Assembly: GCA_021648685.1 (NCBI GenBank)
Contig: JAKISI010000005.1
Span: 1 to 64,000 of the forward strand
DNA: 64,000 nt
Direction of reading: 5' to 3'
DNA from: Candidatus Polarisedimenticolaceae bacterium
GTDB taxonomy: Bacteria > Pseudomonadota > Gammaproteobacteria > Chromatiales > Chromatiaceae
Numbering within the stretch: the stretch's first letter is position 1; each line of letters begins with the position of its first letter. Of this stretch, positions 1-64,000 are shown piece after piece. A program made the translations under genes and the position numbers. The notes under the pieces are model-generated. The model searched no databases. It was not told the origin of the DNA and saw nothing but the letters and a program-made list of their open reading frames with translations.

Positions 1-142
1 TAAAGGGTATATCCTTCATGCTTAGTTCATAAGCCAAACATTTCTCATAGGTGTTTTCTAACAATCCAGCACCCAATGTACGATGCACCTCAATAGCACA
101 ATCTATCACTGTTTCTGACAGCTCCTTGCTACACTCCTTCAT
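1..142 (-). CDS. GxxExxY-type protein, N-terminal part only (cut by window edge)
   Basis: About 47 codons are visible, starting at an ATG at 142 and running off the left end. The translation contains VHRTLGAGLLENTYEKCLAY, which is the GxxExxY family signature (GAGLLENTY...). These small proteins belong to a PD-(D/E)XK-like group of unknown function. A GGAGG lies about 10 bases before the start. Upstream is the imperfect tandem pattern ACAGAGACCACGGAGGCCACAG, which often precedes genes of this family. The C-terminal half lies outside the window, so integrity cannot be judged. Confidence 0.7.
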   Translation of the reverse strand, partial: MKECSKELSETVIDCAIEVHRTLGAGLLENTYEKCLAYELSMKDIPF

Positions 143-227
143 GCTCTGTGGCCTCCGTGGTCTCTGTGTCTATTCATTGAACCACTCGATATGGCATAGA
201 CCCTAATTACACAATGGATGCCTGAGG

Positions 228-326
228 AACAAAATAGTTAAATCCGTAGTGCCATAAGAGGCGTTTTGCTCAGTCTAACCGCCTGTTTTTTCAAGCATTG
301 TTATTGGTGAAATCGGAAGATGGGTT
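228..326 (+). mobile_element. 3' end remnant of an IS1634-type element (left copy)
   Basis: This stretch is an inverted, roughly 80% identical copy of bases 62826-62924. Its first bases encode the last residues of the same transposase (N K I V K S V V P stop), followed by about 70 bases of matching 3' flank ending at GGAAGATGGGTT. Nothing recognisable as the rest of the transposase lies upstream, so it is a scar. The match ends about 15 bases before the stop codon of the neighbouring channel gene. Confidence 0.7.
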
Positions 327-340
327 AACCACGCACCGTT

Positions 341-1198
341 TTAATCCGGCCGTTGTTTTTCACTATTCTGCTTGCTCTCTTGCAGATTGACCAGCATCTC
401 CTCCATCCTGATAAGCCGTTGCTCCATCTGCTCGGTGTGCTCTCGAATCCAGTGTACCTCTCCCGCCTCGCCTTCACCACTCTCACGCGAGAACTGTTCA
501 TGCTCACGTTGTAATACCTCAAGCACGATACCAATCATCATGTTTAGAAAAACAAAAGCGACGATAAATATAAAGGTCAGGTAGAAGATCCAGCTCAGGG
601 GATAGACCTCCATCGTCTCATACATTACATCGGTCCAATCCTCAAAGGTCGCCACCCGAAACAGGGTCAACATGGAGATGCTGATGTTCCCCCACAGCTC
701 GGTGTTGATCTTGCCGAAGAAGATGCTGCCTATTGCCGCATAGATGTAAAAGAAGATGAACATCAGCAGCGAGACATAACCCATGCGGGGGATGGCTTTG
801 ACAAAGGCGTTCAGCAGCACCCGCAGCTCAGGGATCATGGAGACCAGACGCAGCACGCGAAAGATGCGCAGCAGCCGCCCCAGTAGTGCCATCTCGGATT
901 CATCGACCGGGATCAGGCTGGCCGTAACGATGATAAAGTCAAAGATATTCCATCCTTTGCTGAAGAATTTTTTAAGGCTCTGGTCGGCAATCATGCGAAT
1001 GATGATTTCAACCAGAAAGATGAGGGTGATGCCGATATCCAGAATCTTGAAGACAAAGGCAACTTGGGGGTTGATGGCATAGGTTTTGGCGCCAATCACC
1101 AGGGCGGATATGACAATGATGGCGATAACAAAGGTCTCAAAGGTTTTGTTCTCGCGGATGGTGATGAAGCGCTGTTGCAGTGCGGCGGTATCAATCAT
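341..1198 (-). CDS. Bacterial voltage-gated cation channel (NaVBac/CaV-type ion transporter)
   Basis: A 285-residue single-domain, six-helix channel of the NaChBac/NavAb superfamily that should assemble as a tetramer in the inner membrane. The S4 sensor is clear: RLLRIFRVLRLVSMIPELRV has arginines at three-residue spacing. The pore loop reads FRVATFEDWTDVMYE. The filter TFEDWTD carries acidic residues at three places, unlike the sodium filter TLESW of NaChBac. S6 is followed by a hydrophilic C-terminal tail with heptad character (about residues 245-275), the usual tetramerising coiled coil. It is the last gene of the prlC-SH3-hisG-channel run, 29 bases after hisG. The family assignment is firm; ion selectivity is inference. 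Confidence 0.88.
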   Translation of the reverse strand: MIDTAALQQRFITIRENKTFETFVIAIIVISALVIGAKTYAINPQVAFVFKILDIGITLIFLVEIIIRMIADQSLKKFFSKGWNIFDFIIVTASLIPVDESEMALLGRLLRIFRVLRLVSMIPELRVLLNAFVKAIPRMGYVSLLMFIFFYIYAAIGSIFFGKINTELWGNISISMLTLFRVATFEDWTDVMYETMEVYPLSWIFYLTFIFIVAFVFLNMMIGIVLEVLQREHEQFSRESGEGEAGEVHWIREHTEQMEQRLIRMEEMLVNLQESKQNSEKQRPD

Positions 1199-1227
1199 GG
1201 GTCTGGGTGTGGTGATAGGTTGGAAGG

Positions 1228-2100
1228 TCAGGCCATCTTGCGCAGTTCGTATTCCAGGATGCCCTCAGCGCCCATGGCCTTGAGCTGTGGGATCAGGCTG
1301 CGTGTAATGCCGCAGTCAACCACAGTCTCAATCGCCAGCCACTGTTGATCGTACAGATGGCTGACAGTGGGCGCATGCAGGCTGGGCAGGATGGCGACGA
1401 TCTCTTCCAGCCTCTCCTGCGGCGCATTCAGCTTGAGCGCCACCTTGCGCCGCGCCATCAGTGCAGATTGCAGCATCAGTGCAATCTGTTCGATCTTCGC
1501 TTTTTTAATGGGATCAGCCAGCGCCGCCCGGTTGCTGATAAGGCGTGTTTCGGTGTGCAGCAGGTCGCAGACGATACGCAGGCCATGCGCTTTGATGGTG
1601 CTGCCGGTCTCGGTGATTTCAACCACTGCATCGACCAGCCCCTCGACCACCTTGGCCTCGGTTGCACCCCAGGAGAACTCCACCTCGGCCTCGATGCCAC
1701 GCTCGGCCAGATAGCGTTTGGTAAAGCCCACCAGCTCGGTGGATATCTTCTTGCCTTGCAGGTCTTCAATGGACTGGATGGGCGAGTCCTGCGGCACCAC
1801 CAGCACCCAGCGGCAGGGCTGGTCAGAGTTTTTAGAGTAGACCAGTTCGCTGATCTCCACCACATCGGCCTCGGTCTCCAGTATCCAGTCGTGTCCGGTC
1901 AGCCCCAGATCGAGGGTGCCGTTGGCGACATAGGGTGCCATCTCCTGAGAGCGCACCAGGGCGCAGCTGATCTCGGGGTCGTCGATGCTGGGAAAGTAGT
2001 TGCGCGAGCGCAGCTGTATGGCCCACCCGGCCTGGGCAAAAAGAGAGAGGGTGGCCTTTTCCAGGCTCCCTTTGGGGATTCCTAATTTGAGTTGTGACAT
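1228..2100 (-). CDS. hisG: ATP phosphoribosyltransferase, long form
   Basis: Catalyses the first step of histidine synthesis, joining ATP and PRPP to give phosphoribosyl-ATP in the cytoplasm. At 290 residues it is the long HisG form, with a bilobed catalytic region (start LKLGIPKGSLEKATLSLFAQ, then LGLTGHDWI) and a C-terminal ACT-like regulatory domain from about residue 215 that binds histidine, so it should not need HisZ. The PRPP loop region reads EITETGSTIKAHGL. It sits apart from other his genes, 20 bases after the SH3 protein. No attenuator or leader peptide is seen. Confidence 0.95.
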   Translation of the reverse strand: MSQLKLGIPKGSLEKATLSLFAQAGWAIQLRSRNYFPSIDDPEISCALVRSQEMAPYVANGTLDLGLTGHDWILETEADVVEISELVYSKNSDQPCRWVLVVPQDSPIQSIEDLQGKKISTELVGFTKRYLAERGIEAEVEFSWGATEAKVVEGLVDAVVEITETGSTIKAHGLRIVCDLLHTETRLISNRAALADPIKKAKIEQIALMLQSALMARRKVALKLNAPQERLEEIVAILPSLHAPTVSHLYDQQWLAIETVVDCGITRSLIPQLKAMGAEGILEYELRKMA

Positions 2101-2120
2101 GGTTGAACCTGTAGTGTTGA

Positions 2121-2702
2121 TTAGAGCCTGAGCCCGCCGAGACGTTTGCGCAGACGATAGTTTCGAAAGATGATGCCGCTGATAAAGCCGAGCAGAAGCA
2201 GCAGCCCTGCCGCAGGTAGCAGCCAGAGCGGCAGGGCCGACAGATGCTGCTGCTCTGCCAGCCTGGCCTCTGACTCATACAGCGCCTGGGTCAGCCGGTT
2301 GATCTGCTGCTGTGCCTCGGCCAGCTTCTCCCCGGTTGGGGTCGGGTCGGGGGATATTTTTTTGCTCTGTTCAAGTGCCGCTTGCGCCTGTTGCAGCTTG
2401 CGGCGCAGCTCGCCTGCCTTGGCCTGTAGCTCCAGCAGCATCACCTGGGCGGGCTTCTCTTCAGAGATAAAACGGCGCTCGACCCACCCCTCGCTACGGT
2501 TGGGCAGGCGTATGCGGGCGAACTCGCCCTCTGTCTCCAGCAGCTCCACCGGTGTGCCACTTTGCAGAACCTGGAGGGGGCTGGCGCTGCTCTCTGGTTT
2601 TTCATACACCCCGGCCAGCAGCTTGTCTGTGATATAGGCGGCTGAAAGTGGCGATGCGAGTATCAGCAGCAGCAGCCCCACTATAAAGGGAGAGGTTTGC
2701 AT
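2121..2702 (-). CDS. SH3-domain membrane protein (YgiM/TIGR04211 type)
   Basis: A 193-residue envelope protein. It begins with a signal peptide or membrane helix (MQTSPFIVGLLLLILASPLS), continues with a bacterial SH3 domain (about 22-90, with a YEKPESSASPLQVLQSG segment and GWVERRFISEE), then a coiled coil of about 60 residues, and ends with a transmembrane helix and a basic tail (RLRKRLGGLRL). This SH3/coiled-coil/TM order is that of the YgiM-like TIGR04211 family, whose function is not settled. The ATG at 2702 is preferred over upstream in-frame starts inside prlC because the signal sequence begins there and it lies 4 bases after the prlC stop, consistent with coupling. Confidence 0.8.
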   Translation of the reverse strand: MQTSPFIVGLLLLILASPLSAAYITDKLLAGVYEKPESSASPLQVLQSGTPVELLETEGEFARIRLPNRSEGWVERRFISEEKPAQVMLLELQAKAGELRRKLQQAQAALEQSKKISPDPTPTGEKLAEAQQQINRLTQALYESEARLAEQQHLSALPLWLLPAAGLLLLLGFISGIIFRNYRLRKRLGGLRL

Positions 2703-2706
2703 ACGC

Positions 2707-4740
2707 CTACCCGCTGATACCACAGTGGCGCAGCAGGGCATCGACTTTTGGCGCTCTGCCCCGAAATGCGATGAACAGATCTGCCGCATCCTCTGAACCC
2801 CCTTTTTCCAGGATGTTGCACAGAAAGGATTCGCCACTGGCCGCATCAAAGATGCCGTTCTCTTCAAACAAGGAGAATGCATCGGCCGAGAGCACTTCGG
2901 CCCACTTGTAGCTGTAGTAGCCTGCACCATAGCCACCGGCAAAGATGTGTGAAAAACCGTGGGCAAAGCGGTTGAAGGAGGGTGGTTTGACCACGGCCAC
3001 TTGATCCCTGACCTGTTCCAGAATCTCATAGATGCGACCGCCCTGCTCCGGGTCATACTCCAGGTGGATGCGGAAATCGAACAGGCTGAACTCCAGCTGC
3101 CGCACCATCTGCATGGCAGACTGGAAATTCCTGGCGCGGGACATCTTCTGGTAGAGCGCATCGGGCAGCGGCTCGCCGGTCTCGAAATGACCGGAGATCA
3201 GATCCAGCGCCTCGCGCTCCCAGCACCAGTTCTCCAGGAACTGGCTGGGCAGCTCCACCGCATCCCAGGCGACACCGTTGATGCCGGAGACAGCATGGTA
3301 GTCGATGCGGGTCAGCAGGTGGTGCAGGCCGTGGCCAAATTCGTGGAACAGGGTCTCCACCTCGCTGTGGGTGAAGAGCGCGGGTTGATCGCCCACTGGC
3401 GGTGAGAAGTTGCAGGTGAGGTAGGCGACCGGGTTCTGCTGCCTGCTGGCGGTGACCATGCGCCCCACATAGTCATCCATCCAGGCACCACCTCGTTTGT
3501 TGCGGCGGGCGTAGAGGTCAAGATAGAACTGGCCGCGCAGCTCGCCCTGCCGGTCTTTGATCTCAAAAAAGCGCACATCCGGGTGCCAGCTGTCGACCCC
3601 TTTGACCTCGCTGATCTGGATGCCAAAGAGCCGCTCCACCACGGCAAACAGGCCGGGGATAACGCGGCTCTCGGGGAAATAGGGTTTCAGCTCCTCCTGG
3701 GTAAAGTCATAGCGCTGCTGGCGCAGCTTTTCGGAGTAGTAGCCGATGTCCCAGGCCTCCAGCTGATCTGCAGCATGTGCCTCTTTGGCGAAGCTGCGCA
3801 GCTCACCCAGCTCCTGCTCTGCCTGGGCGTGAGAGCGGTGCGCCAGGTCTGTGAGAAAATCGAGCACTTCGTCGGTGGAGCGCGCCATCTTGGTGGCCAG
3901 TGAGCGTTCGGCATAGTTATCAAAGCCGAGCAGATTGGCCAGCTCGTGGCGCAGTGCCAGCAGCTGCTCCATAATCTGGCTGTTGTCCCATCGACCTGCA
4001 TGTGGCCCCTGATCGGAGGCGCGGGTGGCGTAGGCCTGGTAGAGTTCATGACGCAGCTCGCGGCTGTCGGCATAGTTCATCACCGGCATATAGCAGGGGA
4101 AATCCAGTGTCAGCATCCACCCCTCTTCATCCTGCTGCTGCGCTATCTGTCTGGCCAAACCCAATGCAGATTCGGGCAGCCCGGCCAGCTCGGCCTCATC
4201 GGTAATCAGCTTGCTCCAGGCGTTGGTGGCATCCAGCAGGTTGTCGCTGAACTGGCTGGTGAGCCGGGAGAGGGTCTGGCTGATCGCTTTATAGCGCGCC
4301 TTATGCTCGGGTGGCAGATCGACGCCGGAGAGGTGAAAATCCCGCAGGGCATGTTCCAGCACCTTCTGTTGGGCTGCATCCAGCTCATCGCTCTGCTCGG
4401 CCACCGTTTTATAGGCGGCAAACAGCGCCTCGTTCTGCCCCATCTCGGTGGCATATTCACTCAGCTTCGGCAGGCAGGCGTTGTAGACCTCACGCAGCTC
4501 ATCGCTGTTGACCACAGAGTTCATGTGGCTTACGGGTGACCAGGCACGCCCCAGCTTGTCATCCTCCAGATCCAGCTGCTCGACCAGGCTCTGCCAGGTA
4601 GGTGGCTGCCCACTATCCAGTACAGACTGAACCAGGGCGCGGCCCTCTGCCAGCAGCTGATCAATGGCGGGTTCAACATGTTCCGGCTTGATTTTGGAGA
4701 AGGGCGGCAGGCCAGAGAGGTTTAGCAGTGGATTGTCCAT
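2707..4740 (-). CDS. prlC: Oligopeptidase A (M3 family zinc peptidase)
   Basis: A 677-residue cytoplasmic metallo-endopeptidase that degrades oligopeptides, including signal-peptide fragments. The zinc site HEFGHGLHHLL is present with the downstream glutamate region (VELPSQFLENW). The C-terminal GGYGAGYYSYKWAEVLSAD block and the N-terminal LNLSGLPPFSKIKPEHVEPA are typical of PrlC/OpdA, and the length matches the family (about 680). It heads the minus-strand run prlC-SH3-hisG-channel and is divergent from the carbonic-anhydrase-like gene at 4899; the 158 bases between them should hold both promoters. Confidence 0.95.
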   Translation of the reverse strand: MDNPLLNLSGLPPFSKIKPEHVEPAIDQLLAEGRALVQSVLDSGQPPTWQSLVEQLDLEDDKLGRAWSPVSHMNSVVNSDELREVYNACLPKLSEYATEMGQNEALFAAYKTVAEQSDELDAAQQKVLEHALRDFHLSGVDLPPEHKARYKAISQTLSRLTSQFSDNLLDATNAWSKLITDEAELAGLPESALGLARQIAQQQDEEGWMLTLDFPCYMPVMNYADSRELRHELYQAYATRASDQGPHAGRWDNSQIMEQLLALRHELANLLGFDNYAERSLATKMARSTDEVLDFLTDLAHRSHAQAEQELGELRSFAKEAHAADQLEAWDIGYYSEKLRQQRYDFTQEELKPYFPESRVIPGLFAVVERLFGIQISEVKGVDSWHPDVRFFEIKDRQGELRGQFYLDLYARRNKRGGAWMDDYVGRMVTASRQQNPVAYLTCNFSPPVGDQPALFTHSEVETLFHEFGHGLHHLLTRIDYHAVSGINGVAWDAVELPSQFLENWCWEREALDLISGHFETGEPLPDALYQKMSRARNFQSAMQMVRQLEFSLFDFRIHLEYDPEQGGRIYEILEQVRDQVAVVKPPSFNRFAHGFSHIFAGGYGAGYYSYKWAEVLSADAFSLFEENGIFDAASGESFLCNILEKGGSEDAADLFIAFRGRAPKVDALLRHCGISG

Positions 4741-4898
4741 AGGGCAGATCAGTCAGCTGAAAAGGCGGATAATATCATCATGCCGGGCGGGGTTCAGTGC
4801 GAAAGTTGCCCGAATCTGTTTCGGGGTGTGCTATAGGACAGCAAAAAGTGGCAATCTGCTGATATACTCCGGAAAATTTATCGACCCTGGGAGAGGAT

Positions 4899-5432
4899 GT
4901 GAACAATATTCGAACATTTGAAGGCATGACCCCGGTTATTGCAGCGGACGTCTGGGTGGATGAGGCTGCCGTGGTGATTGGTGATGTGGAGATCGGCAGT
5001 GGCTCCTCCATCTGGCCCGGCGTGGTGGTGCGTGGTGATATTCACCAGATCCGCATCGGTGAGCGCACCAGCATCCAGGATGGCAGCGTGGTGCATGTCA
5101 CCCATGCCAGCCAGTTTGTACCCGATGGCTATTCAACCACGGTAGGCAATGACATCACGGTGGGACACAATGTCACCCTGCACGGCTGCGAGATCAAGGA
5201 TCGATGCCTGATCGGCATGGGCTCCATCGTGCTGGATGGCGCGGTTGTGGAGTCGGAAGTGATTATCGGGGCGGGCAGTTTGGTGCCCGGCGGAAAGCTG
5301 CTGGAGGGTGGTTATCTTTATATTGGCTCACCGGTCAAACAGATCCGCAAACTAACTGAAAAGGAGATCGCATTTTTTAAATACTCTGCCCAGCGCTACC
5401 AAGAGCTGGGGCAGCGACATCGTGATGCATAG
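4899..5432 (+). CDS. yrdA: Gamma-carbonic-anhydrase-like hexapeptide-repeat protein
   Basis: A 177-residue left-handed beta-helix protein. Hexapeptide turns run from about residue 15 to 140 (WVDEAAVVIGDVEIGSGSSI, then GERTSIQDGSVVHVTH), and the zinc-type histidines appear in VVHVTHASQF and VGHNVTLHGCEI. This matches the YrdA/PaaY branch of gamma-class carbonic anhydrases; enzymatic activity of YrdA homologues is uncertain. The start is a GTG at 4899 with GGGAGAGG just upstream; the overlapping ATG at 4897 is followed at once by a stop. It is a single-gene unit divergent from prlC. Confidence 0.88.
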   Translation: MNNIRTFEGMTPVIAADVWVDEAAVVIGDVEIGSGSSIWPGVVVRGDIHQIRIGERTSIQDGSVVHVTHASQFVPDGYSTTVGNDITVGHNVTLHGCEIKDRCLIGMGSIVLDGAVVESEVIIGAGSLVPGGKLLEGGYLYIGSPVKQIRKLTEKEIAFFKYSAQRYQELGQRHRDA

Positions 5433-5529
5433 CAGCCTTTTGGTGCGTTACGGCTATCGCCTAACACACTACAAGCACAACCAAAACATCGCGGAAAAAT
5501 GCCCGTGTTAATTTCTTTTGTTAGCCATA

Positions 5530-5751
5530 TTATTGTACATACTTCACTTGCAGTCCTGAGTTTTCTGCTGCCTGAATCTGGCGCTTATCAGATGAGATAA
5601 AAAGTTCGGAATTCCACATTATTGCACACGACAAATGCAAGGCATCTAATGAACGCAACATATTATGTTCCAATAAGGTGATAGATCCTTCAACCACTTC
5701 TGGGACAAGATTGATAATCTGAATATCCTTTATATCCTCTGCAATTTGTCT
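5530..5751 (-). pseudogene. C-terminal stump of a PIN-domain (VapC-like) toxin gene
   Basis: About 73 codons are open on the minus strand, ending in TAA at 5530-5532. The translation holds the PIN-domain C-terminal signature LRSLDALHLSCAI, then LFISSDKRQIQAAENSGL, the last two strands and acidic positions of VapC-type ribonucleases. The N-terminal half with the first catalytic aspartates is missing. The open frame stops at 5752, only a few bases from where the IS91-type remnant begins, so the insertion probably truncated the gene. No antitoxin gene is visible. Confidence 0.65.
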
Positions 5752-5758
5752 TTATTAA

Positions 5759-6564
5759 AATAAGATAACCTTTAAAGCCGCCTTTTTAGCCAAATATCAG
5801 CAACAGGTTTTAGCCTCCCATAAAGTGACATTGTCACGTATGGCCTGCTGCCGCACAGCGGAAAGCCCCAAGATGCTGGTGGGCTGTTTAGCATGTGATC
5901 ATCAGACCCTGGTGCCTCACTCTTGCGGACATCGTAACTGTCCACACTGCCAAGCCTATGAGGGTCAGCAGTGGCTAGAACAGCAACTCAGCAAGGAGCT
6001 GCCTACAGGCTATTTTCTCATCACCTTTACCCTGCCTGCACAGTTCAAGTCACTGGCTTGGCATAACCAACGGGTGATCTATTCCTGCATGATGTGATGC
6101 GCCTGGGAAACGGTAAGAGACTTTACTCAGAATGATAAGCAGCTGAAGGGAGATGCCGGGGCTACACTGGCATTACATACCCATACGCGCGCTCTGGATT
6201 ACCATCCTCATGTGCATTTGCTGATGCCTGCGGCAGCTGTTAATAGAACCAAACGGCTTTGGCGTGAAAAAAGATCCCGTGGAAAAAAGCGCTACCTGTT
6301 CAATCATCATGCTTTAGCCAAGGTCTTTCAGGCAGCAGGTTTATGCTCCTGCAAAACCTGCATACATCACATCCATGTGAATGTGAATAAAAATGTTGGA
6401 AGCGATAAAAGAAGGTGGTCTATCTCTGCCCAAGTCGCACCCATCAAAATGGGTGGTGAACTGTAAATCGGTCGGTAGTGGCAGAAAAGCCCTCACCTAT
6501 CTGGGTCGTCTCTATCGTGGTGTTACCCAGGAGATAACATCATTGTCGCCTGCGAAGATGGCAA
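5759..6564 (+). pseudogene. Decayed IS91-type (Y2, HUH) transposase, N-terminal part
   Basis: Conceptual translation gives the IS91/IS801 transposase from its zinc-binding domain (LVGCLACDHQTLVPHSCGHR, CPHCQAYEGQQWLEQQL) through the HUH nickase motif (DYHPHVHLLMPAAA) to CKSVGSG.KALTYLGRLYRGV. The frame is broken by a TGA at 6095-6097, a frameshift near 6390 and another near 6530. It ends where the hairpin at 6565 starts. The missing C-terminal part resembles what is found at 14538-14903. It abuts the PIN stump on its left. Confidence 0.8.
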
Positions 6565-6609
6565 AGCAAGTAGCCCGGATTGCGCTGCGCTTCATCCGGG
6601 CTACTTGCT
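6565..6609. repeat. REP-like palindrome (AGTAGCCCGGAT type)
   Basis: Perfect 16-base inverted arms (AGCAAGTAGCCCGGAT and its complement) flank a 13-base loop TGCGCTGCGCTTC. The core GTAGCCCGGAT...ATCCGGGCTAC is a common palindromic intergenic repeat in proteobacteria. It lies at the exact end of the IS91-type remnant and 78 bases before the P-type ATPase start. Confidence 0.75.
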
Positions 6610-6686
6610 GTTTTTGCCACAGCCCCTCCCCGGTAAGCTAAAATGGTTGTAATGAAGGCTGGCACTCAGTAAAGGGGCATTTGAAG

Positions 6687-9425
6687 ATGCTAAACGACCT
6701 ATCAGCTGCACCGGCCTGGCATGCCAAAAGCACCAAAACAGTCCTTGAATCACTGGCAACGACAGCCAATGGGCTGACAAAAGAAGAGGCCGCCAAGCGA
6801 CTCGCCAAACGGGGGCCAAACCGGCTCCCTGAGGCAAAGAGGCGCGGCCTGCTGCTGCGTTTCCTCTATCAGCTCCACAATGTACTGATCTACGTCCTGA
6901 TGGCTGCGGGCTCTGTCACAGCACTGCTGGGGCACTGGGTGGATGCCTGCGTGATCCTTGGGGTAGTGCTGGTCAACGCCATGATCGGCGTGGTGCAGGA
7001 GGGGAAGGCCGAGGACGCCTTGCAAGCCATACGGCAGATGCTCTCTCTCAATGCCATGGTGATGCGTGATGGCCGACTGTTGACCATCCCGGCGGAAACG
7101 CTGGTGCCGGGTGATATTGTGCTGCTGCAATCTGGCGACAAGGTTCCGGCAGACCTGCGTCTGCTCCAGACCAAGGGGCTGCAAATTCAGGAGTCGGTGC
7201 TGACCGGGGAGTCGATGGCAGTGGAGAAGATCACCGACCCGGCAACACCGGAGAGCGTTATCGGCGACCGCCGCTGCATGGCCTTTTCCAGCACGTTGGT
7301 AACCCACGGCCAGGGGCACGGGGTGGTAGTCGCCACCGGCGCAGAGACCGAGATCGGCCTGATCAGCAAGCTGGTGTCAGAGGTGGAGCCGGTAACCACC
7401 CCGCTGCTACGTCAGATGGCGCAGTTTAGCCGCTGGCTTACGGCGGCCATCATAGTCATCGCCGGGATCACCTTCGCCTTTGGTGTGCTGCTACGTGACT
7501 ATCTTGCAGCCGAGATGTTTCTTGCCGCAGTCAGTCTGGCAGTCGCCGCCATCCCCGAAGGGCTGCCTGCCATCATGACCATCACACTGGCCATCGGTGT
7601 GCAGCGTATGGCACGGCGCAACGCCATTATCCGCCGCCTGCCTGCGGTTGAGACCCTGGGTGCCGTCACTGTCATCTGCTCGGACAAGACCGGTACCCTG
7701 ACCCGCAATGAGATGACCGTGCGCACCATTATCACCGCCACTCACCGGTTCGATCTGGAGGGCACCGGCTATGACCCTCACGGTGCCATTTCACTTGCCG
7801 GGGGAGAGCCCCCTCCACCACAGCAGTCTGTTCTGTTGGAGGTGACCAGGGCTGCCCTGCTCTGCAACGATGCCTCTCTGGAGCAGCGCAATGGTGAGTG
7901 GATCGTTCACGGCGACCCGATGGAGGGGGCGCTGCTAGTCTCCGGACTGAAGGCCGGGCTGGATATTGAGGCAGAGGGCAAACAGTATCCACGCACGGAT
8001 CTCATCCCCTTTGAGTCCGAGCATCGCTTTATGGCAACGCTGCACCACAGCCACAGCGGTGATGCCTTCATCTTCATCAAAGGGGCACCGGAACGTCTGT
8101 TGGCGATGTGCACTCAGCAGAGAACCATCGCTGGCGACCAGCTCCTGGATAGCGATTACTGGATATCCCGTGTGGAGGAGATGGCTCGGCAGGGTCAGCG
8201 CGTGCTGGCCATCGCCATCAAACCTGTCACCTGTGAGCAGCTGGAGCTGAGGTTCAGTGATGTAGAGAGCGGGCTGATTATGTTGGGCATGTTTGGCCTG
8301 ATCGACCCCCCGCGTGAAGAGGCGATCGGGGCGGTGCAGGTCTGTAGCAAAGCAGGCATTCGGGTGAAGATGATCACCGGCGACCATGGCACCACAGCAC
8401 TTGCCATCGCCCGCCAGCTACAACTTATCAATAGTGATGAGGTGCTCACCGGAGAGGCAATTGACCGGATGGGTGAAGATGAGCTGCGGCAGCGGGTAGC
8501 AGATGTTGATGTCTATGCACGGGTAAACCCCGAGCATAAGCTGCGCCTGGTCAAGCTGATGCAGGAGCGGGGGCTGGTCGTGGCGATGACCGGGGATGGG
8601 GTCAATGATGCGCCCGCCCTGAAGCGTGCCGATGTCGGCACCGCCATGGGGCACAACGGCACAGAGGCGGCCAAAGAGGCCGCTGAAATGGTTCTGGCCG
8701 ATGACAATTTTGCCTCCATCGCCCATGCGGTCGAAGAGGGCCGCACCGTCTATGACAACCTGAAAAAGGCGATCCTCTTTATTCTGCCGACCAATGGGGG
8801 CGAGGCGCTGATCATCCTTGCCGCCATCATACTGGGGTTTCAGCAGCTACCGCTCACACCGGTGCAGATACTCTGGGTGAATATGGTGACGGCGGTCACG
8901 CTGGCACTCTCACTGGCCTTTGAACCCCCCGAACAGGATCTCATGTGCCGCCCACCCCGCGAGGTGCAAAAGCCGATCCTCACGCCTCACCTTTTGTGGC
9001 GCATCCTGTTTGTATCCATCATTCTGATGAGCGGGACATTTGGTCTTTTTATCTGGGATATGGCACAAGGCGCCAGCATCGAACATGCACGCACGATCGC
9101 AGTGAACACGCTGGTGATGTTCGAGATCTTCTATCTCTTCAACTCACGTTATATCACCGCTTCGATCTTCAACCGGAAGGGGTTGACCGGCAACCGCTAT
9201 CTGCTGATCGCCATTGGCACACTCTCTCTCCTCCAGCTCGGCTTTACCTATCTTGCACCAATGCAGACTCTGTTTGGCACCACCGCCATTGAATTTAGCG
9301 AGTGGCTGATTATTCTGCTGGTCGCCTCTTCGGTGCTGTTTCTGGTCGAGCTGGAAAAATATATTGTGCGACAGCTGGAACAGCGACGGGAAAATTATGG
9401 GGCAGACTCAACCGACTCTATCTGA
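6687..9425 (+). CDS. Cation-transporting P-type ATPase (P2-type, Ca/Mg-like)
   Basis: A 912-residue inner-membrane ion pump. The order is an N-terminal cation-ATPase domain ([20 protein letters not shown]), two helices, the actuator domain ([14 protein letters not shown]), two helices with the ion-binding [15 protein letters not shown], the phosphorylation motif DKTGTLT near residue 333, a nucleotide-binding domain ([11 protein letters not shown]), the hinge [18 protein letters not shown] and a six-helix C-terminal bundle. No heavy-metal CPC motif is present, which points to the P2 (SERCA/PMR1-like) branch; the ion is unknown. The ATG at 6687 has GGGG 9 bases upstream, better placed than for the TTG at 6681. 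Its last 31 bases overlap the end of xseA on the other strand. Confidence 0.9.
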
Positions 9426-10756
9426 CACAGCAACGCCCCTTCCGCCAGTTTTGCCTTGATCCGGGTGCCGGGTTCTATGGCCGCAGCATTGCGAATGATC
9501 TCACCTGAGGGGTATTGCTGAACAATGGCGTAGCCCCGCCCCAGCGTAGCCAGCGGACTGATGGCATGTAGCTGCTGACTGGCATGGCCGAGCTGCTGCC
9601 GGGTTTGATTCAGCTGCGTCTGCATCTGCTGATGCAGACGCCTGTTCAAGCCGGCACATTGCAGCCGGAATCGTGCCAGCCGGTGCGCAGGTGTCAAAAC
9701 AGCCAGCCTTGCCAGCAGCTGGTTGAGCCGCTCTCTGCGCTGGATATGTTGACTCTGCCACTGCTGAGTGAGACGCCGTGAAAGCTCATCCACCCGCTGC
9801 TGTCGCTGCTCCAGCCTTGCCGCCGGATGTTGCTGTTGCAGCCGCTGCTCAAGGTGTTGCAGTATGTTCTGAGCCTGGGTCAGCTGCCGATGCAGGCCAG
9901 CCATCAGCCTGCCCCACTGCTGCCTGAGCTGCTGCTGTAATGCTGCCTGATCCGGGCTGATCAGCTCGGCAGCGGCAGAGGGGGTGGGGGCGCGCTGGTC
10001 GGCCACCAGGTCGGCAATGGTAAAATCAATCTCATGCCCAACCGCAGATACAACCGGCAGCTGCGCAGCATGGATAGCGCGCGCAACCGTTTCATCATTG
10101 AAAGCGGCCAGATCCTCCAGTGAGCCGCCACCCCGGGTGAGCACCAGCAGATCACACTCGGCACGCCGATCCGCCAGCCGGATCATCTGACTGATCTTTG
10201 CGGCGGCATCTGCGCCCTGTACCGGGACTGGGTAGAGGATGATCCTGGCAGCAGGAAAGCGCCGTTGCAGTACGCTGAGCAGATCATGGATGGCAGCACC
10301 AACGGGGGAGGTGATCACGCCAATACACTGTGGAAATGGCGGCAGGGGACTCTTCTTTGCAGCATCAAACAGCCCTTCGGCTCCCAGCTGCTGCTTCAGC
10401 ACCTCATACGCCAGGCGCAGCGCCCCTTCACCCGCAGGTTCCATATGCTCGACTCCAAGCTGGAATTCACCCCGGCTCTCATAAAATGAGACCCTGGCGC
10501 GCACCAGCACCTGCATGCCGTTCTCAGGTTGAAAGCGCAGCTTGATGCGGCGCATGCGGAACATGGCGCAACGCACCTGCGCATGGACATCCTTGAGGGT
10601 AAAGTAGATGTGGCCCGAGGCGGGTCGTGCCAGGTTGGAGATCTCGCCCTCCACCCAGAGCAGCGGAAAGCTGCCATCCAGCACCGCTCTAACCTCGCTG
10701 TTGAGGCGGGATATGCTGAGAATGTCGCGGCTTGGCTGGTGGGCGGGCAGTGGCAT
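9395..10756 (-). CDS. xseA: Exodeoxyribonuclease VII large subunit
   Basis: A 453-residue catalytic subunit of ExoVII, which with XseB degrades single-stranded DNA into oligonucleotides. It has the N-terminal OB-fold (LSISRLNSEVRAVLDGSFP, WVEGEISNL), the catalytic block with GVITSPVGAAIHDLLSVLQR, LLVLTRGGGSLEDLAAFND and SAVGHEIDFTIADLVADQRA, a long glutamine- and leucine-rich coiled coil (about 285-390), and the C-terminal LGRGYAIV domain. It converges on the P-type ATPase, with a 31-base overlap of coding ends. xseB is not adjacent. Confidence 0.95.
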   Translation of the reverse strand: MPLPAHQPSRDILSISRLNSEVRAVLDGSFPLLWVEGEISNLARPASGHIYFTLKDVHAQVRCAMFRMRRIKLRFQPENGMQVLVRARVSFYESRGEFQLGVEHMEPAGEGALRLAYEVLKQQLGAEGLFDAAKKSPLPPFPQCIGVITSPVGAAIHDLLSVLQRRFPAARIILYPVPVQGADAAAKISQMIRLADRRAECDLLVLTRGGGSLEDLAAFNDETVARAIHAAQLPVVSAVGHEIDFTIADLVADQRAPTPSAAAELISPDQAALQQQLRQQWGRLMAGLHRQLTQAQNILQHLEQRLQQQHPAARLEQRQQRVDELSRRLTQQWQSQHIQRRERLNQLLARLAVLTPAHRLARFRLQCAGLNRRLHQQMQTQLNQTRQQLGHASQQLHAISPLATLGRGYAIVQQYPSGEIIRNAAAIEPGTRIKAKLAEGALLCQIESVESAP

Positions 10757-10776
10757 GGGCGTTCTGTCTGATCCTG

Positions 10777-11250
10777 TTATTTTATGGGTGCAACGGCGCT
10801 GGAAGCTCTTTTTTCCGCTGCTGCCTTTGCGGCGGCAGCAGCTCTCTCCTCCGCCGCCTTTTTTGCAGCCGCGGCTCTTTCTGCCGCTGCTTTTCTGGCC
10901 GCAATCACTGCATCGTAGCTCTCTTCTGCCATAAATCGGGCCTGATTGGCCATTTTGGTCGCTGCCTGGAAATCGCCTGAGCGGGAGGCCACAGAGCTTT
11001 GCATCAGCAGATCAGCAACCTCACGCCACCGGCCACCTTCAGCACGGGCTTTTTTCATAGCGGCATCGGCCTGCTGGGCAGCCTGTCGAAAGATCATTTC
11101 AGCACGGCTGTGTGCATGCAGCTCTGCCGCATTGGAGGGCGGAATATCCGTTACGCTGACAGGCTCCGGAACGGTTTCCGCCATTGTGGCAGCGGTGACT
11201 GAGGTCAAAACAATAAAAACCAGGAATAGTGTATGCCGTGAGCAATGCAT
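10777..11250 (-). CDS. Secreted alanine-rich helical protein, SoxK/DUF4398-like
   Basis: A 157-residue predicted periplasmic protein. The start chosen is the ATG at 11250: it has GGAG 8 bases upstream and opens a signal peptide (MHCSRHTLFLVFIVLTSVTA...TMAE); an in-frame start 60 bases upstream is less likely. The central segment GGRWREVADLLMQSSVASRS followed by GDFQAATKMANQARF resembles the helical repeat of SoxXA-binding proteins (SoxK) and related DUF4398 proteins. The last 45 residues are an Ala/Lys/Glu-rich charged helix. It lies 20 bases downstream of the xseA start on the same strand. The function is unknown; the SoxK link is a weak resemblance. Confidence 0.6.
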   Translation of the reverse strand: MHCSRHTLFLVFIVLTSVTAATMAETVPEPVSVTDIPPSNAAELHAHSRAEMIFRQAAQQADAAMKKARAEGGRWREVADLLMQSSVASRSGDFQAATKMANQARFMAEESYDAVIAARKAAAERAAAAKKAAEERAAAAAKAAAEKRASSAVAPIK

Positions 11251-11324
11251 GATTTTCTCTCCGTGTTGGAGCGGTTTAAAGAGGTAGTTTACCCGAAGAA
11301 CTGCAATCAATCGCAGATACCCGG

Positions 11325-11353
11325 TTTACCCTGCCAACAGCAAATTCTATAAT
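11325..11353 (+). promoter_or_regulatory. Likely sigma-70 promoter of guaBA
   Basis: TTTACC (11325-11330) and a perfect TATAAT (11348-11353) are separated by 17 bases and lie about 45 bases upstream of the guaB ATG. An AAGGATGGGG stretch near 11379 provides the ribosome-binding site. No PurR palindrome was recognised. Confidence 0.55.
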
Positions 11354-11397
11354 GATTCGTTTACCTAACCAATATTAAGGATGGGGAAACTGACACT

Positions 11398-12864
11398 ATG
11401 CGCCTTTCTCAGGATGCCTTGACCTTTGATGATGTCCTTCTTGTGCCGGCCCATTCGGCCATTATGCCAAAGGATGTTGACCTCAGGACACAGTTAACGC
11501 GGGATATTCAACTCAATATCCCACTGCTCTCCGCTGCCATGGATACCGTGACAGAGTCCCGCTTTGCCATCGCCCTCGCGCTGGAAGGGGGGATCGGCAT
11601 TGTGCACAAAAACATGACGCCAAAACAGCAGGCCCGGGAGGTGCGCAGCGTCAAGAAATATGAGAGCGGCGTAATCCGCAACCCCATCACCGTCCCGCCA
11701 GGCACCAGCATCTTTGAGGTTATGGAGTTGACGCGGGCGCATAACATATCCGGCGTACCTGTGGTGGATGGCAAGGTATTGGTGGGGATCGTTACCAGCC
11801 GCGATCTGCGTTTTGAGACCCGCATGAGTGATCCCGTCTCCTCTATTATGACCCCCAAAGAGCGGCTGGTGACGGTGCAGGAGGGTGCACCACGCGATGA
11901 AGTGGTCATGCTGCTGCACAAGCATCGTATCGAAAAGGTGCTGGTCGTGAATGACGATTTTGTCCTGCGCGGCCTGATCACAGTAAAGGATATCCAAAAG
12001 GCCAAAGAGAACCCAAACGCCTGCCGGGATGAGCAGGAGAGCCTGCGGGTCGGTGCAGCAGTCGGCACCGGTGCCGGTACAGAAGAGCGGGTGGATGCCC
12101 TGGTGAAGGCCGGGGTGGATGTGATTGTGGTAGACACCGCCCATGGGCATTCGCAGGGGGTGCTGGATCGGGTTGCCTGGGTCAAGAAACACTACCCGGA
12201 GGTGCAGGTAATTGGTGGCAACATCGCTACCGCGGCGGCCGCACGCGCCCTGGCCGATGCCGGAGCCGATGCCGTGAAGGTGGGCATTGGCCCAGGCTCC
12301 ATCTGCACCACGAGGATTGTGGCCGGCGTGGGTGTGCCGCAGGTCTCAGCCGTAGCCAATGTAGCAGCCGAACTAAAGGGCAGCGGCATCCCGCTGATTG
12401 CTGATGGCGGCCTGCGTTATTCAGGTGATGTGGCCAAGGTGCTGGCAGCCGGTGCCTATTCGGTCATGGTGGGCGGCATGTTTGCCGGAACGGATGAAGC
12501 TCCCGGCGAGATTGAGATCTTTCAGGGGCGCTCCTATAAATCCTACCGGGGCATGGGTTCACTGGGGGCAATGGCCGGCAAAGAGGGCTCCAGTGACCGC
12601 TATTTTCAGGAGGCCACCGATGATTCGAAAAAGCTGGTGCCGGAGGGGATCGAAGGGCGTGTCCCCTACAAAGGGACAGTACTGAACATCATCTACCAGC
12701 TGATTGGCGGCATCCGCGCCAGCATGGGCTACACTGGCTGTGCCAATATTGATGAGATGCGCACCAAACCGGAGTTTGTGCGGGTGACCAATGCGGGTAT
12801 GGCCGAATCCCATGTGCATGATGTAACCATCACCAAAGAAGCCCCCAACTACCGCCGGGATTAG
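11398..12864 (+). CDS. guaB: Inosine-5'-monophosphate dehydrogenase
   Basis: A 488-residue NAD-dependent oxidoreductase turning IMP into XMP, the committed step of GMP synthesis. The TIM barrel is split by a tandem CBS (Bateman) region at about residues 95-205 ([40 protein letters not shown]). The catalytic loop [15 protein letters not shown] carries the active cysteine, and the flap has [11 protein letters not shown]. Length and motifs match the family. It is followed after 59 bases by guaA, giving the usual guaBA operon behind a TATAAT promoter. Confidence 0.98.
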
Positions 12865-12923
12865 GAGGCATAGATAAAGACCTGCCACCCAGACTCCACC
12901 TGCTGTTTTGAGATTGATTTGAT

Positions 12924-14510
12924 ATGACTGACTCCCCTAAAAACATCCATGCCCATCGTATCCTGGTTCTGGATTTTGGCTCCCAGTACACCCAGCTCAT
13001 CGCCCGCCGGGTGCGCGAAGCCGGGGTCTACTGCGAGATCTACCCCTATGACAACGCTGAAGAGGCGCTTGCCGCGCCTGGGCTGGCCGGCATCATCCTC
13101 TCCGGCGGCCCGGAGACAGTGACACAGGATGATGCACCGCGTGCGCCACAACAGCTGTTCGGGATGGGCATCCCTGTCCTGGGCATCTGCTATGGCATGC
13201 AGACCATGGCCGCACAACTGGGTGGTCAGGTGGCCGCCTCCGCCACCCATGAGTATGGCTATGCCCAGGTGCGGGCACATGGGCACTCGGTGCTGTTGCA
13301 GGATATTGAGGATCAGACCAGCCCGGAGGGATATGGCCTGCTGGATGTCTGGATGAGCCACGGTGACCGGGTCGAGGCACTGCCAGAGGGTTTTCGTCTG
13401 ATCGCCTCTACCGACAATGCACCCCTGGCCGGGATGGCCGATGAGACGCGGCAATTCTATGGCCTGCAATTTCATCCCGAGGTGACACACACCCAGCAGG
13501 GCAAGCGCATTCTGGAACGCTTTCTGTTCAAGATCTGTGGCTGTGAAGCACTCTGGACATCGGATCAGATCATTGAAGAGAGCATCCGCCAGGTGCGCGA
13601 AACAGTGGGGGATGGCCAGGTTGTACTAGGACTATCCGGCGGAGTCGATTCCTCTGTCGTTGCCGCACTGCTGCACCGGGCGATTGGCGATCAGCTCACC
13701 TGTGTCTTTGTCGATAACGGGCTGCTGCGCCTGAATGAGGGCGATCAGGTTATGACCACCTTTGCCCAGCACATGGGTGTCAAGGTGATCCGGGTCAACG
13801 CAGAGAAACGCTTTCTAAACGCCCTTAGAGGTATCCCCGAGCCAGAGCAGAAGCGCAAAATTATCGGCAATCTGTTCGTCGATATCTTTGAGGATGAGGC
13901 CAGCCATCTGGATAATGTGGAGTGGCTGGCACAGGGCACCATCTACCCCGACGTGATTGAGTCTGCTGGGGCAAAATCCGGCAAGGCCCATGTCATCAAA
14001 TCCCACCACAACGTGGCCGGGCTGCCGGAGGATATGAAGCTGAAGCTGATAGAACCGCTACGTGAACTGTTTAAAGATGAGGTGCGTAAGATTGGCGTTG
14101 AACTGGGGCTGCCTTACGACATGATCTATCGCCACCCCTTTCCTGGGCCAGGATTAGGGGTTCGTATTCTGGGTGAGGTGAAAAAGTCATATGCTGATAT
14201 TCTGCGCCAGGCTGACCATATCTTTATGGAAGAGCTGCACAACCATGACCTCTACAACAAGGTGAGCCAGGCCTTTGCGGTATTCCTGCCGGTAAAGTCG
14301 GTAGGCGTGGTGGGCGATGCCCGCCGCTATGAGTATGTCATCAGCCTGCGGGCGGTGGAGACAGTGGACTTCATGACCGCACATATTGCCAAGCTGCCGT
14401 ATGAATTCTTGGAGCTGGTATCAGGCCGCATCATCAACGAGGTAAAAGGTATATCCCGGGTGGCCTATGATATTTCAGGCAAGCCTCCCGCAACCATTGA
14501 GTGGGAGTAG
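12924..14510 (+). CDS. guaA: GMP synthase (glutamine-hydrolysing)
   Basis: A 528-residue enzyme that aminates XMP to GMP. The N-terminal class I glutamine amidotransferase has the nucleophile in [18 protein letters not shown] and the His/Glu pair in FHPEVTHT. The ATP pyrophosphatase domain follows with the P-loop [17 protein letters not shown]. The C-terminal dimerisation domain ends in the family's standard PPATIEWE. It is the second gene of guaBA; 27 bases beyond its stop begins an IS91-type transposase fragment. Confidence 0.98.
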
Positions 14511-14537
14511 TCAGTATTTTGTAAAGCATTGAAATAA

Positions 14538-14903
14538 GGCTGCAAATCTGTCGGCTCTGGTGATAAAGCGCTAATCTATCTTGGGCGTTACCTCTATCGT
14601 GGGGTAATCCAGGAGAAGAATATTGTTGCTTGCCAAGATGGAAAGGTGACTTTCCGTTTTAAAAACAGCAAAGCAGAAAAGACAGAATTACGAACTGTAT
14701 CTGGTGCCGAGTTCCTGTGGCTGGTTATTCAGCATGTATTACCAAAAGGGTTTAGGCGAACCAGAAATTATGGCTATCTGCACCCCAATAGTAAGCGCCT
14801 AATCCAGTTGCTTTATCTTATTCTTAATGTGAATCCATTTCGAGCATTGAGATGGATTAAGAAGAGACCCAGATTAATCTGTAGTTGCTGTGGGTCTGAA
14901 TAG
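14538..14903 (+). pseudogene. IS91-type (Y2, HUH) transposase, C-terminal part
   Basis: An uninterrupted 121-codon frame, opened after a TAA at 14535, encodes the C-terminal part of an IS91/IS801-type transposase: CKSVGSGDKALIYLGRYLYR, then FLWLVIQHVLPKGFRRTRNY, and a cysteine tail ending in CSCCGSE. It lacks the zinc-finger and HUH regions. Its first 25 or so codons overlap in content with the end of the N-terminal fragment at 5759-6564, and both lie on the plus strand, so they derive from two copies or a rearrangement. Confidence 0.78.
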
Positions 14904-14940
14904 CGCCTCTGATAGGTGCAAGTATACATCCTGAGGCGCT
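14902..14940. repeat. Inverted repeat just after the IS91-type fragment
   Basis: Eight-base arms AGCGCCTC and GAGGCGCT flank a 23-base loop and begin within the stop codon of the transposase fragment. IS91-type elements carry a hairpin at their terminus (terIS), so this may be the residual element end; it could equally act as a weak terminator for either strand. No conserved target tetranucleotide was confirmed. Confidence 0.35.
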
Positions 14941-15016
14941 TGCGCGGACGCCTGCAGAGAGTGCTTCAGAGTGAAGCATTGCTGTTGCTACAGACATCGA
15001 GATCCGTTTGGAGGGA

Positions 15017-17338
15017 TCAGCAGTACAGCCCAATCGCCCCCTGCCCCAGGGAGATGCCACCGTCATTGGCAGGCACTTTCTCCGGGATCAGAACTTGCAG
15101 CCCCTTGGCACCCAGCTGTGCGGTCAGCCCTTCCAGCAGCAGCCGGTTCTGGAAAACACCTCCCCCAAGAACCAGTGTCTCCACTTGATGCCGATGGCAT
15201 AGTTCGGCAGCTATGTTCGCCAGCCCGTTAGACAGACCCTGGTGAAAGCGTGCGGCAATCACTGCCCCGTCGGTTCCGTCCTTCAGGTCGTGTAGTATCC
15301 CCTCCCACAATACACTCCACTCCACCCGGTTTTCCTTCAGCAGCAGCCGGTAATGCTCCGGGACTGGGCCGGCGTTTTCGGCCAGTGCTTCCAACAGCAT
15401 GGCAGCCTGGCCTTCAAAAGAGACCTGATCCCGGCAGAGATTCAATGCAGCGGCCACCCCATCAAACAAGCGTCCAGCTGAAGATGCTGGTGGGCTGTTG
15501 ATTCCCTTTTCCAGCATGGTATGCAGGTTGGCCAGGGGCTTGTTTTTCAGAAAACGGATAAGCTCCAGATCGGAAAAGTCGGCTTCGACTTGCTCCCAAT
15601 TCAATGCGGCACAAAGATGGGCAAAGGTATTTCTCCAGGGTTCCCGCATGGCCATGGCGCCGCCAGGCATGGGTACAGGAGCAAAGGCGGCGATTCGCTG
15701 ATATGCCCGGTAGTTGCCCAACAGGAACTCACCTCCCCAGAGAGCGCCATCCTCACCATAGCCCAGGCCATCCAGTATCAAGCCCAGTGCCGGCTCGGTA
15801 TCTGCAGGCAACTGATGTTCCGCCATGCAGGCGGTCATATGTGCATGATGATGTTGTGCTTCAATCAGGGGCAAGCCCATTTCCTGCGCAAGGCGTCTGC
15901 CCAGTTGGGAGGAAAGGTAGTTGGGGTGTTTGTCTACGACAATGAGATCGGGCTTGAACTCATACAGGTGCTGATAGTGTTCCAGCATCCGCTGGTATTC
16001 ACGCAAAACCAATGCATCTTCCAGATCACCCAGGTGCTGGGAAAGCACGGCGCTTCCTTCCCCAAGCATACAGAACGTATTTTTCAATTCGGCACCCATG
16101 GCCAGCACTTTGCGGGGACCGTTGAATCCCGGGGGCAGTGAGATGGGTTCTGGAGCATATCCTCTTGCACGTCTCAGTGTTCGCGGCTGCCCGGCTGACA
16201 GTCGCACCACCGAGTCATCCAGGCGGGTGACGATGTCCCGGTCGTGCAGCAGTATAAAATCGGCGATTCCGCCCAGTTTTTCCCGAGCCTCTGCATTGGA
16301 GATGCACTGCGGCGCGTCACTGAGATTGCCCGAGGTCAGCACAATCGGATCTTCCAGCAGCGCCATCAGCAGGTGGTGCAGTGGCGTATAGGGCAGCATG
16401 AATCCGAGGGAATTCTGTCCGGGGTTGATGCCCGGCGCCAGCGTGTCGCCCCGGGCATCCAGGATTACAATGGGAGCAGCAGCAGTGGACAAGGTAGCGG
16501 CGGTGATCTCATCAATTTTTGCGAACCGGGAAATCATGCCCAGATCCCTTGCCATCAGGGCAAGAGCCTTGTCATATCTTCGCTTGCGCCTGCGCAGCTC
16601 GGCAACTGCTGCCTCATTGGCAGCATCGCAGGCCAGATGGATGCCGCCGATGCCCTTGATGGCAAGGATCCGCCCCTCCCTGATCAGCTCTGCAGCTTTG
16701 GGGATAACCTTGTCTCGTTCAATCTCCAGGAAGTTGCCCTGCGCATCTTCCAGCCAGATGGTCGGCCCACAATCCGGGCAGGCGTTGGGCTGGGCATGGA
16801 AACGGCGATCCGAAGGATCTTCATACTCCACCTGGCAGCGGGGACACATGGGAAAAGCCGCCATGCTGGTGTTGGCGCGATCATAGGGAATTTCCCGCAC
16901 GATGGAAAGACGGGGGCCGCAATGGGTGCAGTTGGTGAAGGGATAGGCGTAGCGACGGTCATCAGGATTAAATATCTCGCTCAGACACTCGGGGCAGGTG
17001 GCGGCATCACTGGCCACGCCGGTATGGATCTCCCCTCCCCGGCTGGGAGCAATAATAAAATCGTCCGGGATGTTCTCCGCATTATCCAGGGGTGTGCACT
17101 CAATGGATTCGATGCGCGCCAGAGGTGGCGCCTCTTGCTCCAGCTGCACCATGAATCGATCCAGCTTTCCGTGTTCACCTCGGATCTCGATCAGAACCCC
17201 CCGGGCATCATTACAGACACTGCCGCCAAGACCAAGCCTTCGGGCCAGTTGCCACACCCAGGGACGGAAGCCAACCCCCTGCACCGTACCCTGGATCCGG
17301 ATTGTCAGACCTTTCAATGAACCGTGCACACCATGCAT
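15017..17338 (-). CDS. hypF: Carbamoyltransferase HypF, [NiFe]-hydrogenase maturation
   Basis: A 773-residue enzyme that makes the thiocarbamate precursor of the active-site cyanide ligands from carbamoyl phosphate and passes it to HypE. The domains are acylphosphatase (IRIQGTVQGVGFRPWVWQLA), two zinc fingers (CPECLSEIF...CTHCGPRLS and CPRCQVEYE...CPDCGPTI), a YrdC-like domain (IKGIGGIHLACDAANEA) and a Kae1-like carbamoyltransferase (EAQHHHAHMTACMAEHQL; LVLGGGVFQNRLLLEGL). It is full length. The ATG at 17338 overlaps the preceding chimeric gene by 25 bases and has no good SD, so a start slightly downstream is possible. It is the last gene of the hydrogenase locus. Confidence 0.95.
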   Translation of the reverse strand: MHGVHGSLKGLTIRIQGTVQGVGFRPWVWQLARRLGLGGSVCNDARGVLIEIRGEHGKLDRFMVQLEQEAPPLARIESIECTPLDNAENIPDDFIIAPSRGGEIHTGVASDAATCPECLSEIFNPDDRRYAYPFTNCTHCGPRLSIVREIPYDRANTSMAAFPMCPRCQVEYEDPSDRRFHAQPNACPDCGPTIWLEDAQGNFLEIERDKVIPKAAELIREGRILAIKGIGGIHLACDAANEAAVAELRRRKRRYDKALALMARDLGMISRFAKIDEITAATLSTAAAPIVILDARGDTLAPGINPGQNSLGFMLPYTPLHHLLMALLEDPIVLTSGNLSDAPQCISNAEAREKLGGIADFILLHDRDIVTRLDDSVVRLSAGQPRTLRRARGYAPEPISLPPGFNGPRKVLAMGAELKNTFCMLGEGSAVLSQHLGDLEDALVLREYQRMLEHYQHLYEFKPDLIVVDKHPNYLSSQLGRRLAQEMGLPLIEAQHHHAHMTACMAEHQLPADTEPALGLILDGLGYGEDGALWGGEFLLGNYRAYQRIAAFAPVPMPGGAMAMREPWRNTFAHLCAALNWEQVEADFSDLELIRFLKNKPLANLHTMLEKGINSPPASSAGRLFDGVAAALNLCRDQVSFEGQAAMLLEALAENAGPVPEHYRLLLKENRVEWSVLWEGILHDLKDGTDGAVIAARFHQGLSNGLANIAAELCHRHQVETLVLGGGVFQNRLLLEGLTAQLGAKGLQVLIPEKVPANDGGISLGQGAIGLYC

Positions 17339-18234
17339 GGATCGAAGGAGCGCACGATATGTTGAACCGCAACTGGTTCTGTCTCGCCAGGTTCGACCGG
17401 AGCGCCCACCAGTGCCTGCTCCAGAGGCCCCGGAACTCCCTGCTGATCACGCGGGGAGAAATTCCAGGTAGTAGGCGCGATGATCTGGTAGTTTTCAATA
17501 CGCCCGTCCCGTACCTTGAGCCACTGCCCGAGGCTGCCCCTGGCCGCCTCGATCATGCCATATCCACGCCCCTTATCAGGAATAGCAGCCTGGGTGCAAA
17601 ATGACGCGCCTGGTTGCAGCTGATCTACCCATTCTTCCATGACCGGAACCAGGATCGCCATCTCCAGCAGCCGGGTCAGAGCGCCAACCTCCATCAGATT
17701 CCCGTCCAGGCGGGGAGCCTTGCACCAGGCATAGGCGCTGGATCTCTTGTTCGGCGGTACCGGCCGGGTAACGCCTTCCCAGAGGCTTTGCAGCCCTGAT
17801 GAACCCTGCATCCAGGCATGAGACAGATCCTCCTGGATTCCGTCTGAGTTCAGTCCGGCGGATTCATCCTGCTCTCGGATGCCAGCGACAAACAACGGTT
17901 CTCCCGACTGCGGATAGGAGCCATAGCTGAGAAAGCGGTCACTGGCCCGCCCCGGTTTTTCCCGTTCCACATCGACTTCCAGAACAACGGATCTGGTATC
18001 ACATACCATCAGCACATCCGTCATTGCAGAAAGAACAGCAGTGATAAATTGCTGCGCCTGCTCCAGCTCGGCGTTCTTTTTTTCCAGCGCCACCTGATGG
18101 TGAAGCAGTTCGGCACAGACCAGATCCATCTTCTGGATCACATCGATCCATGCCTGCTCGTTGGCAATACCCGGCTCCGGTGTAACCAGATCAGCCTGTT
18201 CCAGCAGACCTTTCCTGCCTACCAGGCCACCCAT
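17314..18234 (-). CDS. Chimeric relic: HoxJ/HupT-like N-terminus joined to C-terminal half of HoxC/HupV sensory hydrogenase
   Basis: A 306-residue open frame. Residues 1-80 look like the N-terminus of the H2-signalling kinase HoxJ/HupT (LEKKNAELEQAQQFITAVLS, then a PAS-like DVLMVCD). From about residue 90 the sequence is the C-terminal half of a regulatory [NiFe] hydrogenase large subunit (DRFLSYGSYPQSGEPLF, SHAWMQGSSGL, APTTWNFSPRDQQGVPG, ending SFDPCMVCTVH). It stops exactly at the histidine where sensory hydrogenases end. The N-terminal L1 CxxC is absent, and about 30-40 residues appear missing between GALTR and LLEMAILVP, in frame. GGAGAGG lies 5 bases before the ATG. With two of four nickel ligands gone it cannot be a normal hydrogenase. 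Confidence 0.75.
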   Translation of the reverse strand: MGGLVGRKGLLEQADLVTPEPGIANEQAWIDVIQKMDLVCAELLHHQVALEKKNAELEQAQQFITAVLSAMTDVLMVCDTRSVVLEVDVEREKPGRASDRFLSYGSYPQSGEPLFVAGIREQDESAGLNSDGIQEDLSHAWMQGSSGLQSLWEGVTRPVPPNKRSSAYAWCKAPRLDGNLMEVGALTRLLEMAILVPVMEEWVDQLQPGASFCTQAAIPDKGRGYGMIEAARGSLGQWLKVRDGRIENYQIIAPTTWNFSPRDQQGVPGPLEQALVGAPVEPGETEPVAVQHIVRSFDPCMVCTVH

Positions 18235-18337
18235 GCCATCCTCTCCATCTCTTTCACTGCATTCATTTGTTGCTCCTGCTTCATGGAATCAGCTTTCCGA
18301 TAATGGGGAAGACACTGTTATTCCGCTGGTAACCTGC

Positions 18338-19060
18338 TCAAAACAGCCATTCTGCCGGAACATTGATGTTGCGGTTGGCAATAAACAGCCCCAGACCGAT
18401 ATTCAGCAAAGCCACCCCGAACTGGAGGCCATTATAGGCCCAGGTCAGGGATTTTGCCGACAAGCGCATCGGGACGGAAATCACCACGGACAGCAGCGTC
18501 ATGCCAAGAATGGAGCCAGCGCCAAAAGTAACTATGTAGAAAAGCCCCAGCAGGCTGGATTCCAGTGTCTGCAACACCAGCAGAATGACTGCCGCAGACC
18601 CTGCCATGCCGTGCATGGTTCCTACCAGCATGGCGCGCAGGGGAAAACCTTCCGGGTGCTGATGTTCATGCTGTGTCGGATCGTGCTCTTTGGCGGACTC
18701 TCCGGCATGGGAATGGGCATGAAAATGCCTTGCCCCATCTGCGTGCTGGTGAAAATGGAAGTGGATGCGTTGCCGGATCAGCCGCCGCAGCAGATCGATT
18801 CCCAACACCAGCAACATGATGCCTACAAAAAACTCCAGGGCTGCCGCCACATGCTCCGGCACGGCGGTATCCAGGAACAGTACTGCCGAACCAAAAAACA
18901 GGAGTGTAAGCGCATGTCCCAGCCCCCAGGCCCACCCCTGCCGGAGGGTTTGCGCCAAAGATTGCCGCCCGCTCACCAGCGTGGCTACTGCCGCCACATG
19001 ATCCGCATCCAGCGCATGGCGCATGCCGATGATGAAACCCAGAAGAAGTGTACTGCCCAT
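18338..19060 (-). CDS. Nickel/cobalt permease (NiCoT/HoxN-HupN type)
   Basis: A 240-residue polytopic membrane protein, probably supplying nickel for the hydrogenase. The first helices hold the signature IIGMRHALDADHVAAVATLV (HX4DH metal site) and GLGHALTLLFFGSAV, with a second conserved segment VGTMHGMAGSAAVILL. A long histidine-rich loop (about 100-135) lies between helices. It is shorter than HoxN (about 330-350), closer to the UreH-like short forms. It sits 9 bases after the small ORF following hypE and 103 bases before the chimeric HoxJ/HoxC gene. Nickel as substrate is inferred from context. Confidence 0.85.
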   Translation of the reverse strand: MGSTLLLGFIIGMRHALDADHVAAVATLVSGRQSLAQTLRQGWAWGLGHALTLLFFGSAVLFLDTAVPEHVAAALEFFVGIMLLVLGIDLLRRLIRQRIHFHFHQHADGARHFHAHSHAGESAKEHDPTQHEHQHPEGFPLRAMLVGTMHGMAGSAAVILLVLQTLESSLLGLFYIVTFGAGSILGMTLLSVVISVPMRLSAKSLTWAYNGLQFGVALLNIGLGLFIANRNINVPAEWLF

Positions 19061-19069
19061 GTTTCTGTC

Positions 19070-19372
19070 TCAACTCTTTTGGTGGATGCGGCCACGCAGT
19101 AGATCCCTGCGCGTTAGTACCACTGTTTCATTCGGGGTGTCCGATCCGGTACTTTCCGCTCCGGGGGAGTGTGCCACCCTGTTTTCCGTGTCAGCAGGTA
19201 TTTCACCTCGCAATATACGCCCAAGCCACTCTTCGTCCACCTCCATTTCCTGGCCATCCTCCCGGGGGGTCAGTAGTTCAGTCAACTGGTTTTGGACCAC
19301 GGCAACAGCATGTTGCTGATTCTGTACTCCGATACATTTTGGCAACACCCAGAGTGCACGCTTGCCAGGCAA
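19070..19372 (-). CDS. Small ORF of unknown function between hypE and the nickel permease
   Basis: Up to 100 codons, opening with a possible TTG, two codons after the hypE stop and in the same frame as hypE. It fills the space between hypE and the permease exactly (6 and 9 base gaps). The sequence is hydrophilic and acidic in the middle (ELLTPREDGQEMEVDEEWLG), with no membrane segment and one cysteine. No ribosome-binding site is convincing for the TTG, so translation is uncertain. I do not recognise a family. Confidence 0.35.
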   Translation of the reverse strand: MPGKRALWVLPKCIGVQNQQHAVAVVQNQLTELLTPREDGQEMEVDEEWLGRILRGEIPADTENRVAHSPGAESTGSDTPNETVVLTRRDLLRGRIHQKS

Positions 19373-19378
19373 ACGGCA

Positions 19379-20431
19379 TCAGCAAATCCTCGGCAGCGGC
19401 TCGCCTGCCAGCCAATCCACCACCCGGCTCCCGCCGAAGCGGGTTTTCATCTGTACCAGACCCTGGTCATCGGTCACTACCTCGCCGATGATGGCCGACT
19501 GTACTCCCAAGGGGTGGGAACACATTACTTCCAGCAGCGCATCTGCACTTTCGGCTGTGCAAATACAGATCAATTTGCCTTCATTGGCGACATACAGGGG
19601 ATCGAGCCCCAGCAGTTCGCAGGCCGCCATTACCTGTTCATCCATGGGGATGGCGGATTCCCGCAAGTGCATACCCACACTCGATTGACGCGCCAGTTCA
19701 TTCAGGGTGGTGGCCAGTCCGCCACGGGTGGGATCACGCAAACAGTGGATCGCATCCGGCGCCGCCGCCACCATTTCGGCGACCAGCTGGTGCAGCGCGG
19801 CGGAATCAGATTCGATGGTGGTTTCAAACTCCAGGTTTTCGCGGCTGGACATGATGGCCACGCCATGATTTCCAATGGATCCGCTCACCAGAATGGCATC
19901 GCCAGGCTGCGCCCGGTCGCCAGAGATATTCACCCCCATCGGCACCGTGCCCACGCCGGTGGTGGTGATGAACACGCCATCGCCCTTGCCCCGTTCCACC
20001 ACCTTGGTGTCACCGGTGACCACCGGCACCCCGGCCTTGCGGCTGGCCTCGGCCATGCTGGCCACGATACGATCGAGATCAGCAAGGGGGAATCCCTCTT
20101 CAAGTATGAAGCCGGCACTCAGATACAGGGGCATGGCTCCAGACATGGCCACGTCGTTGAGGGTGCCATGCACCGCCAGGGAACCGATATCGCCGCCAGG
20201 GAAAAACAGGGGCGAGATCACATGCCCATCGGTACTCATCACCATGCGCCCCTGCTCCACCGGGAAGGAGGCCTGGTCATTGCCCTGGCGCAGCAGCTCA
20301 TTGTCGAAGTGGCGTACAAACAGCTCTTCCACAAGCTGGGCCATGGCTCGTCCGCCACTGCCGTGGGTCATGTCCACGGTACCGGAACGCAGATCCAGCC
20401 GTTGGCTGTAACGGAAGCCCGGGTTGCTCAT
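19379..20431 (-). CDS. hypE: Hydrogenase maturation protein HypE
   Basis: A 350-residue PurM-like ATPase that dehydrates the thiocarbamate on its C-terminal cysteine to thiocyanate, the cyanide donor for the Fe(CN)2CO centre. Motifs: MTHGSGGRAMAQLVEELF near the N-terminus, GGDIGSLAVHGTLNDVAMSG, PVVTGDTKVVERGKGDGVFI, CLRDPTRGGLATTLNELA, and the essential terminal PRIC. The start at 20431 overlaps the hypD stop by 4 bases (ATGA), so longer in-frame starts inside hypD are rejected. It partners with HypF at the end of the same locus. Confidence 0.96.
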   Translation of the reverse strand: MSNPGFRYSQRLDLRSGTVDMTHGSGGRAMAQLVEELFVRHFDNELLRQGNDQASFPVEQGRMVMSTDGHVISPLFFPGGDIGSLAVHGTLNDVAMSGAMPLYLSAGFILEEGFPLADLDRIVASMAEASRKAGVPVVTGDTKVVERGKGDGVFITTTGVGTVPMGVNISGDRAQPGDAILVSGSIGNHGVAIMSSRENLEFETTIESDSAALHQLVAEMVAAAPDAIHCLRDPTRGGLATTLNELARQSSVGMHLRESAIPMDEQVMAACELLGLDPLYVANEGKLICICTAESADALLEVMCSHPLGVQSAIIGEVVTDDQGLVQMKTRFGGSRVVDWLAGEPLPRIC

Positions 20432-21570
20432 GCTGCCGACTCCTCCGAACCGGAACGAAAGCGCCCATAACTCCAGTAGGCGGCACAGGCTCCTTCCGAG
20501 GACACCATGCAGGAACCCATGGGATTCTCCGGCGTACAGACGGCGCCAAACAGTTTGCAATCCGTGGGTTTTTTCACGCCCCGCAGGATGCGCGGGCATT
20601 CACAGCCACGCATGTCCGAGGCCGTGATTTCCGGCACCGGGAAACGCTGCTCAGCATCGAACTCCGACCAGGCGGGCCGAATCCGTAACGCACTGCGGGA
20701 TACCATACCCAGGCCGCGCCACTCGAAGGTGGGGCGCAACTCCAGCACCTTGTCCACCAGCGCCTGGGCCTTGCGGTTGCCTTCGCGGGTTACTACCCGG
20801 GTGTATTCATTCTCCACCTCGACCCTGTTCTCATTCAGCTGGCGGATCAGCATGCGTGTCGCCTGCATCACGTCCAGGGGTTCAAAACCGGCGATCACCA
20901 CCGGCTTGCCGTACGCTTCAACCAGGGGTTCATAAGGCCGGGTGCCAATGATGGCGCTGACGTGAGAAGGACCGAGGAAGCCATCGATGGCCATCGGTTC
21001 CGGCTCATCGCTCTGCCCTGGAGCAAGGATGGCTCTGATGGCGGCCGGAGTAAGCACATGGTTGCAAAAAACGCTGAAATTCTTCAGCCCCTCTGCTGCT
21101 GCCTGCTCGATGGCTACCACGGTTGGCGGTGTGGTGGTCTCGAATCCGATGGCGAAAAAGACCACTTGCCGGTGCGGATTGTCACGGGCTATCTGCAGCA
21201 CATCCTGGGTGGACCAGACCATGCGCACGTCGCCGCCGCCGGCCTTGATCTTGAGCAGGCTGTTGCGGCCGCTGCCCGGCACCCGCATCATGTCGCCGTA
21301 GGTACAGAGGATCACTTCATGCTGCTGCACCAGCTCGATGGCGTTGTCGATGCGGCCGATGGGCAGCACACAAACCGGACAGCCGGGACCGTGAATGAAT
21401 TTTACGTTCGGCGGCATCAGCTTCTGCACCCCGTAGCGAAAGATGGCATGGGTGTGGCCGCCGCAGAACTCCATCAGACGATATTCCCGATCCGTGTCCA
21501 CTTCCCTGGCAATGGCATCCGCCAGGGTGTGGGCCAGCTCCTTGCTGCGAAACTCATCGATATATTTCAT
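20428..21570 (-). CDS. hypD: Hydrogenase maturation protein HypD
   Basis: A 380-residue [4Fe-4S] scaffold that with HypC assembles the Fe(CN)2CO unit. The conserved blocks are present: MEFCGGHTHAIFRYG, IHGPGCPVCVLPIGRID, GFETTTPPTVVAI, and the C-terminal cysteine cluster (CECPRILRGVKKPTDCKLFG, AVCTPENPMGSCMVSSEGAC). Length is standard. Its ATG overlaps the hypC stop by 4 bases, and its stop overlaps the hypE start by 4, indicating tight translational coupling. Confidence 0.97.
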   Translation of the reverse strand: MKYIDEFRSKELAHTLADAIAREVDTDREYRLMEFCGGHTHAIFRYGVQKLMPPNVKFIHGPGCPVCVLPIGRIDNAIELVQQHEVILCTYGDMMRVPGSGRNSLLKIKAGGGDVRMVWSTQDVLQIARDNPHRQVVFFAIGFETTTPPTVVAIEQAAAEGLKNFSVFCNHVLTPAAIRAILAPGQSDEPEPMAIDGFLGPSHVSAIIGTRPYEPLVEAYGKPVVIAGFEPLDVMQATRMLIRQLNENRVEVENEYTRVVTREGNRKAQALVDKVLELRPTFEWRGLGMVSRSALRIRPAWSEFDAEQRFPVPEITASDMRGCECPRILRGVKKPTDCKLFGAVCTPENPMGSCMVSSEGACAAYWSYGRFRSGSEESAA

Positions 21571-21791
21571 CGGCCGGTTTCCAGGCCCGCTTCGGCAAAC
21601 AGCGCCAGCGTGTGTTCAGCCTCCTCGGGGCTGACCTTGTTAAGGGCGTAACCGACATGGATCAACACGAAATCACCCACTTCCACATCCTCCACCAGAG
21701 CAAAGGAGATTTCCTTGTGTACGCCCCCCAGATTGACTTTACCTGTTTCGCCGTCGATGGTGATCACTTCCACCGGCATGGCCAGGCACAT
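21567..21791 (-). CDS. hypC: Hydrogenase assembly chaperone HypC
   Basis: A 74-residue chaperone that binds HypD and delivers the iron centre to the hydrogenase large-subunit precursor. It starts with the essential MCLAMPVEVITIDG (Cys2) and contains VGDFVLIHVGYALNKV, then an EEAEHTLALF helix, as in the HypC/HupF family. An in-frame extension upstream is rejected because Cys2 must be near the N-terminus and the ATG at 21791 lies directly after the hypB stop (2-base gap). It overlaps hypD by 4 bases. Confidence 0.96.
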   Translation of the reverse strand: MCLAMPVEVITIDGETGKVNLGGVHKEISFALVEDVEVGDFVLIHVGYALNKVSPEEAEHTLALFAEAGLETGR

Positions 21792-21793
21792 GT

Positions 21794-22615
21794 TTAACCT
21801 CCTCCCAGCGCGGCCAGCTGCCGGTTGGCTTCGATCCATTGATACCAGGCATCCATGCCCTCGCCCGTGGTGGCGGAAAGCCGCAGCACATGGATACGCG
21901 GATTGATCCGCCGGGCATAGCCAATGCACTGTTCCACATCGAAGTCCAGATGCGGCAATAGGTCGATCTTGTTCAGGATCATCAAATCCGAGGCATGGAA
22001 CATGTCAGGATACTTGAGGGGCTTGTCCTCGCCTTCCGTGACGGAAAGGATGGTGATTTTGTGCGCCTCCCCCAGATCGAACGCCGCCGGACAGACCAGG
22101 TTGCCCACATTTTCGATGAACAGTACGCTGTCTGGCTCGGGCGTCAGCGATTCAAGGGCATGGCCGACCATATGCGCATCCAGGTGACAGCCCTTGCCGG
22201 TGTTGATCTGCAATGCCTTGACACCGGTCTCGCGGATGCGGTCGGCATCGTGGCTGGTCTGCTGATCACCTTCGATGACAGCCATGGGCTGGTGATCTTT
22301 CCTGTCCAGCAGGGTGCGGGTGAGGAGCGTGGTCTTGCCGGATCCGGGGCTGGAAACCAGGTTCAGCGCCAGAATCTTCCGCTGCGCAAACCAGTGCCGG
22401 TTGGCCGCCGCGTATTCGTTGTTCTTGCCCAGTATGTCCTGTTCGATCTGCACCATGCGCGCCTGGCTGAGTCCCGGCGCATGGGCATGAGCCGCCCCCT
22501 GACCATAGTCATGATTATGGCCATGCCCGTGATGATGCTCATGGTGGTGATGGTGATGCTCCTGACCCTCGATCGTTGTCTCCCCTTCACCACAGCCGCA
22601 CACGGTACACATCAT
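21794..22615 (-). CDS. hypB: Hydrogenase nickel incorporation GTPase HypB
   Basis: A 273-residue SIMIBI GTPase that loads nickel with HypA. The N-terminal high-affinity metal site is [10 protein letters not shown], followed by a histidine-rich stretch (about 20-40) of the kind that stores nickel. The G domain has the P-loop [15 protein letters not shown], switch residues [33 protein letters not shown] and the NKID specificity motif. The start is one of two tandem ATGs at 22615/22612 overlapping the hypA stop; the second puts the CxxCGC motif closest to the N-terminus. Confidence 0.96.
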
Positions 22616-22953
22616 TCCACCTCCAGTTCTTTCACTCGCAGCTCTTCACCGCCGGTTACCTGCAGCTGGTAGCTGCCGCAGCGGGGGCAGGCATCAAAGC
22701 GCTGTTCGATTTCAACATTGTTTCCACAGGGCAGGCACCAGGCCTTTCCCGGCAGCCTGATGATCTCCAGCCTGGCACTGTCCGCCAGTGTACCCTTTTT
22801 TATCACCTCGAAACTAAAACGCATGGCCTCCAGCTCCACGCCCGCCAGGGCGCCGATCTCCAGCCAGACAATATTTATACGCTCGAAGCCCTGCTTTCTG
22901 GCGGTATCTTCCAGAACCTGCAGCACGCCTTCACACAATGATAGCTCGTGCAT
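22612..22953 (-). CDS. hypA: Hydrogenase nickel chaperone HypA
   Basis: A 113-residue nickel metallochaperone. It begins [16 protein letters not shown], where the Met-His-Glu N-terminus binds nickel, and carries the structural zinc site [10 protein letters not shown]...DACPRCG near residues 70-95. It works with HypB to insert Ni into HoxH. It lies 14 bases after hoxI and overlaps hypB by 4 bases, joining the structural and maturation genes into one transcriptional run. Confidence 0.95.
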
Positions 22954-22967
22954 ATATGGTTGTCGGG

Positions 22968-23471
22968 TTACAGGCGCCCCTTGCCACTGGTACCGATATA
23001 GTCCGCAAGAGCTATTTGCTGTTTGCCGATGTTCGCCAGGGTGTGATGAACACGCTTGATCACCGCCCGCATGAAATCAAACATCATTTGCGGGTGTTCG
23101 GTAATTAATGGCCGGATATCCTCCTCCCTGAATCGCAGGACAGCGGCATTCCCCAAAGCCATGACCGAAGTGGTATGTGGGGTATCGTCAATGAAACTCA
23201 GTTCACCGACCAGGTCGCCTTTTTCCAGCACATGCAGAATACGTGGCGTTTTGCCTTTTTTTCGCTCCTTGACCAGTGCCAAATGCCCTTCGGTGACAAT
23301 ATAGAAACTATTTTCCATATCGCCCTGGTGAAACAGGAATTCTCCATCCTGCAGACATTCTTCACAGCAGGCCCGTTCTGCCAGTATCTGTGCACCTTCT
23401 TCACCGATATATTTTCCTATCGGTGCTTCCGTGATTAGCTTTCTGACTCTTTCAACATCAGGGTTGTTCAT
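22968..23471 (-). CDS. hoxI: Cyclic-nucleotide-binding-domain protein HoxI
   Basis: A 167-residue single CNB-domain protein: FLFHQGDMENSFYIVTEGHL, GDLVGELSFIDDTPHTTSVM, with no helix-turn-helix. Its place after hoxW and its C-terminal helices (FDFMRAVIKRVHHTLANIGK) match HoxI of the Ralstonia soluble hydrogenase operon, where HoxI is an extra subunit of the HoxFU diaphorase that permits NADPH to activate the enzyme. It suggests a six-subunit HoxFUYHI2-type complex here. The gap to hoxW is 18 bases. Confidence 0.88.
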   Translation of the reverse strand: MNNPDVERVRKLITEAPIGKYIGEEGAQILAERACCEECLQDGEFLFHQGDMENSFYIVTEGHLALVKERKKGKTPRILHVLEKGDLVGELSFIDDTPHTTSVMALGNAAVLRFREEDIRPLITEHPQMMFDFMRAVIKRVHHTLANIGKQQIALADYIGTSGKGRL

Positions 23472-23489
23472 CGGTAGCTCCGGATCGTT

Positions 23490-23993
23490 TCATTTGGATA
23501 CAGGTATTGCAGCAATCTGTTCCGTTGCTGCTTCCAGGTTTTGCCTTGCCGTGGGGGTCAATCCTTCTTCAAGTTCCCATGCATAACCACGGATGGTCAG
23601 CAAATGCACTTCCGGCAGCCGACCAAAGCACTGTTCACAGGTGGCCATGATTGAAGGAATTGAAATGGCATGGGAGGTAAAGCTGAAGTCCATTTTAGGC
23701 TGCACCCTTTCCAGCCAGAACTGTTCCACCGCCGGGTCTTTGGTGGCATCCACGAACAGCACCCTGCTTTTACGGCTGATCAGGTCGGCGTCTTCGAGAT
23801 GCAGCTGGTAGTGGCGCGTGATTTCTGCTCGGGGACAAAGTGATTTGCTCTCCAGCCAATCGATGAAGGCCCAGCCCAGCCCGTCATCCTGACGTCCCAC
23901 GTTGCCGATGCCGTAGATCAGGCAGGAGGGATGGTTATAGTTGGACAGCGCTACGCCGGAAGCGGCAACGAGGCATTCAGCGGGCGCGTTCAT
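23490..23993 (-). CDS. hoxW: HoxH-specific hydrogenase maturation endopeptidase
   Basis: A 167-residue protease that removes the C-terminal tail of HoxH after nickel insertion. It opens with the family's LIYGIGNVGRQDDGLGWAFI (nickel-sensing Asp in RQDDG), continues with RVLFVDATKD (second acidic ligand) and SFTSHAISIPSIM (His ligand). The ATG at 23993 is chosen over the upstream in-frame start because GGAGGG sits 8 bases before it; it then overlaps hoxH by 17 bases. The substrate assignment follows from adjacency to hoxH. Confidence 0.92.
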   Translation of the reverse strand: MNAPAECLVAASGVALSNYNHPSCLIYGIGNVGRQDDGLGWAFIDWLESKSLCPRAEITRHYQLHLEDADLISRKSRVLFVDATKDPAVEQFWLERVQPKMDFSFTSHAISIPSIMATCEQCFGRLPEVHLLTIRGYAWELEEGLTPTARQNLEAATEQIAAIPVSK

Positions 23994-25449
23994 CAACCAG
24001 CCCTCCCCCGGCATCATATACCGAAACCACCAGGGGCATCTGACCCATGGCGTGAGTTGCACAGCTCAGACAGGGGTCATAGGCGCGGATACCCACTTCG
24101 ATGGCATTCATCATGCCTTCGGTAATTTCCGCCTGCCCTCCCAGGTACTCCTCGGCCACCGAGCGCACGGTACGGTTCATTACGGTATTGTTCTGGGTGG
24201 TGGCGACTACCAGATTAACAGAGGTGATGGCGCCTTCCTCATCGGCACGGTAGTGGTGCAGCAGGGTGCCCCGCGGCGCTTCGACAACGCCTACGCCCTC
24301 CCCTGTCCAGGCATTGTCCGCAGGCATCAGGATCAGTTGTTCCCCCTGCAGATCCGGATCATTCAGCAGCTCCCTGATCAATTCGGCGGAATGGAGGATC
24401 TCGATGGCGCGAGCCCAGTTGGTGTGCAGGGTCATATCGTTTGCCCTGCCATTGGTGTACTCATGGAAACGCTCCAGCGCCGCCTGGGCCAACGGTGTGG
24501 AATCTCCATAACTTCGGGTTACGTTCACCCGCGCCAGCGGCCCTACCCGAACCGAGCCTGCCTCTCGGCCCAGCTCCTTCAGGTAGGGAAACTTCATATA
24601 GCTCCACTCCTCGGTGGCTTCGGCAAAGTAATCGAGGTAGTCGTGATAGTTCAGCTCGGCAACAATGCTCTTGTTTTTGTCCACGATGCGCATGCTGCCG
24701 TGGTAGTAATCGACATTGCCGCTATCATCCACCAGTGACATGTTGAGCGCGGGAACTTCGGCAAAGCCGTCCACCTGCTTGCGGTGTTTTTCATGGAAGT
24801 CGTAGAACAGCTGCAACCCCTCCTGGGCATACTCGATCACCTGATCCATGGACAGCAGCCCATCCTCGCCATTGAGCAGGCGATCCCTCTCGGCAATGCT
24901 GACACCCTTGTTGACACCTCCGGGAACCGAACTGATGCCGTGCATGCGCTTGCCGAATACAGTCTTTATGACCTCCTGACCCCACTTGCGTAGCGCCACC
25001 ACTCTTTTGACCAGTTCGGGGTTGGCCTCCACCAGACCCAGTACGTTGCGCTGCTCCGGCGGGGCATCCATGCCGAACAGCATTTCCGGGACGATGAGGT
25101 AGAAGTATGCGGTGACGTGGGATTGCAGTTGCTGACCATAGTGCCCCAAGCGGCGTACCTTTTCCGCGGTTGGCAGCATCTCCACCCCGGTGCTGTAGCC
25201 GACGCCGGTGATATCATCCAGCACCTTGGCGCCAGCCAGATGGTGGCTGACAAAGCAGATGCCACAGATGCGCTGCAACAGCATCGGCGCTTCCCAGTAG
25301 GGGTGTCCCTGAATGAATTTCTCGAATCCACGGAATTCCACTACATGCAGCTTCGCATCGGTAACACGATTATTGTCATCCAGGTGAACCGTAACTTTGC
25401 CGTGCCCCTCGATGCGGGTAACAGGGTCGATAACCAGTTTTCTGCTCAT
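23977..25449 (-). CDS. hoxH: NAD-reducing [NiFe] hydrogenase large subunit HoxH (group 3d)
   Basis: A 490-residue catalytic subunit that splits H2 in the cytoplasm. The L1 motif LQRICGICFVSHHLAG (near residue 60) and the L2 motif AYDPCLSCATHAMG near the C-terminus supply the four Ni-binding cysteines. About 24 residues follow the L2 histidine (AMGQMPLVVSVYDAGG...), the tail removed by HoxW. Sequence blocks such as PVTRIEGHGKVTVHLDDNNR match the bidirectional Hox class closely. It lies 14 bases after hoxY and overlaps hoxW. All residues needed for activity are visible. Confidence 0.97.
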   Translation of the reverse strand: MSRKLVIDPVTRIEGHGKVTVHLDDNNRVTDAKLHVVEFRGFEKFIQGHPYWEAPMLLQRICGICFVSHHLAGAKVLDDITGVGYSTGVEMLPTAEKVRRLGHYGQQLQSHVTAYFYLIVPEMLFGMDAPPEQRNVLGLVEANPELVKRVVALRKWGQEVIKTVFGKRMHGISSVPGGVNKGVSIAERDRLLNGEDGLLSMDQVIEYAQEGLQLFYDFHEKHRKQVDGFAEVPALNMSLVDDSGNVDYYHGSMRIVDKNKSIVAELNYHDYLDYFAEATEEWSYMKFPYLKELGREAGSVRVGPLARVNVTRSYGDSTPLAQAALERFHEYTNGRANDMTLHTNWARAIEILHSAELIRELLNDPDLQGEQLILMPADNAWTGEGVGVVEAPRGTLLHHYRADEEGAITSVNLVVATTQNNTVMNRTVRSVAEEYLGGQAEITEGMMNAIEVGIRAYDPCLSCATHAMGQMPLVVSVYDAGGGLVDERAR

Positions 25450-25463
25450 TTCAATAATTCCGC

Positions 25464-26093
25464 TTAGTCATAGCGATTAATGGATTTGGGAAGACCCACT
25501 TCCCGCCCGTTGACAAGATCATCCAGCACCTTGAAGATTGCCGCGCCATCCGGCGGGCAGCCGGGAATGAAGTAGTCCATCTTGACCACTTCATGGCAGG
25601 GGTAGACCTTGGTGGTGATCCTGGGGATATCCGGGTGGTAGGGGATTAGTGGCTCGGTACCCGGCTCGGCTGTAGGCACATCCAGATAGGCTTCCCTGAA
25701 ACACTCCTCCAGAGGCACCACATTACGCATCGCCGGCACCCCGCCCCAAACCGCACAGGCACCAACAGAGATCAGGATGTCGCAGTTTTCCCTGAAATGC
25801 TCCAGTGTCTCGATGTTCTCGTCATTGGCAATGCCGCCTTCGACAAAGCCAATGGCACAACGGTGGGGGATGCGTTTGACATCGGTGAGAGAAGAGCGCG
25901 TGATGTTCACTTTCTCCAGCAGGCGCAGCAAAGTCTCATCCATGTCCAGAAATGACAAGGTGCAGCCCCAGCAGCCGCACAAACCGATCATGGCAACCTG
26001 GATTTTTTCATCCCGCGCAGCGCGCACCGACGGATCAAGCTGTGTTGCAGGCAGCTCATGGGAGGCTGTTTTCTGTTTCACTGACTTGTTCAT
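25464..26093 (-). CDS. hoxY: NAD-reducing hydrogenase small subunit HoxY
   Basis: A 209-residue small subunit carrying the proximal [4Fe-4S] cluster that relays electrons from HoxH to the diaphorase. Cluster ligands appear in GLCGCWGCTLSFLDMDE, SVGACAVWGGVPAMRN and YFIPGCPPDGAAIFKVL. There is no Tat signal, fitting a cytoplasmic group 3 enzyme. The N-terminus has about 30 extra residues (KQKTASHELPATQLDPSVRA) before the conserved core. The start overlaps the hoxU stop by 4 bases. Confidence 0.96.
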   Translation of the reverse strand: MNKSVKQKTASHELPATQLDPSVRAARDEKIQVAMIGLCGCWGCTLSFLDMDETLLRLLEKVNITRSSLTDVKRIPHRCAIGFVEGGIANDENIETLEHFRENCDILISVGACAVWGGVPAMRNVVPLEECFREAYLDVPTAEPGTEPLIPYHPDIPRITTKVYPCHEVVKMDYFIPGCPPDGAAIFKVLDDLVNGREVGLPKSINRYD

Positions 26094-26794
26094 TGACGTT
26101 CCCTCTCCAGCGCCCGCTCACGGATGGATTTGATCTCGAATTTGCGCTTGCCAATGGGCTGGTCATAGCCGACGCCTTTTTCAAGAATACAGCCCACAGG
26201 GCAGAGCCGAGCGGCTTCGCGCACCTGCTCTGGTGGCATCCTGTCTGCGAGTTTCACGTCGATCTCGATACTGGCGTGGCTGCCCCGGTGGTCGATGCTG
26301 AAAATCTTCTGTCCGGTTTCCCGATCACGGATAAACTGCACACAACGCTGACAGAAAATACAGCGATCCCGCTCCAGCCAGATATGTTTGGCGGCATGTT
26401 CGCGCGGGCGCACGGGAAAACGGTAGGGAAAGCGCGACACCATCATCTCCAGTTCATAACCCACCGCCTGCAATTCGCAGCGGCCACTCTTTTCACAGCT
26501 GGGACAGTTGTGGTTGCCCTCGGAAAACAGCAGTTCCACCAGCATTTTGCGCATGTTGGCCACTTCGGGTTCGTTGACTTCCACCTCCATGCCATCTGCC
26601 ACGGGTACCGTGCAGGCGGCCATTACGTTTCCGTTTACTCTTACTGAGCAGGTGCGGCAAGTGCCGAGGCAGGGTTTTCCTCTCTTGTAGCAGAGGGTGG
26701 GAATATAGACACCGTTGTCGGCGGCAACATCCACCAGCGTTGCACCGTCCCCGGCCTTATACTCCTTGCCATCTATGGTTATCCGGACACTCAT
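26090..26794 (-). CDS. hoxU: Hydrogenase diaphorase small subunit HoxU
   Basis: A 234-residue iron-sulfur subunit homologous to the N-terminal part of NuoG. It has a [2Fe-2S] ferredoxin domain (PTLCYKRGKPCLGTCRTCSV), a His/Cys-ligated [4Fe-4S] region (EGNHNCPSCEKSGRCELQAV) and a further cluster site (ERDRCIFCQRCVQFIRD ... CPVGCILEKG). It connects HoxF to HoxY. Overlaps of 4 bases with both hoxF and hoxY show coupled translation. Confidence 0.96.
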   Translation of the reverse strand: MSVRITIDGKEYKAGDGATLVDVAADNGVYIPTLCYKRGKPCLGTCRTCSVRVNGNVMAACTVPVADGMEVEVNEPEVANMRKMLVELLFSEGNHNCPSCEKSGRCELQAVGYELEMMVSRFPYRFPVRPREHAAKHIWLERDRCIFCQRCVQFIRDRETGQKIFSIDHRGSHASIEIDVKLADRMPPEQVREAARLCPVGCILEKGVGYDQPIGKRKFEIKSIRERALERERQ

Positions 26795-28599
26795 TGCTTC
26801 TCCTCCTGTACAAGAGTCCTGCGTGCCTGTTCATGTCCTTGCAGCGCTCCCTCCAGATCGAAAGAAGCAAGCAACACTCCTTCGGGCCGAGCCATTTTTT
26901 GTTGGTAGAGTTCGGAGAATTTTTCCAGCGTGGTCAGCAGTGGTTTCGCCGCTGTGGTTCCCAGCCCGCAACGGCTGGTTTCACGCATCAGAGAACCCCA
27001 GCTGCGGATGTCATCGAGATCCTTGCTGCTGCCCCGGCCGGCATTTATCAATCTGATTTTATGATAGAGATTGACGCCGCCGACCCGGCAGGGAACACAG
27101 ATCCCACAGGATTCATCAACGAAAAAGCGCAAGAAGTTTTCAACAATATCAAGCAGATTCCGGCTCTGATCGAAAATCATCAAAGAACCGTTGCAGGACA
27201 GGTCGCTGTAGCAGAACAGACGCGAACCATCCTGCTCCGCCGACACACACTCCCCTGACGGGCCGCTTACCTGTACCGCCATCGGCTCTTTTGCCCCCGC
27301 CATTTTCAGCACTTCATCAAGGGTGATTCCCCACTCAGTTTCATAGATACCGGGATGCTCACAGTCTCCGGATACACTGAGCAGGCGGGTACCGGTAGAT
27401 TCATCGGTGCCCATGGCGCTGAACCATGCCCCGCCCTGCTCCAGAATGCGGCTGATGGCGGCAAAGGTTTCAACATTATTGACGCAGGTTGGCATCCCCA
27501 GATAGCCTTGCTGGATGGGATAGGGTGGTTTGATGCGCGGTGTGCCCCGTTTTCCTTCGCAGGATTCTATCAGGGCGGTTTCATCGCCACAGACATAAGC
27601 GCCCGCCCCCATCTGTATGCGAATATCAAAATCAAAATCCCGGCCGAGAATCTGCTTGCCCAGCAGTCCCGCATCATGAAATGCCTGTATCTGCTGCTCC
27701 AGATACTCCTTGAGGTACCAGTATTCCGCCCGCAGATAGATAATGCCCTGGCGTGAGCCAATGGCCCAGGCGGCGATAATCACCCCCAACAGCACATCCC
27801 CGGGGGAGCGGGTAAGCAAAACACGATCCTTGAAGGTGCCGGGTTCACCTTCATCTGCGTTGCAGATTACATATTTTTCCTCGCCCTCTGCATCCCGTCC
27901 CAGGCGCCATTTCAGTCCGGTGGGGAAACCGGCTCCGCCACGCCCGCGTATGCCGGAAAGAGAGACCTCTTCAATAACTTCGTCGGGAAGCAGTTCCAGC
28001 ACCTGCGCAAGCAGTGCCGGATAATCCCTTCCGGCCTTGAAAAATACGGGGCCGCGGACGCGGATGTTGTCACTTGTCAATGTATCCACATAGGCTGCAT
28101 CCCTGCGGTCTTTTCTGTCCGGATTGGCAACCTCTTCGGCGCTTGCCCCCTGCCGCAGGCGAGTGATGATGTCTTTGACCTTTTCCGGGGTCAGCCTGGT
28201 GAACACCACTTCATCCACCATCATTGCCGGTTCCTGATCACTCAGGCCGATGCAGTTGGTGTCATACAGACCAAAGGCGCCGGATTCATCGACAGCGCCG
28301 AAAGCACAGCCACATGCCTGCTCCAGGGCAGCACGAACCTCTGCATAACCACACATTCTGGCAATGACCGTATCGGCAAGGTAAATCTTGTGTTTTCCAG
28401 ATGGCCCGTCCAGAAAAAAGTGGTAAAAAGTGAGGGTTTCGCGAATGTCATGGCTGGACATGTTCAACCCCTTCGACAATGCCTCTACCGCCTCGCTGGA
28501 TACAAATCCCTGCTGCTGCTGAACTTCCCACAATATGTCCATCAGCCGGGTTTTGTCCAAGTTATAGTATTCCAGTATGGTCTCTATGTTCGCTTGCAT
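26791..28599 (-). CDS. hoxF: Hydrogenase diaphorase subunit HoxF with fused HoxE-like domain
   Basis: A 602-residue NAD(H)- and FMN-binding subunit, the Ralstonia-type long form. Residues 1-150 are a NuoE/HoxE-like thioredoxin-fold domain (LDILWEVQ..., DIRETLTFYHFFLDGPSGK), followed by the NuoF core: GIRGRGGAGFPTGLKWRLGR (NADH/FMN), CNADEGEPGTFKDRVLL, GAGAYVCGDETALIESCEGK, GYLGMPTCVNNVETFA, and the [4Fe-4S] ligands ESCGICVPCRVGG with a distal cysteine in SRCGLGTTAAKP. In the NuoE-like part only some cysteines of the usual cluster set are seen (NCIGLSDQEP), as in Ralstonia HoxF. It lies 6 bases after the HupK-like C-terminal frame. Confidence 0.97.
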   Translation of the reverse strand: MQANIETILEYYNLDKTRLMDILWEVQQQQGFVSSEAVEALSKGLNMSSHDIRETLTFYHFFLDGPSGKHKIYLADTVIARMCGYAEVRAALEQACGCAFGAVDESGAFGLYDTNCIGLSDQEPAMMVDEVVFTRLTPEKVKDIITRLRQGASAEEVANPDRKDRRDAAYVDTLTSDNIRVRGPVFFKAGRDYPALLAQVLELLPDEVIEEVSLSGIRGRGGAGFPTGLKWRLGRDAEGEEKYVICNADEGEPGTFKDRVLLTRSPGDVLLGVIIAAWAIGSRQGIIYLRAEYWYLKEYLEQQIQAFHDAGLLGKQILGRDFDFDIRIQMGAGAYVCGDETALIESCEGKRGTPRIKPPYPIQQGYLGMPTCVNNVETFAAISRILEQGGAWFSAMGTDESTGTRLLSVSGDCEHPGIYETEWGITLDEVLKMAGAKEPMAVQVSGPSGECVSAEQDGSRLFCYSDLSCNGSLMIFDQSRNLLDIVENFLRFFVDESCGICVPCRVGGVNLYHKIRLINAGRGSSKDLDDIRSWGSLMRETSRCGLGTTAAKPLLTTLEKFSELYQQKMARPEGVLLASFDLEGALQGHEQARRTLVQEEKQ

Positions 28600-28605
28600 T
28601 TTCTG

Positions 28606-29019
28606 TTATTCCTCAACACCTGACTCACAAGTAGCTATATGCAGCCTGTAGCCCACACAGGGATCGATGGCGTGAATAATCTGCCGCGCCTGGGTCTCTA
28701 TCTCCTTCATGTCACCCTTCAGCGCCACCAAAGCCAGCGCGACGCTGTGCGCCAGCATCCCCCGGGGCGCCTGTACCAACCCAATCCCTTTATCCTTCAT
28801 TATGCCCTGCGTCCGGTTTGCAGGATCACCAGACAGCCGCCATTGAGCCAGTTGCGCCACCTCGGTCAATCTGACCACCAGGCGGGGCATCAGGCCATTG
28901 CCATACCGGGTTCGCAAAGCTTGCAACAATACCGCGTACCGGCACAGGCCATCCCACGAGGGGGTATGTATGAAGCCGTTTTCATTCATGAACCGGAGTA
29001 GCCGCGCTTCATCCAGCAT
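28606..29019 (-). pseudogene. HupK/HoxV-like hydrogenase scaffold, C-terminal piece
   Basis: 137 codons in frame with the piece at 29023-29412, separated from it by one TAG and one CCG codon. The content (GLMPRLVVRLTEVAQLAQW, GLVQAPRGMLAHSVAL, HAIDPCVGYRLHIA) matches the C-terminal half of HupK/HoxV, relatives of hydrogenase large subunits thought to act as scaffolds for the Fe(CN)2CO unit. The segment usually between the APRG block and the DPC block, including an APTEWNFHP-like motif, is missing without loss of frame. No SD precedes its ATG. It is 6 bases from hoxF, so it may be translated only by coupling or amber suppression. Confidence 0.6.
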
Positions 29020-29022
29020 CGG

Positions 29023-29412
29023 CTATGCTACATTATCATTGCTGCCCGCTGCTTCCCATCCCATGGCGCGCACTTTCCCGAGATAGCTGGCAGCGACTGT
29101 TTGCCGGCTATCCATCCAGGCATCCAGTTGGGCTGGCGATTCCATATCGAGCCATCTTTCCGGAGATATTCCATAGACCCGGGCGGTGAGAATCTGCCCG
29201 ATCCTATTTTGCAGCAATCCGAACCTTTCCCGGACGGGCTTAAACTCCATTTCCTCCTGGGAAAACCGCCCGGCACCGGCAAACATGGCCTTTTCATATG
29301 CACGCTGAATTTCCATGATTTCAGCCAAAGCCGTGGGGTTGCCGCTAGAAGCTCCGGTAAATTCCGGCCAGTCCAGAAAAATACGCCACAGGTGTTCACG
29401 TATGGTTTCCAT
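29023..29412 (-). pseudogene. HupK/HoxV-like hydrogenase scaffold, N-terminal piece, ends in amber stop
   Basis: 129 codons from an ATG at 29412 (METIREHLWRIFLDWPEFTG), ending in TAG at 29025-29023. The opening is the central REHLWRxxLDWP block of HupK/HoxV proteins, so about 90 N-terminal residues of the family are absent. The same frame continues past the TAG into the C-terminal piece. The first gene of the hydrogenase locus is thus probably a decaying gene, or a two-part protein. A poor SD precedes the ATG. Confidence 0.55.
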
Positions 29413-29467
29413 GACTACCAGGTGGATCAATTTTATTGGCCGAAAGGGGGTCAGATTTATTGGCCAT
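29396..29467 (-). CDS. Possible 23-codon leader ORF of the hydrogenase locus
   Basis: An ATG at 29467 has a strong AAGGAG 7 bases upstream and opens MANKSDPLSANKIDPPGSHG... ending in TGA at 29398-29396, overlapping the HupK-like start by 17 bases in another frame. The DNA contains two copies of TTTATTGGCC about 24 bases apart around CGAAAGGGGGTCAGA. It could be a coupling leader, a frameshifted N-terminus, or a chance frame inside a repeat. Confidence 0.25.
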   Translation of the reverse strand: MANKSDPLSANKIDPPGSHGNHT

Positions 29468-29529
29468 TGACAGCTCCTTTGCGTTGTTTTTGCCATGAAC
29501 GCTTCCTATTGCACAGTTATCAAGCCTTT

Positions 29530-29590
29530 TTGCTAAATGGACTAGGATTGCTATAATAATATTCAGGTAATGGGTAATACTGGCATTACC
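29530..29590 (+). promoter_or_regulatory. Promoter and operator of the toxin-antitoxin pair
   Basis: TTGCTA (29530-29535) and a perfect TATAAT (29552-29557) are spaced by 16 bases. Downstream lies an inverted repeat GGTAAT (29573-29578) and ATTACC (29585-29590), embedded in ATGGGTAAT...ATTACCAT. This is a plausible binding site for the AbrB-fold antitoxin, which usually autoregulates its operon. Confidence 0.5.
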
Positions 29591-29607
29591 ATGTGAAAGA
29601 GGTGATT

Positions 29608-29838
29608 ATGCAAACTGCAACGAGTAAATTAACCAGGAAGTACCAAGCAACCATACCTGAACCTGTACGTGAATTACTTCACTTGCGTTCGGGTGATGAA
29701 ATTGCTTTTGATATTGATGGTGATGATGTTCATCTCCGTAAGGCACGTCCCGTCGATCTTGCCTTTGCTCAAAGTATCGAAGGAACTTTGACCGAGTGGG
29801 CTACAGCAGCGGATGAAGAGGCTTATCGTGACCTTTGA
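29608..29838 (+). CDS. AbrB/MazE-like antitoxin
   Basis: A 76-residue protein with a SpoVT/AbrB swapped-hairpin DNA-binding domain at its N-terminus (LTRKYQATIPEPVRELLHLR, then GDEIAFDIDGDDVHLRKA) and an acidic C-terminal tail that would bind and neutralise the toxin. The ATG at 29608 is used because AGAGGTG lies 4-5 bases before it; a GTG at 29593 lacks this. It overlaps the toxin gene by 11 bases. It is divergent from the hydrogenase locus. Confidence 0.85.
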   Translation: MQTATSKLTRKYQATIPEPVRELLHLRSGDEIAFDIDGDDVHLRKARPVDLAFAQSIEGTLTEWATAADEEAYRDL

Positions 29839-30166
29839 GGCTTTTGATGTTGTGGCGGTGCTATTTCCATTTACGGATAGAACAACCACCAAGCGTCGCC
29901 CGGCACTGGTTTTATCTGATGCTGATAAATTCAATAAACAGGTTGGCCAGTCTGTATTGGCAATGATCACCAGCGCCAGCAATTCAGATTGGCCTTTGGA
30001 TGTGGATATTCAGGATCTGGATGCCGCTGGATTACCGTCTGCCTCAGTGGTGAGAATGAAGCTTTTTACGCTGGATAATAAGTTAATTATTCGCAAGGCA
30101 GGAGCACTAGCCAAGCAAGATCGGCATGCTGTTTCGACTGCACTTCGTCAACTACTCAATATGTGA
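29828..30166 (+). CDS. MazF/PemK-family toxin (endoribonuclease)
   Basis: About 112 residues from a GTG at 29828 (family-like opening TFEAFDVVAVLFPFTDR), with GAAGAGG 6 bases upstream; an ATG at 29813 would add 5 residues but has no SD. The blocks KRRPALVLSDADKFN, SVLAMITSASNSDWPLD and the AGLPSASVVRMKLFTLD segment match MazF/PemK-type mRNA interferases. It overlaps the antitoxin gene, the usual two-gene arrangement. The frame is intact, so the module may be active. Confidence 0.85.
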   Translation: MTFEAFDVVAVLFPFTDRTTTKRRPALVLSDADKFNKQVGQSVLAMITSASNSDWPLDVDIQDLDAAGLPSASVVRMKLFTLDNKLIIRKAGALAKQDRHAVSTALRQLLNM

Positions 30167-30316
30167 GCGTAATGATAGGTATGGCTAAGTACGCATTCAT
30201 CAGCAATATCCGTTTTTGGTTATGCTTCCACCGCCATATAATCAATAAAAGCAATAGAACACATCATTAGATCATTCACTCACCTGCGCAACAATGCAGG
30301 CTAACAAAAGGCGTCT

Positions 30317-32659
30317 ATGGATAACTCCGACATGACAGGCTCAAAACCAGAGTGGGAGGCACTCAAATCTATCGTCATCATCGGCAACCACCTCCCCCGG
30401 CAGTGTGGTATCGCCACGTTCACCACCCACCTGCTTGAATCCATCGCGTTGAATGTACCGGATAAAGCCTGTTGGGCGGTCGCGATGAACGACCGGCCAG
30501 AAGGCTATTCCTACCCGTCTCAGGTGCGCTTCGAGATCAACCAGAGTCAACTGAACGAATACAGCCTGGCGGCCGACTTATGCAACCTTAACCAGGTGGA
30601 TGTGATCTGTCTCCAGCATGAATACGGCATTTTCGGTGGCAAGCGGGGCAGCTTTATCATCGAGCTGTTGCGTGATCTCAATATGCCGGTGGTGACGACG
30701 CTGCACACCATCCTGAAGGACCCGAACCTTCAGGATCGGCACATCATGATGCAACTTGCCGAGTTCTCAGACCGGCTAGTGGTGATGAGCGAACGCTCAG
30801 TCGAATTCCTGCGCGATATCTACCAGGTGCCGGAGGAGAAGATCGTCCTCATACACCACGGCATCCCTGACGCACCGTTTGTCGGATCCGATGCCTACAA
30901 GGACAAGTTCGGCCTATCCGGAAAGAAGATCCTCCTGACCTTCGGCCTGCTTTCGCCGGGTAAGGGTATTGAGGTGGTTATCGATGCCCTGCCGGAGATC
31001 GTGAAGGCCCACCCGCAGGTCATCTATATGGTGGTAGGAGCTACCCATCCGCACCTCAAGGCAGAACAGGGGGAGGATTACAGAAACAGCCTTCACCTGC
31101 GAGCAAAGGAACTCGGCGTTTCGAACCACATCGTTTTTCATGATCGTTTCGTTGCCGATGAAGACCTGTTGGAGTTTATCGGTGCGGCAGATATTTATGT
31201 CACTCCGTACCTGAACGAGACGCAGATCATTTCCGGTACCCTCGCCTATGCGCTTGGGATGGGCAAAGCGGTGGTATCCACACCCTTCTGGCACGCCCAG
31301 GAGTTGCTCGCTGAGGGTCGGGGCAGGCTGGTTCCATTCCGGGATCAGGTCGCTCTGGCGCGGGAAGTCATCGACCTCCTGGATCATCCCGATGAGTGCC
31401 GCGCCATCCAGGAGAGAGCCTACCACTACGGTCGCAAAATGGTCTGGAGCAATGTAGGCCGCCGCTATCTTGACACCTTTGCGGAAGCCAAACGACAGCG
31501 ATTGCGAAAGAACGTACCCGAACGCCGGCTGGAGACCCTCGGGCTACGCCAGCAACAGCTACCGGAGATCAAGCTGGACTATTTGCGCCGGATGACCGAT
31601 GACACAGGCATGTTGCAACACGCCAAGTACAATGTTACAGACCGGTCACACGGTTATTGTGTGGACGATAATGCCCGCGCGTTGATCGTCGCCGTCACGC
31701 TACAGGATCTCCAGCCTCTGGATTCAGCATCGAACGGCCTTGCCGCCATTTATCTGAGTTTTCTGGGCCATGCTTTCAATGGCCAAACCGGCCGCTTCCG
31801 CAACTTTATGTCCTATGATCGCCGCTGGCTTGAGGAAGTGGGTTCGGAGGACTCACACGGTCGCGCAGTGTGGGGGCTGGGCGTTACTGTGGCGTTGGGT
31901 CGGGATAAGGGGCAGGTGGTTTATGCGGCCGACTTGTTCCATCGTGCGCTGGATGCCCTCGAACATTTCACTCACCCGCGGACAATCGCCTTCGCCATCA
32001 TCGGTATTCATGCCTTTCTGAGCCGCTACAGTGGGGACAGCCGTGCGCGAAGGATGCGTAAGATACTCTCGGACCGGCTCATGCAGCAGTTCAGAGACTT
32101 CGCCACCGAAGAGTGGCCCTGGTGTGAAGATATCCTGACCTACGACAACGCCCGGCTGCCACAGGCTTTGCTTCTGTCCGGGCAGTGGCTTCCCGACTGC
32201 GAGATGCAGGAGATGGGTCTGCGCGCCCTCGACTGGTTGAAGCGGGTTCAGACCGACGGGAAGGGTTCCCATTTCAGCGCCATCGGCAATCACGGCTGGT
32301 TTTCCAGGGACGGCAGCAAGGCGCAATTCGATCAACAACCCATTGAGGCGGCCGCAATGGTGGATGCCTGCATCGAGGCATTCAACTGCACGCGGGATGA
32401 GGAATGGAGCGCTTATGCCTATCGCTGTCTCAACTGGTACCAAGGGGAGAACGATCTGGGTATTCCGCTCTGCGATTACGCTACCGGGGGCTGCCGGGAC
32501 GGGCTGGAAGCGCAGGGCGCGAATGAAAATCAGGGGGCGGAGTCCACTCTTTGCTGGCTAATGGCGCTGCTCGCCGTTTACAACCACCGCGGCTGGAACC
32601 AGGTTACACCGGGGGAAGAGCCTGTCCGGCTTGATGTTCAGAAAGCGTCACAGGAATAG
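30317..32659 (+). CDS. GT4 glycosyltransferase fused to a C-terminal helical domain
   Basis: A 780-residue protein. Residues about 15-395 form a GT-B, family 4 retaining transferase: GNHLPRQCGIATFTTHLLES, HEYGIFGGKRGSFI, TLHTILKDPN, LLTFGLLSPGKGIEVVIDAL and the donor-site region VTPYLNETQIISGTLAYALG. Residues about 410-770 are helical and look like an (alpha/alpha) toroid (DRSHGYCVDDNARALIVAV, EWPWCEDILTYDNARLPQAL, QQPIEAAAMVDAC, ENQGAESTLCWLMALLAV), possibly a glycoside-processing domain. AAAGG lies 5-6 bases before the ATG. It converges on the GH130 gene at 32664. A mannosyltransferase role is inferred from the neighbours. Confidence 0.8.
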   Translation: MDNSDMTGSKPEWEALKSIVIIGNHLPRQCGIATFTTHLLESIALNVPDKACWAVAMNDRPEGYSYPSQVRFEINQSQLNEYSLAADLCNLNQVDVICLQHEYGIFGGKRGSFIIELLRDLNMPVVTTLHTILKDPNLQDRHIMMQLAEFSDRLVVMSERSVEFLRDIYQVPEEKIVLIHHGIPDAPFVGSDAYKDKFGLSGKKILLTFGLLSPGKGIEVVIDALPEIVKAHPQVIYMVVGATHPHLKAEQGEDYRNSLHLRAKELGVSNHIVFHDRFVADEDLLEFIGAADIYVTPYLNETQIISGTLAYALGMGKAVVSTPFWHAQELLAEGRGRLVPFRDQVALAREVIDLLDHPDECRAIQERAYHYGRKMVWSNVGRRYLDTFAEAKRQRLRKNVPERRLETLGLRQQQLPEIKLDYLRRMTDDTGMLQHAKYNVTDRSHGYCVDDNARALIVAVTLQDLQPLDSASNGLAAIYLSFLGHAFNGQTGRFRNFMSYDRRWLEEVGSEDSHGRAVWGLGVTVALGRDKGQVVYAADLFHRALDALEHFTHPRTIAFAIIGIHAFLSRYSGDSRARRMRKILSDRLMQQFRDFATEEWPWCEDILTYDNARLPQALLLSGQWLPDCEMQEMGLRALDWLKRVQTDGKGSHFSAIGNHGWFSRDGSKAQFDQQPIEAAAMVDACIEAFNCTRDEEWSAYAYRCLNWYQGENDLGIPLCDYATGGCRDGLEAQGANENQGAESTLCWLMALLAVYNHRGWNQVTPGEEPVRLDVQKASQE

Positions 32660-32663
32660 CGGC

Positions 32664-34202
32664 TCAGGGGCGGAAATTCTGTGTTAGCCGGGCCATCACG
32701 TCCGATACCTGCAGGGTGGCAATGCCACAACGCTGATCGGCCGAGGCATACGGGATGATCAATTTGTCCTGGAAGATCATCGCCCCGCAGCTGTAAACCA
32801 CGTTCGGCACATAGCCTTCGCGGTCATTTTCGTTCGGCACCAGGATCGGCTCGTCAATCCGGCTGATAATTCGGGTAGGATCGTCCAGATCCAGCAATTC
32901 GATGCCGAGGCTGTAGGTTCGCAGTGGGCCAACCCCGTGGGTCACTACCAGCCAGCCTTCGGGCATCTCGATGGGTGAGCCGCTGTTCCCCATCTGCATG
33001 AATTCGTATGGGAACTCAGGCTCCTGCAGCATCGTGGCCTGTTGCCAGAAGTGCAGATTGTCCGAAAACATGATCGCGTTGTTCTCGCCATCCTGGCGCG
33101 ACAGCATGACGTATTGCCCCCGGATCTTCCGTGGGAACAGCGCCATGCCCTTACCCTGCGCCTGTTTGCCGTTCAGCGTACTGATCTTGAAAGAGAGGAA
33201 GTCGCGGGTCTCGATGAGCTGTGGCAGGATTCTCTCCCCGTTGTATGCGGTATAGGTCGCGTAGTAGATCACGCTGCCGTCGTCATCGACGAAACGTACG
33301 AAGCGGGCATCCTCGATGCCCTTGCTCTCGGACTCCGACACGGGGAAGATCACCCGCTCGGAAATCTGGTGATCCGGCCGAAACAGAATCTCATAATTGG
33401 ATTGTGCCAACCACCGCGCCATTTTGATGGTCTCGGTTTTGTCTTGTTTCCGGAATCTATCCCCATTACCGGGATTGTCAATTTTCCTTTGCAGATCATT
33501 GAAAGTGAACCCATCCGGCAGTCCGCTGAGGAGCCATTGCGCGACTTTGTAATTTGCCCCCATTTCCTGAAGTTTTAACCGAAACAGATGCAGGTCGTAG
33601 CTTGAATCAGTATGGATTCTGGGCGTGCGCACGTAGTCACTCAGTGGGTCGAAATAAATATCATTGTTCTTATCAATAATTCCGCTACGAAACTCAATGG
33701 AGGAGATGTGGCCTTCACCGGTGGCGCGAAAGCTCATAATGAACCGGCAGGATCCTTCAGAATCCGCCTCCTGGTTTGGTACCTGAATGATGGAAGGATT
33801 GAACAACGCTGCTGCTTCCACAGAATATTCTGCGGTGAAATAAGTGCCGATCAGAAGTCGCCGTTCCTCTGACAATGAATTGGCAGACGGGACATAGTCA
33901 GCCACTCTTTCGAAATTATGTTCCAGCGTCTCTCTGAAGTAGCGGTGACGATGAGAGAAGTCGTGCAAGACAGTTTCCAGTATCGTGCATGCCTCGTCCT
34001 CATCCAGGCTCAACACCCGCTTGATAACTTTTCGGATGCGTTCTTCACTGGACGGCAGATACAGTCGGGTAATGACACGGCCGATTTTTGGATTGATCAC
34101 AATCGACTTGCGTCGCGCTTTAAGCATAGGGGCGGTAGGGCTGATTTCCATCATAACTGTATCCACGAGGCGCAAGTCCTCACTATCTGCTGCAGACTGC
34201 AT
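32664..34202 (-). CDS. GH130-family glycosidase/phosphorylase, long form
   Basis: A 512-residue protein. The second half is a five-bladed GH130 propeller: GIEDARFVRFVDDDGSVIYY (position of the conserved catalytic Asp), LFPRKIRGQYVMLSRQDG, WLVVTHGVGPLRTYSLGIEL, REGYVPNVVYSCGAMIFQDK. About 180 N-terminal residues precede it, as in the longer GH130 proteins. Known GH130 enzymes phosphorolyse or hydrolyse beta-mannosides, giving mannose 1-phosphate or mannose. It faces the bifunctional GT4 gene tail to tail (4 bases apart) and is divergent from the GT4-PMI gene. No signal peptide is seen, so it is probably cytoplasmic. The start is uncertain: ATG 34202 or 34154. Confidence 0.82.
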   Translation of the reverse strand: MQSAADSEDLRLVDTVMMEISPTAPMLKARRKSIVINPKIGRVITRLYLPSSEERIRKVIKRVLSLDEDEACTILETVLHDFSHRHRYFRETLEHNFERVADYVPSANSLSEERRLLIGTYFTAEYSVEAAALFNPSIIQVPNQEADSEGSCRFIMSFRATGEGHISSIEFRSGIIDKNNDIYFDPLSDYVRTPRIHTDSSYDLHLFRLKLQEMGANYKVAQWLLSGLPDGFTFNDLQRKIDNPGNGDRFRKQDKTETIKMARWLAQSNYEILFRPDHQISERVIFPVSESESKGIEDARFVRFVDDDGSVIYYATYTAYNGERILPQLIETRDFLSFKISTLNGKQAQGKGMALFPRKIRGQYVMLSRQDGENNAIMFSDNLHFWQQATMLQEPEFPYEFMQMGNSGSPIEMPEGWLVVTHGVGPLRTYSLGIELLDLDDPTRIISRIDEPILVPNENDREGYVPNVVYSCGAMIFQDKLIIPYASADQRCGIATLQVSDVMARLTQNFRP

Positions 34203-34398
34203 TGCAGCCCGCTCTGTACAAAGCTTGAATTACACATAATTTACACCCTTTTTTTTGCACGGCACTATTATCTTTAGCGGCAGCAAGCGTAAAATTTTTA
34301 CTTTTGTAGCCCGCCCAGCTAATTGTGCTACTGTGGTGGGGCATTTGATTTCTGATGCAATAACAACTGCTTCCCCTAAGTGTACAGGCAGATTATTT

Positions 34399-35748
34399 AT
34401 GAAGATCGCAATGTTGAGTCCCTTGTCCTGGCGCACACCGCCGCGCCATTATGGCCCTTGGGAAAACGTGGTCAGCCTGCTGACCGAAGCGTTGCTGGAG
34501 ATGGGTATAGATGTGACCCTGTTTGCGACCGGTGATTCCATTACCCGTGGCAAGCTTGCCTGGGTTTGTGAGCGACCCTACTCAGAAGACCCCTCGATCG
34601 ATCCAAAGGTCTGGGAATGCCTGCATATTGCAGAGGTATTCCGGCGGGCGGATGAGTTTGATCTCATTCACAATCAGTTCGATTTTCTGCCGCTCAGTTA
34701 CAGTGGTTTTACCAATACGCCGCTGGTCACGACTATCCATGGCTTCTCTTCGCCGTCGATTTTGCCGGTTTATAAAAAGTACAATGAGCGGACTCACTAT
34801 GTGGCGATCAGTGAGGCCGACAAGAGCCGTGAACTTGATTACATTGCAACCATCCATCATGGCATCGATCTCGCGCAATTTCCCTATCGCGAAGAGGCGG
34901 GAGACTACCTGCTGTTCTTCGGGCGTATTCACCACCACAAGGGGGTTCACGAAGCCATTGAGGTGGCGCGCAGGACTGGCATCCGGCTGATGATCGCCGG
35001 GATCGTGCAGGACGAAGCCTATTTCCAGGAACAGGTTGAGCCGCATATCGATGGGGTTAGCGTGGAATACATCGGCTCCGTCGGGCCGGAAAAAAGAGAA
35101 GAGGTGCTGGGCGGTGCGCTGGTCCTGTTGCACCTGATCCACTTCGACGAGCCATTTGGGCTGAGCGTGGTCGAGTCCATGGCCTGTGGTACGCCGGTGA
35201 TCGCCTTTGAGCGGGGCTCCATGCCGGAACTCATTCGTGACGGCGTCACCGGGTTTATTGTGGCCGATACGGACGCCGCCGTGCAGGCGGTGGGAAGGAT
35301 TGATGCACTTGACCGGCGCGCCTGCCGGGACGAGATTGAGGAACGCTTTACCAGCCGGCACATGGCGCGCGCCTATCTGGATGTCTACCAGAGAATCCTC
35401 GACCAGCGGGAGAACTATCGACCGTGGGGACACTATGAAGACCTGCTCGAACGGGACGATCACAAGATCAAGGAGATCATCGTAAAACCGGGCGAGCGGC
35501 TGAGTCTGCAGAAGCACCAGCGCCGAGCAGAGCACTGGGTCGTGGTCAGCGGCGAGGCGCTGGTCACCGTGGGGGATAAGGAAATCCTGCTCAAGCCGGG
35601 GCAGTCCGTGGATGTCCCAAGGGGTGCAGTACACAGAATTATGAACCCCGGTGACATTCCTCTGGTCCTGGTAGAGGTGCAAATGGGGGATTATTTCGGC
35701 GAAGATGACATTATCCGGCTGGAGGATGATTATGACCGCTGCTCGTAA
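34399..35748 (+). CDS. GT4 glycosyltransferase fused to a type II phosphomannose isomerase cupin
   Basis: A 449-residue two-domain protein. Residues 1-340 are a GT4 transferase (MKIAMLSPLSWRTPPRHYGP, TTIHGFSSPSILPVYKKYNE, YLLFFGRIHHHKGVHEAIEV, and the EX7E-type DEPFGLSVVESMACGTPVIA). Residues 345-449 are a cupin of the mannose-6-phosphate isomerase type II family (YRPWGHYEDLL, then SLQKHQRRAEHWVVVSGEAL, DVPRGAVHRIMNPGD), with metal-binding Gln/His/Glu/His visible. That cupin is normally fused to mannose-1-phosphate guanylyltransferase (AlgA/ManC), so the fusion is unusual. The ATG at 34399 is chosen because the GT fold begins there. The stop overlaps the next GH130 gene by 17 bases. Confidence 0.85.
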   Translation: MKIAMLSPLSWRTPPRHYGPWENVVSLLTEALLEMGIDVTLFATGDSITRGKLAWVCERPYSEDPSIDPKVWECLHIAEVFRRADEFDLIHNQFDFLPLSYSGFTNTPLVTTIHGFSSPSILPVYKKYNERTHYVAISEADKSRELDYIATIHHGIDLAQFPYREEAGDYLLFFGRIHHHKGVHEAIEVARRTGIRLMIAGIVQDEAYFQEQVEPHIDGVSVEYIGSVGPEKREEVLGGALVLLHLIHFDEPFGLSVVESMACGTPVIAFERGSMPELIRDGVTGFIVADTDAAVQAVGRIDALDRRACRDEIEERFTSRHMARAYLDVYQRILDQRENYRPWGHYEDLLERDDHKIKEIIVKPGERLSLQKHQRRAEHWVVVSGEALVTVGDKEILLKPGQSVDVPRGAVHRIMNPGDIPLVLVEVQMGDYFGEDDIIRLEDDYDRCS

Positions 35749-36679
35749 TCCTCCGGTAATCGAACGCTGCCCGGCCAACCCGATTCTGACCAAAGACGAC
35801 ATCCCCTATCCGGTGGAGACCGTGCACAACGCTGGCATGGCACGGTACGACGGCCGCACCATCATGCTGTTTCGATCCCACCTGCGCAGTGGCCGGTCAA
35901 TCATCGGTATCGCCAAGAGTGAGGATGGCTTCAAATTCACCGTCGGCCCGGAGCCGTTTTTGGTGCCATCGACAGAAGGCATCTTTGGAGAGTATGAGGC
36001 CTTCGGTGTGGAGGATCCTAGAATCTCATGTATTGACGGGGAATATCTAATTACCTACAGCGCCTATTCGCGCCATGGTGTGCGCATCGGGCTGGCCAGG
36101 ACCCGGGACTTTCGCTCCGTCGAACGGGTTGCGCTGATCACGCAAGCTGACATGCGCAATGTCGTCATCTTCCCGCAGCGGTTCAACGGCCGTTACGCCC
36201 GCCTGGATCGCCCCCATTCGGAGATCAGCCCCTGGTCTGTGTGGCTTTCATGGTCGCCGGATCTGGTGCACTGGGGTGATTCAGAGGTGGTGATGAAGCC
36301 GGTGCAATATCACTGGGATGAGTCGAAAATTGGTCCCGGTGCGACCCCGATCCGCACCGGGAGCGGCTGGCTCAGCATCTACCACGGAGTATTCGAGACC
36401 ATGGACGGAGCGGTCTATCGCCTCGGCGTGGCGCTGCACGATCTTGCCAATCCGGCGAAGATTATCGGCGTCTCGGACGAATGGGTGCTGGCTCCGGAGG
36501 ATCCATGGGAGATCATGGGCTATGTCCACAACGTTGTCTTTACCTGCGGTGCAGTCGCGGATGACGACGGCGGCGTGAAGATTTACTGGGGTGGTGCAGA
36601 CACCGTAATGTGCGCTGGAACCGCGCGCCTCGACGACCTGGTAGATCTGTGCCTCAGTAACAGCCGAGCACCCTATTAA
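35732..36679 (+). CDS. GH130-family beta-mannoside phosphorylase-like protein
   Basis: A 315-residue GH130 protein of standard length. Motifs: PVETVHNAGMARYDGRTIML, FGVEDPRISCIDGEYLITYS (catalytic Asp block), HWDESKIGPGATPIRTGSGW, WLSIYHGVFETMDGAVYRLG and EIMGYVHNVVFTCGAVADDD. Members cleave beta-mannosides with phosphate to give alpha-mannose 1-phosphate. GGAGG 6 bases before the ATG at 35732 fixes the start, inside the end of the GT4-PMI gene. The overlap implies co-translation with that transferase. The precise substrate cannot be read from the sequence. Confidence 0.87.
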   Translation: MTAARNPPVIERCPANPILTKDDIPYPVETVHNAGMARYDGRTIMLFRSHLRSGRSIIGIAKSEDGFKFTVGPEPFLVPSTEGIFGEYEAFGVEDPRISCIDGEYLITYSAYSRHGVRIGLARTRDFRSVERVALITQADMRNVVIFPQRFNGRYARLDRPHSEISPWSVWLSWSPDLVHWGDSEVVMKPVQYHWDESKIGPGATPIRTGSGWLSIYHGVFETMDGAVYRLGVALHDLANPAKIIGVSDEWVLAPEDPWEIMGYVHNVVFTCGAVADDDGGVKIYWGGADTVMCAGTARLDDLVDLCLSNSRAPY

Positions 36680-36810
36680 TCTGCCCGGCCGTCATGAGCC
36701 AGGAAGGAATACACTTGGAAGTCAGAGCCCGGAAGGTGGACTAGGAGGCCGTAGGCGAGGTGGATTGAGAACCTCACGCTGTCGGAACAGTGCGCCCCTC
36801 CCCCCGAAAA

Positions 36811-38208
36811 TCACCAAACGAAGAACATCAGCACCCAAGAGAGCATAACGACACCAGTGCCCGCCATGGTGACAAACCAGGCGCCCCATCGCCGCCAGGC
36901 CGGAACCCCTTCAAAAGCCGCCAGCATGCGCCAGACAAGCTGTCCGCTCCAGAGCACTGCCACAATCAACAGGGCAATGCGCAGATCCGTTACCCACCCA
37001 AGCTCAAGCCGCTCCGCCTTGAGCATACCCACCGTCAGCGCAGAGAGCCCCAGAAATACACTGATCCCGGCCAGTGGCGTCAGGCCATAGGCGAGCCGCC
37101 ATGGTAGCCCCCGGTATCCGAGCAGCCTGCCTGCCAGCCGCAGAGCCAGCAGGATTGCCCCCCCGATCAACAGGGTGGTAATACCGATATAGAGCAGGAT
37201 AACCGCACCATCCAGCCAACTGAAGAGGTCATTGGTTTCAGGGTAATGCGTCAACACCCACCAGGGCGCATTGGCTTGCAGCGGCCAGAAGATGTCAAGG
37301 TCAATCAGCCATTCGGCCAGCCCCTGCTTGAGTGCAACGAACCAGGGGGAGGCCGACCACTGGAAGGAACCGGTGGCAAGCCCCAATATGCCGAATACCA
37401 GCAGCAGCACCTCCCACCGTGAGACATCCGCCTCTTGCAGTGAGAGGATCTCCCGATTTGGAGAGCGGGCGGTCAGGGCTACGGCATCACGGTGTCCACT
37501 GCAACGCCCGCACATGTGACAGGCGCTGTTGCCGGTCATGGTACGAATATTGATCAGCGGCGCACAGTCAACCGCCGGGATACGGGACGGGGCGCGTTCC
37601 CATCTCTCCCTGTCCACCCGAAAATGGATCGGGGCGAGGCGTGACAGCAGCGCAAACACGCCATTGGCCGGACACAGATGTCGACACCAGACCCGCTTAC
37701 CCTTGCCATAGAGAAAGCCGACCAGCATGGCCACAACTGTAGAGCCGCCCAATATCAGAAGCGCCGCCTTGGGGTATTCATAGACACTGATCAACTGGCC
37801 ATAAAGTGTGATCACCACAAAGGCGACAAAGGGCCACCCATCCCACTGCATCCATACCGGTATAGCGCCTCCCCTGCCATGTCGACTGGCCCACTCAGAC
37901 AGCGCGCCTTCCGGGCAGAACACCCCGCACCAGGCGCGTCCCAGCAACATCATGCTGATCATTACAAACGGCCACCAGATCCCCCAGAAGATGAACTGGG
38001 CAAACAGGATCAAATTTTCATAGAGGTGGACATATTCCAATGGCAGCGGCAAAAATGCCGGCCAGACAAGCAGCACCAGAAAAAAAACGACCACAACCCA
38101 CTGGGTGGTCTGAATGGCGCGCCGGTTGCGTTGCATCCACTCCCCCACTGCCGCCAATCTTGAGGTGCCCCCCGGTGCATACCCGCTCTCTACTGTCAGT
38201 TCGCTCAT
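36811..38208 (-). CDS. Membrane polyferredoxin of the P19/Ftr iron system (FtrD-like)
   Basis: A 465-residue inner-membrane protein with about eight helices and NosR/NapH-like cysteine motifs: LGRAWCGVFCPEGALSEWAS, VWCRHLCPANGVFALLS and a third set ending CHMCGRCSGH. Proteins of this kind (FtrD) accompany periplasmic P19/FtrA and permease FtrC and are thought to supply or remove electrons during ferrous iron uptake. It is the last gene of a three-gene minus-strand operon after P19 and a porin. No Ftr1 REXXE motif is found in it or nearby. Confidence 0.78.
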   Translation of the reverse strand: MSELTVESGYAPGGTSRLAAVGEWMQRNRRAIQTTQWVVVVFFLVLLVWPAFLPLPLEYVHLYENLILFAQFIFWGIWWPFVMISMMLLGRAWCGVFCPEGALSEWASRHGRGGAIPVWMQWDGWPFVAFVVITLYGQLISVYEYPKAALLILGGSTVVAMLVGFLYGKGKRVWCRHLCPANGVFALLSRLAPIHFRVDRERWERAPSRIPAVDCAPLINIRTMTGNSACHMCGRCSGHRDAVALTARSPNREILSLQEADVSRWEVLLLVFGILGLATGSFQWSASPWFVALKQGLAEWLIDLDIFWPLQANAPWWVLTHYPETNDLFSWLDGAVILLYIGITTLLIGGAILLALRLAGRLLGYRGLPWRLAYGLTPLAGISVFLGLSALTVGMLKAERLELGWVTDLRIALLIVAVLWSGQLVWRMLAAFEGVPAWRRWGAWFVTMAGTGVVMLSWVLMFFVW

Positions 38209-38228
38209 CTATCTCTCCTGTTCCCCGG

Positions 38229-39683
38229 CTAGAAATTCCACTGCGTTCGCAGACCAAAGGCGGTTATGCCGGAGGCTGAACGATTGCCACCCGGATGGCG
38301 TATATATTGAAGGTTGGGTGACAGCTCGAACTGGCTGTTCAACCGGTAGCGGTAATAAAGTTCTGCCACCTGTTCATCCCCACTGGCGCGATAACCATAA
38401 TCGGGGATGCCATCCGCATCCGCATCGACGCTGAGTGAGGCACGCTGAAACTCATCCGAGGTATTCAACCAGCCAAGTGCGACACCCAAAGCATCGCCAC
38501 CTCTTCCCCAATAGCTGCCGCCAAACTCGGCTCCAAAGGTCACTGCCTGATCGAAGGCCGCATCACCCTCTGCCTGAAACCCATAGCGCAGGAACAGCGT
38601 CGTGTAGTCATCAACCTGCTGGTCGAAACTGATGCCCACACCACTGTGAACATCTACAGTGCCATCAAAATTTTTCCCACGACCATTACGCCAGCCATAC
38701 AGACGGTAGTTGCCGGCCAATCCTCCAAAGAACCGCTGCCCGGTTTCGGCCTGAACGATTATGAACGGTGAGTCAAAGGAGTCTGAGAAGCTTGCCCCCT
38801 CTCCTGTACCAAACAGGCCGAGCGAAATGCCATAACTAACCGGTCTGTAAAAATCGTTGATGTAGGCAAATCGCAGTCCCGGCGAGTAACCAAACTCATC
38901 CACACCCACATCACCATCAACATCCAGCAACGGATTGTTCACGAATGACTGGTTTATGAAGCCGCGGGTCTCATCATCGGCAATGGCATTCTGATCGAAG
39001 AAGATAAAGGGATCTATCTTGCCCACATTGAACTCAATGTGCCGGCGCGACCGGTCCGGGTTCCCGCCCAGTGGCAGCGGTATGTCAAGTTGATACCAGG
39101 CCTCGGCCAGTAGCACAGTGCTGTCTGAGGTCTCGGAACCGGGACGCTGAAAGCTGGTTGAATTGAGCGAGGAGAAGGCTCCACCAGGGTTCTCCAGCCC
39201 CAGGCCCTGGCCCATGCGAAAGTGGGCAAACAGAAAGCCCTCGGCATTGCCCAGGCTGCCTGCCGGCAGACTGACCGTGGCATCGGCGCGGTAATTGAGT
39301 TCAGCATCTCTATCATCCACAGCCGTTGCGTCAGTGCGCGCTTGTGCCATCATGGTAAAGCCCACATCGGTACGGATACCCTCCAGCGAATCCACAGTTC
39401 TGGCCGCCTGGCGATAGCTGTTGACCTGTGACTCTACCGCCTTGAGCCGCGCCGCAACCTGAGGCTCTTCAGCACTAATATAAGGTGTTTCCAAAGAGTG
39501 TTGCAGCGCTGCATTCTCAGCCTCCAGCTGTTCGATACGTCTCTCCATGGCCTCCAGCCGCTGCAGAATCCTGGCATTCAGGGTCTCCTCTGCCAGAATA
39601 CCGGGAGAAGCCACCATCCCCAGTGCCAGGGCAGCCAAAACAGAGCCACCTGATCGTTTTCGTTCAAGCATACTCATACTCAA
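38229..39683 (-). CDS. Outer-membrane porin-like beta-barrel with N-terminal coiled coil
   Basis: A 484-residue exported protein. A signal peptide (VLAALALGMVASPGILAEE) is followed by a coiled coil (RLEAMERRIEQLEAENAALQ) at about 38-90, then alternating beta strands ending in a terminal aromatic residue (FGLRTQWNF stop), the mark of an outer-membrane barrel. It resembles OprB-like carbohydrate porins and trimeric coiled-coil porins. Its start overlaps the P19 stop by 4 bases, and polyferredoxin follows after 20 bases, suggesting a role in metal passage rather than sugar uptake, though this is inference. Confidence 0.75.
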   Translation of the reverse strand: MSMSMLERKRSGGSVLAALALGMVASPGILAEETLNARILQRLEAMERRIEQLEAENAALQHSLETPYISAEEPQVAARLKAVESQVNSYRQAARTVDSLEGIRTDVGFTMMAQARTDATAVDDRDAELNYRADATVSLPAGSLGNAEGFLFAHFRMGQGLGLENPGGAFSSLNSTSFQRPGSETSDSTVLLAEAWYQLDIPLPLGGNPDRSRRHIEFNVGKIDPFIFFDQNAIADDETRGFINQSFVNNPLLDVDGDVGVDEFGYSPGLRFAYINDFYRPVSYGISLGLFGTGEGASFSDSFDSPFIIVQAETGQRFFGGLAGNYRLYGWRNGRGKNFDGTVDVHSGVGISFDQQVDDYTTLFLRYGFQAEGDAAFDQAVTFGAEFGGSYWGRGGDALGVALGWLNTSDEFQRASLSVDADADGIPDYGYRASGDEQVAELYYRYRLNSQFELSPNLQYIRHPGGNRSASGITAFGLRTQWNF

Positions 39684-40246
39684 TACCCACCACGCTTGCC
39701 GATACCGGCGTAGATAAAATCAAACTCAACAGTGAAAGGTTTAAACCAGGGGCGTACCCCGGTGAGGCGGTCGGTGTGACGCCCAAAGTGTTTACCCGCC
39801 GGGTTCTCTGGGGAGGATGGAGGATAGATGGTGTATTTGACCTGGTACCTGCCCGGCCCCATGAGCTTGATGTTATCACCATAGTGCGGGCCATCATTGG
39901 CCACCATGGGCATAAAATCACCGGTTATCGTTTGGTCAACACCTTTCTTGCTGACCTCATATTTGACGTGGAGATAAGGAATCCATTCACCCTCACTAAA
40001 ACCGTTAGCATTTATATCCAGGGCGCGGATATCAGCCTCGATATGTATGTCTGATTTTTCCGCAGGCCGCATCATGCCTCCTGGCTCCATGCGTATCGGC
40101 TGCAGGTAGACTGCTGCAATCTCCATCCCGTAGCGCTGCTCAGGCACGCCGATGGTGTACTCCAAAGCCAGCGTGACCCCTGTGGTCAAGAGCAACCCCA
40201 GGCCAGCAACAAAGGAGATAAAGGTCTGTTTTTTAGGCTTTTGCAT
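39680..40246 (-). CDS. Periplasmic iron-binding protein P19/FtrA
   Basis: A 188-residue exported protein. After the signal peptide (ISFVAGLGLLLTTGVTLALE) come the P19 signatures EYTIGVPEQRYGMEIAAVYL, EADIRALDINANGFSEGEWI, GDFMPMVANDGPHYGDNI (His/Met metal site) and RHTDRLTGVRPWFKPFTVEF. P19 binds copper and iron and works in ferrous iron uptake under limitation. The ATG at 40246 has GGAGG 6 bases before it and is preferred over a start 30 bases upstream. A Fur box lies about 160 bases upstream. Confidence 0.92.
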   Translation of the reverse strand: MQKPKKQTFISFVAGLGLLLTTGVTLALEYTIGVPEQRYGMEIAAVYLQPIRMEPGGMMRPAEKSDIHIEADIRALDINANGFSEGEWIPYLHVKYEVSKKGVDQTITGDFMPMVANDGPHYGDNIKLMGPGRYQVKYTIYPPSSPENPAGKHFGRHTDRLTGVRPWFKPFTVEFDFIYAGIGKRGGY

Positions 40247-40400
40247 TAAGTCCTCCAAAAGTGTAATGAGACGCATTAGCGTTACTGATGCAAATTTTTT
40301 AGGCTAAAAACCACTTTGCCAGGAGAGTGCTTCCAGGAAAATCTGCACTGTAAGTGGGTGTGCTATCGTGCAGCAGAGAGTTTGTAGCCTAAGCTGATGC

Positions 40401-40424
40401 AAACGATAATGATTATCATTTGTG
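40401..40424. promoter_or_regulatory. Fur box upstream of the P19 operon
   Basis: AAACGATAATGATTATCATTTG is a near-perfect match to the 19-base Fur consensus GATAATGATAATCATTATC, centred near 40414. It lies about 160 bases before the P19 start and about 200 bases from the nrdG stop. Iron repression of the P19-porin-polyferredoxin operon is the expected outcome. Confidence 0.8.
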
Positions 40425-40522
40425 TTGTCAAGCCTTGGGGCAACGCTTCAACACCTGCCTTGAGGAGACAAAACCAGATGCTGGTTTTTTCTATTTCTGG
40501 CCGAAGTTAAGGTTGGATTGGA

Positions 40523-41218
40523 TTAAGAGACTGTCCGCACTATAAAACTTGGGAACATCCTCTCCAGCTGCCCCAATAGCGCGGTATCACGGAAGAAGAC
40601 GGCATTTTCCACTGGGTTTGGGTGGTTCGCATCCCCCACCGGACGGCAGGGCTGGAGCACATAGTGGGTTACGCCAAAACCGGCCAGCTCTTTGGCCAGC
40701 TCAAGCAGGGTTTCATGGCTAAAAAAATGGGGGTCGACAGTGGTGCGCACCTCATAGGCTATGCCGCTCTCCAGCAACAGCGCCAGGCTCTCTTCTGCCT
40801 TGGCGCCGCTTCCGCTGACCCCCGTGAGCTGCGGGTAATGTTCAAATGATCTCTTGATATCGAGACCCACCCAATCCAGCAGCGGCAGTAGCCGCTGGAG
40901 TCGGCCCGGGTGGGTACCTGCAGTGTGCAGTGCCACCTTGAACCCCATTGATTTGACGCCCTCCATGGCATCCGCCAGCCCTGATTGAAACAGAGGCTCC
41001 CCACCACTGAAGACGACACCATCAAGCAGTCCACGCCGTGGCTCCAGAAAGGCCTGCAACATCGGCCAATCTTCTCCACCATGGTCAATCGGCAGCAGAT
41101 GCGGATTGTGACAATAGGGGCAGCGCCAGGCACACCCCTGGCAAAATACAACCGCCGCCAGGTGGCCTGGGAAATCAATGGTGGTCAGTGGCGTCAGGCC
41201 GCCGATGCGGAGCTGCAT
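40523..41218 (-). CDS. nrdG: Class III ribonucleotide reductase activating enzyme
   Basis: A 231-residue radical SAM enzyme that generates the glycyl radical on the anaerobic reductase. The cluster motif is FCQGCAWRCPYCHNPHLLP (CxxxCxxC), followed by GVVFSGGEPLFQSGLADAM and LDWVGLDIKRS. It is the longer NrdG2/PflA-like form (about 230 residues) rather than the 150-residue E. coli type. Its start overlaps the end of the glycyl-radical peptide gene by 25 bases. Confidence 0.93.
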   Translation of the reverse strand: MQLRIGGLTPLTTIDFPGHLAAVVFCQGCAWRCPYCHNPHLLPIDHGGEDWPMLQAFLEPRRGLLDGVVFSGGEPLFQSGLADAMEGVKSMGFKVALHTAGTHPGRLQRLLPLLDWVGLDIKRSFEHYPQLTGVSGSGAKAEESLALLLESGIAYEVRTTVDPHFFSHETLLELAKELAGFGVTHYVLQPCRPVGDANHPNPVENAVFFRDTALLGQLERMFPSFIVRTVS

Positions 41219-41394
41219 AAGGGGGCTGTCTCCATTGCATGTTCAACAAAGTGTCGACGCTCTGTGTGTTCACTCCGTTTACCGGGGTTGAACGAGGTTA
41301 CCGGGCGGTGATAGCCCATGACCCGGGTCCAGACCTCGCAACGCTGGCGCTCATCGTCAGAGAGTGTGACTGCTGGGTTATTGCTGTTTGACAT
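41194..41394 (-). CDS. Stand-alone glycyl-radical peptide of class III ribonucleotide reductase
   Basis: A 66-residue protein whose core CEVWTRVMGYHRP, then SFNPGKRSEHTERRHF, aligns with the last 35 residues of canonical NrdD (TRRVCGYLGSPDARPFNAGK in E. coli, with the radical glycine in GY). The main NrdD here ends before this region, so the peptide should complete the enzyme, much as YfiD repairs pyruvate formate-lyase. GAGGAG lies 9 bases before the ATG. It sits between nrdD (39-base gap) and nrdG (25-base overlap), so all three are co-transcribed. The residue before the GY is Met instead of Cys. Confidence 0.82.
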   Translation of the reverse strand: MSNSNNPAVTLSDDERQRCEVWTRVMGYHRPVTSFNPGKRSEHTERRHFVEHAMETAPLCSSASAA

Positions 41395-41433
41395 GGTTGT
41401 AACTCCTCTTTGGTAAAAAAGTTGGGGGAATGG

Positions 41434-43482
41434 TCAGGCAACGGCTTTGCGGAGGCGTTTTTCGGCCAGCCGCTCCTCATCACAGTGGGGACAAAATTCA
41501 TGCTCACCCGCAAGATAGCCGTGCTGCGGGCAGATGGAGAAGGTTGGTGTAATGGTGATGTAGGGAAGACGGAATCGCTCCAGCACCCGTCGCACCAGGG
41601 CGCTACAGGCCTTTGAATCAGAGATGTGCTCGTTCATGTAGAGGTGCAGCACCGTGCCACCGGTATACTGTGACTGCAACTCATCCTGCAACAACAGTGC
41701 CTCAAAGGGGTCATCGGTCAGCCCCACCGGCAGCTGGGACGAGTTGGTATAGTAGGGAGCCTCCGGGGTGCCGGCCTGGAGAATGTCGGCAAAACGCTTC
41801 TGATCCTCTTTGGCAAAGCGGTAGGTAGTGCCCTCGGCCGGGGTTGCCTCCAGGTTGTACATGTGGCCGGTCTCATCCTGGTAGATCAGCAGCCGCTCCC
41901 TGACGTGGGTCAGCAGACGCAGCGCAAATGCCCGCCCCCACTCTTCACTGATGTCATGCGCATCACCACTGAAGTTGCGGATCATCTCGTTCAGCCCGTT
42001 AACACCAATGGTAGAGAAGTGGTTACGCAGGGTGCCCAGGTAGCGTTTGGTATAGGGGAAGAGGCCACCGTCCATGTAGCGCTGGATCACCTTGCGCTTG
42101 ATCTCCAGGCTATTGCGGGCCAGATCCATAAGCCGGTCGATACGCTCAAACAGAGCCATCTCATCACCCTTGAAGAGATAACCGAGACGGGCACAGTTGA
42201 TCGTGACAACACCGATAGATCCGGTCTGCTCGGCTGATCCGAACAAGCCGTTGCCCCGTTTTAACAGCTCGCGCAGATCCAGTTGCAGACGGCAGCACAT
42301 GGAGCGCACCTGTCCCGGCTCCATGTCAGAGTTGATGAAGTTCTGGAAATAGGGCAGCCCGTAGCGGGCCGTCATGGCGAACAGGCGCTCGGCATTCTCA
42401 CTCTCCCAAGGGAAATCCTTGGTAATGTTGTAGGTGGGGATAGGAAAGGTGAAGACCCGCCCCTTGGCATCCCCCGCCATCATCACCTCAATATAGGCAC
42501 GGTTGAGCATATCCATCTCCACCTGGAGATCACCATAGCTGAAGGGCATCTCTTCACCGCCGATGAGCGGAATCTGCTCGCGCAGATCCTCGGGGCAGAC
42601 CCAGTCAAAGGTGAGGTTGGTGAAGGGGGTCTGGGTGCCCCAGCGCGAGGGGACATTGAGGTTATAGATGAACTCCTGAATCGCCTGCCTTACTGTTGCA
42701 TAGTCCAGATTTTCACGGCGCAGATAGGGCGCAAGATAGGTATCGAAGGAGCTGAAGGCCTGGGCACCGGCCCACTCATTCTGTAGCGCACCGAGAAAGT
42801 TGACCATCTGCCCCAGGGCGCTGGAGAGACGCCTTGGCGGAGCCGCCTCAACCTTGCCAGGCACGCCGTTGAAGCCCTCGGTCAGCAGGGTTCGCAGCGA
42901 CCATCCGGCACAGTAGCCCGCCAGCATGTCGAGGTCATGGATGTGCAGATCTCCTTCACGATGAGCCAGCCCCACCTCCGTCGGGTAGACGTGGTTGAGC
43001 CAGTAGTTGGCAGTCACCTTGCCGGCAGTGTTCAGGATCAGCCCGCCCAAAGAGTAGCCCTGATTGGCATTGGCATTGACCCGCCAGTCGAGACGCTCCA
43101 GATACTCATTCATGGAGGACTCCACGTCCACCAGTGACTTGCTGTCACGGCGCAGCTTGCCATGCTGCTCTCGATAGAGGATGTAGGCGCGTGCAGTACG
43201 GTGGTGGTTGGAGCTGATCAGCACCTGTTCAACCACATCCTGGATCTGTTCGATATCCGGTGGCGCTACCGCATGACGGTGACGCAGTACCTTTAGCACC
43301 TGGGCGGTCAGCAGTCGCGCCTCCTCCTCACTGAATTCGCCTGTGGCGAGTCCAGCGCGCTGGATGGCCGAGGTGATTTTTTCGTGATTAAAATGGGCCT
43401 GGCGGCCATCCCGCTTGATAACTGTGGCAGGTAGATGGGCTACTGATTGCGCGTCAGTAGTGGTGGTTTTCTCTGTTGGCAT
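41434..43482 (-). CDS. nrdD: Anaerobic (class III) ribonucleoside-triphosphate reductase, lacking the glycyl-radical tail
   Basis: A 682-residue catalytic chain making dNTPs without oxygen. It has an ATP cone (VIKRDGRQAHFNHEKITSAI), the ten-stranded barrel core (GYSLGGLILNTAGKVTANYW, HIHDLDMLAGYCAGWSLRT, VPSRWGTQTPFTNLTFDWVC) and a C-terminal zinc ribbon (CPQHGYLAGEHEFCPHCDEE). It stops 12 residues after the last cysteine, before the glycyl-radical loop. That loop is encoded by the next gene. The ATG at 43482 (GGGGGAG just upstream) is preferred to a start 72 bases earlier. A cobalamin riboswitch precedes it. Confidence 0.93.
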   Translation of the reverse strand: MPTEKTTTTDAQSVAHLPATVIKRDGRQAHFNHEKITSAIQRAGLATGEFSEEEARLLTAQVLKVLRHRHAVAPPDIEQIQDVVEQVLISSNHHRTARAYILYREQHGKLRRDSKSLVDVESSMNEYLERLDWRVNANANQGYSLGGLILNTAGKVTANYWLNHVYPTEVGLAHREGDLHIHDLDMLAGYCAGWSLRTLLTEGFNGVPGKVEAAPPRRLSSALGQMVNFLGALQNEWAGAQAFSSFDTYLAPYLRRENLDYATVRQAIQEFIYNLNVPSRWGTQTPFTNLTFDWVCPEDLREQIPLIGGEEMPFSYGDLQVEMDMLNRAYIEVMMAGDAKGRVFTFPIPTYNITKDFPWESENAERLFAMTARYGLPYFQNFINSDMEPGQVRSMCCRLQLDLRELLKRGNGLFGSAEQTGSIGVVTINCARLGYLFKGDEMALFERIDRLMDLARNSLEIKRKVIQRYMDGGLFPYTKRYLGTLRNHFSTIGVNGLNEMIRNFSGDAHDISEEWGRAFALRLLTHVRERLLIYQDETGHMYNLEATPAEGTTYRFAKEDQKRFADILQAGTPEAPYYTNSSQLPVGLTDDPFEALLLQDELQSQYTGGTVLHLYMNEHISDSKACSALVRRVLERFRLPYITITPTFSICPQHGYLAGEHEFCPHCDEERLAEKRLRKAVA

Positions 43483-43640
43483 GGCTCCCCCATGTTGCGC
43501 TGCTGCTGATGAGATTCGAGAACTTGCGCAAAGAGAGGGGAGAGCAGAAGGCAATATTGCAGGCGCGGGCAGGCGCTATTCTCCACCCTTCAGCCTTGAC
43601 GCGAGGCCCGGGTAACGAAATCCCCTACAGGAATTTCAGC

Positions 43641-43825
43641 TCCGGCAGGTATTCGGACTTAGGGGCTCGAATCAAGTGCTGATTCATCTACAACCACGGC
43701 TTCCCGCCCAAATGGACAGTGCTGGTGCTGATGCACCTGTGGCTTTCGTTCCCCAATACCGCTGCGCGACAGTCCCGGAGTCTCACCGGGTTCCCTGTTG
43801 ACGCAACCACTACATCTTGTGGTTG
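43641..43825 (-). ncRNA. Cobalamin (B12) riboswitch upstream of nrdD
   Basis: Read on the minus strand, the conserved order of the cobalamin aptamer is present: a 5' hairpin, AACAGGGAACCCGGTGAGAC, then CTGTCGCGCAGCGGTAT, GGGAACGAAAGCC, and the 3' terminal GTCCGAATACCTGCC. It ends about 160 bases before the nrdD ATG and points towards it. B12 riboswitches generally repress B12 synthesis or transport genes and B12-independent isozymes; here the target would be the anaerobic reductase. The expression platform was not resolved. Confidence 0.85.
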
Positions 43826-43877
43826 CACCGAAGCTGCAGCACAAGATAGCGCAATGAAGAGCGACTGGCAACCCTTT

Positions 43878-44768
43878 TTACATTTGCCGCAGACGAGCCA
43901 GATTGATAAAGTCCCACATGAAATTTACTGCCTGTTCGGTGCGGCGAACAGCAGCATAGAGGGTTCCTTTCATGCCCTGGGCACCAAGTGGCCGGCTGGT
44001 CAGGCTGCTCTTCTGAGCCGCCTCTTGCAGCACCCAGTCCGGCAGGGCGGCAACCCCTCGCTGACTGGCCACCAGCAGCAGAATAATGGCGGTAAGCTCT
44101 GCCTGACGCACTGCGGCAGGCTCTACCCCGGCAGGTTGCAGAAAGCGGCTGAATACATCGAGACGCTGTCGGTTTACGGGATAGGTGATCAACGTATGCT
44201 GAGCCAGATCCTCCGGTTCAATATATGGCCTCTCGGCCAGCGGATGACATGAGGCCATCACCAGCAGCGCCTCATAATCAAACAGCGGCTCAAAGAGCAG
44301 ATCCGGCAGAGTGAGCGGATCAGATGTAATCACCAGATCAACCTCACCCTTCTGCAATGCCGGGATAGGGTCAAAACTCATCTCCAGACGAATATCCACC
44401 TCCACCTCCGGCCACTTCTGCCGGTAGCCATCCAGCACCGGCATCAACCACTCAAAACAGGCATGGCACTCAATGGCAAGGTGCAATCGGCCCGAGACCC
44501 CTTTTGCAATGCGCTTCAGCTCATTTTCCGCCCTCTCCACCTCAGGCAGAACAGAACCGGCCAGCCCAACCAACTGTCTCCCAGCAGGTGTCAGTTGCAG
44601 TGGCTTGGTATTGCGCAGAAAGAGCGCCGTGCCAAAGTAGCGCTCCACAGCCTTGATCTGATGCGACAATGCAGACTGGGTGAGGTGCAGCCGTTTGGCA
44701 GCCTGCGCCAGATTGCCACCCTCATGAATGGCCAGCAGGCTGCGCAGATGGCGTAGCTCAAGAAACAT
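43878..44768 (-). CDS. metR: LysR-type regulator MetR
   Basis: A 296-residue LysR regulator: N-terminal helix-turn-helix (HLRSLLAIHEGGNLAQAAKR, LHLTQSALSHQIKAVER) and a substrate-binding domain with the MetR-like CHACFEWLMPVLDGYRQKWP. MetR senses homocysteine and activates metE and related genes. It is divergent from metE, with a perfect MetR box between them, which supports the assignment. Confidence 0.93.
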   Translation of the reverse strand: MFLELRHLRSLLAIHEGGNLAQAAKRLHLTQSALSHQIKAVERYFGTALFLRNTKPLQLTPAGRQLVGLAGSVLPEVERAENELKRIAKGVSGRLHLAIECHACFEWLMPVLDGYRQKWPEVEVDIRLEMSFDPIPALQKGEVDLVITSDPLTLPDLLFEPLFDYEALLVMASCHPLAERPYIEPEDLAQHTLITYPVNRQRLDVFSRFLQPAGVEPAAVRQAELTAIILLLVASQRGVAALPDWVLQEAAQKSSLTSRPLGAQGMKGTLYAAVRRTEQAVNFMWDFINLARLRQM

Positions 44769-44801
44769 AATGAACCATCCTCATAATGATATTGAATAAT
44801 G

Positions 44802-44814
44802 TGAAATTGATTCA
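44802..44814. promoter_or_regulatory. MetR box between metR and metE
   Basis: TGAAATTGATTCA matches the MetR consensus TGAA-N5-TTCA exactly. It lies 34 bases upstream of the metR start and 58 bases upstream of metE, suited to activating metE and autoregulating metR. The flanking sequence contains an additional half-site (TTGAA at 44793). Confidence 0.75.
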
Positions 44815-44872
44815 ATAGTAATGGCTCGCCATACTTGCCCGCAACCCCACAACAAGAAGACAGGAGCAGTTT

Positions 44873-47167
44873 ATGACGACCACTCACAACCTGGGATTCC
44901 CCCGCATTGGCGCACAGCGTGAACTCAAAAAGGCGTTGGAGAGCTACTGGTCTGGCCAGATCGATGCCGGGCAGCTTGAAAAAGCGGGTCAGGAGCTGCG
45001 GGCGCATCACTGGCAGCAACAGCAGGCCGCCGGGCTGGATCTCATCCCGGTAGGGGACTTCTCCTGGTACGACCATATCCTGGACATGTCGGCCATGCTG
45101 GGTGCTGTGCCCGAGCGCTTCCAGTGGAGCGGTGAGCGGGTGGATCTGGACACCTACTTCCGTATGGCAAGGGGGCGTGCACCCAGCGGCGAACCCGCTG
45201 CAGCTGGTGAAATGACCAAATGGTTTGATACCAACTACCACTATATCGTGCCCGAATTCAGACCAGAGCAGGAATTTCAGCTCTCGTGCAGCAAGCTGTT
45301 TGATGAGGTTACCGAGGCGCTGGCACTGGGGTATCGGGTCAAGCCCGTGCTACCAGGGCCATTGACCTATCTCTGGCTGGGCAAGAGCCGGCAGGGTGGT
45401 TTTGAGAAACTTGAACTGTTGGATGCGCTCATCCCGGCATATAGTGAGATATTGCTTCGCTTGAGGGATCTTGGGGTCGAATGGGTGCAGATTGATGAAC
45501 CGATACTCTCTCTTGACCTTCCACAGGCGTGGCGAAGCGCCTTTGAATCAGCCTACAACCGGCTACAGGTTCCTGGACTCAAGCGGCTGCTGGCAACCTA
45601 CTTTGGCCCGCTGCAAGAGAACCTCACCCTGGCCTGCCGTCTACCGGTGGATGGTCTGCATGTCGATGCGGTTCGTGCTGCAGAAGAGGTGGATCAACTC
45701 CTCAGCTGGCTGCCCAGCTATAAGGTGCTTTCAGTTGGCATCGTTGATGGGCGTAACATCTGGCGCAGTGATCTTGACCATGCCCTGCAGCGCCTGGCTG
45801 TGCTCAAAGAGAAACTGGGAGAGCGGCTCTGGCTGGCTCCCTCATGCTCGCTGCTGCATGTCCCTGTTGACCTGGCACAGGAGAGTGGGCTGGATGATGA
45901 GATCAAATCCTGGCTCGCCTTTGCCAGCCAGAAGATCGAGGAGATCGTAACCCTCCGGCAGGCGCTTGATGAGGAGCCAGAAACGGTTGCCGATAGATTG
46001 GCATCAGCACGCAGTGCCGTTGCCACACGTCGCTCATCAAGTCGTATTCACAGCCGAACCGTCAAAGCTCGTACTGCTACAGTAACCGGGGCAATGGCCC
46101 AGCGTGGCAGCAGTTATCAGACACGGGCACCTAAACAACGGAGCTGGCTCAGATTGCCACTCTTCCCCACCACCACGATTGGCTCTTTCCCGCAAACAGC
46201 AGAGATTCGTCAGGCACGCCGGGATCTCAAGCAGGGCCGGATTTGTGAGGCCGATTACCGCCAGCGGATGCAACAGGAGATCGCCCTGGCAGTAGAGAAG
46301 CAGGAGCAGCTGGGGCTGGATGTGCTGGTGCATGGTGAACCGGAACGTAACGACATGGTGGAGTACTTCGGGGAACTCCTGGATGGCTTTGCCTTCAGTC
46401 GTTACGGCTGGGTACAATCCTATGGTTCTCGCTGTGTCAAACCCCCGATCATCTATGGTGATGTCAGCCGCCCCGAGCCGATGACCGTTGCCTGGATCAC
46501 CTATGCGCAATCGCTGACCGACAAGCCCATGAAAGGGATGCTTACCGGGCCGGCGACCATCCTCAACTGGTCTTTTGTGCGTGATGATCAGCCGCGATCC
46601 GAGACCTGCCTGCAGATTGCACTGGCTCTACGTGATGAGGTGCTGGATCTGGAGCGGGCCGGAATCAGGGTCATACAGATCGATGAAGCTGCCATGCGGG
46701 AAGGACTGCCACTGCGCAAAGGTGATTGGGAATGCTATTTTGACTGGGCAGTGGGTGCCTTCCGCATCGCCGCCTCCGGAGTGGCTGATGAGACTCAGAT
46801 CCACACCCACATGTGCTATTCAGAGTTCAATGACATCATCAAATCCGTTGCCAAAATGGATGCCGATGTGATCACCATCGAGACCTCACGTTCCGACATG
46901 GAGCTGTTACAGGCATTTGAGGATTTTGAGTACCCCAACGAGATCGGCCCCGGTGTTTACGACATCCACAGCCCCAATATACCGACGGTTGAGCAGATAG
47001 TCTCTCTGCTACAGAAGGCTGCCGGTCTGATCCCGGCTGAACGGCTCTGGGTCAACCCTGACTGCGGCCTGAAGACCCGTGCCTGGCCCGAGGTGGAGGA
47101 GGCGCTGGAGAAGATGGTTACTGCGGCACAGCTGTTGCGTAGCAGTGGTAAAGGCGGAAAAGCTTAG
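44873..47167 (+). CDS. metE: Cobalamin-independent methionine synthase
   Basis: A 764-residue enzyme transferring the methyl group of methyl-tetrahydrofolate-triglutamate to homocysteine. Two barrels are visible: the N-terminal half ([31 protein letters not shown]) and the catalytic C-terminal half ([34 protein letters not shown]). Zinc ligands are in [11 protein letters not shown] and [15 protein letters not shown]. An Arg/Ser-rich linker of about 50 residues joins the halves. It is divergent from metR and preceded by a MetR box. There is no riboswitch on this strand. Confidence 0.97.
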
Positions 47168-47294
47168 GATTTATCAAAAAACAACCTGATGATATGGCGC
47201 TGAATATCGTTCCCTCTCCAAGGCGCGAAAAGGGGCAGAATCTCGCCACGAACGGTGATTGTTAACATAACACCCCCTAGTGCTTGCAGGGCAA

Positions 47295-48041
47295 TCAATC
47301 TGTAGATGGAGAGATGCGCGCAATGCTCTCCAAGCCGGGCCTGTCCAGGAACTCAATCTGCTTGCCACTCACATCAAGCAATCCAACCGATTGGAAGCGT
47401 TTCAGACTGCGGCTGACCGTCTCTACTGCAATACCCAGATAACTGGCTATCTGTTGGCGTGACATGGCCAGGCGCAGGTTTATTGAACAGAAATCGCGCC
47501 TGTTAAAACGATCAGACAGATTGAGCAAGAATGCTGCAATGCGTTCATCAGCAGCCTGTCTGGCTGCCAGGAGGGACTGCCGCTGTGCTTGGCTGATCTC
47601 TCCGCCCATAACACGGATAAGGCTATTCTGAGCGTCAGCATAACTCTTGCCAAGCTTCGCTAAATCATTGAAATACAACTCGCATATTGAGCCTGCCTCC
47701 AAAGCTCTGGCAGAGTATGAGTACCGCTTCTCTTTAATGGCATCAATGCCAATCAACTCACCGGGGAGGTGGAAAGCCAGTACCTGCTCTTCACCATCCT
47801 CCAGCAGGAGATAGCTCATGAAGGTACCCGACTTTACTGCATAAGCAGCATGAAAAGGCTGGCCGATCCGGAACAGGCCTTCACCTTTGGGCACCTGCTG
47901 TCGGCGCTTGAGTATCTGCGAGACAATCGATACATCTTCGACACCCAGTATGACATCCTGAATCTCAGAAAAATCACAATTACTGCATGCCACTTCAGAG
48001 CAAGAGCTCGGCTTTGATAAGTTGGATTTTTTGATAGTCAT
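47295..48041 (-). CDS. FNR-type oxygen-responsive regulator
   Basis: A 248-residue CRP/FNR protein. N-terminal cysteines lie at 14, 19 and 22 (SSCSEVACSNCDF), with a fourth in GSICELYF. The sensor barrel is followed by a helix-turn-helix whose recognition helix (AVETVSRSLKRF) has the E--SR pattern of FNR, predicting TTGAT-N4-ATCAA sites. The cysteine spacing C-x4-C-x2-C differs from E. coli FNR (C-x2-C-x5-C). A site of this type lies upstream of ccoN in this window. It converges on metE and is separated from the cco assembly genes by 229 bases. Confidence 0.87.
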   Translation of the reverse strand: MTIKKSNLSKPSSCSEVACSNCDFSEIQDVILGVEDVSIVSQILKRRQQVPKGEGLFRIGQPFHAAYAVKSGTFMSYLLLEDGEEQVLAFHLPGELIGIDAIKEKRYSYSARALEAGSICELYFNDLAKLGKSYADAQNSLIRVMGGEISQAQRQSLLAARQAADERIAAFLLNLSDRFNRRDFCSINLRLAMSRQQIASYLGIAVETVSRSLKRFQSVGLLDVSGKQIEFLDRPGLESIARISPSTD

Positions 48042-48226
48042 GAGGTATGGCTTTCAGCCCTCGGCTGGATCACTGTCTTATATTCTATATCATTATCGTA
48101 GCGAGGCTTTTTATAAGAACCAAGCCGGCCTTGTTATTGCGCATGCCTTACCCGCTTGGGTGAATTTTTAGATATGAGGGACGATAACATGATATATATC
48201 ACAATAGCGGCTCAAAAACTATTGTT

Positions 48227-48243
48227 TTGAGTAATACACTCAA
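48227..48243. repeat. Palindrome between the FNR-like gene and the TauE-like gene
   Basis: TTGAGT-AATAC-ACTCAA is a perfect 6-base inverted repeat 28 bases downstream of the TauE-like stop and about 190 bases upstream of the FNR-like start. It resembles a dyad operator more than a terminator (no T-run). It deviates from the FNR consensus in the inner bases, so its user is unknown. Nothing else is recognised in the 229-base gap. Confidence 0.3.
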
Positions 48244-48270
48244 GTATAAAGCAGCAAGGTTGGAGTATCC

Positions 48271-48954
48271 TCAAACTGCCCGGTACAAGGTGATAAAACC
48301 AAACAGCATCACCGTGGCACCTGCAATCTGCCGGGTAAGCGGGGAGCGGGTGAATCTTGACATCGTACCCGCCAAAACCCCCATCAGCATCAGGTTTGGC
48401 AAGGTTCCAAGGCCAAAGGCCAGCATCACCCCCGCCCCCTTCAACACCCCCCCGGCTGCAATGGCATTGATCAGCATGCTATAAACCAGCCCGCAGGGAA
48501 ACCAGCCCCAGACCAGCCCTATTTTAAGCGCCTGCCCGGGCGTCTGCACGGGTAGCAGTTTTCGCCCAAATGGCTCTATATGCTTCCAGAGATAGGATCC
48601 AGCCAGTTCTACGCGACTTAAGAGCCGCCACCAGCCTGCAAGATAGAGCCCCAGCAGCACCATGAAGAGCCCCGCAATACCCAGCAGAATCCGCTGAGCC
48701 AGATGAACCGGCATCAGATCTGCAAGCAGCATGCCTATGCCACCCATTATTGCGCCGGCTATCGTGTAGCTACCGATCCGACCTGCATTGTATGCAATCT
48801 GAAAAGGGAGCAGTGAGGCAAGGCGGTTACGCTCAGACTCCGGCAGCCCAAAGGTCAGTGCGCCGACGATGCCGCCACACATCCCAACGCAATGCACCCC
48901 TCCCAGCAGCCCGACAACCAGGGCGCTGATATAGGGCAACCATAACTCTGGCAT
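48271..48954 (-). CDS. TauE/SafE-like (UreH_2) membrane protein of the cco assembly locus
   Basis: A 227-residue six-helix membrane protein. The first helix has GGVHCVGMCGGIVGALTFG and a later one LVWGWFPCGLVYSMLINA, a paired CxxCGG/PCG pattern like that of CcdA/DsbD-type proteins. Genes of this family often follow ccoS and are thought to help copper or haem delivery to cbb3 oxidase. It begins 12 bases after rubrerythrin, in the same transcriptional run as ccoGHIS. Confidence 0.82.
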   Translation of the reverse strand: MPELWLPYISALVVGLLGGVHCVGMCGGIVGALTFGLPESERNRLASLLPFQIAYNAGRIGSYTIAGAIMGGIGMLLADLMPVHLAQRILLGIAGLFMVLLGLYLAGWWRLLSRVELAGSYLWKHIEPFGRKLLPVQTPGQALKIGLVWGWFPCGLVYSMLINAIAAGGVLKGAGVMLAFGLGTLPNLMLMGVLAGTMSRFTRSPLTRQIAGATVMLFGFITLYRAV

Positions 48955-48966
48955 GGCAGCTTTTGT

Positions 48967-49545
48967 TTACCAGTTCTCTGCAAGCAGTTCAAAGTGCGCC
49001 TGCTTGTGCAGACAGGCCGGACATAGCTCAGGGGCCACTTCAGCCTCATGCAGATAGCCACAATTCCTGCAGCGCCAGACCACCTTGTCACCCCGCTTGA
49101 ACACCTTGCCGGCCTGCAGATTATCTGCAAGCTCTCGGTAACGCTTGCCATGCTGCTTTTCAGCAATGGCAATGGCCTCGAAGGCCAATGCAATCTGCTC
49201 AAAGCCCTCTTCTCTTGCTACTTTGGCAAAGGCTGGGTACATCTCTGTCCACTCATGTTCCTCACCTGCGGCGGCGGCTCGAAGGTTTTCCAGTGTGTTA
49301 TTGATTGATCCAGCTGGAAATCTCTCAGTGATCTCAACCTCTCCACCCTCAAGAAATTTAAAGAAGCGTTTGGCATGCTCTTTTTCCTGGTTTGCGGTCT
49401 CTTCAAAGATCTCCGCAATCTGCACCAGCCCCTCTTTTTTGGCCACACCGGCATAGTAGGTGTACCTGTTTCTGGCCTGGGATTCACCTGCAAAGGCAAT
49501 CAACAGATTTTTTTCCGTCTGTGACCCTTTAATGCTCTCTGACAT
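48967..49545 (-). CDS. Rubrerythrin
   Basis: A 192-residue non-haem iron peroxidase of the oxidative-stress response in microaerophiles. A ferritin-like diiron domain (AFAGESQARNRYTYYAGVAK, ANQEKEHAKRFFKFL, IAIAEKQHGKRYREL) is followed by a rubredoxin-like site (WRCRNCGYLHE...CPACLHKQAHFE). The second of two tandem ATGs (49545) has GGAG at 6 bases; the start overlaps ccoS by 17 bases. Embedding in the cbb3 assembly operon suggests joint handling of low oxygen and peroxide. Confidence 0.93.
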   Translation of the reverse strand: MSESIKGSQTEKNLLIAFAGESQARNRYTYYAGVAKKEGLVQIAEIFEETANQEKEHAKRFFKFLEGGEVEITERFPAGSINNTLENLRAAAAGEEHEWTEMYPAFAKVAREEGFEQIALAFEAIAIAEKQHGKRYRELADNLQAGKVFKRGDKVVWRCRNCGYLHEAEVAPELCPACLHKQAHFELLAENW

Positions 49546-49777
49546 CATTCTCTCCTCTCTCTTTCTTGGGGGTATTTGAGTGCTGGTCAGCGTTTGAATC
49601 AACCGGGTTTAGCTCACTATTATCTGCAGGAGGAAGCTCGTCATCGTCCATCAGAATGCGCTGCGCATCCCCTTCCAGATCATCAAACTGTCCGCTGCGC
49701 GCCGCCCAGAACAGCACCCCCACGGCTAGCAGACCAAGGAAGACCATGCCTGGAATCAGGCCATAAATCACATCCAT
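49529..49777 (-). CDS. ccoS: cbb3 oxidase maturation protein CcoS
   Basis: An 82-residue small membrane protein with one N-terminal helix (MDVIYGLIPGMVFLGLLAVG) and the family's WAARSGQFDDLEGDAQRILM, then an acidic tail. CcoS is needed to insert haem and copper into cbb3 oxidase. It is 18 bases after ccoI and overlaps rubrerythrin by 17 bases. The length is slightly above the usual 45-75 residues because of the tail. Confidence 0.92.
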   Translation of the reverse strand: MDVIYGLIPGMVFLGLLAVGVLFWAARSGQFDDLEGDAQRILMDDDELPPADNSELNPVDSNADQHSNTPKKERGENDVREH

Positions 49778-49795
49778 AAACGGGTACCTTCTACT

Positions 49796-52315
49796 CTATT
49801 TGAACAGGGTTCGGATACGAGCAGCATTTCCAATAACAAGCAGTGAGCTGATCGGCATGGCAATGGCCGCTACCAGCGGGGTTATCATGGCCGACATCGC
49901 CATTGGCACCATTATAATGTTATAGATGACAGAGATGGCAATATTTTGCCGAATGGTTCGTAGCGTGCGGCGAGAGAGTGCGGCGGCCAATCGAACCTTT
50001 GCCAGCTCGTTACTCATCAGCACAATATCCGAGCTGGCAATCGAAACATCGGTACCCGAGCCAAGGCTGATGCCTACATCAGCACGTACCAAAGCCGGTG
50101 CATCGTTGACACCATCACCCACCATGGCCACCCTGCCCCCTTGCTGTTGCAGATCCGCAATGGTTCGATCTTTATCCTCTGGCAGAACCTCTGCAACAAC
50201 CTCCATACCCCCCAGTCGCTCGGCAATGGTTTCGGCTGTCTGTCGTCGATCCCCTGTCAGCAACGTGAGCTTTATTGCATCTCGCTTCAACGCCTCCACC
50301 AGCTCAGGGGCATCAGCCCGGATCTGATCTTCAACGCCAATGACGGCAACCTCTTGCCCATCAATAGCGCAACGCAGAGAGCCGACACCTCGCTTATCCA
50401 GCGCCTGAACCTGCTGTTCAAACTGTCCATTGCGCTGCACCTGATGCTGATCGAGCCAGGCTGATGTTCCAACCAGCACCCACTTGCCATCAACCTCAGC
50501 CTTGATGCCAAAGCCGGGACGATTGATGAAATTTCTTGCCTCTTTGAGATTAATTACAGGCCTGCAGCTTGAGGCGTAATTAAGAATTGCCTCTGCAATC
50601 GGATGCTCAGAGTACTGCTCTGCTGCGGCTATATATTCAAACAGTGCTTGAACTTCAGCTGGCATGCCGTCTTCTGATTTAGCCGCAGGAACCCAGCATG
50701 CTGATTTCATATAGATTGCAGAGAGGCTCATGCGCCCTTCCGTCAAGGTGCCTGTTTTGTCAAAGACAAAATGGTCGATACTGGAGAGCGTCTCCAGCAC
50801 TGCGCCATTTTTTACCAGAATGCCATTGCGTGCGCCAAGACCTGTGGCCACCGCAATCGACATTGGCGTAGCCATCCCAAAGGCGCAGGGACAGGTGATA
50901 ATCAGCACCGAGGTTGCAGCCATCAGAGCCAGTTCAAAACCACTATCCAACCACAGCATAAAGGTCAGTGTAGCCAGGCTTAGCGTCACCAGCACAAACC
51001 AGGGGACAATACGATCCGCAATACGCTGAATAGGCGCCTTGCTGGCCTGCGCCTCTTCCACCAGATGAATGATACGCCCCAATGCCGTATCCTTTAGCAC
51101 CGCCTCTACCCGCAGCTTCAGCATGCCATGACCATTAATAGTGCCCGCTGAGACGTGATCCCCCTGCGCCTTGGCGACAGGCTCAAACTCACCGGTCAGC
51201 ATCGCTTCATCGACACTGCTCAGCCCTTCGAGGATAACGCCATCAACAGCGATTTTATCCCCAGGCTTTACCAACACCGTCTCATCCGGCTTTACCGAAC
51301 GAACAGCTACAATCGTCTCTTTACCATCACGCAGCACCGTCGCCACTCTTGGCTGGAGATCCAGCAGACGCTGAGTCGATGCAACAGCCTGTTTTTTTGA
51401 GATTGCTTCAAGGTAGCGGCCCACCAGAATGACAAAAATAAAGTTAACTACCGTGTCATAGTAGACTTCACCCACGGTAACATCCGATACCGTGACATAG
51501 AGTGAATAGAGATAGGTGATGGTTGCACCGATTGCAATCGGCAGATCCATATCCAGATGCAGGTTGCGCAGCCCCCTCCAGGCACCTTTAAAGAAGGGGA
51601 TACCAGAATAGAACAGGGTGGGCGTGGCAATAGCAAGGCCGATCCAGTGGAACATCTCACGGAACTCACCCTTATCCGCACCACTGTAGAGTGCTACCGA
51701 AACCCACAGCAGATTCATCATGGCAAAACCCGCAAATGCCATGCGGTAGAGGAGGTCTCGATTCTGTCGTTGCAGTACGCCTTCAGCCGCTTCCGGGTCA
51801 AAAGGAATCGCTGAATAGCCGATCTGCCCCAGTTTCTGAATGATTTTTGAGAGTTGCAGGCGGCTATTGTCCCACTCAACAAACAACCGCTTGCCGGAAA
51901 GATTTACGGCAGCCTTGGTAACACCCGGCACTCTTCTAAGTGTATGCTCAATCAGCCAGACGCAGGCTGCGCAGTGGATACCTTCCACCAGGAGATGGAT
52001 CTCCCGCTGTGCCCCCAGTTCATGAACATACTCCTCCTGAACAGCATCCAGGTCATAAACGGCAATATCTCCGGGCAGCTCCGGGGGAGGGGCCAGCACG
52101 CCGTTTTCTGGTGTTCGTTTATAAAATCCTTCAAGCCCTGCCTGAAAAATGGTTTCGCAGACCGCTTTGCATCCATTGCAACAGAAGAGATGATCCAGCC
52201 CCTTGATGGTTGCCTGTATGGTGCCTTTTTCAGGCAGTGGCAGCTGACAGTGAAAACAGGATGTCTCTGCCTGGAAGCTACCACTATTGATGGCATCAGC
52301 TGTACTATTCGCCAC
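49796..52315 (-). CDS. ccoI: Copper P1B-type ATPase for cbb3 assembly (CcoI/FixI)
   Basis: An 839-residue copper transporter. The N-terminal zinc-ribbon-like region (CFHCQLPLPEKG, LFCCNGCKAVCETIFQAG) is typical of CcoI. An HMA domain with GIHCAACVWLIEHTLRR follows, then eight helices with the transport motif ITCPCAFGMATPMSIAVATG, phosphorylation at DKTGTLTEGRMS, the HP motif (YSEHPIAEAIL) and [16 protein letters not shown]. It provides copper for the CcoN active site. It lies between ccoH (24 bases) and ccoS (18 bases). Confidence 0.95.
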   Translation of the reverse strand: MANSTADAINSGSFQAETSCFHCQLPLPEKGTIQATIKGLDHLFCCNGCKAVCETIFQAGLEGFYKRTPENGVLAPPPELPGDIAVYDLDAVQEEYVHELGAQREIHLLVEGIHCAACVWLIEHTLRRVPGVTKAAVNLSGKRLFVEWDNSRLQLSKIIQKLGQIGYSAIPFDPEAAEGVLQRQNRDLLYRMAFAGFAMMNLLWVSVALYSGADKGEFREMFHWIGLAIATPTLFYSGIPFFKGAWRGLRNLHLDMDLPIAIGATITYLYSLYVTVSDVTVGEVYYDTVVNFIFVILVGRYLEAISKKQAVASTQRLLDLQPRVATVLRDGKETIVAVRSVKPDETVLVKPGDKIAVDGVILEGLSSVDEAMLTGEFEPVAKAQGDHVSAGTINGHGMLKLRVEAVLKDTALGRIIHLVEEAQASKAPIQRIADRIVPWFVLVTLSLATLTFMLWLDSGFELALMAATSVLIITCPCAFGMATPMSIAVATGLGARNGILVKNGAVLETLSSIDHFVFDKTGTLTEGRMSLSAIYMKSACWVPAAKSEDGMPAEVQALFEYIAAAEQYSEHPIAEAILNYASSCRPVINLKEARNFINRPGFGIKAEVDGKWVLVGTSAWLDQHQVQRNGQFEQQVQALDKRGVGSLRCAIDGQEVAVIGVEDQIRADAPELVEALKRDAIKLTLLTGDRRQTAETIAERLGGMEVVAEVLPEDKDRTIADLQQQGGRVAMVGDGVNDAPALVRADVGISLGSGTDVSIASSDIVLMSNELAKVRLAAALSRRTLRTIRQNIAISVIYNIIMVPMAMSAMITPLVAAIAMPISSLLVIGNAARIRTLFK

Positions 52316-52339
52316 AGGATAAAATCGCCAGAAGGCTAT

Positions 52340-52867
52340 CTATTTTTTACTCGGCATAACCCCCAAGCGCAGCGCCTCATTATACTCCTCACCCTCTTTC
52401 TGCACACTGACCAGAATATCCCATACACCTTTCAGTGCAAAGGTGATCTCGGCTTGGTAGAGGCCGCTGCCCACTGATTGCATCGGAACTGAAAAATCAG
52501 CTTTAGCATCTGAGGGGCGATAGACATAAAGGGTAACGCTATCTGGATTGACTGCCCCACCCTCTTTTGTGGCCAGGCTAAATTTAATCATGGCAGGCTT
52601 TCCCTGCCGCAATTTTTTAGGCTCTGAGATATGCATCACCCAACTCGGATCCTTCGCCATCCGCGCCAGCATGTTTTTTTCATAGTGCTGGCCACGTTCA
52701 TAATAATCTTCAACCACCAGTCCTGGGCCTCCCTCAACCGCAAAGTAGATCATGATGCAGTTTGCTGTTATCACACTGGCAAGAACACTAAACCAGCCCC
52801 ACATCCAGGGACTGCGCCAGGCAGATTGATGTGAAGGGGAAGGCATCTCTGTCGCTGCATGGGGCAT
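52340..52867 (-). CDS. ccoH: cbb3 oxidase assembly protein CcoH/FixH
   Basis: A 175-residue membrane-anchored protein: one helix (WMWGWFSVLASVITANCIMI) followed by the FixH domain with VVEDYYERGQHYEKNMLARM and a periplasmic beta domain (GVWDILVSVQKEGEEYNEAL). CcoH stays bound to CcoN-CcoP during assembly. It is 5 bases after ccoG and 24 bases before ccoI. Confidence 0.92.
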   Translation of the reverse strand: MPHAATEMPSPSHQSAWRSPWMWGWFSVLASVITANCIMIYFAVEGGPGLVVEDYYERGQHYEKNMLARMAKDPSWVMHISEPKKLRQGKPAMIKFSLATKEGGAVNPDSVTLYVYRPSDAKADFSVPMQSVGSGLYQAEITFALKGVWDILVSVQKEGEEYNEALRLGVMPSKK

Positions 52868-52872
52868 AGTCG

Positions 52873-54294
52873 TTACCTCTTTGGGCCAATAAAGACGCTT
52901 TCCCGATGACTGGAAAACGGCTTGTCTGAATCTACTGTTTCAATATGAAAGATGATGGGCTGGGATTCAACCGTCAACTCTTTCCTGGGAACCCGCACGA
53001 AAACGCTGGTGGGTGTTACTGTGCCGTGTTGTACAGCAAGCAGTTGTCTGCTGGTTATCTTCAGCCCGGCCGGGCCTGTCGCTGTGATCTTTACGGTGAC
53101 ATCATCTGCCAGCTTATTCAGGATTTTAAGCGTGTATTTGTTCTGGATAGAGCCGTCACTTTGTAATACATAAAGCGGTTGCCGTGCATGCAATACCTTT
53201 AGATCAATCGCATCAATGCTGCTGAGACCGTAAAAAATACCCAGCAGTGCTGCCAGCATGATCAGGCTGGTGATTACAATACGGGGCTGTTTATATACAG
53301 GCAGACAGGCTTTGCCCTCAAGGCCATTCAGTGACTCATAGCGAATCAGGCCACGAGGCCGCCCTATTTTGTCCATAACCAGGTCACAGGCATCGATGCA
53401 TAGAGCACACATGATGCACCCCTCCTGTTGCCCCCTGCGAATATCAACACCTGTGGGACAGACCGCCACACACTGATTGCAGTCCACGCAGTCACCCGCA
53501 TGCTCATCTGCATCACCTTTTTTCATACGGCTGCGCGGTTCCCCACGATGAAAATCATAGGCTGGGACAATGGTTGTTACATCTACCATTGCCCCCTGAA
53601 TACGGGCATAGGGGCAGACCCACATGCAGAGCTGCTCGCGCATAAAAGCAGCCAGCAGGTAGGTGCAGACAGTAAACAGCAAAATGGTGATCCAGGCTGT
53701 TGAAGAGAGCTGCAGCCTAAACAGGTCGCCCCACAACAGATAGACATCCGTAAACCAGGCCACAAAGCTAATACCCGTCCATATTGCAATCAGCATCCAT
53801 AGCGTGTGTTTGCCCAGCTTTTTGCCAAACTTATTGAGGTCCATTGGCGCCTGATCCAACTTTCTCCGCTGTTGCGGTGTGCCTTCGCACTTCTCCTCTA
53901 TCCAGGTATAGATGTCTGTCCAGACGGTCTGAAAACAGAGGAAGCCGCACCATACTCGCCCTGAAAATGCGGTTATGGCAAACAGCATTATTGCTAAAAA
54001 TAGCAGCAGCAGGGCAAGCATCCACAGATCCTGAGGGAGGATTGTGATATTAAAGAGATGAAACTGGCGGTTGGGAATATCCCAGAGAATGGCCTGACGG
54101 TCATTCCAGCGCAGATAGGGCCCAAAGAAGAGCAGCAGCCAGATAGAGCCGCTGAGCCACTTGATCGTGCGCCACTTGCCCCCCATCCTTTTTGCATGGA
54201 TGATTTCATCACCGGCATTGACGTGCCACTGCTCTGCCTCTTCCAGCAGATCATCAAGCGCTGCAAGGTGTGATGGGGAGGGTTGTTTGCTCAC
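52873..54294 (-). CDS. ccoG: cbb3 oxidase accessory protein CcoG (cupric reductase)
   Basis: A 473-residue membrane protein with several helices, cysteine motifs in SGRVWCGFLCFQTVWTDIYT and REQLCMWVCPYARIQGAMVD, a 2[4Fe-4S] ferredoxin site (CVDCNQCVAVCPTGVDIRRG, CIMCALCIDACDLVMDKIG) and a C-terminal IgG-like domain. CcoG homologues reduce Cu(II) to Cu(I) for insertion into the oxidase. It starts the ccoGHIS set, 169 bases after ccoP, the only sizeable gap in the cco locus, with a hairpin inside it. Confidence 0.94.
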   Translation of the reverse strand: MSKQPSPSHLAALDDLLEEAEQWHVNAGDEIIHAKRMGGKWRTIKWLSGSIWLLLFFGPYLRWNDRQAILWDIPNRQFHLFNITILPQDLWMLALLLLFLAIMLFAITAFSGRVWCGFLCFQTVWTDIYTWIEEKCEGTPQQRRKLDQAPMDLNKFGKKLGKHTLWMLIAIWTGISFVAWFTDVYLLWGDLFRLQLSSTAWITILLFTVCTYLLAAFMREQLCMWVCPYARIQGAMVDVTTIVPAYDFHRGEPRSRMKKGDADEHAGDCVDCNQCVAVCPTGVDIRRGQQEGCIMCALCIDACDLVMDKIGRPRGLIRYESLNGLEGKACLPVYKQPRIVITSLIMLAALLGIFYGLSSIDAIDLKVLHARQPLYVLQSDGSIQNKYTLKILNKLADDVTVKITATGPAGLKITSRQLLAVQHGTVTPTSVFVRVPRKELTVESQPIIFHIETVDSDKPFSSHRESVFIGPKR

Positions 54295-54399
54295 ATGAAA
54301 TCCTGTTGCATTACATCTTCACTGACTTGTCTTTCGTCGTGGGGCCTGCCACAGCGGTACTGGCCACCTAAAAGTCACATCAGGATTTAGGACTATGGA

Positions 54400-54429
54400 G
54401 CCTGCATGCTAATCAATAGACATGCAGGC
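54400..54429 (-). terminator. Hairpin between ccoP and ccoG
   Basis: GCCTGCATG (54400-54408) and CATGCAGGC (54421-54429) form a perfect 9-base stem with a 12-base loop, 35-64 bases after the ccoP stop. No T-run follows on the minus strand, so it may be an attenuator or an mRNA-stability hairpin separating ccoNOQP from ccoGHIS rather than a strong intrinsic terminator. Confidence 0.5.
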
Positions 54430-54463
54430 CCCATATTTTCAGCTTCGCCTGCTACTGCTACTG

Positions 54464-55312
54464 CTACTGGCCGAGCTTGTGGACATAGACAGCTAACTTC
54501 TTGATCTCATGGGAAGATAGCTTTTCACCAAAGGCTGGCATGATTGCCTCACGGCTCTCTGGGTCAGCCGGGAAGTTTACACCGTGGGCAATAGTCTGCC
54601 TTGCACTCTCGACACCACCCGGGGCAAAACGCCAGACACTGTCAGTCAGATCAACCGCACCCATCGCCTGGTTACCCGTGCCTGTCATGCCATGACAGGC
54701 AAAGCATGCATTGGCCATAAACAGCGCCTTGCCTGCCGGGTCTTCCTTCCCTTCGGCCATGCCAACGACATAATTTGCCAGCGTATCAATCTGCTCCGCA
54801 GCGAGTTTGCTGCCATGCGCAGGCATCATGCCTCTACGCCCTTTGGCGATGCTCTCTTCAATCTTCTCGATACTGCCACCATAGAGCCAAACATCATCGG
54901 CAATTACCGGGAACCCCGGGGCACCCTGGCCTCCTGAACCATGACATGGGCCACAGTGGTCACCAAAAAGCACCTTTACAGAGGCAACGGTGTAATCTGA
55001 CAGACCGGGGTCTGCCAGGATCTGCTCCCCTGTCATCCCCTTGATCTGATCCTCATATTTGGCGCGAATAGCCTCAACTTCTGCCATCCCTTCCTTGAAC
55101 TCCTTAATCTGAGTCCATCCCATCAGGCCTGGTGGTGGTTTGTCTCCAATCGGGAATGAGGGGTAGATAATTACATAAATCAGTACCCAGACACAGCTGG
55201 CATACCATGAGAGCATCCACCAGCGTGGAATGGGGTTATCCAGCTCACGAATGTTGTCATCCCATATATGCCCGGTGTTGTTTTCACCTGGAAAAGGGTT
55301 CTTATCCGCCAT
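54464..55312 (-). CDS. ccoP: cbb3 oxidase subunit III, dihaem cytochrome CcoP
   Basis: A 282-residue membrane-anchored cytochrome c. An N-terminal helix (PRWWMLSWYASCVWVLIYVI) precedes two haem-binding domains: FGDHCGPCHGSGGQGAPGFP and NACFACHGMTGTGNQAMG. It accepts electrons and passes them to CcoO. The ATG at 55312 has GGAG 7 bases before it and overlaps ccoQ by 11 bases; an in-frame ATG at 55327 lacks this. The stop TAG is followed by CAGTAGCAGTAG, giving three amber codons in a row of TAGCAG repeats. Confidence 0.95.
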   Translation of the reverse strand: MADKNPFPGENNTGHIWDDNIRELDNPIPRWWMLSWYASCVWVLIYVIIYPSFPIGDKPPPGLMGWTQIKEFKEGMAEVEAIRAKYEDQIKGMTGEQILADPGLSDYTVASVKVLFGDHCGPCHGSGGQGAPGFPVIADDVWLYGGSIEKIEESIAKGRRGMMPAHGSKLAAEQIDTLANYVVGMAEGKEDPAGKALFMANACFACHGMTGTGNQAMGAVDLTDSVWRFAPGGVESARQTIAHGVNFPADPESREAIMPAFGEKLSSHEIKKLAVYVHKLGQ

Positions 55313-55514
55313 GTTTTTCTCCATCATCTAGTTGATCATCATCCAAAGGGATAAAGCGCTGTGCTTCTAGCTTCTCTTTGTTCTTTGGATAAAGAGCATA
55401 AATGTAAGCTGCGAGTATCAGGAGGAAGACGACCACAGTCAGGATGGTACCCACCCAGTCATTGGTGGTCATCGCCGCCCAATTCGTTTGCAAGTGCTCG
55501 CTAAGACTATTCAC
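55302..55514 (-). CDS. ccoQ: cbb3 oxidase subunit IV CcoQ
   Basis: A 70-residue protein with a single central helix ([20 protein letters not shown]) followed by [20 protein letters not shown], the usual CcoQ/FixQ pattern. It stabilises CcoP in the complex. Overlaps with ccoO (8 bases) and ccoP (11 bases) indicate co-translation. Confidence 0.92.
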
Positions 55515-56220
55515 GATAAGCCTTACTATCGTCTAGTTTAACCATGGTACCCAGTACCTGAAGGTAAGCAACGATGGCATCCATCTCTGTCTTATCTTTG
55601 GTCTCTACCAGTGCCGCCGCAAAATCCGCTTCGATATATGGCACACCGACCTTGGCCAGACCACGCATATTGGTCTCAATCTCTTCAGGGTCGACCATAT
55701 TCTCATCCAGCCAGGGATAGTTCGGCATCACGGACTCCGGCACCACCGAGCGGGGCGCTCGCATATGCTTTCTGTGCCACATGTCCGAGTATTTGCCACC
55801 TACCCGCGCAAGATCAGGCCCCGTCCGCTTGGAACCCCACTGGAAGGGGTGATCAAACATGGACTCAGAAGCGAGTGAGTAGTGCCCATAGCGCTCCTTC
55901 TCATCACGAAAGGGGCGAATCATCTGTGAGTGACAAAGGTAACAACCTTCGCGGATGTAGATATCACGGCCAGCGACCTCCAGCGGCCGGTTTGGACGAA
56001 TACCATCACCCGGCTTCCACTCAGACAGAGGGCGCTTTCCAATACCATCCCAGACGATCTCTGGATACTTGTTATGCTCAAAAGTGTTCTTCATATGAAA
56101 GAGCGGCACAATCTCCACGATACCGCCAATGGAGACCACAATGGCCGTCATCAGCACCAACGCCCAGATATTGGTCTCTGCCCACTTCTGGAGACCTTTT
56201 GATTCTGTTTTTGTTGACAT
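55507..56220 (-). CDS. ccoO: cbb3 oxidase subunit II, monohaem cytochrome CcoO
   Basis: A 237-residue membrane-anchored cytochrome. An N-terminal helix ([20 protein letters not shown]) is followed by the haem c site [20 protein letters not shown] and the blocks [20 protein letters not shown] and [13 protein letters not shown] with the axial methionine. It transfers electrons from CcoP to CcoN. It lies 12 bases after ccoN. Confidence 0.96.
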
Positions 56221-56232
56221 GAATTGAATCTC

Positions 56233-57675
56233 CTATGCAGTCGCCGTAGCCAGTGGTGCCGTGCGCGCCTGCTCAACGCGACCCTCTGCCATGGATTGAC
56301 GAACGGTCATGATGATGTTGTACAGCATTACCATAGCACCAAAGAGGAAGATCGCGCCCCCCACAGCTCGCATTGCGTAGTAAGGATGCATCGCTTCAAC
56401 CGACTCGGCAAAGGTATAGGCCAGGGTGCCATAGTCATCATACGCCCGCCACATCAGACCCTGCATGATACCGGAGACCCACATGGCGACCACATAGATC
56501 ACAGTACCGATGGTGGCTGCCCAGAAGTGCAGATTGATCAGCTTCACAGAGTACATCTCGGTGTGGAAACAGCGGGTGATCAGGTGATAGAGCGCACCAA
56601 TACCGATCATAGCCACCCAGCCCAGCGCACCTGAATGCACATGACCAATAGTCCAATCGGTGTAGTGAGAGAGTGCGTTGACAGTCTTGATCGACATGAC
56701 TGGCCCTTCAAAGGTAGACATGGCATAGAAGGCCAGAGACATGATCATAAAGCGCAGCACATAATCTGTACGCAGTTTGTCCCAGGCACCGGAGAGGGTC
56801 ATCATACCGTTCAATGCGCCACCCCAGGACGGGATGATCATCGCCAGTGAGATGGCGGCTCCCAGTGAACCCGTCCAGTCAGGCAATGCCGTGTATTGAA
56901 GGTGATGCGCACCCAGCCAGACATAGCCAAAAGAGAGCGCCCAGAAGTGAATAACTGACAAGCGATAGGAGTAGACAGGGCGGTTAGCCTGCTTTGGCAA
57001 AAAGTAATACATAATGCCAAGAAAGCCCGCTGTCAGGTAGAAACCTACCGCATTATGGCCCCACCACCACTGAATCATGGCATCCTGCACACCCGCAAAG
57101 ATGGAGTAGGATTTAAACATGCTGACAGGGATTGCCAGACTGTTCACCACATGCAGATAGGTGATCATGATCATCATGCTAAGGAAGAACCAGTTCGACA
57201 CATAGATGTGCGAGCTCTTGCGATTAGCGATGGTCATTACAAAATTGAACATGTAAGAGACCCAGACTACCGCAATCAGGATGTCAATTGGCCACTCCAG
57301 CTCGGCATACTCTTTGCTCTGAGTCAGACCCAGTGGCAGCGTGATCACTGCCAGCACAATCACCAGGTTCCAACCCCAGAATGTAAACCAGGCCATCTTA
57401 TCGCTCCACAGCCGTACACCGCAGGTGCGTTGTACGCTGTAGAAGGCAGTCGCCATCAGCGTACAGCCGCCAAAGGCAAAGATAACCGCATTGGTATGAA
57501 CTGGGCGCAAACGCCCAAAAGATAGATATGGACTATCAAAATTTAAAACCGGCCACGCCAATTGCGAGGCAATATACACCCCGACCAATGCACCTACCAC
57601 CAGGTAGACCACCGCCATGACGGCGAACCAGCGCACAACATCTAGGTTGTACTTTTGTTCTGCTGTCGCGTCCAT
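56233..57675 (-). CDS. ccoN: cbb3 oxidase catalytic subunit CcoN
   Basis: A 480-residue haem-copper oxidase subunit I of the C family, reducing O2 with high affinity. About 12 helices carry the haem b and b3/CuB histidines: [40 protein letters not shown] (with the CuB His and cross-linking Tyr region), [20 protein letters not shown] and [20 protein letters not shown]. The ATG at 57675 (GAGGGGG upstream) gives the normal family length and is preferred over a longer upstream frame. An FNR-like site lies about 100 bases upstream. Confidence 0.97.
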
Positions 57676-57775
57676 GAACCCCCCCTCTTGATTGGATTCG
57701 TTATTAAAATAATGGCCAAACAACCGATAGCTTGGCCAAAGATGGATCATTCCGATGCGTATATCACGATAATTT

Positions 57776-57789
57776 ATGATATTTGTCAA
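57776..57789 (-). promoter_or_regulatory. FNR-like box upstream of ccoN
   Basis: On the minus strand, TTGAC-AAAT-ATCAT matches the FNR consensus TTGAT-N4-ATCAA at 8 of 10 defined positions. It lies about 100 bases before the ccoN ATG, a normal distance for an activating site near -41.5. It fits the FNR-type regulator at 47295 whose recognition helix has the E--SR pattern. Confidence 0.6.
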
Positions 57790-57907
57790 TATTTTTGATG
57801 CCAAATTAGCAGGATATTTAAGGCCGCTTTGACAATAATAATTATTTATTTTTTATTACAATCAGTTACACGCTATTTTTTATAAACGACTTCTGAGAGA
57901 AGAGAAT

Positions 57908-57965
57908 GATCATCCAAGCCAATCGCACACACTCAGCTGGTTTTCCAAGTTAACTATGGATGATC
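57908..57965. repeat. Spaced inverted repeat in the ccoN-58037 intergenic region
   Basis: GATCATCCA (57908-57916) and TGGATGATC (57957-57965) are perfect 9-base arms with 40 bases between them, located 70-130 bases upstream of the unknown gene at 58037. They may be operator half-sites or a long-loop hairpin. The rest of the 361-base gap is AT-rich promoter-like sequence with the FNR-like box. Confidence 0.3.
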
Positions 57966-58036
57966 GTTAGGAGAATCACCAATCTTTTGCAATAATCGCA
58001 GGCATACAACCCTTCCCACCTTGCACAGATGACCCC

Positions 58037-58711
58037 ATGAACAAAAAAACCCTGTCCGGTTTTCTCATTGCTGTCCCGCTGATTCTGGTGATAGCCATTA
58101 TGTTTCCTGCTGGGAAAAACAGCCCGAAAACACCCAGGCTACCTTGGGATATAGCGATAGATACGGCGGGGAACACATCAGTATTTAATCTGACACTCAG
58201 CCAGAGTACGTTGGCAGATGCCCAAAAGGAGTTTAAAACAGAGGCCAAAATCAGTATGTTCGTCTCGCCTGAGGAGAGCTATACGATCGAGGCCTATTTC
58301 AAGCAGCTCTATATCAGCGGCATTCGTGCCGACCTTATACTCACACTGGAGGTAGCCTCGACATTGGCTGCCCAGATGTATGATCGAGGGCAGAGGCTAA
58401 GCAAGCTGGGCAGTGGTGGGAGGAAGATCACGCTGGCCCATGCGGACAACGAGCGCGTGATGACTGCACCAATTTCACACATCACCTACCTGCCAGCAGC
58501 CAGCCTCGATGCCGGGCTTATTGAGGATCGTTTTGGAAAACCGGAGAGGCGTCATACCGAGCCATCCGGCATTGCTCACTGGCTCTACCCGAAAAAGGGG
58601 TTGGATGTAGCGCTGAACCCAAAAGGGAGAGCGGTGCTACAATATACATCACCGGCTCAGTTTGAGCGGATAACTCAACCGCTCTATTTGAATATAGACT
58701 CTATTGAATAA
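58037..58711 (+). CDS. Unknown membrane-anchored or exported protein
   Basis: A 224-residue protein with an N-terminal hydrophobic segment ([20 protein letters not shown]) after a basic start, then a soluble mixed alpha/beta region. Visible blocks include [37 protein letters not shown] and a C-terminal [10 protein letters not shown]...[20 protein letters not shown]. The segments DAQKEF and RFGKP...[11 protein letters not shown] recall proteins that read a conserved pattern like lipoprotein assembly factors, but I do not recognise the family. Its last 28 bases overlap the end of rpoS on the opposite strand. Confidence 0.7.
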
Positions 58712-59670
58712 CCATCTTTCTCAAGGATGACGCGTAACCGCTTCAGTGCATCCATCTGTATCTGCCGCACCCGCTCCCTTGTCACCCCCAGCTCATTTGC
58801 CACCTGCTCCAGCGTTGAATTTTCATAGCCACGCAGGCCAAAGCGGCGCTCAACGACCTCTCGCTGCTTATCATTCAGCTTATCGAGCCAGCTATCAATG
58901 TTGGCATTCAGGCCATCATTCTGTAGTCGAACCGAAGGATCAAGCGTTACCTCATCAGGGATTGTATCCAGCAATGGCTTGTCTGCATCCTTGCCATAGG
59001 GTGTATCTACAGAGGTTACACGCTCATTCAAACCCAGCATGCGCTTTACGTTGTCAATGGGCTTATCCAGCAGCTCGGCGATCTCTTCTGCAGAGGGCTC
59101 ATGATCCAGCGTTTGCGCCAGCTTACGCGCTGCACGCAGATAGACATTGATCTCTTTTACAACATGAATGGGCAACCTGATCGTCCGGGTCTGGTTCATG
59201 ATCGCCCGCTCAATCGTCTGCCTGATCCACCAGGTCGCATAGGTGGAGAAACGAAAGCCCCGCTCAGGGTCAAACTTCTCCACCGCACGGATCAGCCCCA
59301 AATTACCCTCTTCAATCAGATCGAGCAGTGCCAGCCCGCGATTCATATAACGCCGGGCAATCTTTACAACCAAGCGCAGGTTGCTCTCAATCATGCGCTG
59401 ACGCGCAGGTACCTCCCCCTTTTGCGCCAGCCGGGCATAGTAGACCTCTTCCTCTGCCGTTAGCAATTGCGAAAATCCAATCTCACTCAGGTAGAGCCGC
59501 ATGGCATCAACCTGGCCATCGGCCATATCTGCAGAGGTACGAGCCTTTCGTCTAGGCTCTGCCTTTTTTTTCGCTACGGGTTCATCTTCCACTTCATGCA
59601 TATCATTCTTCATATCAGCTATTAATTTCATATCCTTTCGTCCACCACTCTCTTCCATCATGCCACCCAC
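58684..59670 (-). CDS. rpoS: RNA polymerase sigma factor RpoS
   Basis: A sigma-70 family factor for general stress and stationary phase, about 310-328 residues. Region 1.2/2 begins [20 protein letters not shown], with region 2 [20 protein letters not shown] (2.4) and [17 protein letters not shown], region 3 ([17 protein letters not shown]) and region 4 ([39 protein letters not shown]). Position after nlpD, as in many gammaproteobacteria, supports RpoS over RpoD. The start is uncertain: GTG 59670 or ATG 59631, the latter with AAGGA very close. Confidence 0.94.
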
Positions 59671-59676
59671 GATTGG

Positions 59677-60522
59677 TTAACGCTGTTTTGGTAACAGTGC
59701 TGCGGGGTCAACGGGCTTGCCCCTGCGTCTAATCTCAAAATGCAGCAGCGCTTTACCACCGGCAGTATGCCCCATATCTGCAATCCGCTCCCCTTTGGCC
59801 ACTTTGTCTCCCTCTGCAACCAGCAGCTTTCGATTATAACCATAAGCGCTTAAATAATGTTTATCATGCTTGATAATAATAAGATGGCCATAGCCAATCA
59901 GGCCGCTGCCACTGTATACCACCTGCCCTGATTCCGCAGCGCGAACAGACTGCCCAATACGGCCGCTTATCTTTAACCCTTTTCGAGTTGGATCACGGCT
60001 GGAAAAACGCTGTATGACAACCCCACTCGTAGGCCATTGCCACCTCAGCCTCCGGGTCGCCTCTAATGATGCCGAGGGCTTACTACCTTTAGCGGCACTA
60101 CCCTGCGATTTTGAAGGTTTTATTGCTGCTGTTTTTGTTTTTTGTGACGCAGTCGATGTTTTTTTATGATTTAAATGTCTACCTCTTTTAGAAGTTGTAC
60201 TAGCTTTTTTGCCTGCCCTGTTTGCTGCTGGATGCAAGTGCAACCGTTGACCACGATAGATGGTATACGGATACCTGATTCGATTCCACTCTGCCAGTTT
60301 TTTGTAATCAACCCCTCTTTTCCAGGCAATGGCATACAGCGTATCACCCGGCTTGACGATGTAGTGACTGGCACGGTTCAGTGGCTTGGCGGGTACCGCA
60401 TGATTGCGACTGACAACCGGAGCCCCACCCGGGCTGCCGCAGGCACCGAGCAGCGAGATAACAACCGTTGTAATCAACAGCCGAAGCCATAAAGTTGATG
60501 CCGATATTGGCAGTTGCCTCAT
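59677..60522 (-). CDS. nlpD: Lipoprotein NlpD, LysM and M23-like amidase activator
   Basis: A 281-residue outer-membrane lipoprotein. The signal peptide ends in a lipobox (VVISLLGACG). A LysM domain follows (HYIVKPGDTLYAIAWKRGVD), then a basic linker rich in Lys/Ser/Thr, and an M23-like domain (GLIGYGHLIIIKHDKHYLSA, LLHFEIRRRGKPVDPAALLP) in which the zinc-binding HxGxD and HxH sets are incomplete, as in NlpD. It activates cell-wall amidases during division. It precedes rpoS by a few bases. The ATG at 60522 opens the signal peptide. Confidence 0.92.
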   Translation of the reverse strand: MRQLPISASTLWLRLLITTVVISLLGACGSPGGAPVVSRNHAVPAKPLNRASHYIVKPGDTLYAIAWKRGVDYKKLAEWNRIRYPYTIYRGQRLHLHPAANRAGKKASTTSKRGRHLNHKKTSTASQKTKTAAIKPSKSQGSAAKGSKPSASLEATRRLRWQWPTSGVVIQRFSSRDPTRKGLKISGRIGQSVRAAESGQVVYSGSGLIGYGHLIIIKHDKHYLSAYGYNRKLLVAEGDKVAKGERIADMGHTAGGKALLHFEIRRRGKPVDPAALLPKQR

Positions 60523-60533
60523 CCAATTTAAAC

Positions 60534-61112
60534 TCAGTATCGAATAATGACTACCGCTATGATAGCCAGCACGATCGTCAACCATCCAAGGCGGTCTATA
60601 TATTTATGCAGCGCCTCTTCCATGCGCTCTCCGCCCCATGCCATTAGCAGTGCAACCAAAAAGAAGCGCCCACCACGACCAATCAAGGAGGCAATAATAA
60701 AGGGTGCCAGTGCCATGGAGATAACCCCGGCGGTAATCGTGAACATTTTATAAGGTATGGGGGAGAATCCTGCCAGAAATACCGCCCAAAAACCCCACTC
60801 ATCAAACCACTCCTTGGCTTGCAGATATTTTGGGTAGTAACCGGCACTGTGCAGCAGCGGCTCCACCATATCAAAGGCAAACACCCCGATGAGATACCCC
60901 AGCAGACCACCTAGCACAGAGGCTATGGTAGTAAGGGTTGCAAACCATACCGCACGCGCCGGGTTGGCCAGCGACATGGGGGCCAGCATCACATCCGGCG
61001 GGATAGGAAAAAAAGATGACTCCGCAAAGCTCAGACCTGCAAGGTACCGCTGCGCATGTCGATGGCGCGCCCACTGCATGGCCCGGCTATAGAGCGGTGA
61101 AAAAAGTTGCAT
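60534..61112 (-). CDS. yqaA: YqaA-family (DedA/SNARE-associated-like) membrane protein
   Basis: A 192-residue membrane protein of the VTT/YqaA family. It has FAESSFFPIPPDVMLAPMSL near the N-terminus and GFSPIPYKMFTITAGVISMA later, the conserved proline/glycine motifs of DedA-type flippase-like proteins, and about five helices. The exact function is unknown; DedA relatives move lipids or support proton-driven homeostasis. It sits between pcm (1-base overlap) and nlpD (11 bases), as in many related genomes. Confidence 0.9.
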   Translation of the reverse strand: MQLFSPLYSRAMQWARHRHAQRYLAGLSFAESSFFPIPPDVMLAPMSLANPARAVWFATLTTIASVLGGLLGYLIGVFAFDMVEPLLHSAGYYPKYLQAKEWFDEWGFWAVFLAGFSPIPYKMFTITAGVISMALAPFIIASLIGRGGRFFLVALLMAWGGERMEEALHKYIDRLGWLTIVLAIIAVVIIRY

Positions 61113-61786
61113 TAACGCGTCCCTCCCAATAAAGGTACAAACATGACTCTTTCCAATATCTCTTTCTCATAGCCCTGTTCAGTACGAATGACCAACACCA
61201 GTACCTGCTCATCACGCATGCCGATGGGCAGCACCATTCGTCCACCAATAACCAATTGATCAACCAGCGCCAATGGTATCCCCTCGGGAGCCGCTGTGAC
61301 AATGATCCCATCAAAGGGGGCATATTGGGGCAGCCCGATACCCCCATCGCAGTGATTGAGTCGGATATTGCGCAGTTGCAGCTCCTGAAAACGTGAGCGC
61401 GCCTGTTTGATGAATGATTCAATGCGCTCCACGCTATAAATGCGTTTCACCAACGGGGAGAGGATCGCCGCCTGATAGCCGGAGCCGGTACCTACCTCCA
61501 GCACAGTATTCAGAGGGCCACCAGCCAGTAACAGCTCGGTCATCCGCGCCACGATATAGGGCTGCGAAATCGTCTGCCCAAGACCAATTGGCAGCGCAGT
61601 ATCTTCATAGGCGCGGCTGGCCAGCGCCTCCTCCACAAAGATATGACGCGGCGTGTTGCGAATCGTCTCCAGCACCTTGCGGTTGGTTATCCCTTCGGCC
61701 GCCAGCCGCTCCACCAGTCGATCCCGTGTACGCCGGGATGTCATGCCCACGCCAAGAAATCCTTTATTGACCATACTTTGCTGCAT
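61112..61786 (-). CDS. pcm: Protein-L-isoaspartate O-methyltransferase
   Basis: A 224-residue repair enzyme that methylates isoaspartyl residues using SAM. Motifs: [39 protein letters not shown], the SAM site [19 protein letters not shown] and [19 protein letters not shown]. The start at 61786 directly follows the surE stop (TAGATG), giving coupled translation; a downstream ATG before TSRRTRDRL is also possible. Confidence 0.95.
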
Positions 61787-62533
61787 CTACGGCCTGTCCA
61801 GCCAATCCTGTATCTCGGGCAAAAGTTCATGCCGGGTGAGGTCTATCTTCAAGGGTGTAACTGACACATATCCCGCTCGCACGGCGTAAAAATCTGTTCC
61901 TGGCCCGGCATCCTGCTCAGCACCCGCTGGCCCAACCCAGTAGATCACACGCCCCCTTGGATCCGTCGATTTGACCACCGGCTCCGCTTTGTGCCGGTGC
62001 CCAAGGCGTGTAGCCTGATAGCCTTTAAGTGCTTCATAGGGCAGATCGGGCACGTTGACATTCATAATGGTATCCGCACTCAAGGGATGCTGACAGATCC
62101 GCTGAACCATCTCCCTTGCGACACGGGCACCTGTCTCAAAATGCTTTGGCGCATGCGATGCCATGGAGACTGCTATCGCAGGAAAGCCAAGAAACCGCCC
62201 TTCAGTGGCAGCCGCAACTGTGCCGGAATAGAGCACATCATCCCCCATATTGGCACCATTATTGATACCTGCCACCACCATATCCGGCTCCTCTTTCAGC
62301 AGCCCGGTAATCGCCAGGTGGACGCAATCGGTTGGAGTGCCATCGACACTGATAAAACCACACTCCATCGTGTGGATGCGCAGCGGGCGCTCCAGTGTAA
62401 GTGAGTTACTGGCGCCGCTACGGTTGCGCTCTGGCGCTACCACAGTGATCGTGGCAATAGTGGCCAGACCCTCTGCAAGCGCCTTGAGGCCAGGGGCCTG
62501 GTAGCCATCATCATTACTTAGCAAGATTCTCAT
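61787..62533 (-). CDS. surE: 5'/3'-nucleotidase SurE
   Basis: A 248-residue metal-dependent phosphatase for nucleoside monophosphates and short polyphosphate, linked to stationary-phase survival. It begins [20 protein letters not shown] (metal-binding DD), with [37 protein letters not shown] and a C-terminal [19 protein letters not shown]. The ATG at 62533 is chosen over a TTG 27 bases upstream because the conserved fold starts there. It leads the surE-pcm-yqaA-nlpD-rpoS run. Confidence 0.95.
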
Positions 62534-62825
62534 GGGGTGAGCGGCAGTCTCTTCCTGCAAACATCCTGGAAATTAAGCACCTAATTGTACTGGAAAAATA
62601 GCGCTGACACACGATTCAGAAATGCTTTTGTCAGGAGTAAATAGTGCCCGCCCGAAAACCTATGAAATAGGCCATGATTTCAGATAAAGCCAACACCCAC
62701 ATTGGCGACATGGTTATAGTTGCGTGTTTTGTGGGGTATTTCAGTAGTAGTGGAAGATATTGTGCTGGTTTTACGGAATTCTGCCCAGCATCCATCACTA
62801 CAAAATATTGGATCTATGCCACATC
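62534..62825. other. Intergenic region between surE and the IS1634-type element
   Basis: About 290 bases with no gene I can support. It should contain the promoter of the surE-rpoS run, but no clear -10/-35 pair was recognised on the minus strand. There is a short stretch with stop codons in all frames, and no repeat matching the left-hand IS copy beyond position 62826. Confidence 0.5.
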
Positions 62826-62895
62826 AACCCATCTTCCGATTTCACTGACAACAATGCTTTAAAAAAACAGACAGTTAGCCTGCACACAGCGCCTC

Positions 62896-63288
62896 TTATG
62901 GCACTACGAATTTAACTGTTTTGTTTTTTGGAAGATCAGGCCGCTGTTTTTTGAACGGAGCCAGATTGCGAAGAGATACCCACAAGGCGTCATAAATCAC
63001 CTTCTGATGCGGCTCTGCACGCGTGGCCTTGCGGATATGCAGTCGCTTGCCCGCTTCACAGGATAAGCTCACGGTAATGCGCTGCTGGTTTTCCAGCTTT
63101 TGACGGATCGTCTCCCAACTGTCGTGGATGCCTTGTGCTTTCAGTTGGGTTCGAATGACATGCACCAGATGGTAGGCCAGCAAGGTGATAAAGAGGTGGC
63201 CTTCTACCAAAGCGCTCACTGAAGCGATCCTGTATCGCCTGTTCTTTTTACTCACGGGCCTGGGAGTGGCAATAAAGTTCCACTTCAC
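62896..63288 (-). pseudogene. IS1634-type transposase, C-terminal part
   Basis: 130 codons encoding the C-terminal part of an IS1634 transposase (VEGHLFITLLAYHLVHVIRT, then KRLHIRKATRAEPHQKVIYD). The first 35 residues (KWNFIATPRPVSKKNRRYR) do not resemble the catalytic centre, so the middle of the gene is deleted or shifted. It ends VKFVVP stop, the same end seen in the left copy (VKSVVP). Confidence 0.7.
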
Positions 63289-63911
63289 CCATCTCTATGA
63301 CAACGCGTTGAACAGTAACCTTCTGCCCCGGCCCCATCTTTGATGGTAATGGCTTGTGCGGGGTCAAAGTCACGCTTGCGCTTGCGGCTTACCACCAGAT
63401 AGCGATAACCCTGCTCCTTGAGCCAGGTGATGCTTGACTCCGTTGCAATGCCGGCATCTATCACCACAACCTGGCCTTTTCTACACTGTAGCGCGCCGAG
63501 CATCGCCTCCAGGCTCTCAGGCTCACTGACGTTGCCCGGGAAGAGCTGACTACGACGCGGAAAGCCGCTGCCATCCAGTACCAGGCTGTCAATATCAACG
63601 GATTGAAAGTCCTCTGCGGTTTTTTCCTGCTCACAACAACGAGCCAAAATAAGTGCCTGGTAGCGCCGCGCCAGTGTTTCAAGTTCAGCAGGGGGTTCGG
63701 TTGAGAGGAGTGGGGTCTGACCGCTGAGGAGTTGTTCAATACGTGATGCCAGATCATGCCAGTGCGCTTTGGGCAGGTCAAAATGGCGACCCAGATTCAG
63801 CAGGGTGCGTTGTTTTACCTGCCCATTGACCCGTTCACTCTCCACCAGGCGATAGGTGTAGTAAGGTTTGCCTTGTTGGCGGCTCTTGGTTTGGGTGGGT
63901 CTGGAATACAA
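63285..63911 (-). pseudogene. IS1634-type transposase, N-terminal and central part
   Basis: 208 codons that open with YYTYRLVESERVNGQVKQRT and contain DSLVLDGSGFPRRSQLFPGN and VVVIDAGIATESSITWLKEQ, the DDE catalytic region of IS1634-type transposases. The frame ends early after DGAGAEGYCSTRCHRDG and overlaps the start of the next frame by 4 bases. The usual transposase has about 550-600 residues, so more than 200 are missing in total. Confidence 0.72.
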
Positions 63912-64000
63912 GGCATGAAAGAACGATTATGGCACTACACCTCGAGGTGAATCTCTAACACATTGTTATTTATAGCTATTATTTTTTGGCGTGAGTTGAG

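Follow-up and report, generated by a model that had tools for sequence, protein, structure and literature searches.

What is the role of a compact block of four genes that encodes two GT4 fusion proteins and two GH130 proteins? The block lies in the window, as we call the whole 64-kb stretch of DNA analysed here. As far as can be read from their sequences, the four genes probably serve to build and dismantle an intracellular sugar chain that contains mannose.

Layout and spread of the block

Re-reading of the open reading frames confirmed the four genes, their coordinates, the 4-bp convergent gap and the 17-bp overlap given in a preliminary description of this DNA. All four frames are open and intact.

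30317 to 32659, forward strand: GT4-toroid fusion, 780 aa; GT-B/GT4 at about 17-395, modelled (alpha/alpha)6 toroid at about 410-760
32664 to 34202, reverse strand: GH130L (long GH130), 512 aa; Pfam match 281-504; K351, R369, Q403, H422
34399 to 35748, forward strand: GT4-cupin fusion, 449 aa; canonical GT4, predicted type II PMI cupin at about 336-443
35732 to 36679, forward strand: GH130S (short GH130), 315 aa; three basic phosphate positions present
36753 to 36803, no strand: right-hand edge of the sequence common to two block-free genomes of the same genus (36753 in G250, 36803 in G252)

The GT4-toroid and GH130L genes converge, the GH130L and GT4-cupin genes diverge with 196 bp between them, and the overlap joins GT4-cupin to GH130S. 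We place the GT4-cupin start at the ATG at 34399, the mechanical list of reading frames beginning at a TTG further upstream; for GH130S a further in-frame ATG upstream, at 35705, is likewise open. A simple hydropathy scan found no signal-peptide-like or membrane segment in the four proteins, bearing out the earlier reading, and no sugar transporter, secreted mannanase, polysaccharide flippase, polymerase or initiating enzyme is among the four genes. No GH130 genes other than those of GH130L and GH130S were found in the 2.95-Mb genome, which also encodes, outside the block, a full AlgA-type GMP-PMI.

The four-gene order is kept in other gammaproteobacterial MAGs at 65-95% protein identity, and the arrangement is therefore not due to chance. 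(One 3.2-kb locus, L004, was included in this comparison and left out of the neighbourhood survey.) The full set recurs outside the window's class and on an Ilyobacter plasmid. The survey for co-occurrence that had been suggested earlier thus revealed a conserved unit, and the block is real. Within its own genus it is accessory, being absent from two genomes (G250 and G252). Comparison with these two did not yield a clean empty site: in G252 the downstream stretch is inverted and lies between the counterparts of window positions 4820 and 4887, and in G250 only the downstream side aligns (36753-40466, plus a 225-bp piece at 46607).

The core of the block is a widespread pair, GT4-toroid and GH130L. 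Counting matches of E 1e-60 or better for GT4-toroid and of E 1e-57 or better for GH130L (the latter cut-off excludes 13 of 23 phylum genomes, those with weaker GH130 matches), we found GT4-toroid in 11 and GH130L in 10 of 249 phylum genomes. Both occurred together in nine (Fisher p 6e-14, for genomes that are not independent), and in all nine the two genes are adjacent. GT4-toroid occurs without GH130L in Deinococcus L070, in G136 and in G128, where it lies at a contig start. GH130L has no adjoining GT4-toroid in L049, L052, L065 and L068, and in G116 it lies at a contig end with GT4-toroid absent. Extra GH130L copies distant from GT4-toroid are found in G223 and G024; one of those in G223 has a partial GT4-toroid 5.9 kb away.

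Of the 25 plasmid records in which the match spans at least 80% of GT4-toroid, we examined 20. The matches in L097, L102 and L104 are split, probably representing disrupted or frameshifted copies, and two plasmid GT4-toroids are 95% identical. A literature search over titles and the starts of abstracts, with most subscription papers outside its reach, found no description of the four-gene set.

Active-site residues of the four proteins

The identities assigned earlier to the four proteins were upheld by Pfam and, for the toroid, by a modelled fold. Both GH130 proteins belong to the family, scoring far above the Glyco_hydro_130 cut-off of 26 bits (186 for GH130S, 111.6 for GH130L) and carrying the catalytic Asp motif, VEDPR in GH130S and GIEDAR in GH130L. 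The phosphorolysis mentioned earlier for several GH130 enzymes fits GH130S better than GH130L. The three basic phosphate-binding residues of a GH130 phosphorylase, which we take to be R168, K212 and H231 of Uhgb_MP and whose columns were found by counting along the Uhgb_MP alignment, are all present in GH130S, and R, K, H and the catalytic Asp are retained in 7 of 7 sequences compared. In GH130L, on the other hand, R and H are retained and the third position is Gln (19 of 19 compared). Phosphorolysis by GH130L is doubtful because this Gln stands for one of the basic residues. The GH130 hydrolases described in PMC4599007 carry glutamates at phosphate-binding positions; in our alignment GH130L carries none at those columns.

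The +1-subsite specificity column, located by an alignment made in this analysis, holds Lys in all 19 GH130L sequences and in 4 of 4 beta-1,2 references, and Arg in both beta-1,4 references and in 7 of 7 GH130S sequences. Lysine is treated as a GH130 specificity residue in PMC4599007. By this Lys, GH130L is predicted to be a beta-1,2-type GH130. GH130S shares Arg-Asn at the specificity position with the two beta-1,4 references and is a predicted beta-1,4 type with a full phosphate site. A predicted structure of GH130L, built from 10 close homologues, was set aside (mean pLDDT 49.9).

The GT4 Pfam domains of GT4-toroid score over the cut-off, and its C-terminal half is covered by no Pfam family. 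In a predicted model, residues from about 410 to 760 align with (alpha/alpha)6-toroid proteins with Z up to 25 among 999 chains pre-ranked by Foldseek. The confidence of the model is low (mean pLDDT 51.2), although parts of the C-terminal half score higher, and it served only for the fold of that half. The modelled toroid holds as a fold and implies no function. In the GT4 domain, L211 replaces the diphosphate-binding Arg and Q303...Y311 replaces E-x7-E, so that this protein departs from the GT4 active site; these residues are invariant in the 24 sequences compared. Its three sequence matches among solved structures are two of PimA (E 1.5e-8) and Alr3699. The Alr3699 alignment places the Arg and E-x7-E columns at L211, Q303 and Y311; aligned with PimA, the Arg and the first Glu are offset by one residue and the second Glu lies opposite Y311. 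With Glu-x7-Glu and Arg absent, it is possible that GT4-toroid transfers no mannose.

GT4-cupin has the GT4 Pfam domains, E-x7-E and G-R-x4-K, and belongs to GT4. Its cupin (MannoseP_isomer, 142.8 bits; cut-off 23.6) aligns with the Gln/His/Glu/His positions of the genome's own AlgA, the cupin metal ligands, and retains all four; by domain and ligands it is a predicted type II phosphomannose isomerase. The best solved match is TeGSS, a UDP-glucose:sucrose alpha-1,2-glucosyltransferase, and the donor of GT4-cupin may be UDP-glucose. This match had prompted the idea of glucosylsucrose synthesis, which we set aside: sucrose-phosphate synthase (TIGR02472) has no match over the cut-off in the 98.8% complete MAG, and sucrose is therefore an unlikely acceptor. 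A GT4-cupin homologue, 59% identical, neighbours an alpha-glucosidase-like GH13.

Gene neighbourhoods and the putative mannose glycan

GT4 enzymes are retaining and form alpha linkages, and GH130 enzymes act on beta-mannosides. The products of the former therefore cannot simply be substrates of the latter, and the original proposal that the GT4 proteins build a polymer and the GH130 proteins degrade it is not supported. The idea that the GT4 enzymes make a mannose polymer is weakened by the non-canonical site of GT4-toroid and by GT4-cupin, whose donor may be UDP-glucose. The mannose theme itself gained support because the GT4-toroid/GH130L pair often sits with GDP-mannose genes, as is seen on alphaproteobacterial plasmids: in 13 of 20 plasmid loci the homologous GT4-toroid has GMP, PMI or PMM genes no more than 6 kb away, and one arrangement has overlapping PMI-GT4-GH130-PMM genes. 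The genome's own GMP-PMI and the conserved ligands of the PMI cupin point the same way.

With a little less than even confidence, we read the block from its sequences as an accessory cytoplasmic mannose-glycan module, making a mannogen-like beta-mannoside reserve or stress glycan in which the GH130 proteins would work on the beta linkages and the GT4 proteins would prime or cap. GT4-toroid would use GDP-mannose and GT4-cupin possibly UDP-glucose, giving an alpha-linked primer, a cap or a glucose-containing core. GH130L would extend the chain with beta-1,2-mannose from mannose 1-phosphate, or trim it back, and GH130S would cleave its own, beta-1,4, linkage by phosphorolysis, while the PMI domain would interconvert mannose 6-phosphate and fructose 6-phosphate. 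A short, mannogen-like oligosaccharide would result, serving as a reserve or in stress protection, and the cell could recover it with little ATP. Two Thermoanaerobacter GH130 enzymes make beta-1,2-oligomannan from mannose 1-phosphate in vitro (PMC4264767).

It is improbable that the block makes an exported or surface polysaccharide while its GH130 proteins edit or recycle fragments in the cytoplasm. Loci for surface polysaccharides commonly contain GT4 proteins and GDP-mannose genes, but the block has no flippase, polymerase or initiating enzyme, and the annotated plasmids show none next to the pair. What is more, the transporters near the plasmid pair differ between loci: CydDC in L066, tricarboxylate transporter genes in L101, an MFS gene and a solute-binding protein in L102. 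We give as little weight to a salvage route that would turn imported beta-manno-oligosaccharides into mannose 1-phosphate for GDP-mannose. The two GH130 types close together near a GT4 gene do resemble the Thermoanaerobacter locus for which salvage was proposed (PMC4264767). However, salvage leaves the two GT4 fusion proteins unexplained, the block lacks a sugar transporter or secreted mannanase and none is annotated in common beside the plasmid pairs, and the OprB porin downstream of the block belongs to sequence common to the block-free relatives.

A stress-protectant, compatible solute-like glucose-mannose heterosaccharide, in which GT4-cupin would add alpha-glucose and GT4-toroid and GH130L would handle mannose, serving stress tolerance and not carbon storage, is possible but doubtful. 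GroES/GroEL or GrpE/DnaK/DnaJ genes lie within 10 kb of GT4-toroid in 9 of 20 plasmid loci, in four arrangements; a fifth arrangement adjoins a chromosomal GT4-toroid (L045), and in MAG L009 a universal-stress-protein gene follows GT4-toroid at about 0.6 kb. In addition, the GT4 domain of GT4-cupin is 43% identical over 334 aligned positions to TeGSS, whose product increases under salt stress in cyanobacteria (PMC9909042). Against this, chaperone matches are absent from the 64-kb window, from nine gammaproteobacterial loci and from 8 of 9 further genome loci, several of the plasmids are near copies, the chaperone counts stand without a genome-wide background rate, and sucrose is an unlikely acceptor. 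GroEL/DnaK matches are missing from all seven loci (L049, L052, L055-L059) in which GH130 was matched and GT4-toroid was not. The EcfG regulon of Sphingomonas melonis as listed in PMC6599016 includes two entries with EcfG-type motifs, #1750 labelled 'Glycosyltransferase' and #1751 labelled 'Glycosidases'; a GH13 enzyme would fit the label just as well, and we did not count them as evidence for GT4-toroid and GH130L. Two observations bear on storage versus stress solute: the genome carries a glycogen synthase, and the homologues are often near chaperone genes.

The most far-reaching form of the cytoplasmic mannose-glycan reading, which we consider unlikely, is a bacterial equivalent of mannogen. 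The module would be self-contained, would move horizontally, and would both build and phosphorolyse an internal beta-mannose glycan, used mainly as a stress glycan; it would travel with chaperone genes on conjugative plasmids, and GT4-toroid would be a new GT-B type that works without Glu-x7-Glu. If such a glycan is made, bacteria would have a plasmid-spread mannose reserve or protectant beside glycogen and trehalose, and GT4-toroid would be a widely conserved family with new chemistry. The block would also offer a physiological context for cytoplasmic GH130 enzymes that have no import system next to them.

Comparison with known systems

The closest bacterial system is Teth514_1788/1789 of Thermoanaerobacter, two adjacent GH130 enzymes without signal peptides, with GT4 and GDP-mannose genes near and an ABC importer and a GH5 enzyme in the locus (PMC4264767). 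The two best solved matches of GH130L are 9fj8, a 1,2-beta-oligomannan phosphorylase that would be Teth514_1788, and 7fip, which is Teth514_1789 (PMC8950772). Unlike that locus, the block has two GT4 fusions and a PMI domain and no importer among its four genes, its GH130L is without one basic phosphate residue, and its GH130S is of predicted beta-1,4 type. In Leishmania, mannogen, a beta-mannan reserve, is turned over by GH130-fold propellers, the GT108 dual transferase-phosphorylases (PMC8950772). This cytoplasmic reserve is the proposed parallel to the block; the Leishmania enzymes form the eukaryotic GT108 family, whereas GH130L and GH130S match GH130 in Pfam.

GT4-toroid differs from PimA and other GT4 mannosyltransferases at the Arg and the two Glu of the GT4 site, all three of which are substituted, and by its additional C-terminal toroid. 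GT4-cupin retains the UDP-site Tyr, Arg, Lys and Glu of TeGSS, whose roles are given in PMC9909042. The TeGSS chain, however, has no cupin, and the neighbour of its gene is sucrose-phosphate synthase (PMC9909042), the enzyme with no match over the cut-off here. The cupin of GT4-cupin matches the PMI part of AlgA-type GMP-PMI (TIGR01479; 147 bits over positions 356-466, below the whole-protein cut-off), but in GT4-cupin the PMI is joined to a GT4 domain and in AlgA to a guanylyltransferase.

The four-gene block and its surroundings

The window holds four genes whose coordinates, gaps and overlap are those of the preliminary description and whose Pfam families all score over cut-off.

30317-32659, + strand: GT4-toroid (GT4 domains)
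32664-34202, - strand: GH130L, the long GH130 protein (Glyco_hydro_130)
34399-35748, + strand: GT4-cupin (GT4 domains and MannoseP_isomer)
35732-36679, + strand: GH130S, the short GH130 protein (Glyco_hydro_130)

In this order the genes are separated by 4 bp and 196 bp, and the last two overlap by 17 bp. A hydropathy scan of the four proteins found no signal peptide, as had been claimed, and no membrane segment. There is no importer, exporter or secreted mannanase among the four genes, nor was a further GH130 gene found in the organism's own genome (98 contigs totalling 2.95 Mb, 98.8% complete). In the predicted model of GT4-toroid, which is poor overall, structural alignment matches the C-terminal half to (alpha/alpha)6 proteins, best to the uncharacterised protein 7tem (Z 25); GH76 and 2-epimerase-type structures gave Z of about 18-21. 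We accept the toroid noted earlier as the predicted fold of this half, not as its function.

Directly before GT4-toroid are a small ORF (29593-29838), which by its look we take to be an AbrB/MazE-type antitoxin, and a PemK/MazF-family toxin gene (29813-30166). The preceding stretch (15017-29496) presumably encodes, judging by the look of its genes, a NAD-reducing hydrogenase-like enzyme and its maturation; a 602-aa HoxFE-like protein has matches of at most 39% identity in five other same-genus genomes. The region 36803-40168 (NapH-like, OprB and a third gene) is common to the window and two same-genus genomes lacking the block, G250 and G252; in G252 its counterpart is inverted and lies between the counterparts of window positions 4820 and 4887.

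Recurrence and linkage of the genes

A scan of one-per-species genomes gave ten loci with GH130L, all from MAGs labelled Gammaproteobacteria, Proteobacteria, Chromatiales or Acidiferrobacteraceae; judging by the closest, 94% identical, we regard the window as gammaproteobacterial. In this gene-neighbourhood survey, of the kind proposed in the preliminary description, GT4-toroid adjoins GH130L at 10/10 loci. GT4-cupin is also present at seven, six of which have GH130S too, and at the remaining three the contig stops on the GT4-cupin side. Ten flanking proteins scanned from five MAG loci and one other were of differing kinds, with none in common. Three genomes that do not belong to the window's class (G088, G124 and G116) each carry GT4-cupin, GH130S and GH130L, and two also GT4-toroid; GT4-cupin sits on a separate contig in G088, the contig breaks off within GH130L in G116, and at L044, a locus in one of the three, all four genes lie on a single strand. 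A plasmid of the fusobacterium Ilyobacter polytropus, typed conjugative, has the same four genes in a row, its GT4 being without a cupin, and a Deinococcus plasmid has GT4-toroid, this GT4 and a GH130S-like gene, with no GH130L match. Among 55 genomes searched as relatives, five others being of the same genus, PF04041 scores over cut-off in the organism's own genome alone, and the sequence that the window has in common with two same-genus genomes ends 74 and 124 bp past the GH130S stop codon. Because it recurs across MAGs and plasmids and is absent from same-genus relatives, the block is a conserved, accessory unit, and probably a moving one.

Among 249 genomes of the phylum, which are not independent, GT4-toroid (E 1e-60 or better) occurs in 11, GH130L (E 1e-57 or better) in 10 and both in 9, side by side in all nine. 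GT4-toroid was found over at least 80% of its length in 25 plasmid records, of which 20 were examined for neighbours. GH130L lies within 160 bp in 18/20. The two exceptions are Deinococcus and Sphingomonas paeninsulae; in the latter GT4-toroid is fragmented and separated from GH130L by 4.3 kb. Against strict pairing, GH130L occurs without GT4-toroid beside it at L049, L052, L065 and L068. Genes for mannose-1-phosphate guanylyltransferase (GMP), mannose-6-phosphate isomerase (PMI) or phosphomannomutase (PMM) lie within 6 kb in 13 of the 20 plasmid loci, backing the mannose theme proposed earlier; two sphingomonad plasmids have the order GroEL, GMP, PMI, GT4-toroid, GH130L, PMM, with the last four reading frames overlapping. 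A mannose pathway, and GDP-mannose as its donor, find their strongest support in this linkage. On two Rhizobium plasmids that showed no PMI gene within 6 kb, the pair is followed by AGE-family epimerase genes (L063:10331-11461 and L101:12655-13788).

Active sites

In 7/7 GH130S sequences the catalytic Asp motif is intact, as are three basic residues (Arg, Lys, His), which we take, placing them by counting along the alignment, to be those of Uhgb_MP. At the +1-subsite specificity position, where PMC4599007 (accessible part) describes a specificity lysine and whose column is assigned by our own alignment, GH130S has Arg-Asn, matching both beta-1,4 references, and GH130L has Lys (19/19), matching 4/4 beta-1,2 references. 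One basic position, Lys or Arg in six reference enzymes, is Gln in all 19 GH130L sequences, which differ here from the GH130 hydrolases, described in the accessible part of PMC4599007 as carrying glutamates at the basic phosphate positions. With these residues, GH130L might work as a weakened phosphorylase, but also as a synthase or as a transferase. At L055:8362-12086 (G027, of the window's class) three GH130-like segments stand in a row, two within one 642-aa frame.

An active isomerase is plausible for the cupin of GT4-cupin, since the ligand positions of AlgA, the genome's own GMP-PMI, are kept (Gln, His, Glu, His). The GT4 domain of GT4-cupin is of canonical type and shares 43% identity with the UDP-glucose:sucrose glucosyltransferase TeGSS (PMC9909042, accessible part). 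On a Sphingomonas parapaucimobilis plasmid (L071:4303-8008), a GT4 59% identical to GT4-cupin is the last of three overlapping genes, preceded by a GH130 and a GH13 of alpha-glucosidase-like type, an order that also hints at alpha-glucose.

In GT4-toroid, L211, Q303 and Y311 occupy the positions of the GT4 Arg and two Glu in 24/24 sequences; H130 and K216 are retained, and the toroid half has an invariant Asp-Asp-Asn-x-Arg. An alignment with Alr3699 is concordant at the motif columns; that with PimA places the second Glu opposite Y311 and shifts the Arg and the first Glu by one residue. The altered residues occur alike in the sequences from Pseudomonadota, Fusobacteriota and Deinococcota, which rules out recent decay of the active site.

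Candidate products

GT4 enzymes retain configuration, making alpha linkages from alpha sugar nucleotides. The accessible part of PMC8950772 classes GT4 phosphorylases as retaining and GH130 enzymes as inverting and acting on beta-mannosides. The proposal that the GT4 proteins alone build a polymer which the GH130 proteins mobilise therefore fails: a polymer made solely by the two GT4 proteins would be alpha-linked and no GH130 substrate. Either the GH130 proteins themselves would build the beta part, a reaction that enzymes of Thermoanaerobacter carry out in vitro starting from mannose 1-phosphate (PMC4264767, accessible part), or the atypical GT4-toroid may not be a normal GT4. Both lead to the product that we infer, with all its reactions, from gene set, families, motifs and linkage, and tentatively rank first: a mannogen-like reserve or stress glycan. 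Glycogen synthase, over cut-off in the same genome, weakens the need for a second reserve and is still compatible with one. Salvage of external mannosides and a surface polysaccharide rank last and equal, both improbable; the block itself has no import, export or secreted mannanase gene, and the OprB porin and NapH-like gene to its right are also found in relatives without it.

A stress heterosaccharide comes second and is rather unlikely. In 9/20 plasmid loci GT4-toroid has GroES/GroEL or GrpE/DnaK/DnaJ genes no more than 10 kb away, in four arrangements; a fifth arrangement is chromosomal.

Chaperone genes near GT4-toroid
L067, L100: groESL directly before GMP
L098: groESL before, at about 3 kb
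L097: groESL behind, opposite strand
L072-L075, L099: GrpE-DnaK behind, opposite strand
L045 (chromosomal): divergent groESL

No GroEL/DnaK-type match was found within the 64-kb window or in nine gamma loci. Several chaperone-bearing plasmids are near copies and the count has no genome-wide null rate, so the stress link counts as a lead. The sphingomonad plasmids L072, L073, L074, L075 and L099 carry integrase, GMP, GT4-toroid, GH130L, GrpE, DnaK and DnaJ genes, to which some of them add genes for Hsp20, Dps and universal stress protein. This set resembles a stress-tolerance island that includes a mannose module.

Among titles and abstracts searched in the open-access literature, none described the four genes as a set or GT4-toroid paired with GH130. 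Each domain family is already known; the domain combination, the plasmid spread and the GT4-toroid active site are new.
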